Positions 1 to 64,000 of a DNA stretch of 64,000 nucleotides are shown piece by piece (within the stretch, counting starts at the first letter, position 1; each line of letters starts with the position of its first letter). The position numbers and the translations under genes are program-made. The notes under the pieces were generated by a model. The model was not told the DNA's origin. It did no database searches and worked only from the letters and a program-made list of their open reading frames with translations. Source of the stretch: Gammaproteobacteria bacterium (lineage in GTDB: Bacteria > Pseudomonadota > Gammaproteobacteria > SZUA-152); assembly GCA_029882975.1 (NCBI GenBank), contig JAOUJW010000008.1, positions 1-64,000 of the forward strand. The letters run 5' to 3'.

Positions 1-33
1 GTAAGCGATCAAAGACGGTCAGTATTGCACAAA

Positions 34-1716
34 CTACTCAACTGCGTTAGTGGCTGAGGCCTTGAGCATTCCTTGTAATACGGACAGTTCCACATTCCAT
101 GGTAGCAGTCGTTCATAATCCTCCAGACAAGTGGCTTTAGGTAATTCTGTGAAGATATATTTCAGATAAGCATATTCATTCAAGTGGTTCGCTTTGGCTG
201 TTTCGATCAAGCTATATAGGCTGGCACTGGCTGTCGCTCCCTTTTGGCTTGCAGAGAACAACCAGTTCTTGCGCCCGATAGCAAAGGGTCTGATTTTGTT
301 TTCGATCCAGTTGTTGTCGATTTCCAGTCGACCGTCTTCACAGTATACAAGCAAACGTTCCCATTGATTGCGCAGATAGGTGATGGCTTCACCTAACTTT
401 CCGCTGGGGTTGGTGTTGATGTGGTCCAGCCATTTTTTAAATTCTTCAAGTACCGGTACGCTCTTTTGTTGGCGAATGCGGTAACGTTCTTCGGGTTCTT
501 TCTTCTTCGCGCTTTTCTCTATGGCATACAATCGACCGATGAAGCGCAGGGCTTGTTGTACCCGGGTATGGGGCATTCGATCAGAGCGCTTTATTGCTTT
601 TTGGGCATCGGTGAATTTGCGACGTGCATGCTGCCAACAACCTAAACCGGTAATACCTTCGGTTTCCAGAACTTTATTATAACCGGCGTAGCCGTCGGTT
701 TGCAGATAGCCTTGGTATCCGAATAACAAACGTTCAGGCACCGTCTGACTGCGGCTGGGGTCATAATTAAATAGCACCACCGGTTGATCCGGTGGACCGC
801 CCCGCATGACCCACATGTAGGACTGGCTACTGGCCGCTTTGCCCGGTTCCTGCAACACTTGGGTTCGAGTTTCATCCATTTGCACAACGGGGTGGTCCAA
901 GGCATTTTCATTGAGCAGGTTAATCAAGGGTTGAGTCAGTTCGCCCGCCTTAATCATTTGATGCGCCAGGGTGTGGCGCTCCTGTTCTATACCCAAACGC
1001 CCCAGCACATGGCACTGACGATACAAGGGGATGCCATCGGCGTATTTGCTGGTGGCTACATAGGCCAGAAAGCCTGCGCTGGCCCGGCTCTTGGGGATAG
1101 GCTGAGCCGGCATCGGAGCCGTTTTGGGTGCTTCATCACAGTGTTGACAGGCGTATTTGTAACGCACGTGTTCTATAACGGTGATTTGCGCCGGGATGAT
1201 GTCCAGTTGCTCGCTGCTCACTTCGTCGATCTTTTGCATTTGGCAACCGCAGGCGCAGCGTTTTTCTTCTTCGCTTAATTCGTGAACGATGCGGGTACGG
1301 GGTAGATCTTTAGGTAAGGGTTTACGCCCACCCCGGCGTTTGTGTGCTTTAACCTCGATTCCGCTGTCGGGATCTTCGCTTGGTTTGCCTTCCTCGGTTT
1401 CGACAAGCTGTTCCGCCTCATCAAACAGGCAGTATTGGAGCGCACCCTTTTCGCTGTTGGCGGCAAAGCGCCGTGCGCGATCCAGGCGTCGTTCTTCAAA
1501 CAGTTTTTCGATGATCCGGTGCAGTGATGCGAGTTTGTTTTGTTGCTTTGCAATTTTACGTTCTTTCTTGTTGAGTTCACGTTCTTGCTTTGTGAGTTCA
1601 CGTTCTTGTTCCGTGATCTCGCGTTCTTTCGTTTGAATCTGTTGCTGCAATTGACGCGCAAGACGTTGCAGCTCTTTTACATCGGTGGGTAGTTTGTCCA
1701 GCGCATCAATATCCAT
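34..1716 (-). CDS. tnpC: IS66 family transposase TnpC
   Basis: DDE transposase that carries out strand transfer of the IS66 element. The 560-residue length is normal. The N-terminus (about 10-90) is a highly charged coiled coil built from short repeats of the type EREL-TKQ. A zinc-finger-like region follows with CACGC and CQHC pairs (about 155-195). The catalytic core shows VVQMDET, LQTDGYAGYN and near the C-terminus EIDNNWIENKIRP, the family's three acidic blocks. The start codon (MDIDALD) lies inside the 3' arm of a 15-bp inverted repeat at 1707-1744 and has no Shine-Dalgarno sequence directly before it; an AAGGA sits at the tnpB stop codon upstream of the hairpin. Translation may therefore be restrained. 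Confidence 0.95.
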   Translation of the reverse strand: MDIDALDKLPTDVKELQRLARQLQQQIQTKEREITEQERELTKQERELNKKERKIAKQQNKLASLHRIIEKLFEERRLDRARRFAANSEKGALQYCLFDEAEQLVETEEGKPSEDPDSGIEVKAHKRRGGRKPLPKDLPRTRIVHELSEEEKRCACGCQMQKIDEVSSEQLDIIPAQITVIEHVRYKYACQHCDEAPKTAPMPAQPIPKSRASAGFLAYVATSKYADGIPLYRQCHVLGRLGIEQERHTLAHQMIKAGELTQPLINLLNENALDHPVVQMDETRTQVLQEPGKAASSQSYMWVMRGGPPDQPVVLFNYDPSRSQTVPERLLFGYQGYLQTDGYAGYNKVLETEGITGLGCWQHARRKFTDAQKAIKRSDRMPHTRVQQALRFIGRLYAIEKSAKKKEPEERYRIRQQKSVPVLEEFKKWLDHINTNPSGKLGEAITYLRNQWERLLVYCEDGRLEIDNNWIENKIRPFAIGRKNWLFSASQKGATASASLYSLIETAKANHLNEYAYLKYIFTELPKATCLEDYERLLPWNVELSVLQGMLKASATNAVE

Positions 1717-1744
1717 AGCGTCTATTATAACGCTATGGATATTG
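1707..1744 (-). promoter_or_regulatory. 15-bp perfect inverted repeat covering the tnpC start codon
   Basis: CAATATCCATAGCGT at 1707-1721 is perfectly complementary to 1730-1744, with an 8-base loop. In the mRNA the tnpC ATG (1714-1716) is inside the 3' arm. The structure would hide the initiation region unless opened, for instance by ribosomes finishing tnpB. The loop read on the minus strand contains TATAAT, so a promoter element is a second possibility. The function is inferred; only the symmetry is seen. Confidence 0.6.
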
Positions 1745-1755
1745 AGTTTCTATCC

Positions 1756-2112
1756 TTATATGACAGAGTCGAAGTATAATCTTTGGTGAGGCGGTTGGCG
1801 CCAAATATCAAATCCCTCCAGCAACCAATGCAACTCTTTTATGCTCAGGATCACACAGTCTTCATTGCGAGTCCTGGGCCAGGCAAACTTGTCTTTCTCC
1901 AGGCGTTTTAGCCACAAGCAAAATCCGTTTTTATCCCAATACAGTATCTTCAGGCGGTTGCGATAGCGGTTTGTGAAAACATAGCAGGCACAGCCGAAGG
2001 GATCTAACTGCATACTCTCTTGTACAATGACCGATAGTCCGTTGATGGCTTTTCGAAAGTCTACCGGTTCCCGATGTAAATAAACCGGCAGTTCCTCTAC
2101 AAAGCGCATCAT
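1756..2112 (-). CDS. tnpB: IS66 family accessory protein TnpB
   Basis: The 118-residue protein matches the IS66 Orf2/TnpB family, required for transposition of IS66 elements though its biochemical role is unsettled. Typical features are the opening block with HREPVDFRKAINGL, the central YVFTNRYRNRLKILYWD segment and the WLKRLEKDKFAWP stretch. It overlaps the end of tnpA by 4 bp (ATGA), implying translational coupling, and is followed by tnpC. Confidence 0.95.
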   Translation of the reverse strand: MMRFVEELPVYLHREPVDFRKAINGLSVIVQESMQLDPFGCACYVFTNRYRNRLKILYWDKNGFCLWLKRLEKDKFAWPRTRNEDCVILSIKELHWLLEGFDIWRQPPHQRLYFDSVI

Positions 2113-2438
2113 AGTGCTTTGACCATTGATAGCAAGTTCATTAAAGACGATGGATCCACAGTGACTTCCACCTGCGTATGATTCGCAAAACTTATTGTGG
2201 CTGTATGCATCCCGCTAGTGTGTTGCGGTACCGCACGAACAAACGGATTGTCACGTGCTTTGCCACCACCTATGACGCCTTTGCTTTTTAGTGTTTTGTT
2301 CCACCCATACAGAGAAATAAGTGACAGCTTGTTTTCTTTTGCATACCGTGACAACGGTATATTTTGTTCTCGGGCTGCCTCAATGTGTTTTAACCAGGCG
2401 CGTTGTTTTTCTGTTAATTTGTCATGCTTCGTTTTCAT
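2109..2438 (-). CDS. tnpA: IS66 family TnpA-like helix-turn-helix protein
   Basis: First gene of the IS66 operon, 109 residues. The start MKTKHDKLTEKQ is chosen because AAGGAGG stands a few bases before it; a longer frame opening 57 bases upstream lacks such a site. The N-terminal half (KHIEAAREQNIPLSRYAKENKLSL, split over about 16-40) looks like the helix-turn-helix of IS66 Orf1/TnpA proteins, which are thought to bind the element ends. The C-terminal half has the HTQVEVTVDP segment typical of the family. It overlaps tnpB by 4 bp. Confidence 0.88.
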   Translation of the reverse strand: MKTKHDKLTEKQRAWLKHIEAAREQNIPLSRYAKENKLSLISLYGWNKTLKSKGVIGGGKARDNPFVRAVPQHTSGMHTATISFANHTQVEVTVDPSSLMNLLSMVKAL

Positions 2439-2571
2439 AAAGACCTCCTTCAAGTTGGTAGGCCTCCATGATATGATTTGAGGATTACGCCGCAAGAATG
2501 TTCATAATTGATCGCTTACCTAAAGATAACCCCGATTGATCCTCAGCCCCCAATAATTCCTTGTCCATAGT

Positions 2572-2768
2572 GACTCTGCATATTCCGGCCGAACATGAAC
2601 ATCAATTCCGATTCAAGATGAACACTCATTCCGTTTTAACGTGAACACTCATTCCGGTTCAACTTGAACACTCATTCCGGTTCAAAATGAACACTTTTAC
2701 CGGGTATTCCGGAATCGGTGTTCATGTTACCGGAATGAGTGTTCATTTTGGCCGGAATATGCAGACTC
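2572..2768. mobile_element. Miniature element made of two IS21-type ends
   Basis: Two 19-bp ends reading GACTCTGCATATTCCGGCC (2572-2590) and, inverted with one mismatch, 2750-2768 enclose about 197 bp. Inside are five direct copies of a TGAACACTCATTCCGG-like motif at exact 23-bp spacing (starts 2595, 2618, 2641, 2664, 2687) and two copies in the opposite orientation (2709-2725 and 2729-2746). Multiple repeats of this kind inside each terminus are typical of IS21-family elements, where the transposase binds. No istA or istB gene lies between the ends, so this is either an internal deletion derivative or a MITE-like element. It interrupts a 106-codon frame that enters from the right. Confidence 0.6.
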
Positions 2769-3302
2769 CCAGGAAATACCATTGTGTTTACACCCGCAGA
2801 GTTTTTAGACAGCCACTCGCCGTTCAATATTTGGCAATATACCAACCCGCAATCCAGAGTGTCTACTAAACCAGTGAAACGGTTACGTGGTTTTTCCCAA
2901 GGTGTTAACCGCATTGCCATGTACGCTCCATATTGCGATTGCTCCTGTGAAGGGGTTACATAGTTTGCTATTTCGCCTTCTCTCGCATGCATACCAGAGA
3001 AATTTTGATGTAACCAGTTAATTTTTGTGATTGTTTATAACGCGCATTTCAGATTGTTTTAATGCTTCGAAACATACACTTCCTGAAGCAAAAACAATTA
3101 CAGTATAAACAAGGACTACTAGGTACTCGATCTCAGTATCGTTAGATGAAATGGTATTACAAATCCCCCAAAACAACAGCGTCATAATTGCATTAGGTAA
3201 CAGTAACCATTGGATTTATGCAACATACAAGCGGGTACGTAGTTTCATAGGCAAACACCTTATTAGCAAGAATATTCAGGTTAGCGAGATAGCATAACCT
3301 TT
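2769..3302. other. No gene recognised
   Basis: A minus-strand open frame beginning at 2992 (MHAREGEIANYV) runs leftward and ends inside the miniature element, so it may be the remnant of a gene cut by that insertion; I do not recognise it. The part from 2993 to 3302 is AT-rich with no frame I can support. Confidence 0.3.
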
Positions 3303-4625
3303 TTATCCTCGAGTTTTCTGCAATCTATCTATATCATACAAAACCTTATAATCACGAATATCATTTTTCCCGTTCAATATGCCTACTGACCCAAGCACTC
3401 CTGTAAATGGTAAGGATATTTCACGAAGAACATTAACTAACGGGTTTTCATCTTTATGTGGTACAAGCTTATATAACAAAGTGTCCGAACCCCCATACTG
3501 ATCTGGAACAGTAACGGTACTAGTCTCCACCATTGGCACGCCCAACTTTTTAACTTTCTCAATATACTTTGGGTCATCGATATAGGGAATAAGTCTCCGC
3601 GTATTTTCCAATACGGTGTATACATAAACATCCTCCCTATTTTTTGTAGACTCTTTGACTTGTATTAATTGATTGTACATTGCAGCAAGTGAAAAATAGA
3701 ACTCCGTAAAATCAGAAACTACTGGATTACTAAACCTTTGAGATTTTAGCTCCTCGAAAAAAGGCCCTAAATTTTCCAGACTTTCATTAACGCCATCATA
3801 AGTACTGATTGGAAGTGTTATTAATGCATTTCCAGAATGCCACCACTGAATAGATGGTAGTGCTCTTTGCGGCTCGTTAAAATGAGTGTGCCTAGCGACA
3901 TATCCACCCGATACCGAATGGACAGTCTTCATTGGCATCGCTATAGAATTTGATTTCTTTCCACTCATAATGTCCAAAAAGTCTCTGAAATCTATTTTAC
4001 CGAATACTTTATCGAACCTTGGATTTGTCACCAAATATATAAACGCAACTGGCGAGTTGGTATCAACTGGTTTTGAATAACTGCGTAGGAATTTTTTTAG
4101 TAAATTTTTACTTGTCTGCGCCTTATTCCACAAGCCATCTAGGACACCTCTATCAGCTTCAGGTTTTGGGTCAGACTGATCAGCAATTCGTCTATATATA
4201 ACTCCGCTCGAATGTATATACGGTGGATTTACCCCTTCTGGAATATATAGCAATAATATTGACCTACCATTGATCAAACCTAGCTCTTTTACGGGGCCGG
4301 CAAACACTTTTTCTAAATAGAATGGAGCAGGATTAACATGCGCTCTGACCGCTTCTCTAATACGCTCCGACAGTTCATTGACTTTGGTTTTTTCAATGCC
4401 CACGAACTCTCCAGCACACTTTTCATCCGATTCCCTAACCCCAAACACTAACCAGCCGCCATACTGATTTGCGAACGACGAAATAGATTTAGCAATTTTT
4501 TTGATGGCGATCAAATCCGACTTGTAGTCCATATACCAACCTTCTTTTACCTCCCTTAAAACTTCAAGTTGGCTAGCCACCAAAGAATCAAAATCTGTAC
4601 CGAATGGATTAAAATTATAGATCAT
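3303..4625 (-). CDS. AlbA_2 (Schlafen-like) domain protein
   Basis: A 440-residue protein with an N-terminal AlbA_2 domain (about 20-150). The signature reads WYMDYKSDL, then IAKSISSFANQYGGWLVFGV and later RRIADQSDPKPEA, the usual order of acidic motif, helix with FAN, and strand with GV. The remaining ~290 residues match nothing I know. AlbA_2 domains occur in putative transcription regulators and, as Schlafen-type domains, in nucleases and some anti-phage proteins. Which applies here cannot be told from sequence. No strong ribosome-binding site precedes the ATG. It stands with two unknown genes on the same strand, consistent with island cargo. Confidence 0.75.
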   Translation of the reverse strand: MIYNFNPFGTDFDSLVASQLEVLREVKEGWYMDYKSDLIAIKKIAKSISSFANQYGGWLVFGVRESDEKCAGEFVGIEKTKVNELSERIREAVRAHVNPAPFYLEKVFAGPVKELGLINGRSILLLYIPEGVNPPYIHSSGVIYRRIADQSDPKPEADRGVLDGLWNKAQTSKNLLKKFLRSYSKPVDTNSPVAFIYLVTNPRFDKVFGKIDFRDFLDIMSGKKSNSIAMPMKTVHSVSGGYVARHTHFNEPQRALPSIQWWHSGNALITLPISTYDGVNESLENLGPFFEELKSQRFSNPVVSDFTEFYFSLAAMYNQLIQVKESTKNREDVYVYTVLENTRRLIPYIDDPKYIEKVKKLGVPMVETSTVTVPDQYGGSDTLLYKLVPHKDENPLVNVLREISLPFTGVLGSVGILNGKNDIRDYKVLYDIDRLQKTRG

Positions 4626-4755
4626 AATCAGTTCTATACCTACAGTAGTAAATATTGGAAAGACAATTTAATTAAACAAGCCGTATAGCTATTACTTACT
4701 TACCTAACCTTCTTCATTAGAGCTTCGATCATTCCAGGATTCAATCCATCATCTT

Positions 4756-5170
4756 TTAAGATTCTGATTCTGCTCCTTTGATCCCAGCTTCAAAACAAAG
4801 AGCCTCGAAGGCCCCTTTTGTAGAATCTGAAATATCTTCATAGACACCATAACCAAGAAAATGTAAGAGAACAAAAATCGCTACTTTGGGATTTCTATCG
4901 TGCCAACTTTCGACGAAATTTACTTTTGGACTACCGGAAACAAGCAGTTTACTATGTGCACCGTATCGCTGGTTAAATATGTCCCTACACATTGCTTGGT
5001 AAAGCTCGCATATCTCGCTTTGCTTTGTTGAGCCACTCCCAGCACAAACGTTGTTCGGTGACCCAATCTTCCATTTCCTGCAAATCCCAAAATTTCGTGG
5101 ATTCCCCTTCACCATCACCAAAAACTATCTCGAATAGAGGGTCTACTTTATTAGCGTTTGTATCTGACAT
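4756..5170 (-). pseudogene. Unknown protein gene with an internal frameshift
   Basis: Two overlapping minus-strand frames look like halves of one gene. The first starts MSDTNANKVDPLFEIVFGDG and runs into DWVTEQRLCWEWLNKAK before ending early at 4985. The second continues in another frame as SEICELYQAMCRD and ends ESES at 4756. The best switch point is near 5020-5040, where a repetitive aacaaagcaaagc stretch could slip. A combined product would be about 137 residues with no domain I recognise. It could be a true mutation, a sequencing error or programmed frameshifting. Confidence 0.5.
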
Positions 5171-5190
5171 ATGTCACTAGGCCCTAAATA

Positions 5191-6222
5191 TTAGATTTTC
5201 TTTGCTTTTATATATTTCCTATTCAGTTTTATCTCTCGATGCTCCATAAAGAACCGAATAACGCAGTAAATAGCAGTAAACACTAAAACGACGACAGCAT
5301 AAAGAGTCTCGTTATCTACTACTTCAAAGATATTATCAGGTCCTTTTACATAAAAGCTACCCATTGCCAAAACGCCTGACACAGATGTAAAAATTGCAAG
5401 GGCGATTGCTTTGCCTCTTTTATTAAGCAACTCTCTAATCTTTTCTTCCTCCGCTTTGTCCTCTTTATCTCCGGTACTGTTTCCTTTCACTAGCTGGTTC
5501 CATGCCATTATCAATTTGAGCTTACCTGCCATATTAGGAGCTTTGCGAGCAGCCCTATAATGCTTGTTAAAAGTAAGGCATACAATCGGATAATAGATCC
5601 CGAACACAATTGAAACAAAACTTACAACAGCTATAGTTTGCACCCAATCAAGAGACAAAATCAGATAGTACGATAAGCCGCCAATAAGTATTAAATAGTT
5701 AAAAACGAAAAAAACATATGGCAAATAAATTACTAGGCTAGGTAACTTTATATGACTCTTATTATTGGGTAACACATACCCTGCTTTCATACTCTCAGAC
5801 CCTCCTAATTCCAGCCGTTCGTACCGAAAGAAAGCTATGTGTTTATACAACAAAACAAGAAATGATATTTTATGCGCCAAAATGGCTATGAACGCCCAAC
5901 CCAATAAGAACACCGTCACGACAAAAGTAATACCTAGCTTTGCAGATGGACTCATTTCGTTTTTTATTACTTTTGATTCGTCTGTTTTTTCGCTTAGCTG
6001 ATTTTGCACTGAGTTTAGTGGAAACATTGCAAAATGGAACTCTATATGAGGACTATCTTCGGTCTTTTCGTTATTGCTTTGAGTAAGGTAGCCGGTCAGT
6101 GTAAATAAGCCAATTAAAGCAACCATATAGTATTGCAGGTAAAATTTTATCTGCTGATGTTGGTGCGAAACGCTATTGTAAGCTTCTTCAATTTCTATGT
6201 TAACTATATCAATATTTGACAT
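5191..6222 (-). CDS. Unknown multi-pass membrane protein
   Basis: A 343-residue protein preceded by a strong GGAGGGG site. About six hydrophobic segments are visible: around 27-47, 93-123, 160-187, 192-212, 270-295 and 308-325. A soluble loop of some 50 residues between the fourth and fifth is rich in lysine and glutamate, and the C-terminus is basic. I recognise no family. It lies just downstream of a small dyad (6307-6322) and upstream of the frameshifted gene and the AlbA_2 gene, all read leftward, so the three may form one transcription unit. A sensor or effector in the membrane is possible but unproven. Confidence 0.65.
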   Translation of the reverse strand: MSNIDIVNIEIEEAYNSVSHQHQQIKFYLQYYMVALIGLFTLTGYLTQSNNEKTEDSPHIEFHFAMFPLNSVQNQLSEKTDESKVIKNEMSPSAKLGITFVVTVFLLGWAFIAILAHKISFLVLLYKHIAFFRYERLELGGSESMKAGYVLPNNKSHIKLPSLVIYLPYVFFVFNYLILIGGLSYYLILSLDWVQTIAVVSFVSIVFGIYYPIVCLTFNKHYRAARKAPNMAGKLKLIMAWNQLVKGNSTGDKEDKAEEEKIRELLNKRGKAIALAIFTSVSGVLAMGSFYVKGPDNIFEVVDNETLYAVVVLVFTAIYCVIRFFMEHREIKLNRKYIKAKKI

Positions 6223-7011
6223 TTTCCCCTCCCTGACCCCAACCGTGAAAACGAAAATATACAGTTAATTGTGCTCCCTACAACTTACCAGACCGTATAC
6301 AAAATTTGTCATCTGGCCGACATAAGACTACTTTGGGTAATACTTCCCACTTTTTGGTAGACTAACCTAACAACTTTGGAAAAAGAAAGTTTTAATTACC
6401 AGGTCATAACAATAAAGGCAATTCAGTACGTAGTGTATATAAAAAGTAGCCATTTAATTTCAAACTGACCACATCTTATGACAATTCGAGTAATAGCGAT
6501 TCTAGTTGTTTTGATTTAGCTCATTTTTGGGAGTCCGAAAAATGACTTCACCAACTTTTTCTACTCTGATTCTACTGCCCCCTGGGAAGACGTGGACGCC
6601 TTTTTTATCTAGACCGATCGGACCTTTTTATCCATAAATCAAAATTCGGGTTAGGTTCCGTGGAGCAATGTAGACTGTGGGTGACAGCTATGGCATCAAA
6701 GCACAGTGATTCATCGCTGCACAATGGCGACTATGAGTGTGGCATCGGTAGATCAGGAAAGTTTGGGAGTGTGAATGTTTATAGACTGACAATGCGTTAA
6801 GACTGTATAACGCCCTGGACCAAACCGGGGCTACATAGTACCTATTTACTTCGCTATTTAGGTTAGATCAAAAAATCCGTTACACGGTTAAGCGCTATAC
6901 AGAATTTTTCGCTCTCGCGGAGTTAAGTAGCTGTCACCGTTATCTCTGAGAGGTATGAACTTGACGTTTTCATCACAATACCTTTTTTCACCGACTTTCA
7001 CAGGCCGGCCA
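6223..7011. other. Long gene-free stretch
   Basis: About 790 bp with no coding frame I can support. The only structured item noticed is the 16-bp imperfect dyad TGTCATCTGGCCGACA at 6307-6322, upstream of the membrane protein gene, which resembles the dyad at 7581-7596. It may be a decayed junction between mobile segments. Confidence 0.4.
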
Positions 7012-7242
7012 TTATCTGACAGCTCTTAGCCAGATTTCCCAGTACATACTTGGACGGCACCAGATTAAAATTCCATGATGCTCCATCATCACGCGGCCCC
7101 TCTCTGCTTTCAGCACCCTCGGGTACCCATCAGGGCGGATTATGTGAGTTGTCCCTAGCCTAGTAAGTTGCTGAATCTGTTTGCTCGGTATTTTGTACCC
7201 AGTGATTTCCTGTATACCTTCTTGTGTAAGGTAGTCACTCAT
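7012..7242 (-). CDS. DUF4224-type small phage protein
   Basis: The 76-residue protein begins MSDYLTQEGIQEITGYKIPS and continues KQIQQLTRLGTTHIIRPDGYPRV, the pattern of DUF4224 proteins (LT-EEI--LTGYK--S-QI--L---G) that commonly accompany phage integrases and may act in excision control. It is the second of two tandem paralogues, 15 bp after the first. No integrase is adjacent, which is unusual for the family and suggests loss or rearrangement. Confidence 0.7.
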   Translation of the reverse strand: MSDYLTQEGIQEITGYKIPSKQIQQLTRLGTTHIIRPDGYPRVLKAERGRVMMEHHGILIWCRPSMYWEIWLRAVR

Positions 7243-7257
7243 TTCTCATACTCGAAT

Positions 7258-7473
7258 CTATAGCGCATCATAGTCGGGTTCGATTGGGCTTTTGGTTGCG
7301 TTGTTTTGCTCTACTCCACCTGTGACAATCAAGAAGTTTGCTCTACTGACCACTGGAGATCCGTCTGCTCGACTAATAACGGTAAATCCCATTTCCCGCA
7401 ATCGTCTGATTTGAGTTGAGTTTCGCTTTGCGCGTGTCAGATCGAAAATTTCCTCCTTTGTTAGATTTAACAT
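7258..7473 (-). CDS. DUF4224-type small phage protein, paralogue
   Basis: A 71-residue protein with the same plan as its downstream neighbour: MLNLTKEEIFDLTRAKRNS, then TQIRRLREMGFTVISRADGSPVV. The start follows an AGGAAAGAGG site. The conserved GYK of DUF4224 is replaced by RAK. It reads divergently from the excisionase-like gene at 7645, making this intergenic stretch a likely control region. Confidence 0.65.
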   Translation of the reverse strand: MLNLTKEEIFDLTRAKRNSTQIRRLREMGFTVISRADGSPVVSRANFLIVTGGVEQNNATKSPIEPDYDAL

Positions 7474-7580
7474 CCTCTTTCCTAGACTGTTGCCTGGATA
7501 ATAACCGGCGGGGTCAATTTGGCCTACGCCTCAACATCCGATTGATTTAGATCTTTCTAATGCATTCCTTTGATAAAGTA

Positions 7581-7596
7581 TGTCGCGCAGCCGACA
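7581..7596. promoter_or_regulatory. 16-bp dyad between divergent small phage genes
   Basis: TGTCG-cgcagc-CGACA is a perfect 5-bp-arm dyad in the divergent gap between the DUF4224 gene and the excisionase-like gene. A related sequence stands at 6307-6322. An operator for one of the nearby helix-turn-helix proteins is plausible, not shown. Confidence 0.3.
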
Positions 7597-7644
7597 TTTA
7601 TGGTGGGTAGAGTTGGTGGATAATAACATCCAGGGGATTATGTA

Positions 7645-7866
7645 ATGCGAAGAATGCTTTATTACAAAGAATATGTTGACCTGGCCTTTGCGGGTACTAA
7701 AAAACCCAGCCCGAACACCGTTAAGAAATGGGTGCGAAATGGACAGCTTGACGGAAGGTTCATCGGCTCTATGTGCTACGTATTTGTGGATGATGAGATC
7801 AAGATTGCTCCCACGGGAAATAAGCTAGTCAATGAGACTCTCAAAGAATTTGGTTATTTAAAATAA
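7645..7866 (+). CDS. Small excisionase-like protein
   Basis: A 73-residue protein beginning MRRMLYYKEYVDLAFAG, with TVKKWVRNGQLDGRFIGSMCYVFVDD. The layout of a short helix-turn-helix followed by a wing and the VKKW-NG-L-G pattern is that of MerR-like Xis/AlpA proteins, which bend DNA at attachment sites or control integrase expression. AGGGG precedes the start. It is followed after 5 bp by the 383-residue gene, so they are probably co-transcribed. Confidence 0.55.
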   Translation: MRRMLYYKEYVDLAFAGTKKPSPNTVKKWVRNGQLDGRFIGSMCYVFVDDEIKIAPTGNKLVNETLKEFGYLK

Positions 7867-7871
7867 GCCGC

Positions 7872-9023
7872 ATGAATAAAACTATATCTGAAATACCCGA
7901 CACCTATTCCAAACAAAACAAACGGCATGAAATAAGTAGGGACCTACTATATGAACTTGTATGGTCATTTCCTTTAACCGTTTTGGCGAAACACTTCGGG
8001 ATATCTGATAGAGGTCTAGGGAAAGCTTGTGAAAGAGCACACATTCCGTTGCCTGGTCGTGGCTTTTGGGCTAAAGAACAAGCTGGATATGACTTAGAAA
8101 AAAAACCTTTACCTGAGTGTCCAGAAGAGTATTACGAGTATTTCCACTTTACCCCAAACGAGACAAGTTTTCCCGCGGACCTACCGAAGGAAGACGTACT
8201 TAGTGGAATAATACCTTTTGTTGCCCCTATTACTGAAACTGACTTTGCGGTTCCGATAATTAAAAAGGCCCAGAAATACTCAACGCAATTAAAGCCTGAT
8301 AGATATGGAAGAATATGCGCAAGATTCGGTGTCAAATTTAGTGTTCATCCTAAATCAGTTGATAGAGCACTACGCTTTCTAGACGCCCTAATCAAATCTA
8401 TGAGTAACTTGGGTCATAAGCATAAGACTGAAAAGAACGAGGCATCCACTTCAGGTTTTGTGGTAAACGGAAGCTTTGTTTCATATTCACTAGTGGAAAA
8501 ATCTAAACAGCAACTCTTAACAGAAGAAGAATACGAACGTAGAGTGGCGTCCCGTATTATCGCCCGAGACTCTGACAAATATAAGTATGTATCGACCGGT
8601 GTTTTCACATTCTCTATCGATAGTTACTGGGTGGGAAATGTTCGAAAGAGTTGGTCTGATACTCCAAACACTACCGTTGAAGACCAAATTGCCCCCATCA
8701 TTTATGCCTTTCAAAAGGGTGCCGAAAATATAAAGGAGGCAGAAAAGAAACGGAAGCAGCAAGAACAAGAATGGGAGAGAGAACGGCTTGATAGAGAAGC
8801 GGAACGAAGGCGCCAAAAAGAAGAGCAGGAAAGGTTAGATGCCCTGATTGCCGAAACCGATGCTTGGATAACTGCATGCAACATTCGGCAGTATGTTGAC
8901 GCACTATATAATCAAGCCAAATTGAACGGGGCTGTAAACAACGATCTAAAACAATGGGTTGAATGGGCGAGTGAAAAAGCGGATGAGATTGATCCATTAA
9001 ATCAGAAAGAGACCGAGAGTTGA
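7872..9023 (+). CDS. Unknown protein with N-terminal HTH and C-terminal coiled coil
   Basis: 383 residues. The region about 19-60 (ISRDLLYELVW, TVLAKHFGISDRGLGKACER, PLPGRGFWAK) is a recognisable helix-turn-helix-type motif found in uncharacterised proteins of phages and integrative elements. The middle is unassigned. About residues 275-325 form a charged coiled coil dominated by KKRKQQEQEWERERL. I know of no experimentally defined function. A DNA-binding role is inferred from the motif. Its stop overlaps the TTG start of a broken small gene. Confidence 0.6.
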   Translation: MNKTISEIPDTYSKQNKRHEISRDLLYELVWSFPLTVLAKHFGISDRGLGKACERAHIPLPGRGFWAKEQAGYDLEKKPLPECPEEYYEYFHFTPNETSFPADLPKEDVLSGIIPFVAPITETDFAVPIIKKAQKYSTQLKPDRYGRICARFGVKFSVHPKSVDRALRFLDALIKSMSNLGHKHKTEKNEASTSGFVVNGSFVSYSLVEKSKQQLLTEEEYERRVASRIIARDSDKYKYVSTGVFTFSIDSYWVGNVRKSWSDTPNTTVEDQIAPIIYAFQKGAENIKEAEKKRKQQEQEWERERLDREAERRRQKEEQERLDALIAETDAWITACNIRQYVDALYNQAKLNGAVNNDLKQWVEWASEKADEIDPLNQKETES

Positions 9024-9168
9024 TCCCGAGAGACTATTTCACTGAAAAAGAAACTGCCGAATATTGCTGCGTTGGTGCCACGAAGTTCAAGGAGAGTTAG
9101 TTCACGAATACGGGGTCTGCAACGGCAATTTCGGTAAGAAAAAGCTATATAGGAAATCCGATCTGTAG
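9020..9168 (+). pseudogene. Frameshifted excisionase-like gene
   Basis: From a TTG overlapping the preceding stop codon the frame reads LIPRDYFTEKETAEYCCVGA, TKFKES and then stops. One frame over, the text continues LVHEYGVCNGNFGKKKLYRK and SDL-stop. Joined, this gives a ~49-residue AlpA/Xis-like protein (EKETAEY, G-KKLYRKSDL). A one-base change near 9093-9100 explains the break. It is too short and damaged for a firm family call. Confidence 0.45.
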
Positions 9169-9218
9169 CGGTTAATTGAAACAGTGGCATTCAAAACAGA
9201 GAATCTGAGAGGTAACTT

Positions 9219-9434
9219 ATGACTGAAAACAATTATCCGATGGTGTGGGTGCGGACCAAGCGATTTAAAGAACTCCACGGTTGCACCGATGATCAAATGT
9301 ACTGGATGTGCGAAAACCTTTTTACCGAGGGTAAACACTACAAATATGTCAAGGTTGGCAAAAAGCGCCAGTTGAGGCTTAATATTGTCGAAATCGACCA
9401 ATGGTATGACAGACAAAAGAGCGTAGGCTCATGA
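9219..9434 (+). CDS. Small excisionase-like protein
   Basis: 71 residues, preceded by GAGAGG. The sequence has VWVRTKRFKELHGCTDDQM, a short helix-turn-helix, then KHYKYVKVGKKRQLRLNIVEIDQWY, the basic wing and hydrophobic end typical of phage excisionases. It overlaps the following 47-codon gene by 4 bp (ATGA). Together with its neighbours it forms a run of small Xis-like genes that lacks a nearby integrase. Confidence 0.6.
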   Translation: MTENNYPMVWVRTKRFKELHGCTDDQMYWMCENLFTEGKHYKYVKVGKKRQLRLNIVEIDQWYDRQKSVGS

Positions 9435-9574
9435 ATTGCCTGCCCATCCAATGGATTAGAAAAGAGAAGTTTTGCGAGATTTCAGGGATAACGCTGAAAG
9501 CCGTTAACAAGAAAATTGAAAACGGCGCCGGAGGAAGGAAGAATACAATCTTTGGATTTCAGAATGCTGATTGA
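9431..9574 (+). CDS. Short excisionase-like protein, probably truncated
   Basis: 47 residues starting MNCLPIQWIRKEKFCEISGI followed by TLKAVNKKIENG. This resembles the N-terminus of the preceding protein (VWVRTKRFKELHGCTDDQM), so it appears to be a diverged copy. The expected basic wing after KIENG is missing; the frame instead runs AGGRKNTIFGFQNAD and stops, suggesting a frameshift. It overlaps the gene before by 4 bp. Confidence 0.4.
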   Translation: MNCLPIQWIRKEKFCEISGITLKAVNKKIENGAGGRKNTIFGFQNAD

Positions 9575-9607
9575 GCTAATAATCAACTTTATCAAGAGGA
9601 GGCATAT

Positions 9608-10087
9608 ATGGAAAAGCAAACAGTTCGCGATATCGGTGTTGGTGCTGCTGGCTCTGTAGTTGCAACGATATTGCTATTGTTAACAGCAAACACAGTAGGT
9701 TTATTCAAGAAATCTCTTGACAGCACTCAAGTAAGCGAAGCTGCAAATGAAATAGTCAACAAACATTCTGACATTTTGGCTGGGAAGTTAAAGAACGACC
9801 CAAAATTTATCCAGCTTGTAAAGGGTGAAAAGGGCCTCCCTGGGCCGCAGGGTGTTGCCGGACCGCAAGGTGCTGCAGGCCCCCCTGGATCTTCCTCAAT
9901 CTTTCTAAAGGCTGGGAACAACGGTTCAGCTATTTGTAATGATTTCTGTGGTCGCTTTGGTGCTGCATGTATCGGAGGACTCCCTGCTAGCGGCGAGAAA
10001 ACCATAAAGAATACCGATATGTTTGGTTGCGGGACAAAACGTCATTTACACAATAACATGATCTGTGTGTGCGCAAAAAATATTTAA
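9608..10087 (+). CDS. Membrane-anchored collagen-like protein
   Basis: 159 residues behind a strong GAGGAGG site. The first 35 residues include a glycine-rich hydrophobic segment (about 10-30, SVVATILLLLTANTVGLF) that could anchor or export the protein. A region of about 40 residues follows, then eight or so Gly-X-Y triplets (GEKGLPGPQGVAGPQGAAGP), then a C-terminal domain with seven cysteines (CNDFCGRFGAACIGG and MICVCAKNI). Collagen-like triplets with a small globular head occur in phage fibre proteins and in bacterial surface proteins. The short repeat suggests a trimerisation stalk. The function is unknown; the cysteine pattern suggests disulphides outside the cytoplasm. Confidence 0.65.
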   Translation: MEKQTVRDIGVGAAGSVVATILLLLTANTVGLFKKSLDSTQVSEAANEIVNKHSDILAGKLKNDPKFIQLVKGEKGLPGPQGVAGPQGAAGPPGSSSIFLKAGNNGSAICNDFCGRFGAACIGGLPASGEKTIKNTDMFGCGTKRHLHNNMICVCAKNI

Positions 10088-10165
10088 AACTTTTGACTTA
10101 AGATTTTATCCATTCCACAACTCCACTGATCGCGATTTAGTTATTTAGGGCAGTAACGACACAAA

Positions 10166-10196
10166 CATCAACCCCGGCACTTGGCCGGGGTTGATG
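10166..10196 (+). terminator. Strong hairpin terminator
   Basis: CATCAACCCCGGC and its exact complement GCCGGGGTTGATG form a 13-bp stem with a 5-base loop, followed by cttt. It stands between the convergent collagen-like gene and the 70-residue gene and could serve both. Confidence 0.7.
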
Positions 10197-10202
10197 CTTT
10201 AG

Positions 10203-10415
10203 TCACTTTTTGATTTCCGCACACTCGGAAACTAGTCCCTGTATTTCACAAAATGCTTCCTCGGCTTTATCGATATGTGCCAACATAGCGTTAGCTACAC
10301 TTTGTGCCTCCTGGTTGTCCGGGTCTACATGTGATACCCAGTAGCACATAGCCTTTAGTGGAGATATTGCGTCTCGAAACTGAGATTCGAATTTTCGGGC
10401 GGTTTCAATGCTCAT
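10203..10415 (-). CDS. Unknown small helical protein
   Basis: 70 residues, start MSIETARKFESQFRDAISPL, preceded by GGGGGTG. It is predicted helical from composition (VANAMLAHIDKAEEAFCEIQ). It overlaps the upstream 123-residue gene by 4 bp, so the two are translationally coupled. I recognise no family. Confidence 0.5.
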   Translation of the reverse strand: MSIETARKFESQFRDAISPLKAMCYWVSHVDPDNQEAQSVANAMLAHIDKAEEAFCEIQGLVSECAEIKK

Positions 10416-10783
10416 TTTGCACCCCCATTCAGTTCGGCTTCCCTTTGCTTCAGATACTCACCAACTGCGTATCGAAGTTCGCCGGAGGAATTAAAAATGA
10501 GGGTCATTGCCGCGTTAATGCAGTCAACAATCTCAAAGGTCAAATTATTGACTTTGTTAGATAACGCTTGTCGCAAGAGCGAGTGTGCTTCCGACAAATC
10601 ATGGTCGATATTGCTGGTTGCGTCTTTAAGATCCCATTCTTTGCTCATGCCGCACCCCCTGAGACTAAAAATAGCCAGGTTGACCAGGATCAGTACTGCG
10701 GTAATCCATGAAAGAGTGTGGGTGGTTATTGCTATACGGTCTCTGCGTTTTATGCTTTGTATAACTTCATTGAAATTATCCAT
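10412..10783 (-). CDS. Unknown single-pass membrane protein
   Basis: 123 residues with a GGAGAC site before the start. A basic N-terminus (SIKRRDR) precedes one transmembrane segment (about 23-41, LSWITAVLILVNLAIFSL). The rest is a soluble helical domain containing SEAHSLLRQALSNKVN. The arrangement suggests a membrane-anchored cytoplasmic or periplasmic helper. Holin or spanin roles were considered, but nothing specific supports them. It is co-transcribed with the 70-residue gene. Confidence 0.5.
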   Translation of the reverse strand: MDNFNEVIQSIKRRDRIAITTHTLSWITAVLILVNLAIFSLRGCGMSKEWDLKDATSNIDHDLSEAHSLLRQALSNKVNNLTFEIVDCINAAMTLIFNSSGELRYAVGEYLKQREAELNGGAK

Positions 10784-10923
10784 GGTGAGTCTCCTATTGT
10801 TTTATTTCTGCCACCCATCAAGTGCTAAATTGATAAGGTGGCAAGCCGTACAGGTTAGCACTACCGCCCAATAGGATACGGCCCCCTTTCGAGGCCTGTA
10901 CAGCTCGCCAAAAACTACAGGCA

Positions 10924-10994
10924 CAAAAAAACGCGCTCAAGGCACGTTGAGCCTACTGGTTTCGGGGTGCTAATCCCGGCTGGATATAGCCAGC
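10924..10994 (-). ncRNA. Candidate small RNA or leader with terminator
   Basis: On the minus strand a promoter-like pair TTGACT (11024-11029) and TAGGAT (11002-11007) with a 16-bp spacer is followed by a hairpin GCTGG/CCAGC, a possible CGGG/CCCG stem, and then GCTCAA/TTGAGC, GCG and seven T. That is a promoter, two or three stems and an intrinsic-terminator-like end within about 110 bp. It could be a ~70-nt regulatory RNA or an attenuated leader for the 123-residue gene 140 bp downstream. The terminator stem is only 6 bp, so confidence is low. Confidence 0.35.
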
Positions 10995-11203
10995 TAATAC
11001 AATCCTAGCACTCCCACAGCACGAGTCAAGTGTAAGTTTTGTTAGTTGAGAATAACGAAAAGTTTCGCCCATTCAATGACGTATTTCCTTCGACACTAGA
11101 TGGCTAGCCATGATTTTCATTGAGCTGGCATTTTTGTGGTATAAGGATAATTTTGCAGTGGTTGTAGGAAGTGATAAACCAAACCAACTTTTGGGAGAGG
11201 ATT

Positions 11204-12298
11204 ATGACATCAAGAATCGTCGTAGTGGTAGTTGTCTCAATGTTTTATGCAGGACTTACTACCGGTGCCTCAGAAATTGGTGAGTCGAAAGGAAAATCTG
11301 CAACAATTAAAAATATTGAGTCTGAGATGAATTCTGGCACTGACAGTGTCGTAACCAGCCAAAAGAACAGCTCATCTCCTGAGTCTAGTTATTCTAAAAT
11401 ATTCTCTAACGTACCTCCTGTTGAGTCGTATATAGAGATATTATACGTTATATTCACTATTTTAGTCACTTGGGGTTTGTATAGAGTTAACAAAGCCCAA
11501 CGATACGACGCGCTTATGAACCACTATTCGCAAATACATCAAAATGTATGGAGTGAATCAGTTGCCGACGTTAGATTATGGCTATTGCATGATGACTCGT
11601 ACAAACGGGAGATCGAAAATATATTAATGCGTAGAAACAACCTAGAAACACAAGAACAACATCTTGGGCTAACTGCTAGCGAGTACAAAAAGTTAGATAA
11701 ATTAGACAACTTTATAAATGTAATACAACGATCAGAACTTTTACCTGAATTCATCAGGAGCCGGGATCGAAGCATGGGAGTGCCATATTTTGATTGGTGG
11801 ATAGAAGCGTTAATTGAGAAAAATCGATCTGAAGTAATTAAATACATTGAGTACCACTACTCAAAACTTCACAAAACCATACAAAGAACCGCTGACAAAC
11901 TCGGCGTTGAGACGACATCTCTTTCCGATGAATGTAGTTACGATTACCTTTATTCAAAAATAAATTGTTGGGTAAAGAAATATTCAGACTATATTGCCGA
12001 CACCAACACCGCCGAAAAGAGAGATTCAACAACGCATGACAGGAGAGAGAAATTTCGAATTGACCATAGTATAAAAAATATAAATACAAATACTGATGAT
12101 ATAGCAGTGGGGCAGGAAAATAAAATTATTACTTTCACTTGCTCCAATAATATGCGGCACTTTGTACAATTAAAGAAAATCGCAAATACGAACCCAACAT
12201 ATTCCGTTAAAGACAGTAACGACGTATGCAAAACGACCCCTGTCTATGTGGATGATACCAACGTTAAAATACATTATGACCCAGATTGCAGAAGTTGA
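11204..12298 (+). CDS. Unknown membrane protein with signal-like N-terminus
   Basis: 364 residues from the ATG preceded by GGGAGAGG; an upstream in-frame start 33 bases earlier lacks a good site and would bury the hydrophobic leader. The N-terminus (TSRIVVVVVVSMFYAGLTT) looks like a signal peptide or anchor. A second membrane segment lies near 80-100 (SYIEILYVIFTILVTWGLY). The remainder is a hydrophilic helical domain with DWWIEALIEKNRSEVIKYIE. The gene stands alone and reads opposite to its neighbours. Base composition is AT-rich. I recognise no family, although DUF4760-like membrane proteins have a comparable plan. Confidence 0.6.
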   Translation: MTSRIVVVVVVSMFYAGLTTGASEIGESKGKSATIKNIESEMNSGTDSVVTSQKNSSSPESSYSKIFSNVPPVESYIEILYVIFTILVTWGLYRVNKAQRYDALMNHYSQIHQNVWSESVADVRLWLLHDDSYKREIENILMRRNNLETQEQHLGLTASEYKKLDKLDNFINVIQRSELLPEFIRSRDRSMGVPYFDWWIEALIEKNRSEVIKYIEYHYSKLHKTIQRTADKLGVETTSLSDECSYDYLYSKINCWVKKYSDYIADTNTAEKRDSTTHDRREKFRIDHSIKNINTNTDDIAVGQENKIITFTCSNNMRHFVQLKKIANTNPTYSVKDSNDVCKTTPVYVDDTNVKIHYDPDCRS

Positions 12299-12452
12299 AA
12301 TTTCTGGCGGGACACGAGAATTGATTTTAACCCCACTTTCCGCCTCCTGTACGTAGCGTATCCGGCATTACTATCAAAAGTAAGGCGAGCGTTGTTTGAA
12401 TGCTGTACCCTGTCAGTGGGTCTACTGAGACCGCTTTGCCCTGTGTTCCCAA

Positions 12453-12953
12453 TCAATCGTGTCGATAGATCCCCTTTGCGATATCTTCGGCAGCATCTGT
12501 AACATCTGACCGAACAACTCTATCGGCTATTGACCCACTGGCTCCGCCAAAACCGTTTTGCCATGTTGCACCAATGATGATTTTCCCGGTGTCTGAGGAA
12601 ATTACTTTAACGGATATGCTTTGAGGGTGTCTGTCGTATCCTGAGACCGTTCGGACTTGAAGTAGGCCATCAATCCCTTCTTCTTTTAGCTTCCGGATAT
12701 TTCTAGGTTCCAATATCTCAATTTCGGTTAGATTCAAACGGATCATCATACTGGAGACTTGTGCTGTGTCGAACACGTCAAAACCATACTTAACAAGCTC
12801 CAACCCGATTGCGTCGCCCAGTAGTCCGCGATTCGGGTACAGGGCTATTGTTTTTAAATCGGCCACTGGTGAGGATGAAACAGTCAATCTTGCCGGAGCG
12901 CACCCCAGTAAAATACTCGACAACGCTATACTAACGATGAGTTTATAGCCCAT
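12453..12953 (-). CDS. Putative lipoprotein
   Basis: 166 residues. The N-terminus MGYKLIVSIALSSILLGCAP ends in a clear lipobox (LLGC), so Cys18 should be lipidated. The rest alternates strands and helices in a way seen in small TolB/CsgG-like periplasmic domains: ADLKTIALYPNRG, GLELVKYGFDVFDTAQV, GLLQVRTVSGYD and IIIGATWQNG. That resemblance is a guess from pattern only. It could be a lysogenic-conversion-type cargo gene. It is last in the leftward run of satellite genes and converges with the 364-residue gene. Confidence 0.6.
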   Translation of the reverse strand: MGYKLIVSIALSSILLGCAPARLTVSSSPVADLKTIALYPNRGLLGDAIGLELVKYGFDVFDTAQVSSMMIRLNLTEIEILEPRNIRKLKEEGIDGLLQVRTVSGYDRHPQSISVKVISSDTGKIIIGATWQNGFGGASGSIADRVVRSDVTDAAEDIAKGIYRHD

Positions 12954-13042
12954 ATTGTCCCTCCCGCTTGCAATCTATACAAACTACATTCCGATAGCAA
13001 GTCTACCTGGAACTGCGAATATGAATGTTGTAATTTTGTTGC

Positions 13043-13408
13043 TTATTTTGGGTTTTTCGGAGCTTGTTGATCCGGATCTGAATTGCGAATTTCGCTTTTA
13101 CTGATGGTAGCTTCCAATCCCAACAGCTCGGTAAGTCCCGAGTGATACGCCATTAATTTGTATTGGGCAACTATTCCATATCCGATCACTGTTGATAGCA
13201 TTACGGTACAGGCTACCATCGACAGGACTATTGCTTGTAAATCCAACAATCCGTTTGAATATATAAAGACCCCAGCGACTACTAACAAACACAAGCTACT
13301 ATATGCAACAAACCCATATACCATCCGTTTGCAGGCTTTCTCTGTTCGGACTACAAGCTCTCCAAGTTCCAGGCTTAAATCCTGCTGAAAAGTTTTTCGA
13401 ATACTCAA
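13043..13408 (-). CDS. Unknown two-segment membrane protein
   Basis: 121 residues with two hydrophobic segments (about 31-52, VYGFVAYSSLCLLVVAGVF, and 58-82, IVLSMVACTVMLSTVIGYG) after an amphipathic N-terminal helix. The C-terminus is polar. Size and topology would fit a phage holin-like protein or an immunity membrane protein, but nothing conclusive is seen. It follows the candidate virion protein by 21 bp on the same strand. Confidence 0.5.
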   Translation of the reverse strand: MSIRKTFQQDLSLELGELVVRTEKACKRMVYGFVAYSSLCLLVVAGVFIYSNGLLDLQAIVLSMVACTVMLSTVIGYGIVAQYKLMAYHSGLTELLGLEATISKSEIRNSDPDQQAPKNPK

Positions 13409-13429
13409 GAGTTTGCAACCAACATTAGA

Positions 13430-14125
13430 CTACAATTCGCCCCCGGCTTTTGCGCCGGCTAATGCACCGAGTTGCGCGCCTTCTTTACCCCCGAAGTAGG
13501 CACCAATGATAGTACCTACAACCATCCCCACGGCTTGGCCTTTCCCTTTCGCTTCCTCTGCGGCCAGTTGAGCCTCAAAACGTTGAGCGGCTTCGAGCGC
13601 GTTATTCAGTCCCGCTTGTACGTTGGCCCCTATATTGGATTCAAAGTTACTCTGAGCCAGCATGGTGTTATAGTAAGATTGTCGGGTTTTGTGCTGGGCG
13701 TCGATCAAAGCCAGTTCAATGTTAAGTTCTTGCAGCGTGGTTTTTGCTCTGAAATCCGCTTCCTGCTGTGAGAACTCCGCTTCACCACGCGAAAGTGCAT
13801 CCTGGGCAAACGAAGAGCCCAACACTCTGCGTCGAGACAGATTCTCTCTTATGTTCCCAATGGCTTGGCGTCTGCGGTTTCGAATGGATTGGACGCCGGT
13901 TTCAGTTAAACGCCCGAACCCCGGTTTGAGTTGACCCCTGATGCTCCCCAGTTCCGAGACATTAAGATCCGATGCAGACTTCAAGCTTCCCAATAAATCC
14001 GTGAGTTGCTGTGTTCTTTGGACGTTGGCCGAACCATTGTTCATGGTGACATTCAAGCCACCAGAGGAGAACCCTTTCGGCACAAATGGTTTGGGTTTAT
14101 CGCCGGATCCAAATAGACTTGCCAT
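13430..14125 (-). CDS. Candidate phage internal-virion / DNA-ejection-like protein
   Basis: 231 residues. It starts MASLFGSGDKPKPF, then a low-complexity N-terminal third and a long helical segment of about 110-200 rich in alanine, glutamine and glutamate (RGEAEFSQQEADFRAKTTLQ). The C-terminus is a glycine-zipper hydrophobic region (VGMVVGTIIGAYFGG and ALAGAKAGGEL). Long helix plus glycine-zipper tail is common in proteins that phages eject through the cell envelope. The position directly after a small terminase gene supports a virion role. The family call is by pattern only. Confidence 0.5.
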   Translation of the reverse strand: MASLFGSGDKPKPFVPKGFSSGGLNVTMNNGSANVQRTQQLTDLLGSLKSASDLNVSELGSIRGQLKPGFGRLTETGVQSIRNRRRQAIGNIRENLSRRRVLGSSFAQDALSRGEAEFSQQEADFRAKTTLQELNIELALIDAQHKTRQSYYNTMLAQSNFESNIGANVQAGLNNALEAAQRFEAQLAAEEAKGKGQAVGMVVGTIIGAYFGGKEGAQLGALAGAKAGGEL

Positions 14126-14153
14126 TCAGTTACTCCTCAAAGATTCTACCGAT

Positions 14154-14594
14154 TTACCTAATGCGACGGAAATTTCCTTCTGCACCCGTAGTTTCCTGTT
14201 TCGTTGCTTGCTCTTGGAACAATGCGTAATACCGCGCTAAAAACTCTTGAGCTTTTTGGCGGCTGGAAGGTGTTTGCCCGAACTTCGCTTCATTGGACCA
14301 CATTTTTATTAGCTCATCGGGAGTTACAATGTAGTTTTCCTCCAGTTCTTGCGCTTCCTGAGCGGCTTTGAGAAGACGCTGAACGCCCTGGTGACGTTTT
14401 AGAGTAGTGCCTTGTACAGCCAGTGACTTCTTTGTTCCGGCATAACCTGCGGCTCTACAAGCAGCCCACGCGGGGGCTACACCATCCATCACGGCTTTCA
14501 CATAGGCCACTTGTCGTTCTGTGCAACCGAATGGTTTCTCCCCAACGGTTTCCCAGAATTCCTCAAGTGTGGTCAGCGGTTTTTCTTCGTCCAT
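14154..14594 (-). CDS. Terminase small subunit (TerS)
   Basis: 146 residues. The central section (about 22-78) is typical of Terminase_2-type small subunits: TERQVAYVKAVMDGVAPAWA, then CRAAGYAG, then AVQGTTLKRHQGVQRLLKAA, a helix-turn-helix that recognises the packaging site. The C-terminal part (TPDELIKMWSNEAKFGQTPS) resembles the oligomerisation end. Small subunits normally pair with a large ATPase/nuclease subunit; none is found within the window. A lone terS beside an integrase, AlpA and a replication protein is the arrangement by which PICI satellites redirect a helper phage's packaging. A decayed prophage is the alternative. Confidence 0.75.
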   Translation of the reverse strand: MDEEKPLTTLEEFWETVGEKPFGCTERQVAYVKAVMDGVAPAWAACRAAGYAGTKKSLAVQGTTLKRHQGVQRLLKAAQEAQELEENYIVTPDELIKMWSNEAKFGQTPSSRQKAQEFLARYYALFQEQATKQETTGAEGNFRRIR

Positions 14595-15171
14595 TTCTCA
14601 GCCTTTTAAAATTACTAAGCATCGGAAAAAGTTTAGCGCAATATTATACAAATTACCAATATAAACAATGTGTTACATTAACCCTTCTTAACAGAGATTA
14701 ACGGATAGCTGAATAAACTTGAAGCACGAACAAAAATCTAAGGAACTCTCCAAGACAAGATAAGGTGAACATGGTGAACCTGCGAGTTATTAATAATTCA
14801 GGAAGCTTTACATAATTTCCCGGCGGAAAAATTTAGTGAATTAGTGAAAATCGGCTGGATATATGGTGGGTGACTGCGTGTACGCCTAAGGCCCTAGGGG
14901 GTGGCCCCCGGCCTCTGCTTTGCCTTATAATAATCTATCACTTAGCGTTATATTCAATGACTTAGCGATCTATTTAACATAATGGTGATTACACGCACTT
15001 CCCTGTAAATTCAATAACTTATAGTACACCTCCATGTTACTCAGCACACCTGTTAAACATGCAAATATCCTATCTCATTGAATTATTTATAAATAAAGTC
15101 ACAGTGAAAATTGCTGCCTAATATTCACCATAAATTCTTAATTGCAGCTATAAACATTAGGCAAGCGCCTA
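14595..15171. other. AT-rich gene-free gap, candidate origin or packaging site
   Basis: About 577 bp with no gene. It holds short direct repeats: GGTGAAC twice near 14763-14780, TTAGTGAA twice near 14833-14848, and ACTTAGCG twice near 14940-14966. A G/C hairpin CTAGGGGG-tgg-CCCCCGG stands near 14892-14912 within otherwise AT-rich DNA. The gap lies between the replication genes and terS, where a satellite origin and cos or pac site would be expected. No function is demonstrated. Confidence 0.35.
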
Positions 15172-15459
15172 CTAAATAACACTCAACCAATAGTTCCTCG
15201 CCCATTTGCCGCCTGGTACCTGTTTCCACTCCACGTCCACATTAAAGCGCGATAGCTCCTTTAGTACATTGGATTTCTTAACGGGTACTGTGGTGCCTTC
15301 CACAATGTAACCGTCCGAGATCTCTTGGATTACGTTAATGTAGTAACTGGCTCTCGTGGTTGCCGGTATGATGTAGAATATCTGGTTGCCCGCCTGCCCC
15401 CGCAAATGGCGATCAGGTTTGAGATCTATGGATTTGGTCAATTGCAAACTTAGCTGCAT
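15172..15459 (-). CDS. Unknown small protein of the replication operon
   Basis: 95 residues starting MQLSLQLTKSIDLKPDRHLR. The middle is strand-rich (IFYIIPATTRASYYINVIQE, GYIVEGTTVPVKKSN) and the end is WKQVPGGKWARNYWLSVI. It overlaps the upstream gene by 10 bp and is last in the run starting with the DUF3987 gene, so a role in element replication or its control is likely. I recognise no family. Confidence 0.5.
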   Translation of the reverse strand: MQLSLQLTKSIDLKPDRHLRGQAGNQIFYIIPATTRASYYINVIQEISDGYIVEGTTVPVKKSNVLKELSRFNVDVEWKQVPGGKWARNYWLSVI

Positions 15460-15875
15460 ACTCTAATCTCGAGCAATTCATTCCCAAAGGTGTTGAAACA
15501 GAATTGCCTTGCATCCTCAAGGTTACAGCCAGGTGCTACCATTTTCAGCCAAGTCTCGGGGCTTGTATTTAGACGGTACTCATAGACCTTGATAGCTAAT
15601 CTGGCTTGTTTCTCCGCATCCTTTCTCGGGATGTTTGCCTCAAACTCCAAGATTGCCGCTCTTTCTTCAACTGCTTCCCGTATGTTTTCCCTAAGCTCGA
15701 CTTCTGTCGGTTTTGTCAGTCCTTCACATAGCGCTTTTTGAGATTTTTTGTTGTGTAACTTCAATCGTGTTAGCCACGTTAATTTTTCAGATTCCTTATC
15801 TGACCCACTGACAGAACTGACAGAACCCCCTTTTGGCGGTTTTGTCAGTTCGTCGTCTAGTGAATTCTCAAACAT
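15450..15875 (-). CDS. Unknown charged protein coupled to the DUF3987 gene
   Basis: 141 residues from the ATG that overlaps the DUF3987 stop codon by 8 bp (ATGTTTGA). A longer frame upstream is entirely inside the DUF3987 gene, so the short start is preferred. The protein is strongly helical and charged (ELRENIREAVEERAAILEFE, PRKDAEKQARLAIKVYEYRL) and starts with a polar linker (KPPKGGSVSSVSGSD). It may assist the replication protein. No family is recognised. Confidence 0.5.
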   Translation of the reverse strand: MFENSLDDELTKPPKGGSVSSVSGSDKESEKLTWLTRLKLHNKKSQKALCEGLTKPTEVELRENIREAVEERAAILEFEANIPRKDAEKQARLAIKVYEYRLNTSPETWLKMVAPGCNLEDARQFCFNTFGNELLEIRVCS

Positions 15876-17406
15876 GGCATAGGCTCGGGTGAATATAGAA
15901 TACATTCTGACTTCGTCCGGTTGTTGGGATAACCTCAGATCTAACCCAACCAAAATCCTCCAGAACCTCCAATGCAGCTGCCACATCTGCGGACCGACTT
16001 AATTTAGTCCAACCGTTTCGATATATGTCCCGTGCCGTAAATTGATTAGCCACTTCATGTTTTTTGATACGCTTCAACAGCTCTCTTGCGGATTCCATCG
16101 AAGGATCTGCTATTGATGAGTAGAGCCGGTTAGCATGGCTCTCCAAGTATTCGCACCACGCAGCAGCCTTTATTGTGCTATTTTCACCAACATTTGTTTC
16201 GGTTGTATTTCCACTCACAAACTCGACTAAATGGAAAATCATAGCCAAGGAGGGCATTAGGGAACGATACTTCGCTAGATGGGCTTCTAACGCGCTAGAT
16301 GAAATTGTTCCATCGCGCAGTCTTTTTTCAAGCTTCTGTCGCCATGTATTGAATATCTCCTGTGACTCCGGAGAAAACTTTAGAGTTGGGATAGAATCTG
16401 AGAAATGGGAAACAGCCCCAATTTCCATCGGATTGATATTATCTAATCGTTTGAAGATTTCGTATGTTTTCTGGAGTTCGTTGTTGTCCGGTATCCTGTC
16501 TACGTTTTTCCAAGTGTTGGAAGAGTCCGGCCAGACTAACATTTGAAACCGTTGAATTAAACCATCATCACCGGTACCGCCATTGTGGGCACGCCTTATA
16601 TAATCTCCCAGTGGGCCTGGCTGAATGCTTCCTAACAGAGAAATGCATAAAGAGGGAACATGCAAAGTTCCTCGCCCGATTCTGTCTACTGTAAAACTCC
16701 CAGTCCCATTCCACGATTCAAGGTAAAAGGAGCGATCACCTTCCCGACCTTGCTTTTCAAGGCTGTTGAGCCAGCCAGTCAATTCATCCCTATACACTAG
16801 AAGCCCGTTCGGATTTTCAAGGAGAAGTTCTCCTAACTTTTCCACTGTCGGATCTTCGCTTTTATAGCGCCTCAGAACTGGTTTATCGGCCGTTTCAATA
16901 GTCTTGTTACGAAAATGACTAAGATCTTCGTCATTTTTCACTGCTCTCTTGATTTGGTCCTTTTGGGCAGATTGGCGCGCCTGATAGATTTCCAGCTCCA
17001 CTTTATATGTTCCTAAGGCTTTTTCGTGCTCTGAAATTGCCTCTGTCACTAATTTGTTGAGTGGTTTCATTACTTCGGTGATTGAAGGTGATTTCATCAC
17101 AGATGGTCTACCAACGATGGCCCCCCACAAATTCGGGGTAACTAGCCACTCGTGATCCAGAGCTTTGGGTTGCATGGAGACTTGGCGACCGATAATTGAA
17201 CCGAGCAATACATTTATTGCTGCCGCAGAAAAGTCCGGTGGAATTTGAAGTCGATCCGAAATATCCAAAATACGAGGACGCAAAGCATCTGGAATTATAT
17301 CTGGATCCAACTCGTTGACCGGAGGTAAGCCCTGTGGCAACGGCTCTGGGTCGAGCCATGGATCTTCGGTTGTAGTGTTTAGTTGGGCTAGGCTCATGTC
17401 TTGCAT
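15868..17406 (-). CDS. DUF3987 domain replication protein (primase/helicase-like)
   Basis: 512 residues. DUF3987 proteins are P-loop ATPases of mobile elements, usually paired with or replacing a primase-helicase. Features seen: LPPVNELDPDIIPDALRPRI at the start of the domain, the Walker-A-like GRPSVMKSPS at about 99-108, LLVYRDELTGWLNSLE near 220-235 as Walker-B-like acidic motif, and GSIQPGPLGDYI further on. The C-terminal ~100 residues (TARDIYRNGWTKLSRSADVA) look like a winged helix. It is the main replication gene of the element and leads a coupled operon with the two small genes after it. No toprim-type primase motif was noticed. Confidence 0.8.
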   Translation of the reverse strand: MQDMSLAQLNTTTEDPWLDPEPLPQGLPPVNELDPDIIPDALRPRILDISDRLQIPPDFSAAAINVLLGSIIGRQVSMQPKALDHEWLVTPNLWGAIVGRPSVMKSPSITEVMKPLNKLVTEAISEHEKALGTYKVELEIYQARQSAQKDQIKRAVKNDEDLSHFRNKTIETADKPVLRRYKSEDPTVEKLGELLLENPNGLLVYRDELTGWLNSLEKQGREGDRSFYLESWNGTGSFTVDRIGRGTLHVPSLCISLLGSIQPGPLGDYIRRAHNGGTGDDGLIQRFQMLVWPDSSNTWKNVDRIPDNNELQKTYEIFKRLDNINPMEIGAVSHFSDSIPTLKFSPESQEIFNTWRQKLEKRLRDGTISSSALEAHLAKYRSLMPSLAMIFHLVEFVSGNTTETNVGENSTIKAAAWCEYLESHANRLYSSIADPSMESARELLKRIKKHEVANQFTARDIYRNGWTKLSRSADVAAALEVLEDFGWVRSEVIPTTGRSQNVFYIHPSLCHV

Positions 17407-17455
17407 GGTTGCCCATCTCTTTGGAAAAATATTTGTTTTCCGACTATCATAGAGT

Positions 17456-17623
17456 TCATCGAAAAGCCTCCATCCGTTCTAATACGAATGCTATGGGGGC
17501 TGTTTGAATCCAGTTATTGCAAGGCTGACAAATTTTTAGGTGATCAGCCCTGTACGGTTGGCCTTTGATTGCTTCACGGCATAGTGCGCATTTGCATAAT
17601 TTATATTGTCTGATAGAATTCAT
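17456..17623 (-). CDS. Small zinc-finger-like protein
   Basis: 55 residues from the ATG preceded by AAGGA; a longer frame upstream has no ribosome site. Two CxxC pairs, CKCALC and CQPC with DHLKI between, can form a zinc ribbon. The C-terminal part is a helix (FVLERMEAF). It lies between the AlpA-type regulator and the DUF3987 gene. Similar tiny zinc-ribbon proteins occur in phages and satellites as regulators, but no function is established. Its leader overlaps the start of a candidate RNA on the other strand. Confidence 0.5.
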   Translation of the reverse strand: MNSIRQYKLCKCALCREAIKGQPYRADHLKICQPCNNWIQTAPIAFVLERMEAFR

Positions 17624-17626
17624 GTT

Positions 17627-17723
17627 TATAGTCCTTAGTGTTACTCCATTCGAGTGGTGGCACACTTGAATGGTTGGTTGAAATCAAGTTATGTTTGGCC
17701 TCGCATTTTTGCGGGGCCTTTTT
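17627..17723 (+). ncRNA. Candidate antisense small RNA opposite the alpA-side leader
   Basis: On the plus strand, against all neighbouring genes, there is a promoter-like TTGCAT (17593-17598), 16 bp, TAGAAT (17615-17620). An 11-bp stem CCATTCGAGTG / CACTTGAATGG with one G-U pair follows (17646-17656 and 17663-17673), then an 8-bp stem GGCCTCGC/GCGGGGCC (17697-17718) with five T: a good intrinsic terminator. The predicted RNA is about 97 nt. It would be complementary to any transcript running from the AlpA gene into the zinc-finger gene, including that gene's ribosome site. Antisense control of regulators by short RNAs is known in P1 and P4 phages (C4 and CI RNAs); homology to these was not tested. 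Confidence 0.45.
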
Positions 17724-17745
17724 GTTTGTGTTCATGGAAATAGTT

Positions 17746-17934
17746 TCACGCGGTTTGTGAAAGAGTGCGGCCGTCAATAAAAGCTTGAACGGCCTCATGG
17801 GTATACATTACTTTGCTACCCACTTTCACGAAAGGAAGCTCATACCGACCTGTGGAACGCCAGACACTTAGGGTTCCGGTGGTAACTTGTAACTTCTGAG
17901 ATACTTCTCTTGGGCTTAGTAGGTTTTGAGACAT
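17746..17934 (-). CDS. AlpA/HTH_17-type regulator (putative excisionase)
   Basis: 62 residues, MSQNLLSPREVSQKLQVTTG then TLSVWRSTGRYELPFVKVGS and KVMYTHEAVQAFID. This is the DNA-binding fold of AlpA and excisionase proteins: LSPREVS-L start, W-R helix, VG-KV-Y wing. Such proteins control integrase expression or excision, and AlpA is the main activator of Gram-negative PICIs. It stands between the integrase side and the replication genes, as in those satellites. Confidence 0.75.
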   Translation of the reverse strand: MSQNLLSPREVSQKLQVTTGTLSVWRSTGRYELPFVKVGSKVMYTHEAVQAFIDGRTLSQTA

Positions 17935-18038
17935 TTATTTCTCCTCACGTCTAATTACGTTAAGAGAAATATAATTGCAGGTATTCTTATCTACCAGGGA
18001 CAAAAGTGATCTAAAAGATTTCCGTTTGTCCCCCTAAC

Positions 18039-18716
18039 TTAGACGGCTTCTTTGGATCTGATTGTTTTTTTAACGTATTCTTCAGTTATTTCCGTACCAA
18101 ATATGACACTAGCTGTAGTAGCCACTGCAAGGTTCATAGGTGCTCCAAATTCCGATCTCATAAATGCTGATAGCTGTCGAACAAAGATTCGTATGTTGGC
18201 ACTGCCTGATCCTGGATTGTTTACCTTTGGTGCTTCTATTTCTACATATTTTGATGCATTAATAGCGATTTCCTCTAAAGCGTCCCTTGCTTCATGGTTA
18301 TTATGAAACTCCCTATTTTTTACTATCATTTCCCTCAGTTCGATTGCTCGATCGTATATATCCGTGAAAAACTTTTCATTTTTTACTGGAGATAGCTCCC
18401 TGAAAAACTCTTTACGCTCAAAACTAGCTATTCCTGTCTCACAAACTTCCCAGAATTTCTCATACTGACTTATATTTCTTACCTGCTTAGAAAGCCTAGA
18501 CCACACCTGCTCCATTTCTGGATCAGTCAATAGTTTTTTTAAGTATTCAATAGTTTGGCCTAGTGTAAGTTGTCCAAAAGCATTTACAGATCTTTCTTCC
18601 TCTACCTTCATCCACTCCCTACCAGGATACCCAAGCTTATGCATGTCCTGAACTAAATTAATTTTTCTCTCTAGAAACGAAACCAAATGCGCTGGAGCCC
18701 AGGCAGGAAACTTCAT
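18039..18716 (-). CDS. Unknown helical protein of the element
   Basis: 225 residues from MKFPAWAPAHLVSFLERKIN, where AAGGGGTG precedes the ATG; a longer frame 39 bases upstream has no such site. The protein is soluble and helical with segments such as EQVWSRLSKQVRNIS and EMIVKNREFHNNHEARDALE. It has no motif I recognise. It lies between the integrase and the AlpA-type gene on the same strand, so it may be regulatory or cargo. Confidence 0.5.
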   Translation of the reverse strand: MKFPAWAPAHLVSFLERKINLVQDMHKLGYPGREWMKVEEERSVNAFGQLTLGQTIEYLKKLLTDPEMEQVWSRLSKQVRNISQYEKFWEVCETGIASFERKEFFRELSPVKNEKFFTDIYDRAIELREMIVKNREFHNNHEARDALEEIAINASKYVEIEAPKVNNPGSGSANIRIFVRQLSAFMRSEFGAPMNLAVATTASVIFGTEITEEYVKKTIRSKEAV

Positions 18717-18813
18717 CGCACACCCCTTCTTTAGTGTGCCTTCATGGAAAACCAAGCCAGATCGGTGAAGGTTGCCAACTTTTCGGGAGCTACCCTAGGC
18801 TTGGTATATCTGA

Positions 18814-20094
18814 TTAGATAGTCTGTTGTTTCAACTCCACCACTTCCGCCTTTGGCTTAATCTCGGCGGAAATCAGGATGTAGTCAGTAATTTGCTGCAT
18901 GGGTTTTCTAAGTCGTTCAACGTCGATATTGATATAACCAGCAGTCACATCATGCTTCATCTTGTGATTAAGGAGCCTTTTCAAAGCATAAGCGGAAATA
19001 TCCCGGTTCTCCGCAATGGTGGCAAAGGTTCTACGCAAATCGTGAGCAGAAAACTCAATACCAGACCTGGTTTTAACTTTATTGAGTTGTTTTACCGCAT
19101 TGATGATATGCCCTGTTTTGCTTTGCTCGCTGGGGAACACATATTGACTCTCTGATTCCTTCTGGCGTGTTTGTAGCATTTCCAATAAATGATCTGTCAG
19201 GGGCAAACACAGCGGGTCTTGGTTTTTGGTGTCAAGGACAGTGAACGTCTTCCCAACAAAATCCACATTTTCCCATTTTAGTCTGGCAGCTTCCCCACGC
19301 CTGAGACCTGTCAGCAAAAGGAAAACCAAATAGTCTCTGACGGTTTTTCGGAACACTAGACGATTTTCGAAAAAATCTTCTTTTTCGTCCTTTTCCTTTT
19401 CGCCAAGACTGTTCACAGCAGCAAACCATTGCTTCAATTGATGCGCCTTAATGTCTCTGCGCCTGCGATCCACCCTGAACCATGCCTTTGTGTGGGAAAG
19501 GCGTTTTACCGGGTTATCGGTGAAAATAGGGTCTCCGTTCTCATTCTCGTATTTCTCCTGGGCGAAATTAAACAGAGCCCGAAGCACTCGCATTGCATTG
19601 TTTGCTCTTGCTTCCGACTGCTTACCACGCTTTGTATGGCGTTTCTCCACCATGTCCCGGGTAATCTTGGCTAAGGGTTTGGTTTTCCAGTCATCGAATG
19701 ATTCATCTAATACCCGCCGGTAGTCCTTGATAGTGCCAGGCTTAAGGGCTTTTCTGGTGGTTAAATAATCTTCAAAAACTTGCTGCAAAGTGATTAACTT
19801 CGTCCTTTCCGCTTTTCGTAATGAATTGGGGTTCACTCCCTCCGCGAGGGTCGCCAGCTCGGCTTTAGCCCGTTTCCGAGCCTGCTCGATTTTCATATTG
19901 GGAAACCGGCCCAGCGTCACTCTCACCGGGTTTTTACCCTTGGGCCTTGCGTACACCTGGTAAGATTTCACACCATTCGCGGTGACGCACAGTAAGAGGC
20001 CGTTGACCTTCTTGTCATAGTAGTAAGTGGCTTTCTGGGGAGTAGGAATGGCTTCAAGCACTTTCTGAGTGAAATTAACGACAGTTTTCGGCAT
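18814..20094 (-). CDS. int: Tyrosine integrase, P4 type
   Basis: 426 residues. The N-terminal ~90 residues are the DUF4102 arm-binding domain (YYYDKKVNGLLLCVTANGVK). A core-binding SAM-like domain spans about 100-195. The catalytic domain has Arg265 in LLTGLRRGEAARL, Lys290 in DTKNQD, His351 and Arg354 in SAHDLRRTF, His377 in LNHKMKHD and nucleophile Tyr387 in AGYINID; all are present, so the enzyme should be active. P4-type integrases recombine into tRNA 3' ends. Here the gene starts about 160 bp from a tRNA-Phe 3' fragment, the expected attachment site. Confidence 0.93.
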   Translation of the reverse strand: MPKTVVNFTQKVLEAIPTPQKATYYYDKKVNGLLLCVTANGVKSYQVYARPKGKNPVRVTLGRFPNMKIEQARKRAKAELATLAEGVNPNSLRKAERTKLITLQQVFEDYLTTRKALKPGTIKDYRRVLDESFDDWKTKPLAKITRDMVEKRHTKRGKQSEARANNAMRVLRALFNFAQEKYENENGDPIFTDNPVKRLSHTKAWFRVDRRRRDIKAHQLKQWFAAVNSLGEKEKDEKEDFFENRLVFRKTVRDYLVFLLLTGLRRGEAARLKWENVDFVGKTFTVLDTKNQDPLCLPLTDHLLEMLQTRQKESESQYVFPSEQSKTGHIINAVKQLNKVKTRSGIEFSAHDLRRTFATIAENRDISAYALKRLLNHKMKHDVTAGYINIDVERLRKPMQQITDYILISAEIKPKAEVVELKQQTI

Positions 20095-20252
20095 GGCAAT
20101 CTCCAGGTAGAAAATCCAATGCTACGCTGATGCTACAAGATACGTTAAAAGTAGTTTAGCCTAATTAAGCCGAGATAACAAATAACTAACTGTATAATAA
20201 AAGGAATTAAGGATGGTTAAGGTTCGTTAATTTCTGTATATCTCTTAAAATA

Positions 20253-20300
20253 GGACTGAAAATCCCCGTGTCGGTGGTTCGATTCCGCCCCTGGGCACCA
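20253..20300 (+). other. Attachment-site copy: 3' fragment of tRNA-Phe
   Basis: The 48 bp starting GGACTGAAAATCCCC match the anticodon arm of tRNA-Phe (anticodon GAA), followed by the variable loop, a T arm with GGTTCGATTCC, the acceptor strand CCTGGGC, discriminator A and CCA. The sequence before it cannot form the D arm or pair with the acceptor, so the 5' half of the gene is absent. This is what integration into a tRNA leaves at the end away from the intact gene. The crossover must lie near the anticodon loop. Confidence 0.85.
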
Positions 20301-20393
20301 CCTTCTGATTTTTATCCAAATTCTTTTGCTTGTGTTTCGCCAAGGCGCTGTTATTAGTGCGGAATCGAACACTCTTTATTTCCGTGTCGGGGT

Positions 20394-20808
20394 TGATGCG
20401 CGCCTTCCCTGGCGCGCACCCCTCCGGGGCGCCGCGATACGCGGCGTCCAAAATCATTCCCGACGATTTTGTGATCCGCGCTTCCCTGGCGCGCACCCCT
20501 CCGGGGCGCCGCGATACGCGGCGTCCAAAATCATTCCCGACGATTTTGTGATGCGCGCTTCCCTGGCGCGCACCCCTCCGGGGCGCCGCGATACGCGGCG
20601 TCCAAAATCATTCCCGACGATTTTGTGATGCGCGCCTTCCCTGGCGCGCACCCCTCCGGGGCGCCGCGATACGCGGCGTCCAAAATCATTCCCGACGATT
20701 TTGTGATGCGCGCTTCCTTGGCTCGCACCCCTTCGGGGCGCCGCGATACGCGGCGTCCAAAATCATTCCCGACGATTTTGTGATGCGCGCTTCCCTGGCG
20801 CGCGCACC
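20394..20808. repeat. Tandem array of five 77-78 bp palindromic units
   Basis: The phrase CTTCCCTGGCGCGCACCCC recurs starting at 20404, 20481, 20558, 20636, 20713 (with changes) and in partial form at 20790: spacings 77, 77, 78, 77, 77. Each unit holds three inverted repeats: GGCGC..CCGGGGCGCC, GCCGCG-ata-CGCGGC and AAAATC..GATTTT. It is non-coding, although open frames run through it by chance on both strands. It lies between the island end and the first core gene. Confidence 0.9.
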
Positions 20809-20810
20809 AT

Positions 20811-22400
20811 TTACTGATTTATTCCAAACGTGACACTGATGGCACGAACAAAGTCCGCATAACTGCCCACATCGCCATGGGCGCCGACAATGGTTTGGAT
20901 ATCCAGACCCCGCGGTTGCAGATCCTTATACAAATCCAGACCCCAGTAGGAAAACTGCGGCGGCAATGGTACCGGGAAAGCGCCGGGGTTATACAGGTCC
21001 GATACAAAAATCATTTTTTGGTCTTCAATGTAAGGAACCAGCAATCCCGGTGCATGACGATTGTCGATTTGTAATAGTTGTACCCGCCGCTCACCATCGT
21101 CAAACACGAAAGGTTCGTCCTCAATTTCCAGCAAGCGGAAGTCTTTGTGCAGCAGCGACAACAAATCCGGATAGATCACATGCTTGGCTTTGAGCATGTT
21201 TTTGAAGAAGCGCTTATTGGGTTCAATGGTCACCAGCTTGGCACCGTCTGCCACATAGCCCCGTGCACCGGCGCTGTGGTCCACGTGAAAGTGAGTGGGA
21301 ACGACATATTTGATTTTTTTGTTGGGCCAGTGTTGCTTGATTAAAGATAGGGCCACTTGAGTCCGCTCTTCCAATAACACGGGGTCAAACAAAATGAGAT
21401 AGTCCGCCATTTCAATAATGAGTGAATGGTGAGTGAAGCCACGCAAATAAAAGACTCGGTCTGCCACCGGCTGTAAAAATACCGACTCGGCGCTGAATTG
21501 ATTCAAGTCGAATGGAATGCCCACCAGCACATAGCGATGAAACAGTTGCGCATATTTCAATCCGATTTCAAACGCAGCGTGGTCCAGGGGTACGCGCAAC
21601 TGTGGCGGCACCTCAAAAGGGTCTTGTGCAAAGACATTATTGAAACTGACCGATTGCCGTTCGATTTGAATAAGAAGGTCGGTTTCGTCCTTCTGGGTCA
21701 CGCGCATGGGCACCTTGATTCCGTCGGCTTCCTGCCAATCACTGTAACGTGTTTCGATTAAGGTGTCGCCTTTGGCCGGGTTGGAGTCCCAATACGTGGC
21801 TTTCAGGGGTAAATAGCTTGCCTTGTCTACCCACAGCAAAATCTCTTTGCCGTAGCGCTTTAAACCCAGAACCGTAACAGGAGCTCGGCGAGAATCGTGG
21901 CTACCGTGGTAGACCACATCCTGGGGTGTGGCCAGCATGGCTTTAAGTAGTTCCACCGGCGATGTGACTAAAAAATTCACCTTGCGCGCCGCCAACCGAA
22001 TAGCCTGCATGGGTGCTTGAGGCAGTTGCAAAATACTGTCAACACCAATGACCGCCCCGGTATCGGCGTTTATGATTTCCGCAAAGTTATAAGACGCTTG
22101 TAAGGGGAAATCCAAATCCACTTGCCACTGACTTTGGTATCGATGACCATCCAAAGCGCGGGTAAGCGTGTATTGCAGGCGATCAAATTTTTCCGGCTCC
22201 CCCCCCGGCATTGGAGCCTGCAACGGTGCAAACCCGGCGATTTTTGCCGTAACCCTCTGATTTGTTGCGTTATTAATATGTTGCGCACCCCCCATCGCCT
22301 GAGCCACCAGACCGACCACATCGGTGGACGGGCCGGCCAATACCGATGTGGCTACGGAACTGATTAATAAACCACCCAATGTCATTTTTTTTAAACCCAT
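20811..22400 (-). CDS. Secreted metallo-beta-lactamase-fold hydrolase
   Basis: 529 residues from MGLKKMTLGG, where GGAGAAGAAC directly precedes the ATG; an upstream extension of 68 codons would run through the operator and is rejected. The first ~25 residues are a signal peptide ending SVLAGPS, so the protein is exported. The C-terminal half carries the metal motif THFHVDHSAG (HxHxDH) and later NRHAPGL and VGAHGD, the further histidine positions of the fold. The N-terminal half is a domain of unknown role. The substrate cannot be told. It is divergent from a TetR regulator with a perfect palindrome between, so probable substrate-induced expression. Confidence 0.8.
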   Translation of the reverse strand: MGLKKMTLGGLLISSVATSVLAGPSTDVVGLVAQAMGGAQHINNATNQRVTAKIAGFAPLQAPMPGGEPEKFDRLQYTLTRALDGHRYQSQWQVDLDFPLQASYNFAEIINADTGAVIGVDSILQLPQAPMQAIRLAARKVNFLVTSPVELLKAMLATPQDVVYHGSHDSRRAPVTVLGLKRYGKEILLWVDKASYLPLKATYWDSNPAKGDTLIETRYSDWQEADGIKVPMRVTQKDETDLLIQIERQSVSFNNVFAQDPFEVPPQLRVPLDHAAFEIGLKYAQLFHRYVLVGIPFDLNQFSAESVFLQPVADRVFYLRGFTHHSLIIEMADYLILFDPVLLEERTQVALSLIKQHWPNKKIKYVVPTHFHVDHSAGARGYVADGAKLVTIEPNKRFFKNMLKAKHVIYPDLLSLLHKDFRLLEIEDEPFVFDDGERRVQLLQIDNRHAPGLLVPYIEDQKMIFVSDLYNPGAFPVPLPPQFSYWGLDLYKDLQPRGLDIQTIVGAHGDVGSYADFVRAISVTFGINQ

Positions 22401-22419
22401 GTTCTTCTCCTTTAAGTTA

Positions 22420-22453
22420 AGTCCAAGTTGGAACGTACGTTCCAACTTGGACT
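22420..22453. promoter_or_regulatory. 34-bp perfect palindrome, probable TetR operator
   Basis: The half site AGTCCAAGTTGGAACGT is followed at once by its exact reverse complement. It lies 20 bp before the start of the hydrolase gene and overlaps a promoter-like TTGGAC (22447-22452), 18 bp, TACACT (22471-22476) for the regulator gene. One bound regulator could therefore repress both directions. Confidence 0.8.
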
Positions 22454-22558
22454 GATCATTCCAGAATGTGTACACTGTGTCAAGAGACAATAAAGGCCAA
22501 GCCAATTTGGGTGGTACTGGCTTATAATGAGAAAATATTCGACGAGGTTTCGGACTCA

Positions 22559-23149
22559 ATGGCAGGTCCCCAAAAACAATTTGATACGGATACAGTGCTG
22601 GCAAAAGCCTTGGAGGTGTTTTGGCGCCAGGGTTATGAATTAACGTCAGTCCAGGATTTGGTCAAAGGTATGGGGATCAACCGGGCCAGCTTATACGACA
22701 CTTTCGGTAACAAAACCCAGCTGTATCAACAGACCCTGCAACGCTACATAGAACAATCGCTGACGCAAAGCCGTGAGCTACTCTTGCACCACCCCGGCAC
22801 GGTAGTGCAGCGGTTACAAAACTACTTCTATACCTTAAACAGCACACATCATGATAATGAGTGCCATTTCGGTTGTTTCCTTAACAACACTGCAGTGGAA
22901 CTGGGACCCCACTACCCCCAATTTGCCGAGCAAGTTCGCAACGCTTGGACGGAAATGGAAACCATTTTTCGTACCCTGCTGGAACAGGGGGTAAAAAAAC
23001 AGGAGCTTCCCCCCCATTTGGATACCGCGGCAATTGCCGCCACCATTAATATGATGTTGCAAGGCATCAGCGTAATGTCCAAGGCGGGCGTGCCTAAAGA
23101 ACAGCTGGCACAGATTATTGCGACCGTAATGAATCTGCTCCACAGTTGA
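22559..23149 (+). CDS. TetR/AcrR family transcriptional regulator
   Basis: 196 residues from MAGPQKQFDTDTVLAKALEV; an earlier in-frame codon at 22466 would overlap the promoter. The helix-turn-helix is at about 25-50: LTSVQDLVKGMGINRASLYD then TFGNKTQLY. The C-terminal part is a ligand-binding helical domain with NECHFGCFLNNTAVELG, a feature of the C-terminal domain TetR_C-type found in YxaF/AcrR-like members. It most likely represses the divergent hydrolase and itself through the palindrome next to its promoter. Confidence 0.88.
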   Translation: MAGPQKQFDTDTVLAKALEVFWRQGYELTSVQDLVKGMGINRASLYDTFGNKTQLYQQTLQRYIEQSLTQSRELLLHHPGTVVQRLQNYFYTLNSTHHDNECHFGCFLNNTAVELGPHYPQFAEQVRNAWTEMETIFRTLLEQGVKKQELPPHLDTAAIAATINMMLQGISVMSKAGVPKEQLAQIIATVMNLLHS

Positions 23150-23173
23150 AACCTGTTTAGAGCATTTTTGCAA

Positions 23174-24208
23174 CTACTGCACTGTCAATACTATTTTCCC
23201 TACCGAGTTACCACTTTCCAACAGGCGATGTGCTTCAGCCACTTGTTCAAAATCAAAGGTCGTGACGGGAATGGGTCGGATTTGTCCCGCTTGCAGCCTG
23301 TCAGTCAGTCCCTGTATGCATCCATCGATAAGATCTTCACGACCGAAAAGAAAACTGAGATTAAATCCGGTGACGCTACGGTTGTGGCTGATCAGATCCA
23401 GGGGTGCAAACCGCGGGGTTCGTAACAGTGCCAAAGCCGCTTTAATGTAATTGAGTTTGCCGCCTTGTCTGCTAAACAGCGCGTGGGTGCCGTAGGCCAC
23501 CAATTTGCCGGTGGGTCGCAGGTGGCGGTAAGACTGTTTCAATGTGGTGTAACCGTTGGCGTCGAAAATGGCGTCATAGCCTCCCGGGCAAGCCTGTTCG
23601 GCGCTTTGCCAGAGGTCTTGTTGGGATTTGTCGATGATTACCTCAGGCCCAAAGGACTGCAGGTATTGGTGTTTGTGAGCGGCACCAATGACGGCCACCG
23701 TAAAATACCCGGCGGCTTGGCACAGCTGAACCAAAGCGGTGCCAACACCGCCGGCGGCGGAGTGAATCAATACTTTTGCTTTGGGCGGTAACACCACATT
23801 TTGAAACAAGGCATGGTAAGCGGTAAAAAACACGGCAGGAAAACCGGCTGCCTGCTCCAGGGTAAAGCCTTGGGGCAATGGAAGCACGTGGTTTTCGCGG
23901 ATACAGATTTTATCAGCATAGGCATTAAACAAGCTGAATCCCACGACCGTGTCGCCCGGTTTAAACCGGCTCACTCCCGGCCCCACCGATTCCACCAACC
24001 CCGCAGCTTCGAAACCGGGGGTAATGGGCCAACCAACATATTCTTTGGCGGATTGATACACCCCCAAGCGCACACACACATCCGCAAAGTTAACCCCGAT
24101 GGCCTTAACGCTAATCAGCACTTCCTCCTGAGCAGGTTGGGGGTCCGGTACCTGGATGAACCGCAGTTTGTCGTAGGACCCGGCTGAGGGGATGCTGATC
24201 TTTTTCAA
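23174..24208 (-). CDS. Quinone-oxidoreductase-like zinc-independent dehydrogenase
   Basis: 344 residues of the medium-chain dehydrogenase/reductase superfamily. A GroES-like domain occupies about 25-130 (GVNFADVCVRLGVY, PGFEAAGLVESVGPGV, FKPGDTVVGF). The Rossmann domain has HSAAGGVGTALVQLCQ (about 150-165), the NADPH glycine motif of quinone oxidoreductases and VAT-1-like proteins. Catalytic zinc ligands of alcohol dehydrogenases are absent. It reduces quinones or enones with NADPH, by family. It converges with the TetR gene and stands alone. Confidence 0.85.
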   Translation of the reverse strand: MKKISIPSAGSYDKLRFIQVPDPQPAQEEVLISVKAIGVNFADVCVRLGVYQSAKEYVGWPITPGFEAAGLVESVGPGVSRFKPGDTVVGFSLFNAYADKICIRENHVLPLPQGFTLEQAAGFPAVFFTAYHALFQNVVLPPKAKVLIHSAAGGVGTALVQLCQAAGYFTVAVIGAAHKHQYLQSFGPEVIIDKSQQDLWQSAEQACPGGYDAIFDANGYTTLKQSYRHLRPTGKLVAYGTHALFSRQGGKLNYIKAALALLRTPRFAPLDLISHNRSVTGFNLSFLFGREDLIDGCIQGLTDRLQAGQIRPIPVTTFDFEQVAEAHRLLESGNSVGKIVLTVQ

Positions 24209-24398
24209 CGCCGTCTCTTAAGTTGCTTTGTGAATAAGCATATCACGGATCTGTGTTTTATAAACCCGATAAGCATTTGTTGCAATTGTGTAATTTCGCA
24301 TGGAAGGGCTACACCTGCACCGCGTTTGGACCGAATTAGTATCTGTAGTTGTATGTTGAATAGTTTGTGTTCATTTGAGATCGTTCTTTGGGGTAATT

Positions 24399-25052
24399 AT
24401 GGAGATTCGTTACCGTTTTGTTGCAAACGGCGGTTTGTCCATTGAACAAGTTGTACAACTGGGCAGCGGAGCAAATGATCTCGCCACAGAGGCTTATCCA
24501 CAATGGGTACAATTGGATTATCGTCAATGCCATCACTGCACTCTGACCCCGAAGCAAACGCCATGGTGCCCAGTGGCTCGGAATATTTTTCACGCCGTAA
24601 CAGACTGCGCCCAATTGGCCTCGTATGACGCTCTGGAACTTGAAGTACAAACTCCACAGCGCACATACAATGCGGCAACAACGGCCCAAAAAGCGCTTTG
24701 TTCGTTTTTTGGTTTAGTGATCGGGACCAGTGATTGTCCACACACGGCATTCTTTAAACCCATGGCACAGTTTCATTTGCCCTTGTCCACCAAAGAGGAG
24801 TCCATATTCCGAGTGGCGGGTACGTATTTTATCTCTGAGTATTTCAGAGGAAGCGACCATTTTAATATTGACCGCTTGCTGGCTGTCTATGCGAATCTGC
24901 AGACGGTGAACGAGCACATTGCCAAACGCATTGGAGATATACCCGGTGGTGACGCTTCAAGAAACGCGGTGGTACTTCTACATATGTTGTCCTGCGTACT
25001 TCCACTGTCATTGAAAGATGACTTAAAGGAGTTGGAACGATATTTCAACTGA
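24399..25052 (+). CDS. Unknown cytosolic protein before the signalling block
   Basis: 217 residues from MEIRYRFVANGGLSIEQVVQ. Cysteine-rich section CHHCTLTPKQTPWCPVARNI lies near 45-65, followed by a mixed alpha/beta body. It resembles a DUF6901-type protein of gammaproteobacteria, from memory and unverified. The following response-regulator gene starts 9 bp after its stop, so the two are co-transcribed and may act together. The metal-like Cys/His group may bind zinc or an iron-sulphur centre. Confidence 0.5.
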   Translation: MEIRYRFVANGGLSIEQVVQLGSGANDLATEAYPQWVQLDYRQCHHCTLTPKQTPWCPVARNIFHAVTDCAQLASYDALELEVQTPQRTYNAATTAQKALCSFFGLVIGTSDCPHTAFFKPMAQFHLPLSTKEESIFRVAGTYFISEYFRGSDHFNIDRLLAVYANLQTVNEHIAKRIGDIPGGDASRNAVVLLHMLSCVLPLSLKDDLKELERYFN

Positions 25053-25061
25053 GCATAATCT

Positions 25062-27530
25062 ATGGCCTCTATATTACCTGATGAACAAAATCAACGTAAG
25101 CTGGACCGCATCCGCGAAGACTACTTGCGTGAATTACCCGAAAAAATCGCCGGCGTGGAACAACTATGGTCGGAACTGGTGCATTGCGCCTGGGACGATG
25201 GTGAATTCTCCCAGTTCCATATCAAAGTTCATTCACTGGCAGGAAGCGCAGGTACTTTTGGCCTGGAAGAATTGAGCAATGCAGCCCGCCAGCTCAGTGA
25301 CTTGCTGACCCACATCAGTACGACACAGCGACGCCCGGATGAGTCCCAACGTTTACACATCAATGCATTGGTACGGGTTCTGGTGCGCACGGCAAATCCC
25401 CTTGACCCGGATCTGTGTGAGCGCATCCAGCAAGCGGCACCGGAACCTAAAGAGCCGTTACCAACATCGGACAAACAACACACCATCTATATCGTGGACG
25501 ATGACCATCAGCTGGGAATCTATTTGGGAACCCTGTTGTCCGGTCTGGGATACACCACGCGAAACTTTGATGACCCTTCCGCTGCCTTGGCTTATGTAGA
25601 AAAGTCTCAACCGGATTTGGTAATCATGGATATCATGTTCCAGAACAAAACCGGGTTTGATTCGGTGTTACAGTTTCGCGAAGTCATCGGAAAAAACGTT
25701 CCCTTTATTTTCATGTCGGCCCGCTCTGATCTGGAGTCTCGAGTTCAGTCGGTACGCAGCGGGGGCAATGCCTACTTCACCAAACCTGTGGATATAGAGC
25801 AATTGCACGATGGCATAGAAAAACTATTATCTCAATCCATGCCCAGACAACGCGTTCTTATCGTGGATGACGATGTGGAATTGAGCTGTTACTACGCTCA
25901 GCATTTGGACAACGTGGGCTTTGAGGTGGAAATTGTCAATGATCCTGCCCATATGCTCAAAGACATGGAAAACTTTTCACCGGAACTGGTGATAATGGAT
26001 TATCACATGCCCAAGTACAACGGGTTCGACCTTATCAAAGTCATGCAACAAACACAGCAATATGCCGAGACCCCGGTTCTGTTTCTGACCGCAGACAATG
26101 ACGCAGACCTGCGTGAAACCGCGATTGGTCTTGGAGTCAATGATTTCCTGATCAAACCCATAGGTACTGATGAGCTGATCGGATCAGTACGTCGCTTGAT
26201 GCGCTCCTCCGCGTCGATTCAGCAAATGAAACACAAAATCAGCCAACACGACCCGGTCTCTGGTTTGCACAATCACCGCTATTTTCTGCAGCAACTGGAA
26301 CTGGCCGCCGCCCCACTCGCTCCCGGAGACAAGGCTGTGGCCCTGGCTTTTGTAGCTGTGGACAACTATGAAACCATAAAAGAACGAGTGGACATCTATC
26401 ATCAAAGCAATGTAAAACAGCAACTGTACACTCTATTGCGATCCAGCTTGAACCGAGATGACATTGCCACGGAATTCTCTGACGGAATTTTTTTGGTATT
26501 GCTAAAAAATCGCCGTCGCGATGATTTACCTTCCTGGTCTAACAGCCTGAATAAGAAATTTTCCAGCAATGTCATTCACTTGAGTGATCACGATATTAAT
26601 ATTTGTTGCAGTATCAGCTTAACCCCCTTGGACAAGAACTCATCGGGCGTGGAGGAACTGCTATTTCAAGCACAACAATCCTGTAAGAACATACAAACCA
26701 AGGGAGGCAACAATACAGTCGTCTCCAAGCCTGAAGTTCAGGACACACCGATACAATATGACATAAAGAAATGTATTGATACTGCACTGGCTCAGAACTT
26801 GTTTGAACTGGTTTACCAGCCCATCATCAATATTGAGAACAGAAACTTTGAGCAATACGAGGTTCTATTACGAATGCGCACTCCAGACTCGCGCCTGGTT
26901 CCACCCCAGCAGTTTTTCGCAACCGCAGCGAAAAGCGGACAAACTACAAAAATCGACCGCTGGGTTATAGAACATGCTATCACCAATATGTCTGCAAACA
27001 GCCATATACGCTCCAATACCGATTTATTCATTAAACTCACAGGCAAGACTTTGACCGAGTCCATGCTCATCCCCTGGATAAGTAATTCCCTAACCCAAAG
27101 CCATGTATCCGGTGAACGTCGCGTTATCTTTGCGGTTAACGAGAAAGACTGGCTTCTGCATGGGGATTATAGCGAACGCTTTAACCGCAACATTAAAGCG
27201 CTACAGTGCGGTATTGCTATCGACCATTTCGGCATCACCAACAACTCAGCACAATTACTTTCCAAACTACGCCCCAATTATGTAGTCTTTCGAGGATCGG
27301 TGTTGGACGGCATACTGGATACGTCGGATAAAATGCAACAATTACGCAGCTTAATTCTGCACGCGACGAAATATGAAGTTAAAATCATTGCCGGATCTAT
27401 CGAAAACCCGGCAGTACTATCCACACTTTGGTCTATGGGTATTCGCTACTTTCAGGGATTTTTTATTCAGGAGCCCAATGCCAATCTGGAGTTTGATTTT
27501 GGTTCTTTTAGGGCGGACGATTTTGACTGA
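25062..27530 (+). CDS. Hpt-REC-REC protein with degenerate GGDEF and EAL domains
   Basis: 822 residues. An N-terminal Hpt domain has His57 in VHSLAGSAGTFG. Two receiver domains follow, with phosphoacceptors Asp190 (LVIMDIMF) and Asp313 (LVIMDYHMPKYNG), both acid pockets intact. Near 390-485 is a GGDEF-type fold whose active motif reads SDGIF, so cyclase activity is not expected. From about 575 an EAL-type domain has QYEVLLRMR instead of EAL, and DHFG instead of DDFG, so no phosphodiesterase. The EVL motif and REC-degenerate GGDEF-degenerate EAL plan recall FimX, a c-di-GMP-binding regulator of type IV pili. An effector role integrating phosphorelay input is inferred. Confidence 0.85.
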   Translation: MASILPDEQNQRKLDRIREDYLRELPEKIAGVEQLWSELVHCAWDDGEFSQFHIKVHSLAGSAGTFGLEELSNAARQLSDLLTHISTTQRRPDESQRLHINALVRVLVRTANPLDPDLCERIQQAAPEPKEPLPTSDKQHTIYIVDDDHQLGIYLGTLLSGLGYTTRNFDDPSAALAYVEKSQPDLVIMDIMFQNKTGFDSVLQFREVIGKNVPFIFMSARSDLESRVQSVRSGGNAYFTKPVDIEQLHDGIEKLLSQSMPRQRVLIVDDDVELSCYYAQHLDNVGFEVEIVNDPAHMLKDMENFSPELVIMDYHMPKYNGFDLIKVMQQTQQYAETPVLFLTADNDADLRETAIGLGVNDFLIKPIGTDELIGSVRRLMRSSASIQQMKHKISQHDPVSGLHNHRYFLQQLELAAAPLAPGDKAVALAFVAVDNYETIKERVDIYHQSNVKQQLYTLLRSSLNRDDIATEFSDGIFLVLLKNRRRDDLPSWSNSLNKKFSSNVIHLSDHDINICCSISLTPLDKNSSGVEELLFQAQQSCKNIQTKGGNNTVVSKPEVQDTPIQYDIKKCIDTALAQNLFELVYQPIINIENRNFEQYEVLLRMRTPDSRLVPPQQFFATAAKSGQTTKIDRWVIEHAITNMSANSHIRSNTDLFIKLTGKTLTESMLIPWISNSLTQSHVSGERRVIFAVNEKDWLLHGDYSERFNRNIKALQCGIAIDHFGITNNSAQLLSKLRPNYVVFRGSVLDGILDTSDKMQQLRSLILHATKYEVKIIAGSIENPAVLSTLWSMGIRYFQGFFIQEPNANLEFDFGSFRADDFD

Positions 27531-27562
27531 TTGCAACCGATGTAAAACCAACTAAAGTGGAA

Positions 27563-29794
27563 TCAAGCCCATTGCGATGCCAGTTTCAGATCCGGTGCTT
27601 GCGCGGGTGGTGTCGATTGTACGTATTCGATAAATTGTTCAGCACCCAGGGGTTTACTGTAAAAATATCCTTGAGCATATAGGCAACCGTATTGCAGTAG
27701 AAAATCCACGTGCTCCTCACTTTCTACACCTTCCGCAATGGTGGATAGACCAAACTGGGCCGCCAGGTTAACAATCGCTTTAACCAGTGCGGCATCATCA
27801 CGGTTATCCAACACATCGGCAATAAAGCTTCGATCAATTTTCAACCGATCCACAGGTAGAGACTTTAAGTATCGCAGGGAGGAATAGCCGGTACCAAAAT
27901 CATCCAAAGCAATCTGTACGCCCATTTTGCGCAGCTGTCTCAGATTATGGATGCCTTTATCGATATCCCGCAGTACAAATCCTTCTGTCACCTCAAGCTC
28001 CAGATTACCGGGTTCCAACCCGGTTTGCTCCAGCGTGTTACGCACCAATTCGACAATCCCGAATTCGGTAATGTGTCTGGCAGACAAATTCACCGAAACG
28101 CGGATAGGAAAGCCAAAACTACTTTGCCAACTCGCCGCCTGCTCACAGGCAGCCCGCAGCACCCAAGCGTCCAGGGCCCCGATTAAGCCACGCTCCTCTG
28201 CAAAGGGTATGAACTCATCCGGAAAAATCAGTCCATCCGTGGGGTGCTCCCAACGAACCAAGGCCTCACATCCCTCGACACTTTGTGTAGCCATATTGAT
28301 TTGAGGTTGGTAGTGCAGCACCAATTCGTGCTTATCGATGGCTCGCTGTAATTCCGTTTCCATACGAAAGCGTTTTTCTGCGGCACGAGTATAATCCAAG
28401 CTGTAAAATTGATAGCAACTACGACCATTGGCTTTGGCCTGGTACATGGCCAGATCGGAGTTTTTGATCATAGCGTCAACCGTCATGCCATCATCCGGAT
28501 ACAAGGTTATACCAATGCTGGCACCCACTTTAACATCGCAATCCAAAACCCGCAGTGTCTGTGACAACACCGCTATAATTTTGTCAGCAACAACCATCGC
28601 CCCCTGCTCATCGTTTAAATCTTCCAATATAACGGTAAATTCATCTCCTCCCAAACGGGACACGGTATCCTGCGCTCGAACACAACCCGCCAGACGTTTG
28701 GAGGCTATTTTGAGCAGTTCGTCTCCGGCTTGATGACCCAGGGTGTCGTTGACGCTTTTAAATTGGTCCAAATCAATGAACATGAGACCCACTTTATTGC
28801 CGGAACGCCTAGCGCGGGTAATAGCATGCTCCAGTCGATCTACAAACAAAAGCCTGTTCGGCAAGCCGGTAAGTTGATCGTAATGGGCCAAGCGTTTGAT
28901 CCGGTCCTCTGCCCGTTTTTGATCCGAGATATCACTAAACATACTAATCCATTGAATGATTTTTCCCTTTTCGTTTCTCACTACACTAATATTCTGCCAG
29001 GTTGCGTATAGACGTCCGCGTTTATGTAAACAAAACAGCTCTCCTTGCCAAGAACCGGTTCTTAGCAGGGTCCTTAACATATTCTTAAAAAAGGCTTTGT
29101 TGTGGCACTGAGACAGCAGGGATGCCGGACTCTTTCCCAGCATGCTTTCCGCTTCATACCCGGTAATTTCTGAAAAGGCAGGATTGACTTGTAAAATTTC
29201 GTTGTCTGCCCCTATAACCAGTATCGCCTGGTTACTGTAGTTAACGACCCGGTCCGCCAGTCGCAACTTGGCCTCAGTGAGTTTGGAATTCAGTAACTCT
29301 TTGCGTAACTGCTTCGTGTCCGCCTCACTGGCACGACATAAGCGCAGATTGTTGCTGAAATTATCGATTATCGGTTGAAACAGTTGCGCATAGGGCATGT
29401 TGTTGACCGGAGCGTTGGTTAACAAAATAAACACTCCGTCTCCCTTAGTGGGTATGCGCAATGCCGCCTCAAACCCCGTCTCTAACCCAAAAATTGTTTT
29501 GGGATTAACTAAACCGATTTCCGCTTTAAAAAAGTCATTTTCCAGATCCGCGTAGTCTCCCTGGCCGGGAAACTCATCACTTTTGCATACCATCAACTCA
29601 ATGAAACACAACTGGGTGCTCTTTGAGTCATCGAAAATTTTATTGACACGCTGGACAAACATGCCGCAGGGAAACCCGGTGTGGTACATGAACCGTTGTA
29701 CGGCCTTGGTCAACAAAGGCAAAACCCGATTCTCACCACTGGTGGCTAGAGCCAGATCGTATAATAATGAATAGTACTGCGCTTGCTTTTTCAT
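27563..29794 (-). CDS. PAS-GGDEF-EAL c-di-GMP enzyme
   Basis: 743 residues. A region of unknown N-terminal sensor type (about 1-165, perhaps GAF-like) is followed by a PAS domain at about 178-300 (VVNYSNQAILVIGADNEILQ, NPAFSEITGYEAESMLG). The GGDEF domain keeps SRLGGDEFTVILED, and the EAL domain keeps EALVRWEHP, DDFGTGYSSL and KIDRSFI, so both cyclase and phosphodiesterase activity are possible; bifunctional proteins usually favour one. No membrane segment is seen. It converges with the FimX-like gene and shares strand with the FIST gene upstream, 44 bp away. Confidence 0.93.
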   Translation of the reverse strand: MKKQAQYYSLLYDLALATSGENRVLPLLTKAVQRFMYHTGFPCGMFVQRVNKIFDDSKSTQLCFIELMVCKSDEFPGQGDYADLENDFFKAEIGLVNPKTIFGLETGFEAALRIPTKGDGVFILLTNAPVNNMPYAQLFQPIIDNFSNNLRLCRASEADTKQLRKELLNSKLTEAKLRLADRVVNYSNQAILVIGADNEILQVNPAFSEITGYEAESMLGKSPASLLSQCHNKAFFKNMLRTLLRTGSWQGELFCLHKRGRLYATWQNISVVRNEKGKIIQWISMFSDISDQKRAEDRIKRLAHYDQLTGLPNRLLFVDRLEHAITRARRSGNKVGLMFIDLDQFKSVNDTLGHQAGDELLKIASKRLAGCVRAQDTVSRLGGDEFTVILEDLNDEQGAMVVADKIIAVLSQTLRVLDCDVKVGASIGITLYPDDGMTVDAMIKNSDLAMYQAKANGRSCYQFYSLDYTRAAEKRFRMETELQRAIDKHELVLHYQPQINMATQSVEGCEALVRWEHPTDGLIFPDEFIPFAEERGLIGALDAWVLRAACEQAASWQSSFGFPIRVSVNLSARHITEFGIVELVRNTLEQTGLEPGNLELEVTEGFVLRDIDKGIHNLRQLRKMGVQIALDDFGTGYSSLRYLKSLPVDRLKIDRSFIADVLDNRDDAALVKAIVNLAAQFGLSTIAEGVESEEHVDFLLQYGCLYAQGYFYSKPLGAEQFIEYVQSTPPAQAPDLKLASQWA

Positions 29795-29838
29795 GTTTGC
29801 GCTGATGCCAGTCCAACCAAGGTGCTAAACTGCCATCG

Positions 29839-30957
29839 CTATTGTAAAGGCGACATGACCAGAGCCGCATTGTGAAACAAAGGGTAGCCTCCCGAAGAAG
29901 AGCTCCCTATTTCGCCTAAAGACAGCGCGCCCACGATTTGTCCCTGCAGACGCTGACCAAGGGATGAAAGTTCACCGTTCGCCATATCACCCAGATGCAT
30001 ACGCCTGCCTGCACAGTAAAAACACAGGGAGTTGTCAGAGTGGTCCATATTCCTGGCCAAACAGTCCACCGTTTCTAAGGAGCCGGGGTGAATGGCGTCC
30101 AACAGGGTCAATAGGGTATTGGGCGGAACTTCTCCCACACAATATAGAGATCCGTCCTCCTGCAAAGCGACTGGAATGCGCACCAACGGTTCACCATCCA
30201 TGCGACTGATGCCAAAGGGGAAGTGTACGCCGTATTCATAAAAATTATCTTTAGTAATTGCAACGCCATACTGTTTCTTTACCAATTCCTGGTAAACTTC
30301 AAAAGCCGGGCGCCACTCTATGCTGCTGATTAAGTTGCCTTGAGTGGACGTGGCTGTAATCTGTTCCGCCGGCTCGCGGTAATTGTGGGATAGAACACCG
30401 CCGGGGTGTTGATCGAACAGTACGGATAGAAAACTGTTACCCACCCACTGGTGGTTATCAAAAATACAACTTGCCGGTTGAAAAGTTTCACTGCCTGCAT
30501 TTACCCCGAAATATTGGACTTTGTTACTCAGTTGCAAGTAGATTCGATCCAATATGGTCGCCACATTCGGTATCATGGAATCCATCACCAAGAACAAAGA
30601 GTTTTCCTGGCCTCGAGGGGGCAAATTCTGCAATATAGCATTGCTCCACTCACTTATCGCCTTGTCAATATGCTCATTGGATGACATTGAAACTATGTTG
30701 TAGTAAGGCTTGTTTTCCAGGTGCAGCAATATCACACCATTGCGCTCGAACCGGGCGTTAACAATTAACTCCGGAAACATCGCACCGATCAAAGGGTATC
30801 CCTGGTCATTGAACAGTGATTGCAATGTAGGTACATTGTGTTTGTCCGCTTCCGCCACCATGGCGAAACAAGCCCCATGGGGGCTCTCCACCTTCCATTG
30901 CTCAACCGTTTGCTTGAGCTTTGGATTGTCAAATGTTAAATATGCCGTTTTTCCCAT
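29839..30957 (-). CDS. FIST domain sensory protein
   Basis: 372 residues from the ATG; a GTG two codons earlier is possible. FIST N and C domains are present: AMVAEADK...GYPLIGAMFPELI in the first part, YFGVNAGSETF in the middle, EYGVHFPFGISR then VRIPVALQEDGSLYCVG, and at the end GALSLGEIGSSSSGGYPLFH. FIST proteins are thought to bind small ligands such as amino acids and pass the signal to a partner output protein. The PAS-GGDEF-EAL gene follows on the same strand and is the likely partner. Confidence 0.88.
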   Translation of the reverse strand: MGKTAYLTFDNPKLKQTVEQWKVESPHGACFAMVAEADKHNVPTLQSLFNDQGYPLIGAMFPELIVNARFERNGVILLHLENKPYYNIVSMSSNEHIDKAISEWSNAILQNLPPRGQENSLFLVMDSMIPNVATILDRIYLQLSNKVQYFGVNAGSETFQPASCIFDNHQWVGNSFLSVLFDQHPGGVLSHNYREPAEQITATSTQGNLISSIEWRPAFEVYQELVKKQYGVAITKDNFYEYGVHFPFGISRMDGEPLVRIPVALQEDGSLYCVGEVPPNTLLTLLDAIHPGSLETVDCLARNMDHSDNSLCFYCAGRRMHLGDMANGELSSLGQRLQGQIVGALSLGEIGSSSSGGYPLFHNAALVMSPLQ

Positions 30958-31060
30958 AATCACTCAACGTTCCTGAAATTGCTGACACTTCATTCTCTAG
31001 CTTTATCGTCTGGTATTCAGGCCAGACTTTGAAAACTCTGTGAAATTTTCGTGCGGCATA

Positions 31061-32353
31061 TCAGGCCGCCACCATTTGGGTTCCATCATGGATACAAACC
31101 CGATTACGCCCCTCACGCTTAGCCGTATACACCGCTTCATCCGCGGCTTGAAATAAACCGTCGAAACTTTTTTCACGCAGAAGAGACAATTCCGCCACTC
31201 CAATGCTGGCCGTAACACTCAAACCTCCGGGCTTCAATCCTTCTATGTGCGAACACAAAGTTTGCGCTTTTAATTGGGCATCCTGCAGATTGCACCTATG
31301 CATCAAGATCGCAAATTCCTCGCCGCCAAATCTGGCTACCACATCTTCACCGCGAAACAACGCCTGCATCGCTCTACCTGTCTCCGACAACACTGCATCA
31401 CCGGCGCTATGCCCATATGTATCATTAATGGATTTGAAATGATCCAAATCCACCACTAACAAACTCAGGGGATAGGACTTACGCTCGGCTTCGCACAAAT
31501 ATTTGTCTGCAATATCCAAAATACTGTGACGATTGGACAATCCGGTAAGTTGGTCTGTGGTCGCCATCACAATCATTTCTTCCTGCTGTAAACGCACTCG
31601 ATCGAACAACTGTTTGGTACTCATCAAGTTGGACACACGGGCTACAAGTTCTTCCGGGACAAAGGGTTTCTCTACATAATCATTGGCGCCCTGATACAGC
31701 ATCTCCACTTTTCTGGATTTGTCACTACCGGCCGATACGGCCAAGACGGGCAAAGATTCTTTACCCCCTTTATTTGCGCGTACCCAGTTAAGCAATCCCA
31801 TACCGGTAATTTTCCCACTGAGGACCATATCCGTAATCACCAGATCAACAGTATTGGATTCCAATAATGCGATCGCTTCCTCTCCGGATTCGCATCGCGG
31901 CACCTCATAGCCTTTATCACTTAACAACTTCACCATAAAGCCTGCGATCGATGCGTCATCTTCAACCACCAGTACTTTACCGCTGCGTTTTTGAGTATAG
32001 CGGGAGATGATGTTACGCAAGGTTCGTTCCACCCCTTGAAAATCCTGCTTACCCAACACCTCCGTAACCCCACGATGCAGACATTCGCTGACGAATTCCG
32101 CTGAAGTATCGGCACTGAGTAAAACGGCAGGACCCTCTTTAAATCCGTTTTCTCTCGCTGATTCGATTAGTTGTACTCCGGTCATGCAATGCAATTGGTA
32201 GGCCGTACACAACAAATCAAACGGTTGTTTTGCAAAAAGCTCCAGTGCCGGCTGAGCTTTGTCCATAAACGTCGCCGACACGCCGAGCTCTGTGAACAAG
32301 TGCCCTAACAATTGCTGGTATAGAGCAGTGGGTTCCACGCACAATATTTTCAT
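31061..32353 (-). CDS. REC-REC-GGDEF diguanylate cyclase
   Basis: 430 residues. The first receiver domain (1-120) has lost its phosphoacceptor: where DLxxxD is expected it reads FDLLCTAYQLHCMTG. The second (about 130-245, VLVVEDDASIAGFMVKLLS, LVITDMVLSGKITG) keeps Asp. The GGDEF domain at about 265-425 has the active motif ARFGGEEFAILM, and LVVDLDHFKSINDTYGH before it. It should make c-di-GMP under control of phosphorylation of the second receiver. The FIST and GGDEF-EAL genes lie downstream on the same strand. Confidence 0.93.
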   Translation of the reverse strand: MKILCVEPTALYQQLLGHLFTELGVSATFMDKAQPALELFAKQPFDLLCTAYQLHCMTGVQLIESARENGFKEGPAVLLSADTSAEFVSECLHRGVTEVLGKQDFQGVERTLRNIISRYTQKRSGKVLVVEDDASIAGFMVKLLSDKGYEVPRCESGEEAIALLESNTVDLVITDMVLSGKITGMGLLNWVRANKGGKESLPVLAVSAGSDKSRKVEMLYQGANDYVEKPFVPEELVARVSNLMSTKQLFDRVRLQQEEMIVMATTDQLTGLSNRHSILDIADKYLCEAERKSYPLSLLVVDLDHFKSINDTYGHSAGDAVLSETGRAMQALFRGEDVVARFGGEEFAILMHRCNLQDAQLKAQTLCSHIEGLKPGGLSVTASIGVAELSLLREKSFDGLFQAADEAVYTAKREGRNRVCIHDGTQMVAA

Positions 32354-32554
32354 GGACTCTACAATTCCAAAGAGTATTCATCCTACAAATCGGCCTTTGC
32401 TGAAAAAAAAACATGAAACTTGGGGTTTTAGTTAAAAAAACCACAGAATTGTAACCTTTTCCCTTAGGTGCTAAGTCCGTCCTTGGCTGCCTTTCCACGT
32501 GTCTTTAGGTTATACTTGCTCTCCACATCGACATTTGCATAGACAGGATGAAAC

Positions 32555-33616
32555 GTGCCCTCCCACGAGCAATATCAATTAATACCCACACGCTTACAGG
32601 AACCTCTCAGTAACGGCAGCAGCCGTTGTTTGTTATGCTCTTGGCGCTGCAAACTCTCTCATGGCCAACGAGGTTTTTGTCAGGCTCACGTCAACCGACA
32701 TGGAACCCTTTATAATTTGTCCTACGGTATTTTGTCGGCTATTGATGTGGGCCCCATAGAGGACAAGCCTGTGCGCTTGTTTCAACCGGGCACTCAAGTT
32801 ATGTCGATCGGCAGTTACGGTTGTAATTTCCGTTGCGGCGGATGTCACAATCTGGATATCTCCTGGGGCGTAACCGCATTGGACGACCTGGCCAAAGGCG
32901 AATCCACTGCAGCCTTTGCCACACCGCAACAAATCGTAGACGCCGCATTACGTCATTCGGTGCAAGGCATTGCCTTCACCTATTCGGAACCGGCGGTATG
33001 GCTGGAGTATGTACTGGAGGTTTCGCACCTGGCGCGGAAAGCCGGGCTGTACACGGTTTATGTCTCCAATAGCTTCGTTACGCGTGAAGCCTTGGAACTG
33101 ATGGCACCTCATATCGATGTGCTGTGCTCGGACATTAAAAGCCTGAACGATGCCTTCTACAAAGAGATATGTCCGGTGGCCGCAGTCGATCAGGTCTTGG
33201 AGTGCATTAAGACAGCACAGGAATTGGGCATCCATGTCGAAGTACGCACCAACGTGATTCCCGGTAAAAACGATAGCATGGAAGAGCTTGGCGCCATTGC
33301 AGCCTGGATACAGAAAAACCTCGGAGCCGATGCGCCCTGGCATATCACCCGTTTCTTTCCCGCCTATAAACTATCGCATATTAATGCCACCCCAAGCGAG
33401 ACCTTATGGGCCGCTCATGGACAGGCGCAACGAATGGGGCTGAGAAACAGCTTTGTCTACGATGACAAAGGTTGTGATTGTGCCGAAACCAATTTACCCG
33501 TACACACCTTCCTGGCGGAGGATGCCGTGAATCTGCACCAGGTTAAACGATGTGCGGCGGCTTGTTGCGGCTCTGAAGGGGTTTTGTTGAAAAAATACGA
33601 GAACAATCCCGCTTAA
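32555..33616 (+). CDS. amrS: AmmeMemoRadiSam radical SAM enzyme, AmrS-like
   Basis: 353 residues with a GTG start (AGGA just before). The N-terminus has RCLLCSWRCKLSHGQRGFCQ, the CxxC..C..C section typical of AmrS, and YGILSAIDVGPIEDKP. The radical SAM cluster is GSYGCNFRCGGCHN (CxxxRCxxC form). VRTNVIPGKNDS is typical of the later barrel. The N-terminus and barrel match the family sometimes called AmrS; its partners AmrA and AmrB, usually linked, are not adjacent. The reaction is not established. It is a lone gene converging with yggX. Confidence 0.85.
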   Translation: MPSHEQYQLIPTRLQEPLSNGSSRCLLCSWRCKLSHGQRGFCQAHVNRHGTLYNLSYGILSAIDVGPIEDKPVRLFQPGTQVMSIGSYGCNFRCGGCHNLDISWGVTALDDLAKGESTAAFATPQQIVDAALRHSVQGIAFTYSEPAVWLEYVLEVSHLARKAGLYTVYVSNSFVTREALELMAPHIDVLCSDIKSLNDAFYKEICPVAAVDQVLECIKTAQELGIHVEVRTNVIPGKNDSMEELGAIAAWIQKNLGADAPWHITRFFPAYKLSHINATPSETLWAAHGQAQRMGLRNSFVYDDKGCDCAETNLPVHTFLAEDAVNLHQVKRCAAACCGSEGVLLKKYENNPA

Positions 33617-33637
33617 ACGCGGGAGGCTACAAACCGG

Positions 33638-33907
33638 TTATGCCTGTGGGGTATAGCCTTCCGGTTTTTCATCAGAGCCTTCGAACAAAAACTGAATCAT
33701 TTTTTCTTCAAGAAATTGCCGTGCCTGAGGGTCTATGACGGACAAGCGGTGCTCATTGATCAGCATGGTTTGCTGTGCCATCCATAAATTCCATGCCTCT
33801 TGGGACACGTGATCAAAAATTCTTTGTCCCAACTCACCGGGGAAAGGCGCCCGAACCAAACCTGGCATTTCCTTACCCAATTTAGCACATTGAACTGTTC
33901 GACTCAT
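33638..33907 (-). CDS. yggX: YggX-type iron trafficking protein
   Basis: 89 residues from [17 protein letters not shown], behind GAGGGGAAC; a longer frame upstream is only the intergenic spacer. Conserved features are the N-terminal [13 protein letters not shown] with the reactive cysteine, [19 protein letters not shown] and [11 protein letters not shown]. YggX protects labile iron-sulphur enzymes against oxidation. In many gammaproteobacteria it follows mutY, as here, and MutY itself holds an iron-sulphur cluster. Confidence 0.93.
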
Positions 33908-33974
33908 ATGTTCCCCTCGTCCGCTAATTGATGTTATTCCGCTTACTGTGTTCGCTGAACTACTCGCTGAACTA

Positions 33975-35084
33975 CTAACACTGGCCCAATTCATCCCGTA
34001 CCCTTAGTGGTTTCGATACGCCCAGTTCTTGCAATTCTTGCAATTCTTGCAATAGTCGTTGCACCGGAGCAGCAATACCCGCGTTGGCAGGTTTACCTGT
34101 ACTGTTATACCAAACCCATTGCTTGGAATCCATCACCGTGGACATTTGCCCCGACACCCAAACCACGGTGGGCAACATATCCAAGTGATAATGGCTAAAG
34201 CTGTGCCTGCGTACAGGCCATTCTTGTTGTCGCAACACCGTGAGTTGCAGATGCTCACGGCACCAGTGGCCAATATCATCGCCGGGAGTTAATTCCGGAA
34301 AACTCAGCAAACCGCCCCAAATACCACTGGGTGGTCGTTTGAATAATAGCACCTGATTTTGGCGATTGAGAATCATGGGCATCAATACTTGTTTTAAGGG
34401 TTTCTTCGAAGCCGATTTTTTCTGTGGATAGTCCGACTGACGATGCTGTTGCACCGCCACACAGCCTGCTTGCAAGGGACAATCGTCACAACGAGGGCGT
34501 GAACGGGTACATACCGTAGCCCCCAAATCCATCATGGCTTGATTGTAATCCGCCACCCCTTGCTGCGGGGTTAATCGTTCTGCATGCTGCCACAGGACCT
34601 GTTGGACCGCACCATTTCCAGGCCACCCCGCAACAGCATAAAAGCGGCAGAGGACCCGTTTGACATTACCGTCCAATATAGGGTGATGCTGATTGCAGGA
34701 CAGTGACAAAATCGCCCCTGCCGTCGAACGCCCAATACCGGGTAAAGCCATCACCTGCTCCAGGGTGCGGGGAAAACGTGCACCGTATTGGATCTGCACC
34801 TGCTGGGCGGCTGCATGCAGGTTTCGGGCGCGTGCGTAATACCCCAAGCCGGACCATAGTGCCAAAACCTCATCCTGGGGTGCCGCAGCCAGATCTCGCA
34901 GACGAGGAAATCTTCGCATAAAACGTTGATAATAAGGTATTACAGTGGCCACCTGTGTCTGTTGCAACATGATCTCCGAGACCCAGACCCGGTAGGGTGT
35001 GCGTTGCTTCTGCCAGGGCAGATCCTTACGACCGTACTGCTCAAACCACCGCAAAACCCGCTTACTGAACTGCTTTGGTGTCAT
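33975..35084 (-). CDS. mutY: Adenine DNA glycosylase MutY
   Basis: 369 residues from [10 protein letters not shown]; a TTG four codons earlier is an alternative start. It removes adenine opposite 8-oxoguanine. Motifs: [12 protein letters not shown] with the catalytic glutamate, [15 protein letters not shown] helix-hairpin-helix, [11 protein letters not shown] with the catalytic aspartate, and the [4Fe-4S] ligands [17 protein letters not shown]. The C-terminal part is the Nudix-like 8-oxoG recognition domain. The tail carries [10 protein letters not shown], encoded by three copies of a 9-bp repeat, which probably varies in number between strains. It follows asmA by 18 bp. Confidence 0.95.
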
Positions 35085-35102
35085 ACGTTTGTTCAACTAT
35101 CC

Positions 35103-37544
35103 CTAAAACTTGAATTTATTTTTTAGCTTATCCAGAGCGTCCTGAGATTTTTCTTTGAGCTTGTCCTTGGCCTGCTCTTGCGCTTTGTCCTTGCGCTTCT
35201 CTACGGATCGCTTGGCTTTGTCTTTAAGTTGGGTTTTTTTCCGATCCACGGCGCGGTTGGCTTTGCGCTTCAATACAGCACCAAAATCGATTTTGTGTTC
35301 AGGCGCGAATAAAGGACCGTAAATTTTTATCGGAATAGGTTCCCCCTGCAATTCATCCAGTTTAATCGCTTTCATGCCCTTGGTAGGCTTAACAATAGTC
35401 GTGTCCAAAACAAAGTCGATCTTTTCCTGCACCAAATCCACTTGCCCTCTCCCGTTCACCTCAATAGGCGAGGAACTCAGCCACAAATCCTTATTGGTGG
35501 CCACACCATTGACTATACTCATACTGCCCTTAAGCTCATTAAACACGGTGACATTGTCCGGTTCGTTCTCCGGTACCGCTTTTTTTAAATATTTGGCGTA
35601 GTCCCCTGATAACATATCCAGTAAATTAAGATATTTAGCTTCGCCTTTACGCAGGTGGAAGTTCAGCTTACCGTTGAGTTTGTCTCGGTTAGTTTGTGGT
35701 GACACGCCTTGACCGCTCAAGCTCAATTGAATATCCGCAGCACCGGACAACAGATCCTCGCCGCCGGCATCTTTAAGTAATTCACCGAAGTGTACTTGTT
35801 TTAACGTTTCTTCAAAACTCCACACTGGCGTACTCTCACGCACGTCCAATTGCGCAGCCGCCTCAATACGGCCTTGATACAACTGCAGAGACATTGGTTT
35901 AAGCCGGTAAAGCCCTTTATCACTTTTAATGGCCGTTTTAATGTTACGCATGGTAATACCATTGGCCACCAAATGGCCCAGCTCCGCCTGAACGTCCAGG
36001 CTCAGCTCGCGCATTAACTTCAGGGGTAACTGAGGTTCGGTCTGTGGAACCGCTGCCGGTTCAGCTTCCGTTTTGGGTTGCGGTGCCGGTGATGGTCGAT
36101 AGCGATCCAGATTCAGTTCATTAATATTTATTTGCGCTTGCAGCTGTGGCCCTTGCGTCTTAGCACTGAGTTTGGCTTTGAGCCTTGTCTCGTCCAGTTG
36201 CAACTCCAAGGCAGATACATCCAGCGCATCCAGCCCACCGGAGTAAGTCAACTGCAAGCTCAGGGCTTGTAAGGCTTTTTCATCCTGCACCGAGGCCACC
36301 GCTGGATTTTGCAGCAGTTTGCGTAACAGTGCTCTGGGACTGAAACTTGCAACTTCCAAGCGACCCTTCACACCTGGTGCGGTCTGTAATCTGGAAACCT
36401 GTAATTGTGATTGCAATTGCAACGGTTCCAATTCTACGGTCAAGGGAAAGTCCAGTACATCTTGCTTTGGATTAAAGTGAATCCGGGTCTTCAGTCGCAG
36501 GTCCGCCAAACCACTTGCCAATAATTCCCTGTCCCCTGCCAACGGCTGCAAGCCGGCTTTCAACCGGGCTGCATCCACAACACTCAGGGTGAAATCCACG
36601 GCAACCGCTTCTGCGGCTCTGATGCCGCCTGTTAATTGCAAACCCATCGTGCTAATGGATAAGGGTTCCAGAGTCAGGGCCTGCTTTTCCAGATCCACCT
36701 CTGCCTGGGTTTTCAAGGTAACTGGATTTAGGTCCAGCGGTAGACTGCCTTTGTCGAAACCCATCACCAGACTCAGATCTTTCACACTGAGCCGCATCGT
36801 CGCTAAATCGGCCAATACGCGACCGTCCATGTGCAAGCTTGCACCTAGCCTTTGCAACGGTTTGGTTTCTGGCCTTCCAGGAACGTATTGCCTGGCTTGT
36901 ACTTGCAAACCCAGATCAAACGCCACCGGCTTATTAGGCTCTAATTGGGATAAATGCAGGTTTATTTGCCTGACCTCAATCTGCCTGCCCGTTTGGTGAT
37001 CGCGCCAGCTGATGCCGGCCTGCTCCAGGCTGAGGCCGCCAATAAGAAAGTTCTGCAAAGTACTCAGTGTCTCTGCTGATTCCTGTACTGTTGCCGGATC
37101 CCGCACAGTTTCCGTTTCCGGCACCGTGTTATCCGCCGAAGTATCTGCTCGCAATAAATCTTGAAAATTAGTCTCCCCCTGGACATTGCGACGCAAATGC
37201 AATTCAAAGCCTTTCAGCAATACGGTATCCACCTCCAGTCGGCCCTGAACCAGGGGCCAAAATTTCACTTTGAGCTGTGCCTCTTCTATTGCGGCGAATT
37301 GCTCTTGTTCAAAACCCGGCGCATTGCCCAAACCGGCCTGCCCAATTTTCACGCCCAACCAGGGAAACAGGGACTTTTCCATAGGTCCTGTTAATTGCAG
37401 TTGCCGTCCCGTGTGCTGTTTTACCACAGCTATCATTAGGGATTTATATTGGTTTAAATCAAATGTCAGCAGAAAAATCACAGGCACCAACAGCACCAGT
37501 AAACCCACACCCGTGGCGATACTGAAAAGTTTCGTTTTGTTCAT
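35103..37544 (-). CDS. asmA: AsmA family protein
   Basis: 813 residues. One N-terminal transmembrane segment (about 6-28, FSIATGVGLLVLLVPVIFLL) anchors a long periplasmic body. The AsmA N-terminal pattern FDLNQYKSLMIAVVKQHTGR and GAMEKSLFPWLG-like (PMEKSLFPWLGVKIGQAGLG) is present. The C-terminal AsmA_2 region ends in KRKANRAVDRKKTQLKDKAK and a lysine-rich tail. AsmA proteins belong to the bridge-like lipid-transfer superfamily acting between inner and outer membrane. Start overlaps the upstream gene by 4 bp. Confidence 0.9.
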   Translation of the reverse strand: MNKTKLFSIATGVGLLVLLVPVIFLLTFDLNQYKSLMIAVVKQHTGRQLQLTGPMEKSLFPWLGVKIGQAGLGNAPGFEQEQFAAIEEAQLKVKFWPLVQGRLEVDTVLLKGFELHLRRNVQGETNFQDLLRADTSADNTVPETETVRDPATVQESAETLSTLQNFLIGGLSLEQAGISWRDHQTGRQIEVRQINLHLSQLEPNKPVAFDLGLQVQARQYVPGRPETKPLQRLGASLHMDGRVLADLATMRLSVKDLSLVMGFDKGSLPLDLNPVTLKTQAEVDLEKQALTLEPLSISTMGLQLTGGIRAAEAVAVDFTLSVVDAARLKAGLQPLAGDRELLASGLADLRLKTRIHFNPKQDVLDFPLTVELEPLQLQSQLQVSRLQTAPGVKGRLEVASFSPRALLRKLLQNPAVASVQDEKALQALSLQLTYSGGLDALDVSALELQLDETRLKAKLSAKTQGPQLQAQININELNLDRYRPSPAPQPKTEAEPAAVPQTEPQLPLKLMRELSLDVQAELGHLVANGITMRNIKTAIKSDKGLYRLKPMSLQLYQGRIEAAAQLDVRESTPVWSFEETLKQVHFGELLKDAGGEDLLSGAADIQLSLSGQGVSPQTNRDKLNGKLNFHLRKGEAKYLNLLDMLSGDYAKYLKKAVPENEPDNVTVFNELKGSMSIVNGVATNKDLWLSSSPIEVNGRGQVDLVQEKIDFVLDTTIVKPTKGMKAIKLDELQGEPIPIKIYGPLFAPEHKIDFGAVLKRKANRAVDRKKTQLKDKAKRSVEKRKDKAQEQAKDKLKEKSQDALDKLKNKFKF

Positions 37545-37921
37545 GATGCTTGATTTTTAATCTGGATCGATTTTTTACACGCAGGGCAATAAGTCCATAG
37601 GGGTAATTTGGCATTGGACTCCAATTCAATCGTGACCGCTTCCCCGCTGTCAGTACAGACCCCATCCACCTTTTCCATTAAGTCCTCCTGTTTGAATTTA
37701 ACATAGAACAGTATAGGCCCGGTGAGAAGCAGGCTGGGTACCAATATAAAGTGCAAAATGGGTATAAACAGCGTCACGCCCGCTGCCAGCCAACATATAG
37801 CCAAAGCGGCAAGAGCGCGTTTGAGACGATCTTGTTTGGAAAATTGTTGCCAATACAATACCGCCTCGCTGTGGCTATCGCCTTGCTGAATAGTGACGGT
37901 TTGCTGTTCCTGAGTGGGCAT
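37541..37921 (-). CDS. Unknown two-segment membrane protein with zinc-ribbon end
   Basis: 126 residues from MPTQEQQTVTIQQGD, behind AAGGAGCACC. Two hydrophobic stretches (about 38-60, ALAALAICWLAAGVTLFI, and 62-80, LHFILVPSLLLTGPILFY). The C-terminus has VDGVC and TYCPACKKSIQIK, a probable metal-binding ribbon. It overlaps asmA by 4 bp, so they are co-expressed, and an envelope role is likely. I know no characterised family. Confidence 0.65.
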   Translation of the reverse strand: MPTQEQQTVTIQQGDSHSEAVLYWQQFSKQDRLKRALAALAICWLAAGVTLFIPILHFILVPSLLLTGPILFYVKFKQEDLMEKVDGVCTDSGEAVTIELESNAKLPLWTYCPACKKSIQIKNQAS

Positions 37922-38035
37922 GGTGCTCCTTGTTCCTGCCAATTCAAAAAGGATTTAAAAATTAATAAAAAAACGGTCGCTACCTAAAGTGAAGTTTTGT
38001 AAAATGACCCGACTGTAAACGCAAGAGAATCTGTC

Positions 38036-38140
38036 ATGCCACTCAAACCCCTACTGGCTCTTTTCATCGTCACCGTGATGCTGGCATCGGCGGTGGTAAG
38101 TGTAGGGTTGTTTTTATACCAAATGGGCCTATTCCACTAA
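38036..38140 (+). CDS. 34-residue single-pass membrane protein
   Basis: MPLKPLLALFIVTVMLASAV then VSVGLFLYQMGLFH: nearly all one transmembrane helix with a lysine at the front. An AAGAGA sequence lies 9 bases upstream. It sits in the gap between the membrane-protein/asmA operon and rdgB, both of which read the other way. Its small size and weak ribosome site make it uncertain. If real it belongs to the class of tiny membrane proteins missed by annotation. Confidence 0.4.
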   Translation: MPLKPLLALFIVTVMLASAVVSVGLFLYQMGLFH

Positions 38141-38202
38141 GAATCCCTGGAATTACCCGATCTTTCGCGTTACTACTTTGATTTATCGCCTTTTTCAACG
38201 TC

Positions 38203-38826
38203 TCAACGGCGACGCAATTCCAAAGCATGCAACAAGGCACTCAGTGCCTGGCCGCGGTGGCTGAGCCGATTTTTAATGTCTGAAGACAATTGGGCGGCGG
38301 AGCAATTTTCACCTGGAACATAGAACACCGGGTCGTAACCAAATCCGTTGGCTCCCACAGGCTCATGCAGAATGCGTCCTTCCCAGGTTCCTTGGCAAAT
38401 CAATGGCGTGGGATCTTTGGCGTGGCGCATAAACACCATCAAACACTGAAACCGGGCACTGCGTTGCGCATCGGGGACGTCCTTAAGTTGCTGCAGCAAT
38501 AAATTCAGGTTGTCCGCATCACTGGCATTAGGCCCGCTGAAACGGGCGGAGTAAATGCCGGGAGCACCGTTTAAAGCATCTACCTCGATACCGGAATCAT
38601 CCGCAATCGCAGGCAAGCCGGTGAGCTGGGCGGCATGGCGTGCCTTGATCAGGGCATTCTCCACAAAGCTTAACCCTGTCTCCTCCACATCCGTCACCCC
38701 GAGTTGGGTCTGAGCTACCGCATGAATCTGCACTCCACTTAATAACTCATTGATTTCTCGCAGCTTTCCTTGGTTGCCGCTGGCTAAAACCACTTGTTTT
38801 GGTTCCAATGTAGGTTCCGAGCTCAT
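38203..38826 (-). CDS. rdgB: Non-canonical purine NTP pyrophosphatase RdgB/HAM1
   Basis: 207 residues from [16 protein letters not shown], preceded by GAGGGGG; an upstream frame of five codons overlaps rph. It hydrolyses dITP, XTP and related damaged nucleotides. Motifs: [16 protein letters not shown] at the start, [35 protein letters not shown] then YSARFSG, and [14 protein letters not shown]. It follows rph closely, a usual pairing. Confidence 0.95.
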
Positions 38827-38837
38827 TGTCAGCCCCC

Positions 38838-39554
38838 TCAATCGGTCAGCACGGCAGCTTGTTCAGCCACCAGGAGTTCTATACCTTTGGCCGCCAGATC
38901 CAGCATGGTGTTGAGCTCATCGCGACGAAAGGCGTGTCCCTCGGCAGTTCCCTGTACCTCCACAAAAGCACCGGAGTCGTTCATCACCACGTTCATGTCC
39001 GTTTCGGCATTGGAGTCTTCAGCATAGTCCAGATCCAATACGGGGACTCCCTGGTACACACCCACGGACACGGAAGCCACCTGGCCGTACAAGGGATCTT
39101 TTTCCAGCTCGCCTTGACGTAACAGGTGACGGATAGCATCCACCATAGCGACATAACCGCCGGTTATAGACGCGGTGCGCGTACCACCGTCAGCCTGGAT
39201 CACATCGCAATCCACGGTGATCAACCGCTCTCCCAGAGCCTCCAGATCCACCACCGCCCGCAGTGATCGGGCGATTAGGCGCTGGATCTCCATGGTACGG
39301 CCCCCTTGTTTGCCTTTGGAGGCTTCCCGACCCATACGCTCACCTGTGGAGCGCGGCAGCATACCGTATTCGGCCGTGACCCAGCCTTTGCCAGTACCTT
39401 TCAACCATCTTGGGGTGCGGTTTTCCACACTGGCGGTACAAATAACCTTGGTGTCCCCAAATTCCACCAAAACCGAGCCTTCGGCATGCTTGGTATAGTG
39501 ACGGGTAAAGCGAATCTGCCTGAGCTGGTCGGGACTACGGCCACTGGGTCGCAT
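38838..39554 (-). CDS. rph: Ribonuclease PH
   Basis: 238 residues, a full-length phosphate-dependent 3'-to-5' exoribonuclease for tRNA 3' ends. Features: [20 protein letters not shown] at the start, [35 protein letters not shown] and [20 protein letters not shown], with [15 protein letters not shown]. The start is preceded by AAGGAG. It heads an operon with rdgB and is divergent from rpmB. Confidence 0.96.
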
Positions 39555-39664
39555 TTGCGGGCACTCCTTATCTGTTTATCGAAAAATCAAGATTATAGCT
39601 TGCCTTGCCCACCCAGAGCGACCCCGGGACAGCATTAACAATGGCCTCAAATTTGGATGCCGAA

Positions 39665-39694
39665 TTGGACATGGGGGTGAGTTTTTGGTATAAA
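39665..39694 (+). promoter_or_regulatory. Promoter of rpmB-rpmG
   Basis: TTGGAC, an 18-bp spacer and TATAAA stand about 55 bp before the rpmB start, on the correct strand, in the divergent gap with rph. This fits a sigma-70-type promoter. Read by eye. Confidence 0.55.
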
Positions 39695-39749
39695 GCGCAG
39701 TTCCGCGTCAACGCGTACAAGTTAACTGTTTTGGATTTGGAGAAGAATC

Positions 39750-39986
39750 ATGGCTAGAGTGTGTCAGGTTACGGGGAAACGACCGGCAACCGGCAATAAT
39801 GTGTCCCACGCGAACAATAAAACCAAGCGCCGGTTTTTGCCCAACTTGCATCAGCATCGTTTTTGGGTTGAAAAAGAAAACCGCTGGGTAAGGCTTCGCG
39901 TTTCTACCAAGGGCATGCGCATTATTGATAAATTGGGTATCGACTCGGTGCTGCAAGATATGCGCGCCCGTGGCGAAAAAGTGTAA
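39750..39986 (+). CDS. rpmB: 50S ribosomal protein L28
   Basis: 78 residues, the standard length, starting [20 protein letters not shown] and ending [18 protein letters not shown] precedes the start. It is followed by rpmG 14 bp after the stop, the conserved pair. The L28 pattern [19 protein letters not shown] is fully kept. Confidence 0.98.
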
Positions 39987-40000
39987 CCGGAGGACGAACA

Positions 40001-40156
40001 ATGAGAGACAAAATCAAATTGGTTTCCAGTGCCGGTACCGGTCACTTTTACACCACCACCAAGAACAAACGTACCATGCCTGAAAAAATGGAAATGAAAA
40101 AGTTTGATCCTGTGGTGCGCAAACACGTAATGTACAAAGAAGCTAAAATTAAATAG
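40001..40156 (+). CDS. rpmG: 50S ribosomal protein L33
   Basis: 51 residues, [20 protein letters not shown], then [20 protein letters not shown], end YKEAKIK. This is the cysteine-free (C-minus) form of L33, usual for gammaproteobacteria. GGAGG stands 8 bases before the ATG. It follows rpmB in the same transcript and is followed by a strong terminator. Confidence 0.97.
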
Positions 40157-40192
40157 CTGCGTTTTTAGCTACTTTCTACAAATTCTTTCTAT

Positions 40193-40239
40193 ATTCGTAA
40201 CACAAAAGCCCGGTTCTACCGGGCTTTTGTGTTACGAAT
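40193..40239 (+). terminator. Terminator of rpmB-rpmG with a 21-bp perfect stem
   Basis: ATTCGTAACACAAAAGCCCGG and its exact complement flank the loop TTCTA. The core AAAAGCCCGG/CCGGGCTTTT is a classic intrinsic terminator, usable in both directions, and the arms extend well beyond it. Confidence 0.85.
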
Positions 40240-40341
40240 TCATTGCCACCGGAAGTATCGAACCCGCGGTAATCCTTGAAACTTCTTTCCATACCGGTAA
40301 GAATGTCCGTTTTCCAGAGCACCTCATGTCGGGAGTCCATG

Positions 40342-40899
40342 ATGTTGAAACGCCTGCTCATCATTATCAGCTTGTTTTTTACCTCTGATCTATACGCCGC
40401 ATCGTTTGATATTGCTTTGAGCGATGAAAGCGCCCAATTCAAAACCCAGATGCCGGTGGGTGGAACCACGTTAGGTCGCTCGGAAATAGCACTGGGATTC
40501 TTATACCACGATGAGGAACGATATGTGCTGGATACCGCATTACTGGTGATCGATGTGGCCGGCAGCAAAACTCCGGGGCTGGAGCTGGGGGTGGGCCCGA
40601 AAGCCTATTACATCGACAGCAACCTGGGCACCGCATTCTCCATTGCTCTGGGCGGACAAATGCGCTACAAAATGCGGAATTTACCCCGTTACTTTGTTTC
40701 CGCAAAAGTGTTTTACGCACCCGGTATCGTTTCCTTTGGTGATGCCAAGGACGTTTATGAGTTTGGTATTTATGCCAATTATGAGTTATTACCCACCGCA
40801 GATATCTACCTGGGTTATCATCATATCCACGCGGATTTTGACCAAGGTTCCCAAAGCGTTGATGAATCGCTGATGTTCGGTATGAAAGTAGGCTTTTAG
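40342..40899 (+). CDS. YfaZ-like outer membrane protein
   Basis: 185 residues; the second of two adjacent ATG codons is chosen because GGGAG lies 6 bases before it. A signal peptide (MLKRLLIIISLFFTSDLYAA) is followed by a beta-rich body with alternating strands: ALGFLYHDEERYVLDTALLV, GLELGVGPKAYYIDSNLG, YEFGIYANYELLPTADIYLG and the terminal aromatic residue in MKVGF, typical of an outer membrane barrel. YfaZ family is the best match from pattern; its role is not known. Confidence 0.7.
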   Translation: MLKRLLIIISLFFTSDLYAASFDIALSDESAQFKTQMPVGGTTLGRSEIALGFLYHDEERYVLDTALLVIDVAGSKTPGLELGVGPKAYYIDSNLGTAFSIALGGQMRYKMRNLPRYFVSAKVFYAPGIVSFGDAKDVYEFGIYANYELLPTADIYLGYHHIHADFDQGSQSVDESLMFGMKVGF

Positions 40900-40950
40900 A
40901 TCTTAATTAGAACACCCCACACTCCAAACGGAATGCGGGGCGTTATCGCA

Positions 40951-43900
40951 TTAATTCCGCGTATCTTCTCGCCAGAAGGTTTTCTTAAGAATGGCACCAA
41001 AATCCAAATTGGTATTACACTCCGCACCTATACACAATACCGGGTTGGAGGTATAGCCATCGCTGGGGAACAGCACTGATGGCGAAGGCGGAATACCGTT
41101 TCTGGCCAGCCCGGTCACCCGATCCGCTTTCACCAGGGTAGCATCACCGGTGGTATTAATGGTCGGCGTAGCATCCACCACATTGACCACATAAAGTCGA
41201 CCGGTACCGTTTCCGGTGCTACAAGCAGAGGTGTTCACGGAGGGCTCAAAAGTGGTGAACAAGACCTGATTATTCACCGTAACACTCTGCGCCAATACTT
41301 TCTCACCGCTGTTTTCCATATCGATATACCAGCCTTTTGCGGCACCCAGGGCTGCCACTTCGGTGGTCAATGCGGTGCCGGTGCTTTCACCGATAAGATT
41401 TTGAGTGGCATTATACATATCCGCATCGGTGACTTTAGTGTAGGTCGCCGGCTTTTGATAGATATCGGTGGAACGCAGCATATAGAAACGATCCTGGACC
41501 GTGGTGTTCAGCGGATGGGCGCGGTAACCCGAACCGATGGAAATCGACAGGAAGGTGTTGGCACCGCTGGTAATTTTGGCCACATCCGGCGCGTAATAGA
41601 AGCGGCGGTTGTTGGCCGCATCGTTTACAGCTGGACTGGTATTGTTCAGGGCAAAATCGGCAATCACGCCACCGGATACCAGCGCATCTACCGCCGCACC
41701 GTTGTTGATGTCAAAACGCCACAACTGGCCGCCCATGTCCCCCACATACATTTGATCAACCAAGCCGTCCATGTTCATATCAATCACAGTAATATCCGAG
41801 GGGATGCTGTAGTTCATATCCGTAAAAGTCTGGGAGAATGTACCCGCAGCATGACCGCCGGACCACACCAATGCGCCTGTTTCTGCATCCACCATAAAAA
41901 TGGCGCGCCCTTGAGTATCTGCGGAACGAGTCACCTTATCGTCCTGGGCAGGATCGTAACCCCCGGCAAAAATCAGTACTTCTTTGTTCGCGCCACCGAC
42001 TCGAACCGTCGCCAGTATGGGCGTGGACCAGGTTTGGCCCAGCTCTGTAAAATCGCCACTGCCCCCGCTCAGGGTCCACTTCAACTGCGGTGCGGCGCGG
42101 TTGGATACATCCAGGGCGTAATAATTGCGTCCGCCGCGGCGCATTCCCGCGTAGATATAAACGGAATCGCCGGCGGCAGGATCGATGGTATTGTCGCGAT
42201 TCACGTCCACTTTTTTAAAGCTGATAGCGCCATCCAAACCATAAGGCAGCGCCGAACCCACAGTATTGGCATAAAACTTATCCAAATTGGGCAACAGCTC
42301 CTGTGGTACGAACGCAAAAACCTCGTCCCCCGTATCACTGTCGATAGCGTGTAAGTAACCTTCATTGGTACCCAGGTAAACCGTGTTATCCTGGCTGGTG
42401 GCCGTCCCACCATAGGTGATGACCACCGCCTGAGAATGCAAGGGGGCGCCCATATGAGCACGAACGTCTGTGGTCAAGCCATCTTCATCCTCATCGTTAA
42501 CATCCACACCACGAGCCCATTGCAACAGTCCTTCACGATACGCCGCTGTGGCTGTACCGATTCCTAACAGGGTATTGGTAAGATCGGCATTGGTTTCATG
42601 CAGGTTGTTGGTGTTGTGACTCAAATCCTGGCTTGTCCCTGTATACGTGTACACTTTGCGGCCCGTCAGACTGATACGTCCGGCGGCACCACCCAGCTCC
42701 ACTTTATTGCCATCCACGACGTTAGTATCGGTCCAGAAACTCTGCGATGTGGCCGCAAAGAATCCCGTAGCCGGATCCACTGCCGGAGCATTTTGCGAAT
42801 CCACCACCACAGCCGGATTCCCTTGCAGCTCGTAGCGTTTCAAGTTGCCGGGCCACGTGGGTCGGGCAGCCGGTTTAAACACGGAAAAATAAATATCGTT
42901 TAAGTGGGTCAGGCGGTTGAACTGATTCACCGTAGCACCCGGGGATACGAAAGTGGTATCGGTGTTCAAAATAGAACGAATAATCTTTTGAAAAGCGGAA
43001 ACCAACTGATCCGAGGTACTGGCAGAGTAGTAATTACCGCCACCTCTGGCAGCCAGATCTTGTAAGAAAGTAATCGCATTAGCCTGACCACCTTCATCCA
43101 GATTGAAACCAATGGTATAGGTTTTCACATTCTGGTCGGAAGCCAGCGTGGTATTCTGGTCTGTGCTGGCCAACCAGCTCACCAGTTCACGACCACAGGC
43201 CTCCCCGCCCGTATTGGGGCTACAACCGGTTCTACCGGTTCGGGATTTAATTAGCGAGATCGAATTGTTATGATTGGCCTCACCATCGGTTAACAAAACA
43301 ATGTGGCTGGTTTGGCAGGAATCCAATATGGGTGTGGTATATACGGGGTTGCCGGTGATTCGTTCATCAGCGCAAGCCGTGGAGTTCAACGTCGTATCGG
43401 TACAGCCTGCTGAACGTTGTACATTTCCACCGGTATAAGAATCCACATGACTGAGGCGACCAAAAGTGGTTTGTGCACCGCGGTTCTTACCGTATAACAC
43501 CGACGCACCACCATAGTAGGACGCCGCCTCATACAGAGTATCCACAATGGGCGTGTATCCGGAAGGTGTAAAGTCGTCCACCAATTCCTTCAGGCGAGTA
43601 CGTACCAATTTTGGCGGAGCTGCGGCCACACCGCTGTTTTGCACTTTAATACGCAGCAGGGCTGCATCCGCCGGTTGGTTATTAAAGGATCGTGCTCGAC
43701 GACTGCCGTTATCGGCGGTTTGGATCAAGGTTAAATTGTTACCCGGAGCCCAACCGGTACGGTTCACAATCTCTTGCACAACAGACTTGATGTCCACTGA
43801 GGTGTAACTTTCACCGGCGATCCAATTACCCGGCACCCAATTCACTGAGGCCGTAGTGAGGGCACGGTCAGTAATATTGTTGTTGTTACTGACAAAGGCC

Positions 43901-45660
43901 AGGGAATTATCCGCCGCCTCACCTTGAATAAAGACATTGGATGCAACCGTGTCGTCGGCACTGGCTACAAAGGTTAAATCAGCCTCTAATATAGTCGTAC
44001 CTTGGTTGATCAGAATATTGCTAAAACGCAAACCGTTGGTTTGGCTGGTGGAAAGATTGATAACATTCCCCGTCAAATCCACCGAAGTATTACTCAATTG
44101 TTCGGCGTCATTTTCCGAGCCATTGACCCGGTACACCAATGTTTGATTAAAACAACCGCCACTGGCCGGTTCGGTATAAGTCACCTTCAGCACCGGGGCA
44201 AACTGGGGGTTCCCATCGTAACTGTGGGCAATGCGGTTTACCGTGTCGGTCCCTGCAATACTAAAGCCCATGGAGTTGTTACCACACCAGTCGCTGCGAT
44301 TCACGATTTCCTGAACCACGGTTTTCAAATCCGGGGTTTGAACTACATCGGGATTGGTCCATGTTCCCGGTTGCCACGCTACGGTGTTGGTCGTCAAGGT
44401 TCTGGCGGTGATGTCGTTTGCTGCCGCAGAAAACGTAGGGGCATCGCCGGTGTTGAATCCCGCAATGGTCAAATCACTGGTGTAAGGCGTGGTGTTACTT
44501 TGCGCCACGGTAAATTCCACTACGGCACTGGTAATCGTCGCACCCTGGGGAATACCAATGTTTTGGAACCGCAAGCCCATGGTTTGCGTTGCCGGCGAAC
44601 CCAGGGTCCACACCACCTGCAAGCCGGCCGCCTGAGCTGGGTTTCTATCAAAGGGAACGACCTCTCGTGAACCTGGGGTGGCGGCGCCCGCTGAACTCGC
44701 AGTTTGGATAATAACCAGATCATCTTCCAGCCAACCGGGCTGGTTGACAATTTCCTGAATCAAAGGAGCAATATCGGGCGTAATATAGGGTAAGCCCGCC
44801 GTCCAGGCATCCGGCACCCAGGAACTGATTGCACTGGTGCGGGTTCGCGGGGAAATTTTGTTAGCACTATTAAATTGCAGCGCATCGTTGCTCAGCTCGC
44901 CTTGAAACTGCAAAACCATAGCATCGGCTGAATCGGCATTGGCATACAATTGCATGGCTGCCGCCTGAATGGTCGCACCTTTTGGGATACCTGTATTGCG
45001 AAATCGAAACCCGTTAATCTGACCGGGTATAATATTGATGCTGTTGCTGCGACGCGACAATACACCACCGGCAGTCTCTTCAGCATCATCTGTATCGAAA
45101 TCCACACGGCGCATATAGGTACCTACTGATCCGCCATAATACACCACATCCAGGCGGGCACTGGCCAGGTCCACTACGCCCCCGGTTTCTTCGGCATCAT
45201 CGGTACCGGATGAGATACGTGATTCCACCATGGGTACAGTACCGGAGGTCACAGCAGTAATATCCGAATCAATATAGGCAGTCGGAAACAAAATGGGACC
45301 GCCGGGATCGTTAAATCGCATTAAGCCCACGTTGATACCGGTAGCGGTATCCAGAATTTGATGTAATGCGGCTTTCATATGCTGCATACGGGTCAGATTG
45401 CTGGTACCTACCTCAGTGCGCATAGAACCCGAAGTATCCAAAATAAACAATACATTCGGAGCGGCAGGATTGGTGGTCACACCGGCGCTGGTACCGCTGC
45501 CGAAAAACACTTCGATATCATCCGCCAAAACCGGAAAGCCGCAGAACAGCATAACGCAAAAGGCGGCAACAGCACTTTTTTTCGGTGCCATACGCGTAAA
45601 CCCCGCAAGAAGGAGTGCGTTCAGGGCTAAAATAAACTTAAGCGTCTTACCCAGTTTCAT
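40951..45660 (-). CDS. pilY1: PilY1-type type IV pilus tip/biogenesis protein with split VWA domain
   Basis: 1569 residues. A signal peptide-like N-terminus (to about 46) precedes a von Willebrand A domain with MIDAS residues in LFILDTSGSM (75-79). After residue ~130 the domain is interrupted by about 550 residues that contain three ~135-residue repeats (about 214-351, 360-497 and 541-673), each with GLRFxNxxIxxGxTI and IVNRxGW. The VWA resumes near 684 with GYTPIVDTLY and LLTDGEANH, the remaining MIDAS positions. The C-terminal half is a PilY1 beta-propeller with two calcium-loop motifs, DVNRDNTIDPAAGD (near 1152) and DMNMDGLVD (near 1294). PilY1 promotes pilus extension, adhesion and surface sensing. 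Last gene of the minor pilin operon. The start at 45660 has GGAG 8 bases before. Confidence 0.92.
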   Translation of the reverse strand: MKLGKTLKFILALNALLLAGFTRMAPKKSAVAAFCVMLFCGFPVLADDIEVFFGSGTSAGVTTNPAAPNVLFILDTSGSMRTEVGTSNLTRMQHMKAALHQILDTATGINVGLMRFNDPGGPILFPTAYIDSDITAVTSGTVPMVESRISSGTDDAEETGGVVDLASARLDVVYYGGSVGTYMRRVDFDTDDAEETAGGVLSRRSNSINIIPGQINGFRFRNTGIPKGATIQAAAMQLYANADSADAMVLQFQGELSNDALQFNSANKISPRTRTSAISSWVPDAWTAGLPYITPDIAPLIQEIVNQPGWLEDDLVIIQTASSAGAATPGSREVVPFDRNPAQAAGLQVVWTLGSPATQTMGLRFQNIGIPQGATITSAVVEFTVAQSNTTPYTSDLTIAGFNTGDAPTFSAAANDITARTLTTNTVAWQPGTWTNPDVVQTPDLKTVVQEIVNRSDWCGNNSMGFSIAGTDTVNRIAHSYDGNPQFAPVLKVTYTEPASGGCFNQTLVYRVNGSENDAEQLSNTSVDLTGNVINLSTSQTNGLRFSNILINQGTTILEADLTFVASADDTVASNVFIQGEAADNSLAFVSNNNNITDRALTTASVNWVPGNWIAGESYTSVDIKSVVQEIVNRTGWAPGNNLTLIQTADNGSRRARSFNNQPADAALLRIKVQNSGVAAAPPKLVRTRLKELVDDFTPSGYTPIVDTLYEAASYYGGASVLYGKNRGAQTTFGRLSHVDSYTGGNVQRSAGCTDTTLNSTACADERITGNPVYTTPILDSCQTSHIVLLTDGEANHNNSISLIKSRTGRTGCSPNTGGEACGRELVSWLASTDQNTTLASDQNVKTYTIGFNLDEGGQANAITFLQDLAARGGGNYYSASTSDQLVSAFQKIIRSILNTDTTFVSPGATVNQFNRLTHLNDIYFSVFKPAARPTWPGNLKRYELQGNPAVVVDSQNAPAVDPATGFFAATSQSFWTDTNVVDGNKVELGGAAGRISLTGRKVYTYTGTSQDLSHNTNNLHETNADLTNTLLGIGTATAAYREGLLQWARGVDVNDEDEDGLTTDVRAHMGAPLHSQAVVITYGGTATSQDNTVYLGTNEGYLHAIDSDTGDEVFAFVPQELLPNLDKFYANTVGSALPYGLDGAISFKKVDVNRDNTIDPAAGDSVYIYAGMRRGGRNYYALDVSNRAAPQLKWTLSGGSGDFTELGQTWSTPILATVRVGGANKEVLIFAGGYDPAQDDKVTRSADTQGRAIFMVDAETGALVWSGGHAAGTFSQTFTDMNYSIPSDITVIDMNMDGLVDQMYVGDMGGQLWRFDINNGAAVDALVSGGVIADFALNNTSPAVNDAANNRRFYYAPDVAKITSGANTFLSISIGSGYRAHPLNTTVQDRFYMLRSTDIYQKPATYTKVTDADMYNATQNLIGESTGTALTTEVAALGAAKGWYIDMENSGEKVLAQSVTVNNQVLFTTFEPSVNTSACSTGNGTGRLYVVNVVDATPTINTTGDATLVKADRVTGLARNGIPPSPSVLFPSDGYTSNPVLCIGAECNTNLDFGAILKKTFWREDTRN

Positions 45661-45679
45661 AACAATTACTCCACAACTT

Positions 45680-46162
45680 TTATTTCAGGTTGCTGGCACC
45701 AACACGGTATATTCCCTGTACAGTTTCGGTCGTTACATTGCCTGACATCGTACCTTTGCCAGCGATTTGAAAATGGTGTGCCGCAAAGGCTTTGTTGGAC
45801 ACACCTAACGAAAATCCGTCAACGGGGCTTTCTCCCAAATACGTCACCGCAGCCTGGCTTTTAACCGGTTGATTCGCCAAATTGAAGCCACTATCTAACC
45901 GGACGTCCGCAGACACGGGGGCATTACTGTTAATGGCGGAACCCAGTACATTTAAATCCGTGAGTACCGCACGAGTGGCACTTTCAGAAGCTTGTAAGGT
46001 GGTGTTGATATCCTGCGAATTTGCCGCCATTTTTTGTTCCATGGTGGCACTGCTCATAGCGGTTAAACCCAAAATGGTCATTAACAGCAACATGACCAGG
46101 CTCACCATGAGTACAGCGCCTTGTTGTCGTGGAAAGTATGGAAAATGTGAATTGTGATTCAT
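45680..46162 (-). CDS. pilX: Minor pilin assembly protein PilX
   Basis: 160 residues from MNHNSHFPYFPRQQG; a GTG 10 codons upstream that overlaps pilW is an alternative. The leader ends QQG before AVLMVSLVMLLLMTILGLTA, the hydrophobic helix of PilX proteins, with the family's SATMEQKMAANSQD after it. PilX works in the initiation complex of type IV pili with PilV, PilW and PilY1. It sits between pilW and pilY1 in the usual order. Confidence 0.88.
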   Translation of the reverse strand: MNHNSHFPYFPRQQGAVLMVSLVMLLLMTILGLTAMSSATMEQKMAANSQDINTTLQASESATRAVLTDLNVLGSAINSNAPVSADVRLDSGFNLANQPVKSQAAVTYLGESPVDGFSLGVSNKAFAAHHFQIAGKGTMSGNVTTETVQGIYRVGASNLK

Positions 46163-46184
46163 CGCTTTGCACCAATTACCGGGA

Positions 46185-47213
46185 CTATTCACGGTTTCTC
46201 AAAAATACAGTGATATTAAAAGCGCGCCGGTAGCGACGATCCGCCTCATGCGTCACCCCTAACGTGGATCCGTCATTGGGACCTACCCTGGTACCTGCAA
46301 GAACATAACTCTGTTTATCCAAGCGGTTCCCCGTCAACTCTGTGGTTTCCAACAACATGCCCAATCGCACACTGCTGACCCGTGCCATGTCGAGCGTGGC
46401 GTCGTTAGCTGCGGCATAACGCAAGTTTCCGTCTGCCAGGCGTTCTCCAAACAGAAGCTGCATGTTTTCCACGCCTTCCACCAGTTCCACGGGTTGTGCG
46501 TCTTTCAAGTCTTTGCGATACAAGGCTTTAATAGCCATACCGGCAGAATTGGTACGGCCGGTATCTAAAATGCGATAACGAACAGAGCTCAAATGCATCA
46601 ACCGGGTAGTATCTTTGGCATAAGTTTTCAACAGTTTTGTTAAGTCGTTTTCGGTATCGGCATAGCTGAGAATGTATTTGGTGGTGACAACTCCGCTGGC
46701 GTTGGTTGTTGTTGACAGGGCCACATTAGTCAGACGAACTAAATGCGCTGAAGCGCAATCGGCCACCATGATCACATCCCCATTAGTGAAGTTTTGCGTG
46801 TTTTGTTCAATCGCCAATGTGGCATTAACCGGATCGGAAGGCTCCATTAACGGGGTAAACTGCGGCGACGCATAACGAATCAGTAGCTCATCGGAAGAGG
46901 CACCGCCCTCACCCCCAATAATGGAAGTCTCCTTAAAATGGGTAACCGGTGCCGAATTCAGTACTAAATTAACCGGAGGTACCGCCTTGGGATCAGCACA
47001 ACCCTGATACCCGGCCATACGCAGATCGTGAGCCACGGCCTCAATGGCAAAACGGCCGCTTTCCTGAATCTGGGAAATAAAACTGTTGATACGGTAGGTT
47101 TCTTTACTGCTGATGAAAAGCTGAATAACCCCGGCCATGATGACCAAACCAAGGGTTGCAGCCACCATTAGCTCTACCAAAGTCAAGCCCTGTTGTCGGA
47201 ATGATTGCATCAT
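46185..47213 (-). CDS. pilW: Minor pilin PilW
   Basis: 342 residues; MMQSFRQQG is cut before LTLVELMVAATLGLVIMAGV, a type IV prepilin signal with glutamate at +5. The body has INSFISQIQESGRFAIEAVA and HDLRMAGYQGC, typical of PilW. AGGGG precedes the start. It forms the pilus-tip initiation complex with PilV, PilX, FimT and PilY1. Confidence 0.93.
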   Translation of the reverse strand: MMQSFRQQGLTLVELMVAATLGLVIMAGVIQLFISSKETYRINSFISQIQESGRFAIEAVAHDLRMAGYQGCADPKAVPPVNLVLNSAPVTHFKETSIIGGEGGASSDELLIRYASPQFTPLMEPSDPVNATLAIEQNTQNFTNGDVIMVADCASAHLVRLTNVALSTTTNASGVVTTKYILSYADTENDLTKLLKTYAKDTTRLMHLSSVRYRILDTGRTNSAGMAIKALYRKDLKDAQPVELVEGVENMQLLFGERLADGNLRYAAANDATLDMARVSSVRLGMLLETTELTGNRLDKQSYVLAGTRVGPNDGSTLGVTHEADRRYRRAFNITVFLRNRE

Positions 47214-47228
47214 ATGCCCCTCGTTACC

Positions 47229-47729
47229 CTACATTCGCACGCGAATGATCAGACTTTTAGTGGGTAAATTTTTATCCGCCACATCGTTCCAACGCACGGT
47301 AATGACATAAACGTCATCACTGGCTTCTGCCGTGCTCATCCCGTCCTTACTGACTGTACCCACGAACAGAGGCAAGGCATTTTTACTGGTTAAAGACCAC
47401 TCCCGAATATCATGCTGCGCCAGTTGAGTAGATGTGCAACCGGTAGCTGACTTAATACATCCGGGATCGGCTGGGACAGAGTTGGAATTAACATTGTCGT
47501 AATTACCCGCATCTACCGCGGGCAAATTAGCCCGCATTCGATCGGCCATATCCGAAGCAATGTGGGTAGCCTGAGAGCGCAAATAGGCACTCTGGTTACT
47601 GCGCAGGCCGGTGGTTTGTAAGCCCGCGACCCCCAAGAGCCCTAAAGAAAGGATTAGCAGGGATACCAGAACCTCTACCATGGTTGCACCCTTTGCCTGG
47701 GCCATGTTGGAAGTTGGACGGAATCCCAT
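47229..47729 (-). CDS. pilV: Minor pilin PilV
   Basis: 166 residues from MGFRPTSNMAQAKG; an in-frame GTG overlapping the end of fimT (47771) is possible. The prepilin cleavage site is AKG before ATMVEVLVSLLILSLGLLGV. The next helix QTTGLRSNQSAYLRSQATHI ASDMADRMR is characteristic of PilV. It is the second gene of the operon. Confidence 0.92.
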   Translation of the reverse strand: MGFRPTSNMAQAKGATMVEVLVSLLILSLGLLGVAGLQTTGLRSNQSAYLRSQATHIASDMADRMRANLPAVDAGNYDNVNSNSVPADPGCIKSATGCTSTQLAQHDIREWSLTSKNALPLFVGTVSKDGMSTAEASDDVYVITVRWNDVADKNLPTKSLIIRVRM

Positions 47730-47758
47730 CACTCTATCCGATCTGATTTTGTTTGATT

Positions 47759-48349
47759 TTACAGTGTACACACCACATTGTTCCCGGCAAGATCATCCAC
47801 GATACCGTCATCATTGGCATCCTGGGCGCTGATAATTCGACCCATACTGTTGATGTTGGTAGCCCTGGCACTGCTGTTACCGCGAGAGTCGCAGAACGTA
47901 AAAGTACCGGCAGAATCAACAGTCCCTCTGGACAAATACTGGATGTAGCCGTTGTGTGCAAAACCGCTGGATAATAATTTAATGTCAGCCGTACCGCTGC
48001 CCACACGCAACAAACAGTCTTCCGTGTCCAGACAAGCTCCTGTTCCGCTATCCAATACGGTATCGGCATCTATATCGGAAAATACAATCCAACCTTGGGA
48101 CCAATCGGTGCTATTGCAACTGCTTTGATTTGAACTGGCACAGACGGTAATGCGGTTACCGCGCTTCACCGCTTCGCTTCGAGCCAGGTTGATTGTGGTT
48201 ATAAATTCGTTCTTTTGAGCGATTAACTTATTGTTTTGTATCATCACTCGAAAATTGGGAACCGCTTGGCTGGCCACAATGGCCACAATGGCCAAGGCAA
48301 CGAGGAGTTCGATCAAGGTAAAACCGGAAGACTGCTTGGAAAACTTCAT
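47759..48349 (-). CDS. fimT: FimT/GspH-type minor pseudopilin
   Basis: 196 residues from MKFSKQSSG, with GGTGGTGG before the ATG; a longer upstream frame has no leader character. Cleavage falls at SSG before FTLIELLVALAIVAIVASQA. The GspH/FimT body follows with FITTINLARSEAVKRGNRIT and CASSNQSSC. It leads the fimT-pilV-pilW-pilX-pilY1 operon and may aid DNA uptake, as known for some FimT proteins. Confidence 0.9.
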   Translation of the reverse strand: MKFSKQSSGFTLIELLVALAIVAIVASQAVPNFRVMIQNNKLIAQKNEFITTINLARSEAVKRGNRITVCASSNQSSCNSTDWSQGWIVFSDIDADTVLDSGTGACLDTEDCLLRVGSGTADIKLLSSGFAHNGYIQYLSRGTVDSAGTFTFCDSRGNSSARATNINSMGRIISAQDANDDGIVDDLAGNNVVCTL

Positions 48350-48525
48350 AAACCACCACCTACAACAAAATATCTTTAAACCGTATAAAGATACTACCAC
48401 TTGTAACGAACAAATATAAACAAGGAAGGGCCCCACTCATCCTGAGAAACGGGCCTTTAATCCTAAATTTTGGAGGCTTGAAATAAAAATCGGCCCAAAA
48501 GGGACAAAATCTTGACTTTCCGGAC

Positions 48526-49242
48526 TTACGGTGCGCGCGCCAGCACCCAAACACTGACCTGTGTAACCCCATGATTTTTCAAAGAATGAGCCAGCGCATT
48601 GGCGGTAGAGCCAGTGGTGAGCACATCATCCACTATGGCAATGTGTTGCTTAGGCAACTGCTGCAATAATGTTGATCTAACTCTAAATGCTTGTTTTAAA
48701 TTGGTTTTTCTTTTTATTGCTGACATGGAAGATTGTGGCTCGGTGTGCAAGACTCGCTCAACGATGTGTTGCTGCAACGGAATACCCAAAGACCGGGACA
48801 GCACGCGCCCAAGTTCCAAAGCTTGATTGAAGCCCCGTTGTCGCAACCGTTGCGGATGTAAGGGAACCGGTACAATGAGCTGTGGCGGTGGGCAAAGAAA
48901 CTGTGAGTTTTTACGGTGGACGGCCGCCAGAAACAATTGTGCCAATAAGCGACCGCAGGCCAGGTTCTGGTGATATTTAAAGCGCCGAATCAGAAAATCC
49001 AGCGGATGACCATAGTCAAACACCGTAACACATTGATCAAATGCCGGTTTTGTCTTAATACAATGGCCACATAAGGTATTGGAGAGGCCTGGTAAGGGCA
49101 AGGCACATACGGGACAACGATGCGCAGAAATGGGCAACTCCGCGTAGCAAGGCGCACACAAATCCCGGCCTGGCAAACCCGGTGCCTCACACAACAAACA
49201 CGTTCCGCGCAATATATGGTCAGTTATTATCCAGTTGTTCAT
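48526..49242 (-). CDS. comF: ComF family protein
   Basis: 238 residues from MNNWIITDHILRGTC, with an ATG six codons earlier as an alternative. An N-terminal double zinc finger (CLLCEAPGLPGRDLCAPCYA and CPVCALPLPG...CGHC) is followed by a phosphoribosyltransferase domain with LIVPVPLHPQRLRQRGFNQA and the PRPP-binding loop AIVDDVLTTGSTANAL. ComF/GntX proteins take part in DNA uptake and in use of DNA as a nutrient. It is divergent from bioB, a conserved arrangement in gammaproteobacteria. Confidence 0.93.
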   Translation of the reverse strand: MNNWIITDHILRGTCLLCEAPGLPGRDLCAPCYAELPISAHRCPVCALPLPGLSNTLCGHCIKTKPAFDQCVTVFDYGHPLDFLIRRFKYHQNLACGRLLAQLFLAAVHRKNSQFLCPPPQLIVPVPLHPQRLRQRGFNQALELGRVLSRSLGIPLQQHIVERVLHTEPQSSMSAIKRKTNLKQAFRVRSTLLQQLPKQHIAIVDDVLTTGSTANALAHSLKNHGVTQVSVWVLARAP

Positions 49243-49259
49243 AAAATCCCGACTAAACA

Positions 49260-49287
49260 TTGACAGTCGCGGTTTTCCGGCTAAGAT
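49260..49287 (+). promoter_or_regulatory. Promoter of the biotin operon
   Basis: TTGACA (49260-49265), 16 bp, TAAGAT (49282-49287) is a near-consensus pair ending about 32 bp before the bioB start. This rules out the upstream in-frame start at 49260. No BirA-type operator palindrome was recognised. Confidence 0.7.
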
Positions 49288-49319
49288 TCATGCTCTTATT
49301 CATCATCGGAGCCAAAGTC

Positions 49320-50345
49320 ATGGACCAAACTCAATTCGACCGCATTGATGCTATCACACATCGCATTTTGGACGGTGGCGAAATGACACTGGAAGAAGCC
49401 CACTGGATGATCGGCCTGGATAGCGATTATCTGCCCTGGCTCATGGCCGGTGCCGATCGTTTACGCAAAACCTTCCGCGGCAATGAAGTGGAAGTCTGTG
49501 CCATTTCTAACGTACGTTCCGGTAACTGCTCCGAAAACTGCTCTTTTTGCTCTCAAAGCGGTCATTATCAAACCAGTGCACCAGTATACAACTATATAGA
49601 CACCCATACCCTAAGCGCTCAAGCCAAGCAGGCGCGCCAATGGGGAGCCAGTGACTTTGGTGTGGTCTCCAAAGGCTGGGGCGTACGCTCGCAGAAGGAA
49701 AAAAATCAGTTAAGTCGATACTTCCAAACCTTGGAGCAGGACAGCGACATCGGCCGTTGTGCCAGCCTGGGTGTACTGGACCGGGAAAGTGCCCAGTTCT
49801 TAAAAGATGCAGGCTTGGAAAATTATCACCACAATCTGGAATGTGCCGAGAGTTACTTTGATAATGTGTGCACCACCCACACTTATCAGGAAAACATTGA
49901 CACCATCCAACATGCCCGTGATGCGGGGCTTCGGGTTTGTGCCGGTGGCATTTTAGGTATGGGTGAAAGCCTGGAACAACGCATTGAATTAGCCCATACC
50001 TTGCGCCAGTTAGGAGTAGAATCCGTGCCGCTGAATTTTCTCAATCCGCAAGCAGGCACTCCCATGGCGACACAGCAACCCATGGAACCCATGGAAATTC
50101 TCAAATGCATCGCAGTTTATCGCTATATGCTGCCCAAAGCCGAAATTCGTATCGCCGGCGGTCGCCAGTTTCTGGGAGATTTGCAAGCCATGATTTTCAT
50201 GGCCGGCGCATCCGGTGTCATGATCGGAGACTACCTCACCACCAAAGGCAGGCAGGTGGAAGACGATTTGCAAATGTTACGGGATCAAAATTTACGCCCC
50301 AGAGGCGATACCCAACAGCGACGTGACCAACAAAAGACGCTGTAG
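49320..50345 (+). CDS. bioB: Biotin synthase
   Basis: 341 residues from MDQTQFDRIDAITHR. A radical SAM enzyme that inserts sulphur into dethiobiotin. The cluster motif is NCSENCSFCSQSGHY (CxxxCxxC). Also present are YHHNLECAESYFDNVCTTHT, GGILGMGESLEQRIELA, VPLNFLNPQAGTP and RIAGGRQFLG. The [2Fe-2S] ligands also look conserved. First gene of bioB-F-H-C-D, with no bioA in the window. Confidence 0.97.
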   Translation: MDQTQFDRIDAITHRILDGGEMTLEEAHWMIGLDSDYLPWLMAGADRLRKTFRGNEVEVCAISNVRSGNCSENCSFCSQSGHYQTSAPVYNYIDTHTLSAQAKQARQWGASDFGVVSKGWGVRSQKEKNQLSRYFQTLEQDSDIGRCASLGVLDRESAQFLKDAGLENYHHNLECAESYFDNVCTTHTYQENIDTIQHARDAGLRVCAGGILGMGESLEQRIELAHTLRQLGVESVPLNFLNPQAGTPMATQQPMEPMEILKCIAVYRYMLPKAEIRIAGGRQFLGDLQAMIFMAGASGVMIGDYLTTKGRQVEDDLQMLRDQNLRPRGDTQQRRDQQKTL

Positions 50346-50348
50346 TCA

Positions 50349-51569
50349 TTGCCCGCATCCACTCAAACATCGGCGTTGTTGCAACAAAAACTACAGCGAA
50401 AGTTACAATTGCGGTTACAAAAACAACTGCAACAACGCCGGGAACAACACCTGTATCGGCAGCGCCGTTTGGTACTGGGACCCCAAGGACCCTGGCTGGA
50501 GCTGGAGCAGGGCCGAACCCTTAATTTTTGCAGCAATGACTACCTGGGCCTGGCTAACCACCCCGAGGTAGTGAAAGCACTGCAACGGGGAGCCGATATT
50601 TACGGCAGCGGCAGCGGTGCCTCTCATTTAATTTGCGGCCACACCCGGGCCCACCACCAACTGGAGCTGGAACTGGCCCAGTTCACAGGTCGATCCCGTG
50701 CCTTATTGTTTTCTACCGGATACATGGCCAATTTAGGAGCCATTTGTGCTTTAACCGATAAAGAGGATGTTGTATTCCAAGACAAGCTCAATCACGCCTC
50801 GTTAATCGATGCCGGACGTTTAAGTGATGCGAAACTGCAGCGTTACCCCCATCGCGATACGCAAGCCTTAGAGCGGCTGTTGTTGAAAACAAGTTCCACC
50901 GGCGACAAGCTTATTGCCACTGACGGGGTGTTCAGCATGGATGGACACACAGCACCGCTACCGCAATTGGTGCAGTTGGCACAACAACACCAGGCCTGGC
51001 TTATGGTGGATGATGCCCATGGCCTGGGGGTATGCGGCACACACGGCAAGGGCAGCTGCGATGGCTATTCCGAAGCACAAATTCCCATATTCATGGGAAC
51101 CCTGGGCAAGAGCCTGGGCAGTTTTGGTGCTTTTATTGCCGGTAGTGAAGAATTAATCGAAACTTTGATTCAAACCAGCCGCAGTTACACCTACACCACA
51201 GCCATGCCCGCAGCAGTTGCCGAAGCCACCCGAGCGGCACTCAGACTTTCGATCAGTGACGATTGGCGCCGGGAAAAACTGCAATCCCTGGTGCTACGTT
51301 TTCGAAGCGGGGCACAACAATTGGGGTTTGAGTTAACCGATTCACACACCCCTATTCAGGCACTGATCGTCGGTGACAACGCCAGAGCCATGCAGCTCAG
51401 CGAGGCATTGATGCAACAAAACATCTGGATCAGTGCCATACGGCCTCCTACCGTACCCAAAGGCAGTGCCCGCTTACGCATTACCTTTAGCGCCGCCCAT
51501 GAAGAACAGCATGTGGAGCAACTGCTGGCAGCACTGGAAACAGCCATGAGCGGACTCAGCAAGCCATGA
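50349..51569 (+). CDS. bioF: 8-amino-7-oxononanoate synthase BioF
   Basis: 406 residues with a TTG start 3 bp after the bioB stop; no ATG exists near the N-terminus and no clear ribosome site is seen, so translation is probably coupled to bioB. The N-terminus is glutamine-rich (QQKLQRKLQLRLQKQLQQRR). BioF is a PLP enzyme joining pimeloyl-ACP and alanine. Motifs: LNFCSNDYLGLA, GSGSGASHLICGHT, DDAHGLGVCG and the lysine in FMGTLGKSLGSFGAF. Overlaps bioH by 4 bp. Confidence 0.95.
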   Translation: MPASTQTSALLQQKLQRKLQLRLQKQLQQRREQHLYRQRRLVLGPQGPWLELEQGRTLNFCSNDYLGLANHPEVVKALQRGADIYGSGSGASHLICGHTRAHHQLELELAQFTGRSRALLFSTGYMANLGAICALTDKEDVVFQDKLNHASLIDAGRLSDAKLQRYPHRDTQALERLLLKTSSTGDKLIATDGVFSMDGHTAPLPQLVQLAQQHQAWLMVDDAHGLGVCGTHGKGSCDGYSEAQIPIFMGTLGKSLGSFGAFIAGSEELIETLIQTSRSYTYTTAMPAAVAEATRAALRLSISDDWRREKLQSLVLRFRSGAQQLGFELTDSHTPIQALIVGDNARAMQLSEALMQQNIWISAIRPPTVPKGSARLRITFSAAHEEQHVEQLLAALETAMSGLSKP

Positions 51570-52336
51570 GCCTGTACAGCGACAGTCGCGGCTCCGGAGC
51601 ACCATTGCTGTTACTGCATGGTTGGGGTATTGGTGGCAACATATGGGAAAATGTGCAGGAGAAACTCCAAGCCCACTGCACGGTCACCTGGGTGGACTTG
51701 CCCGGTTATGGCCGCAGTCCCAACACCCTACAACAACGCTATACGCTGGAAAACCTGGCGACATCTCTGGCGCCCTTACTGGAACCTTCCTGTAACGTTC
51801 TCGGTTGGTCGCTGGGCGGCATGGTAGCTATGCAATTGGCACTACAATACCCGGAAAAAATCAAAAAGCTCATACTCACCGCCACTTCACCCCAGTTTTT
51901 TAGCGGACCGGATTGGCCCCATGCCATGGAAAAGCAAACCCTGGATAAATTCGGTACCGACTTAAAACTGGCATATCGAGATACGGTACTGCAGTTTCTG
52001 GCAGTGCAAGCCATTGGCAGCGAAAGTGCACGAGACGAAATCCGTACCTTGAGACAGAGGGTGTTCAGAGATGGGGAGCCTTGCCACCACGCACTGGAGC
52101 AAGGTCTGTATTTACTACAAACTGAAAACCTGCGTGCTCACTTAACCCAGATCCACTGTCCCACGCTGATTATTGCCGGAGAAAGAGACCGTTTGGCCCC
52201 CTTAGCCGCATCGCAGGCCATGCAGGAGTTAATCCCCAATGCGCGATTGCATTGCGTCAAAGGCACCAGTCATGGACCATTTTTATCTCACCTGGATGAG
52301 TTTGCTGAACAAATTGAAGCATTTATTTATGAATAA
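51566..52336 (+). CDS. bioH: Pimeloyl-ACP methyl ester esterase BioH
   Basis: 256 residues, alpha/beta hydrolase. The oxyanion segment LLLLHGWGIGG, the nucleophile Ser82 in LGWSLGGM, the acid in AGERDRLAPL and the histidine in VKGTSHGPFLSH form the catalytic set. It removes the methyl group from pimeloyl-ACP methyl ester made through BioC. Its start overlaps bioF by 4 bp and its end overlaps bioC by 8 bp. Confidence 0.93.
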   Translation: MSLYSDSRGSGAPLLLLHGWGIGGNIWENVQEKLQAHCTVTWVDLPGYGRSPNTLQQRYTLENLATSLAPLLEPSCNVLGWSLGGMVAMQLALQYPEKIKKLILTATSPQFFSGPDWPHAMEKQTLDKFGTDLKLAYRDTVLQFLAVQAIGSESARDEIRTLRQRVFRDGEPCHHALEQGLYLLQTENLRAHLTQIHCPTLIIAGERDRLAPLAASQAMQELIPNARLHCVKGTSHGPFLSHLDEFAEQIEAFIYE

Positions 52337-53195
52337 AGCCTTACCCAAATTGATTAAACAGGTTTTTCGCCGTTCCTTTGACCAATCGGCCCCTCGTTAT
52401 GATGCCACCGCTCTGCTGCAACACGAAGTGGGGCAGCGTCTGTTGGAAAGACTGCAGTATATGCGCATCCAACCCCAAACCTTTGTAGATGTGGGTTCCG
52501 GCACCAGTGAGACTACCTTGAAATTGTGCCGGCACTTTAAAAAGTCCAGAAGTATCCACCTGGACATTGCTCATTCCATGCTGCTGGTAGGTCGAGCAAA
52601 AACGGGCTGGCTGCAAAAACATCGTCTGGGGCACCAGTTTTATATTTGCGGTGACGCCGAATCCTTGCCCCTGGCCTCGAACAGTGTTGATCTGGTTTTC
52701 TCTAACTTGGCCATTCAATGGTGCGGCGATCTGGATAAAACCTTTGCCGAATTCAAACGTATCTTGCGTCCCGGCGGTACTTTGCTGTTTTCCACTTTGG
52801 GGCCGGACACTTTGAAAGAGTTGCGCGACAGCTGGCGTCAGGCCGATGTCCGCACCCATGTACATCCATTTATCGATATGCACGACATTGGAGACGCCCT
52901 GCTGCGTTGCGGCTTTGCCGACCCTGTAATGGATATGGAATGCCTTACCATGACCTATCACGACGCACTCACGCTGATGCGGGATCTTAAAACCATTGGT
53001 GCCCGCAATGCTGCACCGGATCGCAATACCGCGTTGCAAGGTAAGCGTGGCTTTCAAACCATGCTGCAACACTACGAGAAGTATCGCTGTAATGGAGTAT
53101 TGCCCGCAAGCTATGAGGTAATCTACGGCAATGCCTGGGTGGCTCCCGGGGATAATGCACGGAACAATCCGGCCATCAAGGTGGATTTGATATGA
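52329..53195 (+). CDS. bioC: Malonyl-ACP O-methyltransferase BioC
   Basis: 288 residues from MNKALPKLIKQVFRRSFDQS; a longer in-frame opening inside bioH is rejected. Class I SAM methyltransferase: FVDVGSGTSETTLKLCRHF as SAM-binding motif, LPLASNSVDLVFSNLAIQWC in the middle and GGTLLFSTLGPDTLKELR. By methylating malonyl-ACP it primes pimelate synthesis through fatty acid synthesis, undone by BioH. Both genes sit together, as in many gammaproteobacteria. Confidence 0.94.
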   Translation: MNKALPKLIKQVFRRSFDQSAPRYDATALLQHEVGQRLLERLQYMRIQPQTFVDVGSGTSETTLKLCRHFKKSRSIHLDIAHSMLLVGRAKTGWLQKHRLGHQFYICGDAESLPLASNSVDLVFSNLAIQWCGDLDKTFAEFKRILRPGGTLLFSTLGPDTLKELRDSWRQADVRTHVHPFIDMHDIGDALLRCGFADPVMDMECLTMTYHDALTLMRDLKTIGARNAAPDRNTALQGKRGFQTMLQHYEKYRCNGVLPASYEVIYGNAWVAPGDNARNNPAIKVDLI

Positions 53196-53232
53196 TATGT
53201 TGTAAGTTGAACCAATGTTAGGTGGCGCGCGT

Positions 53233-53919
53233 ATGAGCCGGGGATTATTTATCACAGGAACGGATACAGGAATTGGCAAAACCACCGCGTCTCAACTGAT
53301 CATAGGCCAATTAATTCAAATGGGATACCGGGTGGCTGCCATGAAACCCATCGCTTCAGGCTGCGAAACCACCGCAAAAGGGTTGCGTAATGAGGATGCG
53401 GTAGCTTTGATGACCTGCGCGAACGTGGATATCCCCTATGAAACCGTCAACCCCTATGCTTATCTCGAACCTATTGCTCCCCACATCGCTGCACAAAAAG
53501 CCGCCAAGGAAATTCAGATACCTGTGATCCTGGAGCGGTTTCAACATATCGCCACAGAAGCGGATGTGGTTATCGTCGAAGGGGTAGGTGGTTGGTCTGT
53601 ACCCATCAGTCCGACTCATACCACCGCAGATTTGGCACAAGCACTCAATTTACCGGTGGTGATGGTCAGTGGAATTCGCCTCGGTTGTTTGAACCATAGT
53701 TTACTCACAGCACGTGCCATTCGCGCGGACCATCTGTCCTGTGCCGCCTGGATCGCCAACCACCCCCAAAACGACACCGACTATAGCGCAGAAAACATTG
53801 AGTATCTGTGCCAACACCTGGACTGCCCCTTGCTGGGCCGGATCCCATACGCACCCGATTCCACACAGGCTTATTTAGATGAAACCACATTAAGGCGTGT
53901 CTTAGGGAATCTAAGATAA
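53233..53919 (+). CDS. bioD: Dethiobiotin synthetase BioD
   Basis: 228 residues from MSRGLFITGTDTGIGKTTAS, behind AGGTGG; an in-frame codon 18 bases upstream is less likely. The P-loop GTDTGIGKT, AMKPIASGC and VEGVGGWSVPIS are the family marks. It carboxylates diaminononanoate with ATP and CO2. The partner BioA is missing from the operon and must be elsewhere. Last gene of the operon. Confidence 0.95.
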   Translation: MSRGLFITGTDTGIGKTTASQLIIGQLIQMGYRVAAMKPIASGCETTAKGLRNEDAVALMTCANVDIPYETVNPYAYLEPIAPHIAAQKAAKEIQIPVILERFQHIATEADVVIVEGVGGWSVPISPTHTTADLAQALNLPVVMVSGIRLGCLNHSLLTARAIRADHLSCAAWIANHPQNDTDYSAENIEYLCQHLDCPLLGRIPYAPDSTQAYLDETTLRRVLGNLR

Positions 53920-54060
53920 CGCCGTGATCTGATAATCCGGGGACGTACCCAGCCTAAAAAGGGTAAACGTCTTCCTCCCGGAGAGTAAATCAGAAACGAC
54001 GACACGTTTAGAACGCGAATCTTTGCTAGACTTTAAGAAAATCCATAACAAGAGACTTGG

Positions 54061-55740
54061 ATGTCTACTTATTTAGTTGACATAATTATTCTCCTCATCG
54101 CTGCTGTCATAGCGGTTCCAGCCTCACAAACGGCCCGTCTGGGTGCCGTGCCCGGGTTTTTATTGGCTGGAATTGCTGTGGGGCCATCCGGTTTAGGGCT
54201 CATTAGCAACATCAACGAGATTGGACATTTAGCCGAGATTGGCGTGGTATTGTTATTATTTGTTATCGGTATCGAGTTAAAACCCTCCCTATTATGGCAA
54301 ATGCGAACTATGGTGTTCGGACTGGGATCCCTGCAAGTACTGATCACCGGATCCGTTTTGGGGGGCTTGGCCTACCTGCTGTTTGAACTGCCATTGGGCG
54401 CTGCCGTGTTGGTGGGACCGGCACTGGCCCTGTCCTCCACTGCCTTTGTATTGCAAATACTGACTGCACAGAAAACTCTACCCAGCACCTACGGTCGCAC
54501 TTCCCTGGCGATTCTATTACTGCAGGATCTGGCGGTTGTACCACTGCTGGTACTTATCCCCCTGGTAGCGGCGCCTCAAATCAATATGGGTGCTGAGATC
54601 GGTCTGGCCATATTGGAATCCATAGTGATAGTTTTGCTAGTCATCATCAGCGGTCGCTATTTACTGCACCCGGTGCTGCACCGGGTAGCCTTGTCGGGAA
54701 ATCCCGAAGTGTTCACCGCCTCTGCAGTATTAATTGTTCTGGGCATTGCCTTACTCACCGAAAGAGCCGGTTTGTCCATGGCGATGGGTGCATTCCTGGC
54801 CGGTTTGCTCATTTCCGATTCCTTTTACCGTCACCAAGTAAAAGCAGAAATACAACCCTTTCGCGGTTTGCTGCTGGGACTTTTTTTTATGTCCATGGGC
54901 ATGTCCTTTAATCTGCAATTGTTATTCAACCATCCTCTCAACGCTTTGGCCATGCTGGCAGGGTTAGTCGCGCTTAAAATCCTGATATTGTTTCCCTTAT
55001 GTTACTTATTTGGCCAAAAAGGGCGAACCGGTTGGGCCGTTTCTCTCATTCTCGCCCAAAGCGGGGAATTCGCTTTAGTGGTTTTTTCGCTGGCGTTTCA
55101 AGCCAACATTCTGGATCAGATCCAATATCAATATTTGTTGTTGCTGGTTTTAAGTAGCATGTTGATCACGCCGGCACTGGCCAATATGGCTTTACGCCTA
55201 GTTAAAAACCAGGGCAGTCCTCTACAACCCGAACCCACACTGGATACACCAATGGTATTAGCCGGTTATGGCCGTGTTGGGCACCGAATCGGTGAGATTC
55301 TAAAAATTGCCGAACAACCTTTTGTAGCCCTGGACTCTGATGCCGCACTGGTGGCGACAGCCCGCGCGGCAGGACATCCGGTATTTTTCGGCAACGTGGT
55401 TCAACCGGAGTTACTCAAGGCGGTGGGAGCGGCTCAAGCCAAATTGATTATTGTCACCTTAAATGATCCGGTTGCGACCCTTGAAGTGGTGGCCGCTCTA
55501 CGAAAAACCTACCCGGATGTACTCATTTATGCTCGTGGACACAGCCTGGAACAATGCCGCCAACTACACGCTTTGGGCGCCTCCGGAATAGTTTCGGAAA
55601 ACATTGAAGCCAGCCTGGAATTGGCCCGCATGGCATTGGACCACTCCGGGATAGACCACACCGTATTAAGTCAAATGCTGAATGATTTCAGAATTACTTA
55701 CCAATCGCAGATTTATGAAACACAAGATGACAGTGATTAG
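54061..55740 (+). CDS. Kef-type potassium/proton antiporter (CPA2) with TrkA-N domain
   Basis: 559 residues. Twelve or so membrane segments occupy 1-385, with GFLLAGIAVGPSGLG and the conserved LLLFVIGIEL early, and GLSMAMGAFLAGLLISDS further on. The C-terminal cytosolic domain is a TrkA-N (RCK) domain with MVLAGYGRVGHRIGEILK as NAD-binding motif. Such proteins exchange K+ for H+, often under glutathione-adduct control. It is closest to KefB/KefC or YbaL by layout, without a clear choice between them. Stand-alone gene. Confidence 0.9.
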   Translation: MSTYLVDIIILLIAAVIAVPASQTARLGAVPGFLLAGIAVGPSGLGLISNINEIGHLAEIGVVLLLFVIGIELKPSLLWQMRTMVFGLGSLQVLITGSVLGGLAYLLFELPLGAAVLVGPALALSSTAFVLQILTAQKTLPSTYGRTSLAILLLQDLAVVPLLVLIPLVAAPQINMGAEIGLAILESIVIVLLVIISGRYLLHPVLHRVALSGNPEVFTASAVLIVLGIALLTERAGLSMAMGAFLAGLLISDSFYRHQVKAEIQPFRGLLLGLFFMSMGMSFNLQLLFNHPLNALAMLAGLVALKILILFPLCYLFGQKGRTGWAVSLILAQSGEFALVVFSLAFQANILDQIQYQYLLLLVLSSMLITPALANMALRLVKNQGSPLQPEPTLDTPMVLAGYGRVGHRIGEILKIAEQPFVALDSDAALVATARAAGHPVFFGNVVQPELLKAVGAAQAKLIIVTLNDPVATLEVVAALRKTYPDVLIYARGHSLEQCRQLHALGASGIVSENIEASLELARMALDHSGIDHTVLSQMLNDFRITYQSQIYETQDDSD

Positions 55741-55863
55741 GCAAAAAACCCAATTTTGCCTAAACTGTAAAAAACAATCGGTTTCCGGGCAAATGCGGTT
55801 CCCAATTTACACATAATTCGGTACCTTTGACCAATTTGGTATAAAACTTCAATTGAAGGGATT

Positions 55864-58428
55864 ATGCAACCGACGTCCATAGGCACCTTACTGGGACTGG
55901 CCTGCTTTGGATACACTCTGTGTAGCCAAACCGTGCAAGCGGACACGCCCGAAACCTGTATAGACCTGAACCGTTGCAATTTTAATCTTAACATTGGCTC
56001 CACCAATAATTTTCCACCTATCAATTTTTTAGATAATAACAAACACCTGGCCGGATTCGGGAGAGATGTTTCCGATGCCGCAATGGCATCTTTGGGTGTC
56101 GGCATCAACAGAAAACACTCGGATGTGTGGACAGAGGTACTGGACTGGTTGAAAACCGGACAAATTGACCTGATCCACGATGCGGCCTATTCCGAAGCAA
56201 GAACCGAATTTTTAGAGTTTTCCGAGCCAATAATTACCATGCCTGAAGTCATCTTTACCACTGTGGACCGCATCGACATCCACAATTTTCAATCCTTGCA
56301 AGGTAAAACCGTTGCATGTGTGGATAAACACATCAGTCATTTGTATTTGCAGCAATTTCCCCAGATTCAATGCCACATCGTAAAACGCCCGATTGATGGC
56401 CTTACAGCTCTCTTATCGGGTGAAGCGGATGCATTCGTCTATCCTCGGGAGATTGCTTTGTATTTTTTACAGAGACAGAAACTGGTCAACAAGATAAAAA
56501 TTCTACCCGAAGCGGTACGCCAATTGGATTGGTCTATGGCTGCAACAAAAGGTGATCGACAAATCATCGGCATCGTCAACAAAGGCCTGGCCAATATAAA
56601 ACAAAGCGGCGAGTACCAGCGAATTTATGATAAGTGGTACGGAACTCGAATCTTATCCGGCTATTCCCAAAAGGAGTTGAGTTATATTGTTGTCACCACC
56701 ATTATTGTTTCCGTTATCAGCGCTTTGCTGGTCATACTCTTATTCCGTGATCGTAAACTGACCCAGACCAAGGACGCCCTGGAAGCCACTTTACAGCAGT
56801 TGCAAAAGTCCACCGAAGAACGTGATAACTATTTCAGCTTATCATTGGATATGTTGTGTATTGCCAGCTGCGAAGGGTATTTCCTGGACCTGAATCCGTC
56901 TTGGGAGAAAGCACTGGGATATACGCTGGAGGAACTGAAATCCCAACCCTTTATGTCCTTTGTACACCCCGACGATGTCGCTGATACCACCCGCGAACTG
57001 GCTGCCCTGAACAACCCTATTCATAAGACCATCGGTTTTCAAAACCGTTATCGCTGTAAAGATGGCTCTTACCGCTGGATAACCTGGAATGCAATACGCT
57101 CACCCGACAACAAAACGATTTATGCAGCGGCTCACGATGTTACTCAGCATAAGCTCGTCTCTGAACAGTTGGCCAACGCCCGCAACGAACTGGAACAGCG
57201 GGTAGCGGAACGTACCGAAGAACTCCAGAACGAAATTCTTGAACGAGAGTCCACCCAACGCCTGCTGGCCAGTGCAAAACAGGAAGCCGAAAGAGCCAAT
57301 CGGGCCAAATCGGAGTTTCTTTCCAGCATGAGCCATGAATTACGTACTCCTATGAATGCCATACTGGGATTCGCCCAACTCATTGAACTGGAATCCACGA
57401 AAGGTGCCAATGCACAGCTTTATTCCCAGGAAATTCTCAGTGCCGGAAAACATCTACTTAATCTCATCAATGAAGTTCTTGATCTGGCAAAAATAGAATC
57501 CGGCAATTTTAGACTCACTATGGAAGCGGTAGACTGGAAACCCATTGTTGAAGAATGCTTGACCTTACTCAATCCCGCCGCAAAGAAGCAACACATTGAG
57601 TTTGTTGCCAACTACCCGGACAGCAACAACCTTGCGGTTTACGCCGATCGGGTACGCTTAAAGCAAGTCACCCTGAATCTTTTGTCCAATGCGGTTAAAT
57701 ACAACAGTCCTTACGGTTATATCCGTATTGATTTTGAAGTGATCAATGGTTTTTGGCGAATTCTTATTTCTGACAATGGCATCGGAATCGCAGCCGAACT
57801 TAGGGACCGTATTTTTCAACCCTTTGATCGCTTATCACCAAGTTCCGCTGCTGTGGAAGGTACCGGCATTGGTCTGGTCATTAGTAAACGACTGACTGAG
57901 AGTATGAAAGGGAGTATTGACTTCAGCAGCGAACCGGGCAAAGGTTCGACTTTTTGGGTAGATATACCCAAAGCCGCCAAAATCAGCAGCCAAAGCAACA
58001 AAGACACGCAACCGTTTCCCCTCAATCGGGAACTGTTTGATTCACCAAAGACCATTTTGTACATCGAAGACAATCCCAGCAATGTAATCTTAATGCAGGA
58101 AATATTTAGAATTCAAAAAAACATACATTTGTTGTGTGCAAACACACCATCGCAGGGTTTGGAGTTGGCGCAAGCGCAACGGCCGGATTTGATCCTTCTG
58201 GATATCAACTTACCGGAAATGGACGGTTACGAAGTAAAAAAACGCCTACAGTCAAATCCGGGTACCAAAGATATTAAAGTCGTTGCTGTCAGCGCCAATG
58301 CCATGGATAAAGACATAGCCAAAGGTGCTGCGGCAGGCTTTGCGGCCTATGTCACCAAGCCTATCGATGTTGACCAATTATACAGAAATGTAAAACGAGT
58401 CCTGCAGGAGGCCGTCACTGAATTATAG
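55864..58428 (+). CDS. BvgS-like hybrid sensor histidine kinase
   Basis: 854 residues. A signal peptide (1-26) is followed by a periplasmic solute-binding-type domain, about 30-265 (STNNFPPINFLDNNKHLAGF). One transmembrane helix lies near 275-297. A PAS domain at about 320-435 (YFLDLNPSWEKALGYTLEEL) and a coiled coil lead to HisKA with His at about 492 (SSMSHELRTPMNAILG), HATPase (NLLSNAVKYN, GTGIGLVISKRL) and a C-terminal receiver (LLDINLPEMDGYE, Asp near 779). No Hpt domain is attached, so a phosphotransfer partner is needed; the Hpt-REC-REC protein in this window is one candidate. GAAGGG precedes the start. Confidence 0.93.
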   Translation: MQPTSIGTLLGLACFGYTLCSQTVQADTPETCIDLNRCNFNLNIGSTNNFPPINFLDNNKHLAGFGRDVSDAAMASLGVGINRKHSDVWTEVLDWLKTGQIDLIHDAAYSEARTEFLEFSEPIITMPEVIFTTVDRIDIHNFQSLQGKTVACVDKHISHLYLQQFPQIQCHIVKRPIDGLTALLSGEADAFVYPREIALYFLQRQKLVNKIKILPEAVRQLDWSMAATKGDRQIIGIVNKGLANIKQSGEYQRIYDKWYGTRILSGYSQKELSYIVVTTIIVSVISALLVILLFRDRKLTQTKDALEATLQQLQKSTEERDNYFSLSLDMLCIASCEGYFLDLNPSWEKALGYTLEELKSQPFMSFVHPDDVADTTRELAALNNPIHKTIGFQNRYRCKDGSYRWITWNAIRSPDNKTIYAAAHDVTQHKLVSEQLANARNELEQRVAERTEELQNEILERESTQRLLASAKQEAERANRAKSEFLSSMSHELRTPMNAILGFAQLIELESTKGANAQLYSQEILSAGKHLLNLINEVLDLAKIESGNFRLTMEAVDWKPIVEECLTLLNPAAKKQHIEFVANYPDSNNLAVYADRVRLKQVTLNLLSNAVKYNSPYGYIRIDFEVINGFWRILISDNGIGIAAELRDRIFQPFDRLSPSSAAVEGTGIGLVISKRLTESMKGSIDFSSEPGKGSTFWVDIPKAAKISSQSNKDTQPFPLNRELFDSPKTILYIEDNPSNVILMQEIFRIQKNIHLLCANTPSQGLELAQAQRPDLILLDINLPEMDGYEVKKRLQSNPGTKDIKVVAVSANAMDKDIAKGAAAGFAAYVTKPIDVDQLYRNVKRVLQEAVTEL

Positions 58429-58507
58429 CTCCCGTAACAACGCCATGCTATTATTCCGTCAATTGAGTTGTTAGTAATCTTAACCAGTATGCAAAGGGAG
58501 GCGCAAC

Positions 58508-59089
58508 ATGGTTTGGCTAATTCTTGGACTGACTGTGTTTCTGGGAATTCATTTGCTGCCCACATTCAGTTCACTGCGTTCGGCGTTGATTGAATCCTTT
58601 GGACCAAGCAAATACCAGGCTTTATTCGCCTTAAGCTCTTTAACCGGCCTCATTCTCATTGTCGTTGGTATGATTTATAGCAACAATGCTCATGCATGGA
58701 CACCTCCCGCTTGGGGGCCATCACTCAACGCCGCTCTAATGTTACTTGCTATCACCTTGATGGCGGCAGCCAACATGAAAACCAACGTGAAACGTTACAC
58801 ACGCCATCCCATGTTGTGGGGGGTATTCCTGTGGGCCGTTGGACACATGTTATCCAACTCTGAGTGGGACGTATTGATTTTGTGTGGCAGTTTCGGGATT
58901 TATGCTCTAATCGCTATGTTCTCTGCCAATCTACGCGGCGCCCGGAAAGCCAAGGAAAAATTTCCCTTAAAAAATGATTTCATCGTGCTTGCGGCAGGTG
59001 CCACAGCCTATGTGGCGTTTATTTTTTTACATCCTTATTTATTCGGCGTTGCGGTCATCACTGCAAGCACTAACTTAGTTCCCTTTTAA
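58508..59089 (+). CDS. NnrU family membrane protein
   Basis: 193 residues with about six hydrophobic segments beginning MVWLILGLTVFLGIHLLPTF. The family block RYTRHPMLWGVFLWAVGHML is clear. GGGAGG precedes the start. NnrU proteins were first linked to nitrite and nitric oxide metabolism but their biochemical role is not defined. It converges with plsC one base after its stop. Confidence 0.9.
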   Translation: MVWLILGLTVFLGIHLLPTFSSLRSALIESFGPSKYQALFALSSLTGLILIVVGMIYSNNAHAWTPPAWGPSLNAALMLLAITLMAAANMKTNVKRYTRHPMLWGVFLWAVGHMLSNSEWDVLILCGSFGIYALIAMFSANLRGARKAKEKFPLKNDFIVLAAGATAYVAFIFLHPYLFGVAVITASTNLVPF

Positions 59090-59090
59090 A

Positions 59091-59840
59091 CTAGGATACA
59101 CCGGCGGGTGCTCCGGATTCGGAATCAAACTCCATGGTGGTAATTTCCTTATAGACAGCTTCCATCCATTGCTTTATCTCCGCATTCATATCCTCAGCTT
59201 TTCTACCCGTAGGATCAATAGGCTTACCGATAACCACCTTAATGGTTCCAGGTTTCTTAATGATGCCACGGCGGGGCCAATACTCGCCCGCATTGTGACA
59301 AACGGGAACCAGCGGATACTGGCTATGTTGCGCCAGAATAGCACCGCCGACGCCGAAACGCTTTTCCACACCGGGTGCCACACGGGTTCCCTCCGGGAAA
59401 ATGACCACACACTTTCCTTGTTCCAGTCGCTGCTTACCCAGTTCCGCAATTTGTTTAACGGCCTTGCGACCGGAGCTTCGATTAATGGCCACTACGCCCA
59501 ACATCGCCAGGGCCCAGCCAAAAAAAGGTACCCACAATAGCTCCCGTTTCAAAACCCAGACTTGGGGCGGAAAAATCTTTTGTAAAGCGATGGTTTCCCA
59601 TGTGGACTGATGTTTACTGTAAATAATGCAAGCACCGGCAGGAATGTTTTCCGCACCTTGCACTTCATAGCCCAGACCACACAGTTTTTCCACCAACCAC
59701 ATCATGCCCAGAGACCAGGAACTGTAAACCCTGTAACGAACCTTAAATGAAAAGGGGAGCGTGAACAGGCCTGGAATCAAAACAAACGGCACGGTTACTA
59801 CCATTAAAATATTGAATAACATGGATCGAATAAATAACAC
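59091..59840 (-). CDS. plsC: 1-acylglycerol-3-phosphate acyltransferase (PlsC)
   Basis: 249 residues with a GTG start 2 bp after gmhB; an ATG six codons later is possible. Membrane-associated N-terminus (MLFNILMVVTVPFVLIPGLF). Catalytic block I reads SKHQSTWETIAL, the HX4D motif with glutamate in place of aspartate, a known variant. Block III has VVIFPEGTRVAPG. It makes phosphatidic acid from lysophosphatidic acid. In operon with gmhB, mazG, glyS and glyQ. Confidence 0.9.
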   Translation of the reverse strand: MLFIRSMLFNILMVVTVPFVLIPGLFTLPFSFKVRYRVYSSWSLGMMWLVEKLCGLGYEVQGAENIPAGACIIYSKHQSTWETIALQKIFPPQVWVLKRELLWVPFFGWALAMLGVVAINRSSGRKAVKQIAELGKQRLEQGKCVVIFPEGTRVAPGVEKRFGVGGAILAQHSQYPLVPVCHNAGEYWPRRGIIKKPGTIKVVIGKPIDPTGRKAEDMNAEIKQWMEAVYKEITTMEFDSESGAPAGVS

Positions 59841-59842
59841 GG

Positions 59843-60403
59843 CTAATCCCCGTTTTTAAGTAATATATCATCCACCGCAGCGGCAAGGTTATCGTACACG
59901 GGTAAATCCTGCCAGAGAGGATCCGAATCGTCTCGGATTTTTGCCAAGGTTCTTTCACCTTTGCCTGTTTTCACCAGCACGGGGTTGGCACCAACGGCCA
60001 CCGCCGCCTCCAGATCCCTTAAGGAATCCCCCACCACAGGTATATCCGCGCTATTTAAGCCATAGATTTGTATCAACTCCAGCAGCATACCGGGCTTGGG
60101 TTTGCGACAAGAACAGCCATCGTCGGGGCCGTGAGGACAAAAAACGATACGTGCCACCTCTCCGCCCAACGCTTGCAAGCCCCGACGCAGTTTATCGTGC
60201 ATCTGCGCCAATATCGCCTCGTCAAAATATCCCCTGGCAATACCGGATTGATTCGTAGCAACCAAAACCCGGTAGCCGGCACGATTGAGCCGGGCAATGG
60301 CCTCTAAACTACCGGGGATTGGGACAAACTCTTCCGGCGACTTGATATAGCTATCCGAGTCCGCATTAATGACGCCATCTCGATCCAAAATGATGGTTTT
60401 CAT
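59843..60403 (-). CDS. gmhB: Heptose 1,7-bisphosphate phosphatase GmhB
   Basis: 186 residues, HAD superfamily. Motif I is TIILDRDGVIN; the zinc loop is CPHGPDDGCSCRKPKPGM, motif IV VVGDSLRDLEAA. It removes the C7 phosphate in ADP-heptose synthesis for lipopolysaccharide core. Its place next to glyS and plsC is typical of gammaproteobacteria. Confidence 0.95.
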   Translation of the reverse strand: MKTIILDRDGVINADSDSYIKSPEEFVPIPGSLEAIARLNRAGYRVLVATNQSGIARGYFDEAILAQMHDKLRRGLQALGGEVARIVFCPHGPDDGCSCRKPKPGMLLELIQIYGLNSADIPVVGDSLRDLEAAVAVGANPVLVKTGKGERTLAKIRDDSDPLWQDLPVYDNLAAAVDDILLKNGD

Positions 60404-60429
60404 CTTTACAGCCGTGTTTTAGTAATCAT

Positions 60430-60777
60430 TCAGCAATTTCGAAAATCCGACACTCGAATGCGACCATCGATCATCTTGGAATTGCGCTTATTGAGTTTTT
60501 CCATTTTGTCCCAAAACGCCTGCTTTAAATCGAATTCTGCGGAAATGGCGGTTCCCACTAAAAGTATCATCAAATCAGCACACTCTTCCTGTAAGTCCTC
60601 CTTGCTTTTACCCTTAGTGACACATGCGGAGATTTCACCCAGCTCTTCCGCCATTAAAGCCACACGATACACCAGATCTTCTCCTCCGGTATTTTTGAAA
60701 TCGTGTTTATCGTGAAACTGTTGCACCTGCTCAAGCATCACATCGTAAGAGTCTTTATTCATATCAGCCTCGCTCAT
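60430..60777 (-). CDS. MazG-like nucleotide pyrophosphohydrolase
   Basis: 115 residues. The EExxE..ExxD metal motif is seen as AEELGEISACVTKGKSKEDL then QEECADLMILLVGTA. Such all-alpha pyrophosphohydrolases remove damaged dNTPs or other nucleotides. Start ATGA overlaps the glyS stop by 4 bp, so it is coupled to it. Insertion between glyS and gmhB is less common than the direct pair. Confidence 0.85.
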   Translation of the reverse strand: MSEADMNKDSYDVMLEQVQQFHDKHDFKNTGGEDLVYRVALMAEELGEISACVTKGKSKEDLQEECADLMILLVGTAISAEFDLKQAFWDKMEKLNKRNSKMIDGRIRVSDFRNC

Positions 60778-62852
60778 AATCGGGATAAATCCGCCACCTG
60801 CAGGAACAAGTCCCGCATCTGTGCCATTAAGGCCAGGCGGTTGTTACGCAAAGACTCAGCCTCCACCATCACCATGACGTCCAGAAAAAACTGATCGACC
60901 GGTGCTTGCAGGGACGCCAACCGGGTCAGTGCGGTACTGTAGTCGTGCGCTGCAAACAAAGGCGCCACTTCCCCGGTTAGATTCGCGATAGCAGAATACA
61001 ACGCTTTTTCCGCATCATCCTCTAACAAGGATGGATCCACCTCTGTGGAGAGTACAATGCCTTTTTCCCGAGCTTGACGCAAAATATTGGAACTGCGCTT
61101 ATTGGCCTGTGCCAGACTTTCAGCTGCTTCCATTTGCCGAAACTCCGTTACCGCAAGCACACGGCGGTCAAAGTCCAAAGGCTGCACAGGCCGTCTGGCC
61201 AACACCGCTTCAAACAACTCCACCGGCACTTTGCGTTCCTGGTAGTAAGCCCGCAAACGATCCATCATAAAATCATAGACTTTCGTTTTGGTGTCCTTAT
61301 CTTCCAAACGTGAGCCCAATAACTCAATGGCTTGATCCAACAATTGGTCAATGTCCAGGTTCAACTCGCATTCGATGATGGTGCGCAACAATCCCAATGC
61401 CGCCCGACGCAAGGCAAAAGGGTCTTTGTTTCCCGTGGGAGCTTGGCCAATGCCAAAAATACCGACGATGGTATCCAGTTTATCGGCAATAGCCAGTGCC
61501 TGACCTGCCTGTGTTTTGGGCAGGGAATCACCGGCAAAACGCGGCATGTATTGCTCTTCCATGGCACTGCAAACATCGGCAGCTTCACCATCGTGAGCAC
61601 AATAGTAACGACCCATAATGCCCTGTAATTCCGGAAACTCGTAAACCATTTCCGTCATTAAATCACACTTGGACAACCAGGCTGCGCGTTTGGCTTGCTC
61701 TGCATCAGCTCCCATCGCAGCGGCAACAGCCGCCGCCAGTGCAGCAACGCGTTGGGATTTATCGTATAAAGTTCCCAGTTTTTTCTGGAACAGAATGGTT
61801 TGTAAACGTTCCTGACGCGACTCCAGTGAATGTTTCCGGTCTTGGTTCCAGAAAAACTCTGCATCCGCCAGGCGCGGTCGAATCACCCGTTCGTTACCGG
61901 CACGAACCACTTCCGGCTTGAGACTGGCGATGTTGCTAACGGTTATGAAATAGGGCAATAAAGCACCTGTGGCATCCACCACATGAAAATACTTTTGATT
62001 GCTTTTCATGGTGGTTATTAAAGCTTCGGTGGGTACTTGCAGAAAGCGGGTATCGAAATTACCACTGATAGCCATGGGCCATTCCACCATGGCCGTCACT
62101 TCATCCAGCAGATCATTATCGATGACTGCTGTTCCACCCAGTTGTGCAGCCGCCTCCAAAACCTGCGCCCTGACAGCTTCTTTGCGGGTGTCAAAATCCG
62201 CCACCACCAAGCCTTGGGTTTCCAACAATGGAGAATATGCGTTGGGCTCGCCCAAATACAGAGTTTCCGGATGGTGAAAACGGTGACCCCGAGTGACCCG
62301 GCCGCTGGTCAAGCCCATAATCTGTGCTTCTATAACTTGGTCACCGAATAGCAAAACCACCCAGTGCACCGGTCGCACAAACTGAGACTGAGAATCGCCC
62401 CAACGCATACGTTTGGGTATGGGCAGTTTGTCCAGGCTGGCGTTGACTACATCAGCAATCAAATCCGTGGTAGGTTGCCCTTTTTCCTCGCTGTGATACA
62501 CCAACCAGGCGCCTTTATCGGTTTTGCTGGTTTGCAAATCTTCCACTTGAACACCGCAAGATTTAGCAAACCCGGCGGCTGCCGGCGTGGGACAACCGTC
62601 ATCGCCAAAGGCTGCCGTGACCGCAGGACCTCTACGCTCTACTATTTTGTCCTGTTGCGCAGCGTCCAACTGGCTCACCAAAACCGCCAAACGCCTGGGC
62701 GTTGCATAGGAGTGCAATTGCTCATAGGACAAACCCAGTTTTTTTAAGCCATCACTGATACCCTGGGAAAACGCAGCGGATAACTGCCGCAAGGACTTCG
62801 GTGGTAACTCTTCAGTACCGATTTCAATTAATAAGTCGTCTTTAACGCTCAT
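60774..62852 (-). CDS. glyS: Glycine-tRNA ligase beta subunit
   Basis: 692 residues, the full length of the bacterial tetrameric enzyme's beta chain. It opens with LLIEIGTEELPPKSLRQLS and shows RRLAVLV, RRGPAV and FLQVPTEALITTMKSNQKYF. It binds tRNA-Gly and completes the alpha2beta2 enzyme with GlyQ. The start lies directly against the glyQ stop, with GGGAGAG inside the end of glyQ. Confidence 0.97.
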   Translation of the reverse strand: MSVKDDLLIEIGTEELPPKSLRQLSAAFSQGISDGLKKLGLSYEQLHSYATPRRLAVLVSQLDAAQQDKIVERRGPAVTAAFGDDGCPTPAAAGFAKSCGVQVEDLQTSKTDKGAWLVYHSEEKGQPTTDLIADVVNASLDKLPIPKRMRWGDSQSQFVRPVHWVVLLFGDQVIEAQIMGLTSGRVTRGHRFHHPETLYLGEPNAYSPLLETQGLVVADFDTRKEAVRAQVLEAAAQLGGTAVIDNDLLDEVTAMVEWPMAISGNFDTRFLQVPTEALITTMKSNQKYFHVVDATGALLPYFITVSNIASLKPEVVRAGNERVIRPRLADAEFFWNQDRKHSLESRQERLQTILFQKKLGTLYDKSQRVAALAAAVAAAMGADAEQAKRAAWLSKCDLMTEMVYEFPELQGIMGRYYCAHDGEAADVCSAMEEQYMPRFAGDSLPKTQAGQALAIADKLDTIVGIFGIGQAPTGNKDPFALRRAALGLLRTIIECELNLDIDQLLDQAIELLGSRLEDKDTKTKVYDFMMDRLRAYYQERKVPVELFEAVLARRPVQPLDFDRRVLAVTEFRQMEAAESLAQANKRSSNILRQAREKGIVLSTEVDPSLLEDDAEKALYSAIANLTGEVAPLFAAHDYSTALTRLASLQAPVDQFFLDVMVMVEAESLRNNRLALMAQMRDLFLQVADLSRL

Positions 62853-63779
62853 CTAGTTGCTCTCCCTTAATTCGGGTGAAAGCAACATGGGAAAACCCAA
62901 CACTTCCCGAGCATCGAAGTAGGCTTGAGCCACGGCACGAGACAAGGCACGTACTCGCAATATATAGCGTTGCCGTTCAGTGACACTGATGGCGTGACGG
63001 GCATCCAGCAAATTGAAATAATGGGAAGCTTTTAGCACCATTTCATAGGCCGGCAAGGGTAAACCCTGGCCGATTAAATAATTGCTTTGGGCCTCACAAG
63101 CATCAAATTGAGCAAATAAATTGGCCACATCGGCGTGCTCAAAATTGTATGCGGACATTTCCACTTCGTTCTGATGGAATACATCACCATATGTGATTTT
63201 CCCCAGAGGTCCATCGGTCCACACTATGTCGTAAATACTTTGAACCCCTTGCAAATACATGGCTATACGCTCCAGACCATAAGTGATTTCACCCGTCACT
63301 GGGTTGCAGTCCAAACCTCCCACTTGTTGAAAATAGGTGAATTGGGTGACCTCCATACCGTTGAGCCAAACCTCCCAGCCCAAACCCCAGGCACCCAAGG
63401 TGGGAGACTCCCAGTTATCCTCAACAAAGCGGATATCGTGTTCCAGGGGATCAAACCCCAACATTCTTAGGGAACCAATGTACAATTCCTGAATGTTTTT
63501 CGGTGAAGGTTTTATCACCACTTGAAACTGGTAATAGTGTTGCAGTCGATTGGGATTGTCGCCATAACGACCGTCTGTGGGTCGACGCGAGGGTTGCACA
63601 TAGGCTGCACTCCAAGGTTCGGGACCAATGGCACGCAAAAAAGTGGCCGGATGGAAAGTACCGGCGCCGACTTCCATATCATAAGGCTGTAAAACCACAC
63701 AGCCTTGTTCTGCCCAGTACTCCTGCAAGGCTAAAATCAGGTCCTGAAAGCTGGATATGGATTTGTTTGATGCAGACAT
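62853..63779 (-). CDS. glyQ: Glycine-tRNA ligase alpha subunit
   Basis: 308 residues from [20 protein letters not shown]; an upstream in-frame extension of 29 codons has no support in the family. Motifs: [59 protein letters not shown] and [20 protein letters not shown]. First gene of glyQ-glyS-mazG-gmhB-plsC. Confidence 0.97.
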
Positions 63780-63971
63780 AGTGTTTTCCGGAATTATTAT
63801 TGCAAAGGGCGCTAAGTATAACCCGCGGATTTGCTTGCTGAAAACCGTCCCTGCGATTACAGCCACAGAAATTTAAAGCTTTTCCATCAATGTGCCGATT
63901 TGTTTTCATGAAACCTGCGTAAGCTGTTGTATGAGCTAGAATAAAAACATGCACCTTGAAGAGGCGGACCC

Positions 63972-64000
63972 ATGGGACAGGAAATCTCCCGGATCCAGTT
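63972..64000 (+). CDS. Start of a gene cut by the window edge
   Basis: MGQEISRIQ follows GAAGAGGCGGACCC on the plus strand, divergent from glyQ. Only nine codons are visible. The opening recalls GCS-type carboxylate-amine ligases, but that is a weak guess. A different frame starting at 63955 is also open. Confidence 0.35.

Follow-up and report, generated by a model that had tools for sequence, protein, structure and literature searches.

A gammaproteobacterial tRNA-Phe island that joins a small terminase to a podovirus virion gene is probably a phage satellite

An island across two contigs

The 64,000-nucleotide stretch analysed here (the window) opens inside a genomic island of 22,516 bp that spans two contigs of a gammaproteobacterial genome. 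Positions 1-20300 of the window hold most of it; the other 2.3 kb, together with the intact tRNA-Phe gene, lie on contig G000:C9 (143411-145829). The features of the window part are as follows.

1-2519, minus strand: IS66-family insertion sequence in the cargo arm (Pfam DDE_Tnp_IS66, E 4e-99)
3303-4625, minus: Schlafen/AlbA_2 protein, cargo (PF04326, E 9e-16)
5191-12298: cargo genes for a 343-aa membrane protein, a 383-aa protein, a collagen-like protein of 159 aa, a 375-aa protein and others, with no packaging or capsid families among them (ORF list, family scans)
12453-12953, minus: lipoprotein-like ORF with a lipobox-like LSSILLGC, no family; last gene of the leftward run
13043-13408, minus: small ORF with two hydrophobic helices, no family
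13430-14125, minus: podovirus virion protein, 231 aa, in the gp7/gp14 ejection slot (45 IMG/VR homologues, P22 synteny)
14154-14594, minus: terminase small subunit, TerS (phrog_51, E 9e-10; phrog_641, E 2e-5)
14595-15171: AT-rich non-coding gap, 577 bp (36% GC, weak repeats)
15172-15459, minus: small ORF overlapping the gene upstream of it in the run (15450-15986)
15450-15986, minus: small gene coupled to the DUF3987 gene (sequence comparison)
15868-17406, minus: DUF3987 (YfjI-type) replication protein (PF13148, E 2e-82; phrog_2373 DNA helicase, E 1e-32)
17456-17665, minus: small ORF, 69 aa (ORF list)
17746-17934, minus: AlpA-like HTH regulator (HTH_17, E 2e-7; phrog_66, excisionase and transcriptional regulator)
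18039-18719, minus: ORF between int and alpA, named by position only (start set at the internal ATG 18719)
18739-18805, minus: int-alpA RNA (RF02996, 58.1 bits against a gathering score of 35.8)
18814-20094, minus: P4-type tyrosine integrase (Arm-DNA-bind_3 and Phage_integrase; phrog_1, E 6e-57)
20253-20300, plus: attR, a 48-bp copy of the tRNA-Phe 3' end (repeat match)

The boundaries are sharp. All 48 bp of attR match the 3' end of the intact tRNA-Phe gene on C9 exactly. The contigs break at the IS66 element, where they share a 127-bp overlap, and the 8-bp target duplication flanking it, CTAAAGAT (right copy at 2520-2527), is identical on both, so the two contigs truly join. Without IS66 the island measures 19,989 bp. 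A sequence-only reading of this DNA had described an integrase, an AlpA-type regulator, a DUF3987 protein, TerS and a candidate virion protein in one leftward run beside a tRNA attachment scar. The genes, the run and the scar were all recovered, and the int-alpA RNA, absent from its gene list, is added here; the size was not, since the element is 22,516 bp long rather than 7.8 kb and its left end is on C9. That reading had also allowed that a large terminase and structural genes might lie further left, in which case the element would be no satellite. The remaining 2.3 kb on C9 carry an anti-phage dCTP deaminase, in the arm opposite the integrase, and no terminase or structural gene.

Integration, control and replication genes

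The integrase keeps its R-H-R-Y catalytic motifs. The ORF beside it occupies the position of yfjH in the E. coli K-12 element CP4-57 and has no sequence match to it. Distant relatives of the 15450-15986 gene are found at the equivalent place in several other DUF3987 elements, and no close relatives of the DUF3987 protein or the integrase were found in IMG/VR. The DUF3987 gene had been thought a less usual choice for replication; it is in fact usual in satellites, and is found in CP4-57 and in PICMIs (PMC10803314).

CP4-57 (L013) has the same succession of int, ORF, alpA and DUF3987 (yfjI), followed by defence genes; it differs in adjoining ssrA (tmRNA) and in having neither TerS nor a virion gene. 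Could the island be a defence island of this type that moves by other means, with two phage genes as mere passengers, or with a TerS whose role has shrunk to regulation by DNA binding? Cargo makes up a large part of the element, the anti-phage deaminase included, and the TerS and virion genes are unique among the genomes searched. The two ORFs are, however, intact, 28 bp apart, provided with plausible ribosome-binding sites and placed within the replication-gene run, and TerS or virion genes hold the corresponding position in independent DUF3987 elements. A CP4-57-type explanation is thus improbable.

The small terminase

TerS is the single phrog_51 match in the whole genome. Its homologues are absent from 369 genomes of the class, tblastn against 50,697 phage records gave no match, close relatives were not found in IMG/VR, and alignment with phage TerS proteins was unconvincing. 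A single-sequence structure model was discarded (pLDDT 43). TerS proteins of phrog_51 also occur in at least four of the phage contigs that bear a homologue of the neighbouring virion gene, and in Pseudoalteromonas phage Y3, which has a related capsid. The gap that precedes TerS had been called origin-like: it is AT-rich, but its repeats are weak and an origin is unsupported. It is a possible origin or packaging site, and no packaging-site motif common to relatives was found in it.

A virion gene from a podovirus

The gene at 13430-14125, previously a candidate virion gene, comes from phages. It has homologues in 45 IMG/VR podovirus contigs, where its surroundings are fixed: in all but one it comes directly after a nozzle-position gene and ahead of two larger genes, and a capsid gene lies upstream in 38 of the 45. 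This order agrees with that of P22 (TerL-portal-scaffold-capsid-...-gp7-gp20-gp16), in which the homologue takes the slot of gp7, and its placement in 44 contigs is the one that marks gp7/gp14-type proteins, after a tail or nozzle gene and ahead of a pair of larger ejection genes. The source podoviruses have an N4-gp56-like capsid protein. At 231 aa the island protein falls within the 196-240 aa spanned by gp14-like ejection proteins (PMC8954989). It is full-length and retains the conserved motif PGFG...RRRVLGSSF and a C-terminal glycine zipper. Judged by gene order and size, it is probably a gp7/gp14-type ejection (DNA-injection) protein.

Direct comparisons were less telling. Profile alignment with T7 gp14 or P22 gp7 (hhalign) was not significant, and a structural model (pLDDT 65) scored a Z of about 8 against T7 gp14 chains, which is within the noise for helical models. 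A fold search returned several BFVD proteins annotated as internal virion protein at E 0.04-0.2, treated as hints only. The gene had no tblastn match among the 50,697 phage records. Three weak matches in the 369 class genomes (E 4e-4 to 8e-4), namely an OmpA-type lipoprotein, a GC-rich frame with stops and a 671-aa frame, were dismissed on their E-values.

Pfam and PHROG scans of the completed 22.5 kb gave no match to large terminase, portal, capsid or lysis families. No second virion protein was found among the ORFs scanned, where TerL, portal, capsid and tail genes of a podovirus prophage, complete or defective, also went unmatched. That both TerS and the virion gene are of podovirus kind would suit a decayed prophage of which only these two are left. 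Yet in the phage contigs TerL, portal and capsid stand between TerS and the virion gene, which follows TerL at a distance of about ten genes; in the island the virion gene is 28 bp from TerS. Replication and control rely on genes like those of satellites or CP4-57, and a third virion gene was not found. Such a remnant is very unlikely.

Relation to known satellites

Like the Gram-negative PICIs (PMC6092414), the island has an integrase at one end with a specific attachment site (the 48-bp tRNA-Phe repeats), an AlpA-type regulator where a phage repressor would stand (PICIs have AlpA or MerR types), its own replication gene (DUF3987/phrog_2373; pri-rep in PICIs) and a packaging gene (TerS, found in some members; here phrog_51 and phrog_641). 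TerL, a structural set and lysis genes are missing from both. The island differs in its DUF3987 protein and in its one extra virion protein. A PICI in the strict sense is one shown to be induced, packaged and transferred by a helper; the island is PICI-like in its gene content. Capsid-forming PICIs encode portal, protease and capsid, for which the island gave no match. PICMIs (PMC10803314) share with it int, AlpA (HTH_17), DUF3987 as prim and defence cargo; they sit downstream of fis, with a prim of DUF3987 or DUF5906 type beside int and alpA, average 6.7 kb and encode no capsid remodelling, whereas the island sits at tRNA-Phe, is 22.5 kb long and has TerS and a virion gene.

Among the closest parallels is EcCIMP1 (L201), a proven PICI of E. 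coli with the podovirus Kapi1 as its helper (PMC11773190). At 19,963 bp it is nearly the size of the island without IS66, and both run from a tRNA site through int, alpA and a replication gene to podovirus ejection-type genes in the packaging position, without TerL or capsid. EcCIMP1 carries a whole P22-type cassette (homologues of gp14, gp7, gp20 and gp16), while the single gp7-slot protein of the island derives from a different podovirus lineage; EcCIMP1 has a TOPRIM/DUF927 primase and no TerS, the island TerS and DUF3987.

Other elements share the replicon. L033, from a deltaproteobacterial MAG, has the same tRNA-bounded int, ORF, alpA, DUF3987 and TerS without TerL or capsid; it is complete at 8.7 kb, its TerS is of P27 type (phrog_83), and it has no recognised virion gene. 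L059 and L074 are similar DUF3987 elements with TerS and no TerL. TerS is therefore not confined to full prophages, which, with the terminase-free left flank, supports the satellite interpretation first proposed from the sequence. L035 was not counted among the islands with TerS only, since a gene for a major capsid protein is present in it as well. The capsid-forming PICI-like contigs L113 and L117 have a replicon (int and DUF3987) of the family seen in the island; unlike it, they bear portal, protease/capsid, TerS and TerL. Elements with this replicon differ in their packaging equipment, which ranges from nothing recognised, through TerS only and TerS accompanied by a single virion gene, to a capsid-forming set. 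Among the 369 class genomes this pairing of TerS and virion gene turned up in no other island. A helper prophage with the same capsid family was not detected in the host genome, in a search whose control was also silent.

How might the island spread?

Because the island encodes an integrase, a switch and replication functions of its own and has taken only two genes from short-tailed phages, spread in the particles of another phage is most likely. It is probably an integrated satellite whose TerS redirects packaging by a podovirus helper and which adds an ejection protein of its own. Once a short-tailed helper infects the cell or is induced in it, the AlpA-like regulator would become active; the integrase would cut the island out at the 48-bp repeats, and replication would fall to the DUF3987 protein. 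The island TerS, together with the large terminase of the helper, could then steer packaging to island DNA. The product of the virion gene, as the satellite's counterpart of the gp7-type ejection protein of the helper, may enter the particle and aid DNA delivery. The cargo arm carries the anti-phage deaminase.

Could the virion protein instead poison the helper's ejection apparatus? Interference with helper particles is common among satellites (PMC6092414), and a dominant-negative role would fit an island that has a single ejection gene where three are usual. This variant changes a single step, and its probability overlaps that of the delivery model. The protein is nevertheless preserved over its full length, motif and glycine zipper included, and EcCIMP1 retains all its ejection genes and reportedly aids its helper (PMC11773190). 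We hold interference to be possible but rather unlikely, and prefer an aid to delivery.

Implications

Satellites are already known to take control of packaging and of capsid size, and some families of capsid formation too. With the island, the int-AlpA-DUF3987 replicon extends to a wider range of satellite families than before. More tentatively, podovirus satellites might hijack DNA delivery besides packaging by means of private ejection proteins, in at least two unrelated podovirus lineages: EcCIMP1 with its P22-type cassette, and the island with its gp7-slot protein and own TerS. If true, takeover would reach genome ejection, one more step in the cycle of the particle; the injection apparatus would be partly satellite-made, which could alter the cells that receive satellite DNA.

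Element boundaries and gene content

The gene run on the left of the window belongs to an island in tRNA-Phe that begins on the adjoining contig of the same genome (C9). The tRNA attachment scar proposed beside the run in the sequence-only reading is real: 48 bp at window positions 20253-20300 exactly match the 3' end of tRNA-Phe on C9, and the only further copy in the genome lies in that intact gene (C9 143411-143486). C9 terminates 2.3 kb past the tRNA, and its final 127 bp recur as the initial 127 bp of the window's contig (C8), where they make up the left terminus of an IS66 copy (window 1-2519). This overlap, together with the 8-bp IS66 target duplication CTAAAGAT, whose left copy is on C9 and right copy in C8, joins the contigs in one DNA molecule. 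The element measures 22,516 bp between the 48-bp repeats, or 19,989 bp after removal of the IS66 copy and one target duplication, and its GC content (37-45%, IS66 left out) is below that of the right flank (50%). About 90 bp to the right of the attachment site lies a tandem array (20390-20800) of near-identical GC-rich units with palindromes (GGCGCGCACCCCTCCGGGGCGCCGCGATACGCGGCGTCC...).

Core genes and cargo of the element (core read from the right end, all genes on the minus strand)
Integrase (-), with R, H-R and Y motifs
int-alpA RNA (-), RF02996, 58 bits
ORF in the yfjH position (-), assigned by position
AlpA-like HTH protein (-)
Small ORF (-)
DUF3987 gene (-)
Two small overlapping genes (-)
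AT-rich gap, 577 bp
14154-14594 (-), terminase small subunit (TerS), matching phrog_51 and phrog_641
13430-14125 (-), virion gene, 231 aa, with IMG/VR phage homologues
Small ORF with two hydrophobic helices (-)
Lipoprotein-like ORF (-), last in the core run
Cargo, arm opposite the core: Schlafen/AlbA_2 protein
Cargo, G000:C9:143832-145397 (L004:433-1998): anti-phage dCTP deaminase, NF041025 E 5e-141, PADLOC dCTPase E 9e-165

The deaminase gene adjoins the tRNA-Phe end of the element, left of the window. Also in the cargo arm, a short collagen-like protein (ORF 9608-10087) has weak matches to phage tail-fibre families; these cover its collagen repeat, and it is not counted as a tail gene. The lack of large terminase, portal, capsid or lysis genes now extends from the window to the whole 22,516-bp element, none of whose genes matches those families. 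PICIs are described as carrying int, AlpA, a replication gene and sometimes TerS, and as depending on a helper (PMC6092414); in PICMIs, DUF3987 serves as primase (PMC10803314). CP4-57 shares with the island the order int, ORF, alpA, DUF3987, followed by defence genes.

A shared replicon with exchanged packaging genes

DUF3987 relatives gathered from genomes and IMG/VR include several in tRNA-bounded islands, and distant relatives of the gene coupled 3' of DUF3987 recur at the same place in several of these elements. No TerS was recognised in a 6.2 kb tRNA-bounded island (L021) or in a 9.1 kb island bounded by a shorter 17-bp repeat (L022). An 8.7 kb tRNA-bounded island (L033) has a P27-type TerS without TerL or capsid; among elements of this sort TerS is not confined to full prophages, as the sequence-only reading needed. 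In Thioalkalivibrio, a DUF3987 island of ~9 kb between tRNA repeats carries TerS and a major capsid protein (L035:12306-15297), with neither TerL nor portal recognised among its listed ORFs. A Lysobacterales island (L059:8250-11056) has a putative phage tail protein (PF13550) with a Laminin-G domain directly after TerS, a second case, like the present island, of TerS paired with one virion protein. TerS also accompanies a DUF3987 relative on a short contig (L074), and two capsid-forming satellite-like contigs on the same replicon (L113, L117) combine TerS with TerL, portal and capsid genes. The DUF3987 replicon is therefore common to these elements, and the packaging part is swapped.

A candidate ejection protein

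Family searches gave no useful match for the virion gene, but alignment-based IMG/VR scans found homologues on 11 contigs and then, in a second scan, on 45, bearing out its proposed virion identity. An initial IMG/VR scan had yielded one homologue, 49% identical, which lies behind a capsid gene on a 4.8 kb phage contig. The homologue follows a nozzle-position gene of ~530 aa in 44 of the 45 contigs, and a capsid gene (phrog_1357 type) is upstream in 38. The phage order is TerL, portal, scaffold, capsid, adaptor, nozzle, small gene, virion homologue, followed on longer contigs by a pair of larger genes, the first mostly 250-650 aa and the second mostly 500-1660 aa. P22 has the same order, with gp7 in the homologue's slot, followed by gp20 and gp16. 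The island copy is the sole homologue seen outside phage gene clusters. One phage homologue (L147:9731-10873) is extended at its C-terminus by a region that matches phrog_6121 (virion structural protein) and that the island copy lacks.

Could the virion gene encode an ejection protein? Ejection proteins of the gp14/gp7 class span 196-240 aa (PMC8954989). Since homology to T7 gp14 or P22 gp7 was not demonstrable by sequence or fold comparison, the putative role is proposed from gene order, protein size and a C-terminal glycine zipper. A phrog_51 TerS also occurs on at least four phage contigs with the homologue and in Pseudoalteromonas phage Y3, whose capsid is related, so the two borrowed genes indicate one kind of phage. 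In pairwise comparison, the island TerS shows no detectable similarity to the phage-contig and Y3 proteins.

EcCIMP1, a proven PICI of 19,963 bp mobilised by phage Kapi1, has three genes after the primase that its authors likened to DNA transfer and head-morphogenesis proteins (PMC11773190). Comparison here recognises a complete P22-type ejection set (L201:5481-10649):

gp14 homologue, phrog_651
gp7 homologue, 56% identity over 168 aa, phrog_598 (DNA ejection)
gp20 homologue
gp16-type transglycosylase, phrog_770 (DNA transfer protein)

Kapi1 would be a podovirus, judging from its name (vB_EcoP) and these genes. EcCIMP1 has a whole ejection set and no annotated TerS, whereas the island has TerS and one gp7-slot protein.

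A proposed satellite cycle

At the level of sequence, these features support reading the island as a PICI-type phage satellite built on a DUF3987 replicon. In the reading that fits all parts, AlpA would drive excision and replication, TerS would direct island DNA into particles of a podovirus helper, and the ejection protein in the particle would be satellite-made. Without IS66, the island is about half of 41-44 kb (the longest contigs of phages with the virion homologue, plus one related phage genome), a size that would suit packaging of dimers into unchanged helper heads. Satellites of this general kind have been described before, and EcCIMP1 is the one precedent for a satellite with ejection genes, whose role there is putative; as far as present searches reach, the pairing of TerS with a gp7-slot virion protein is new.
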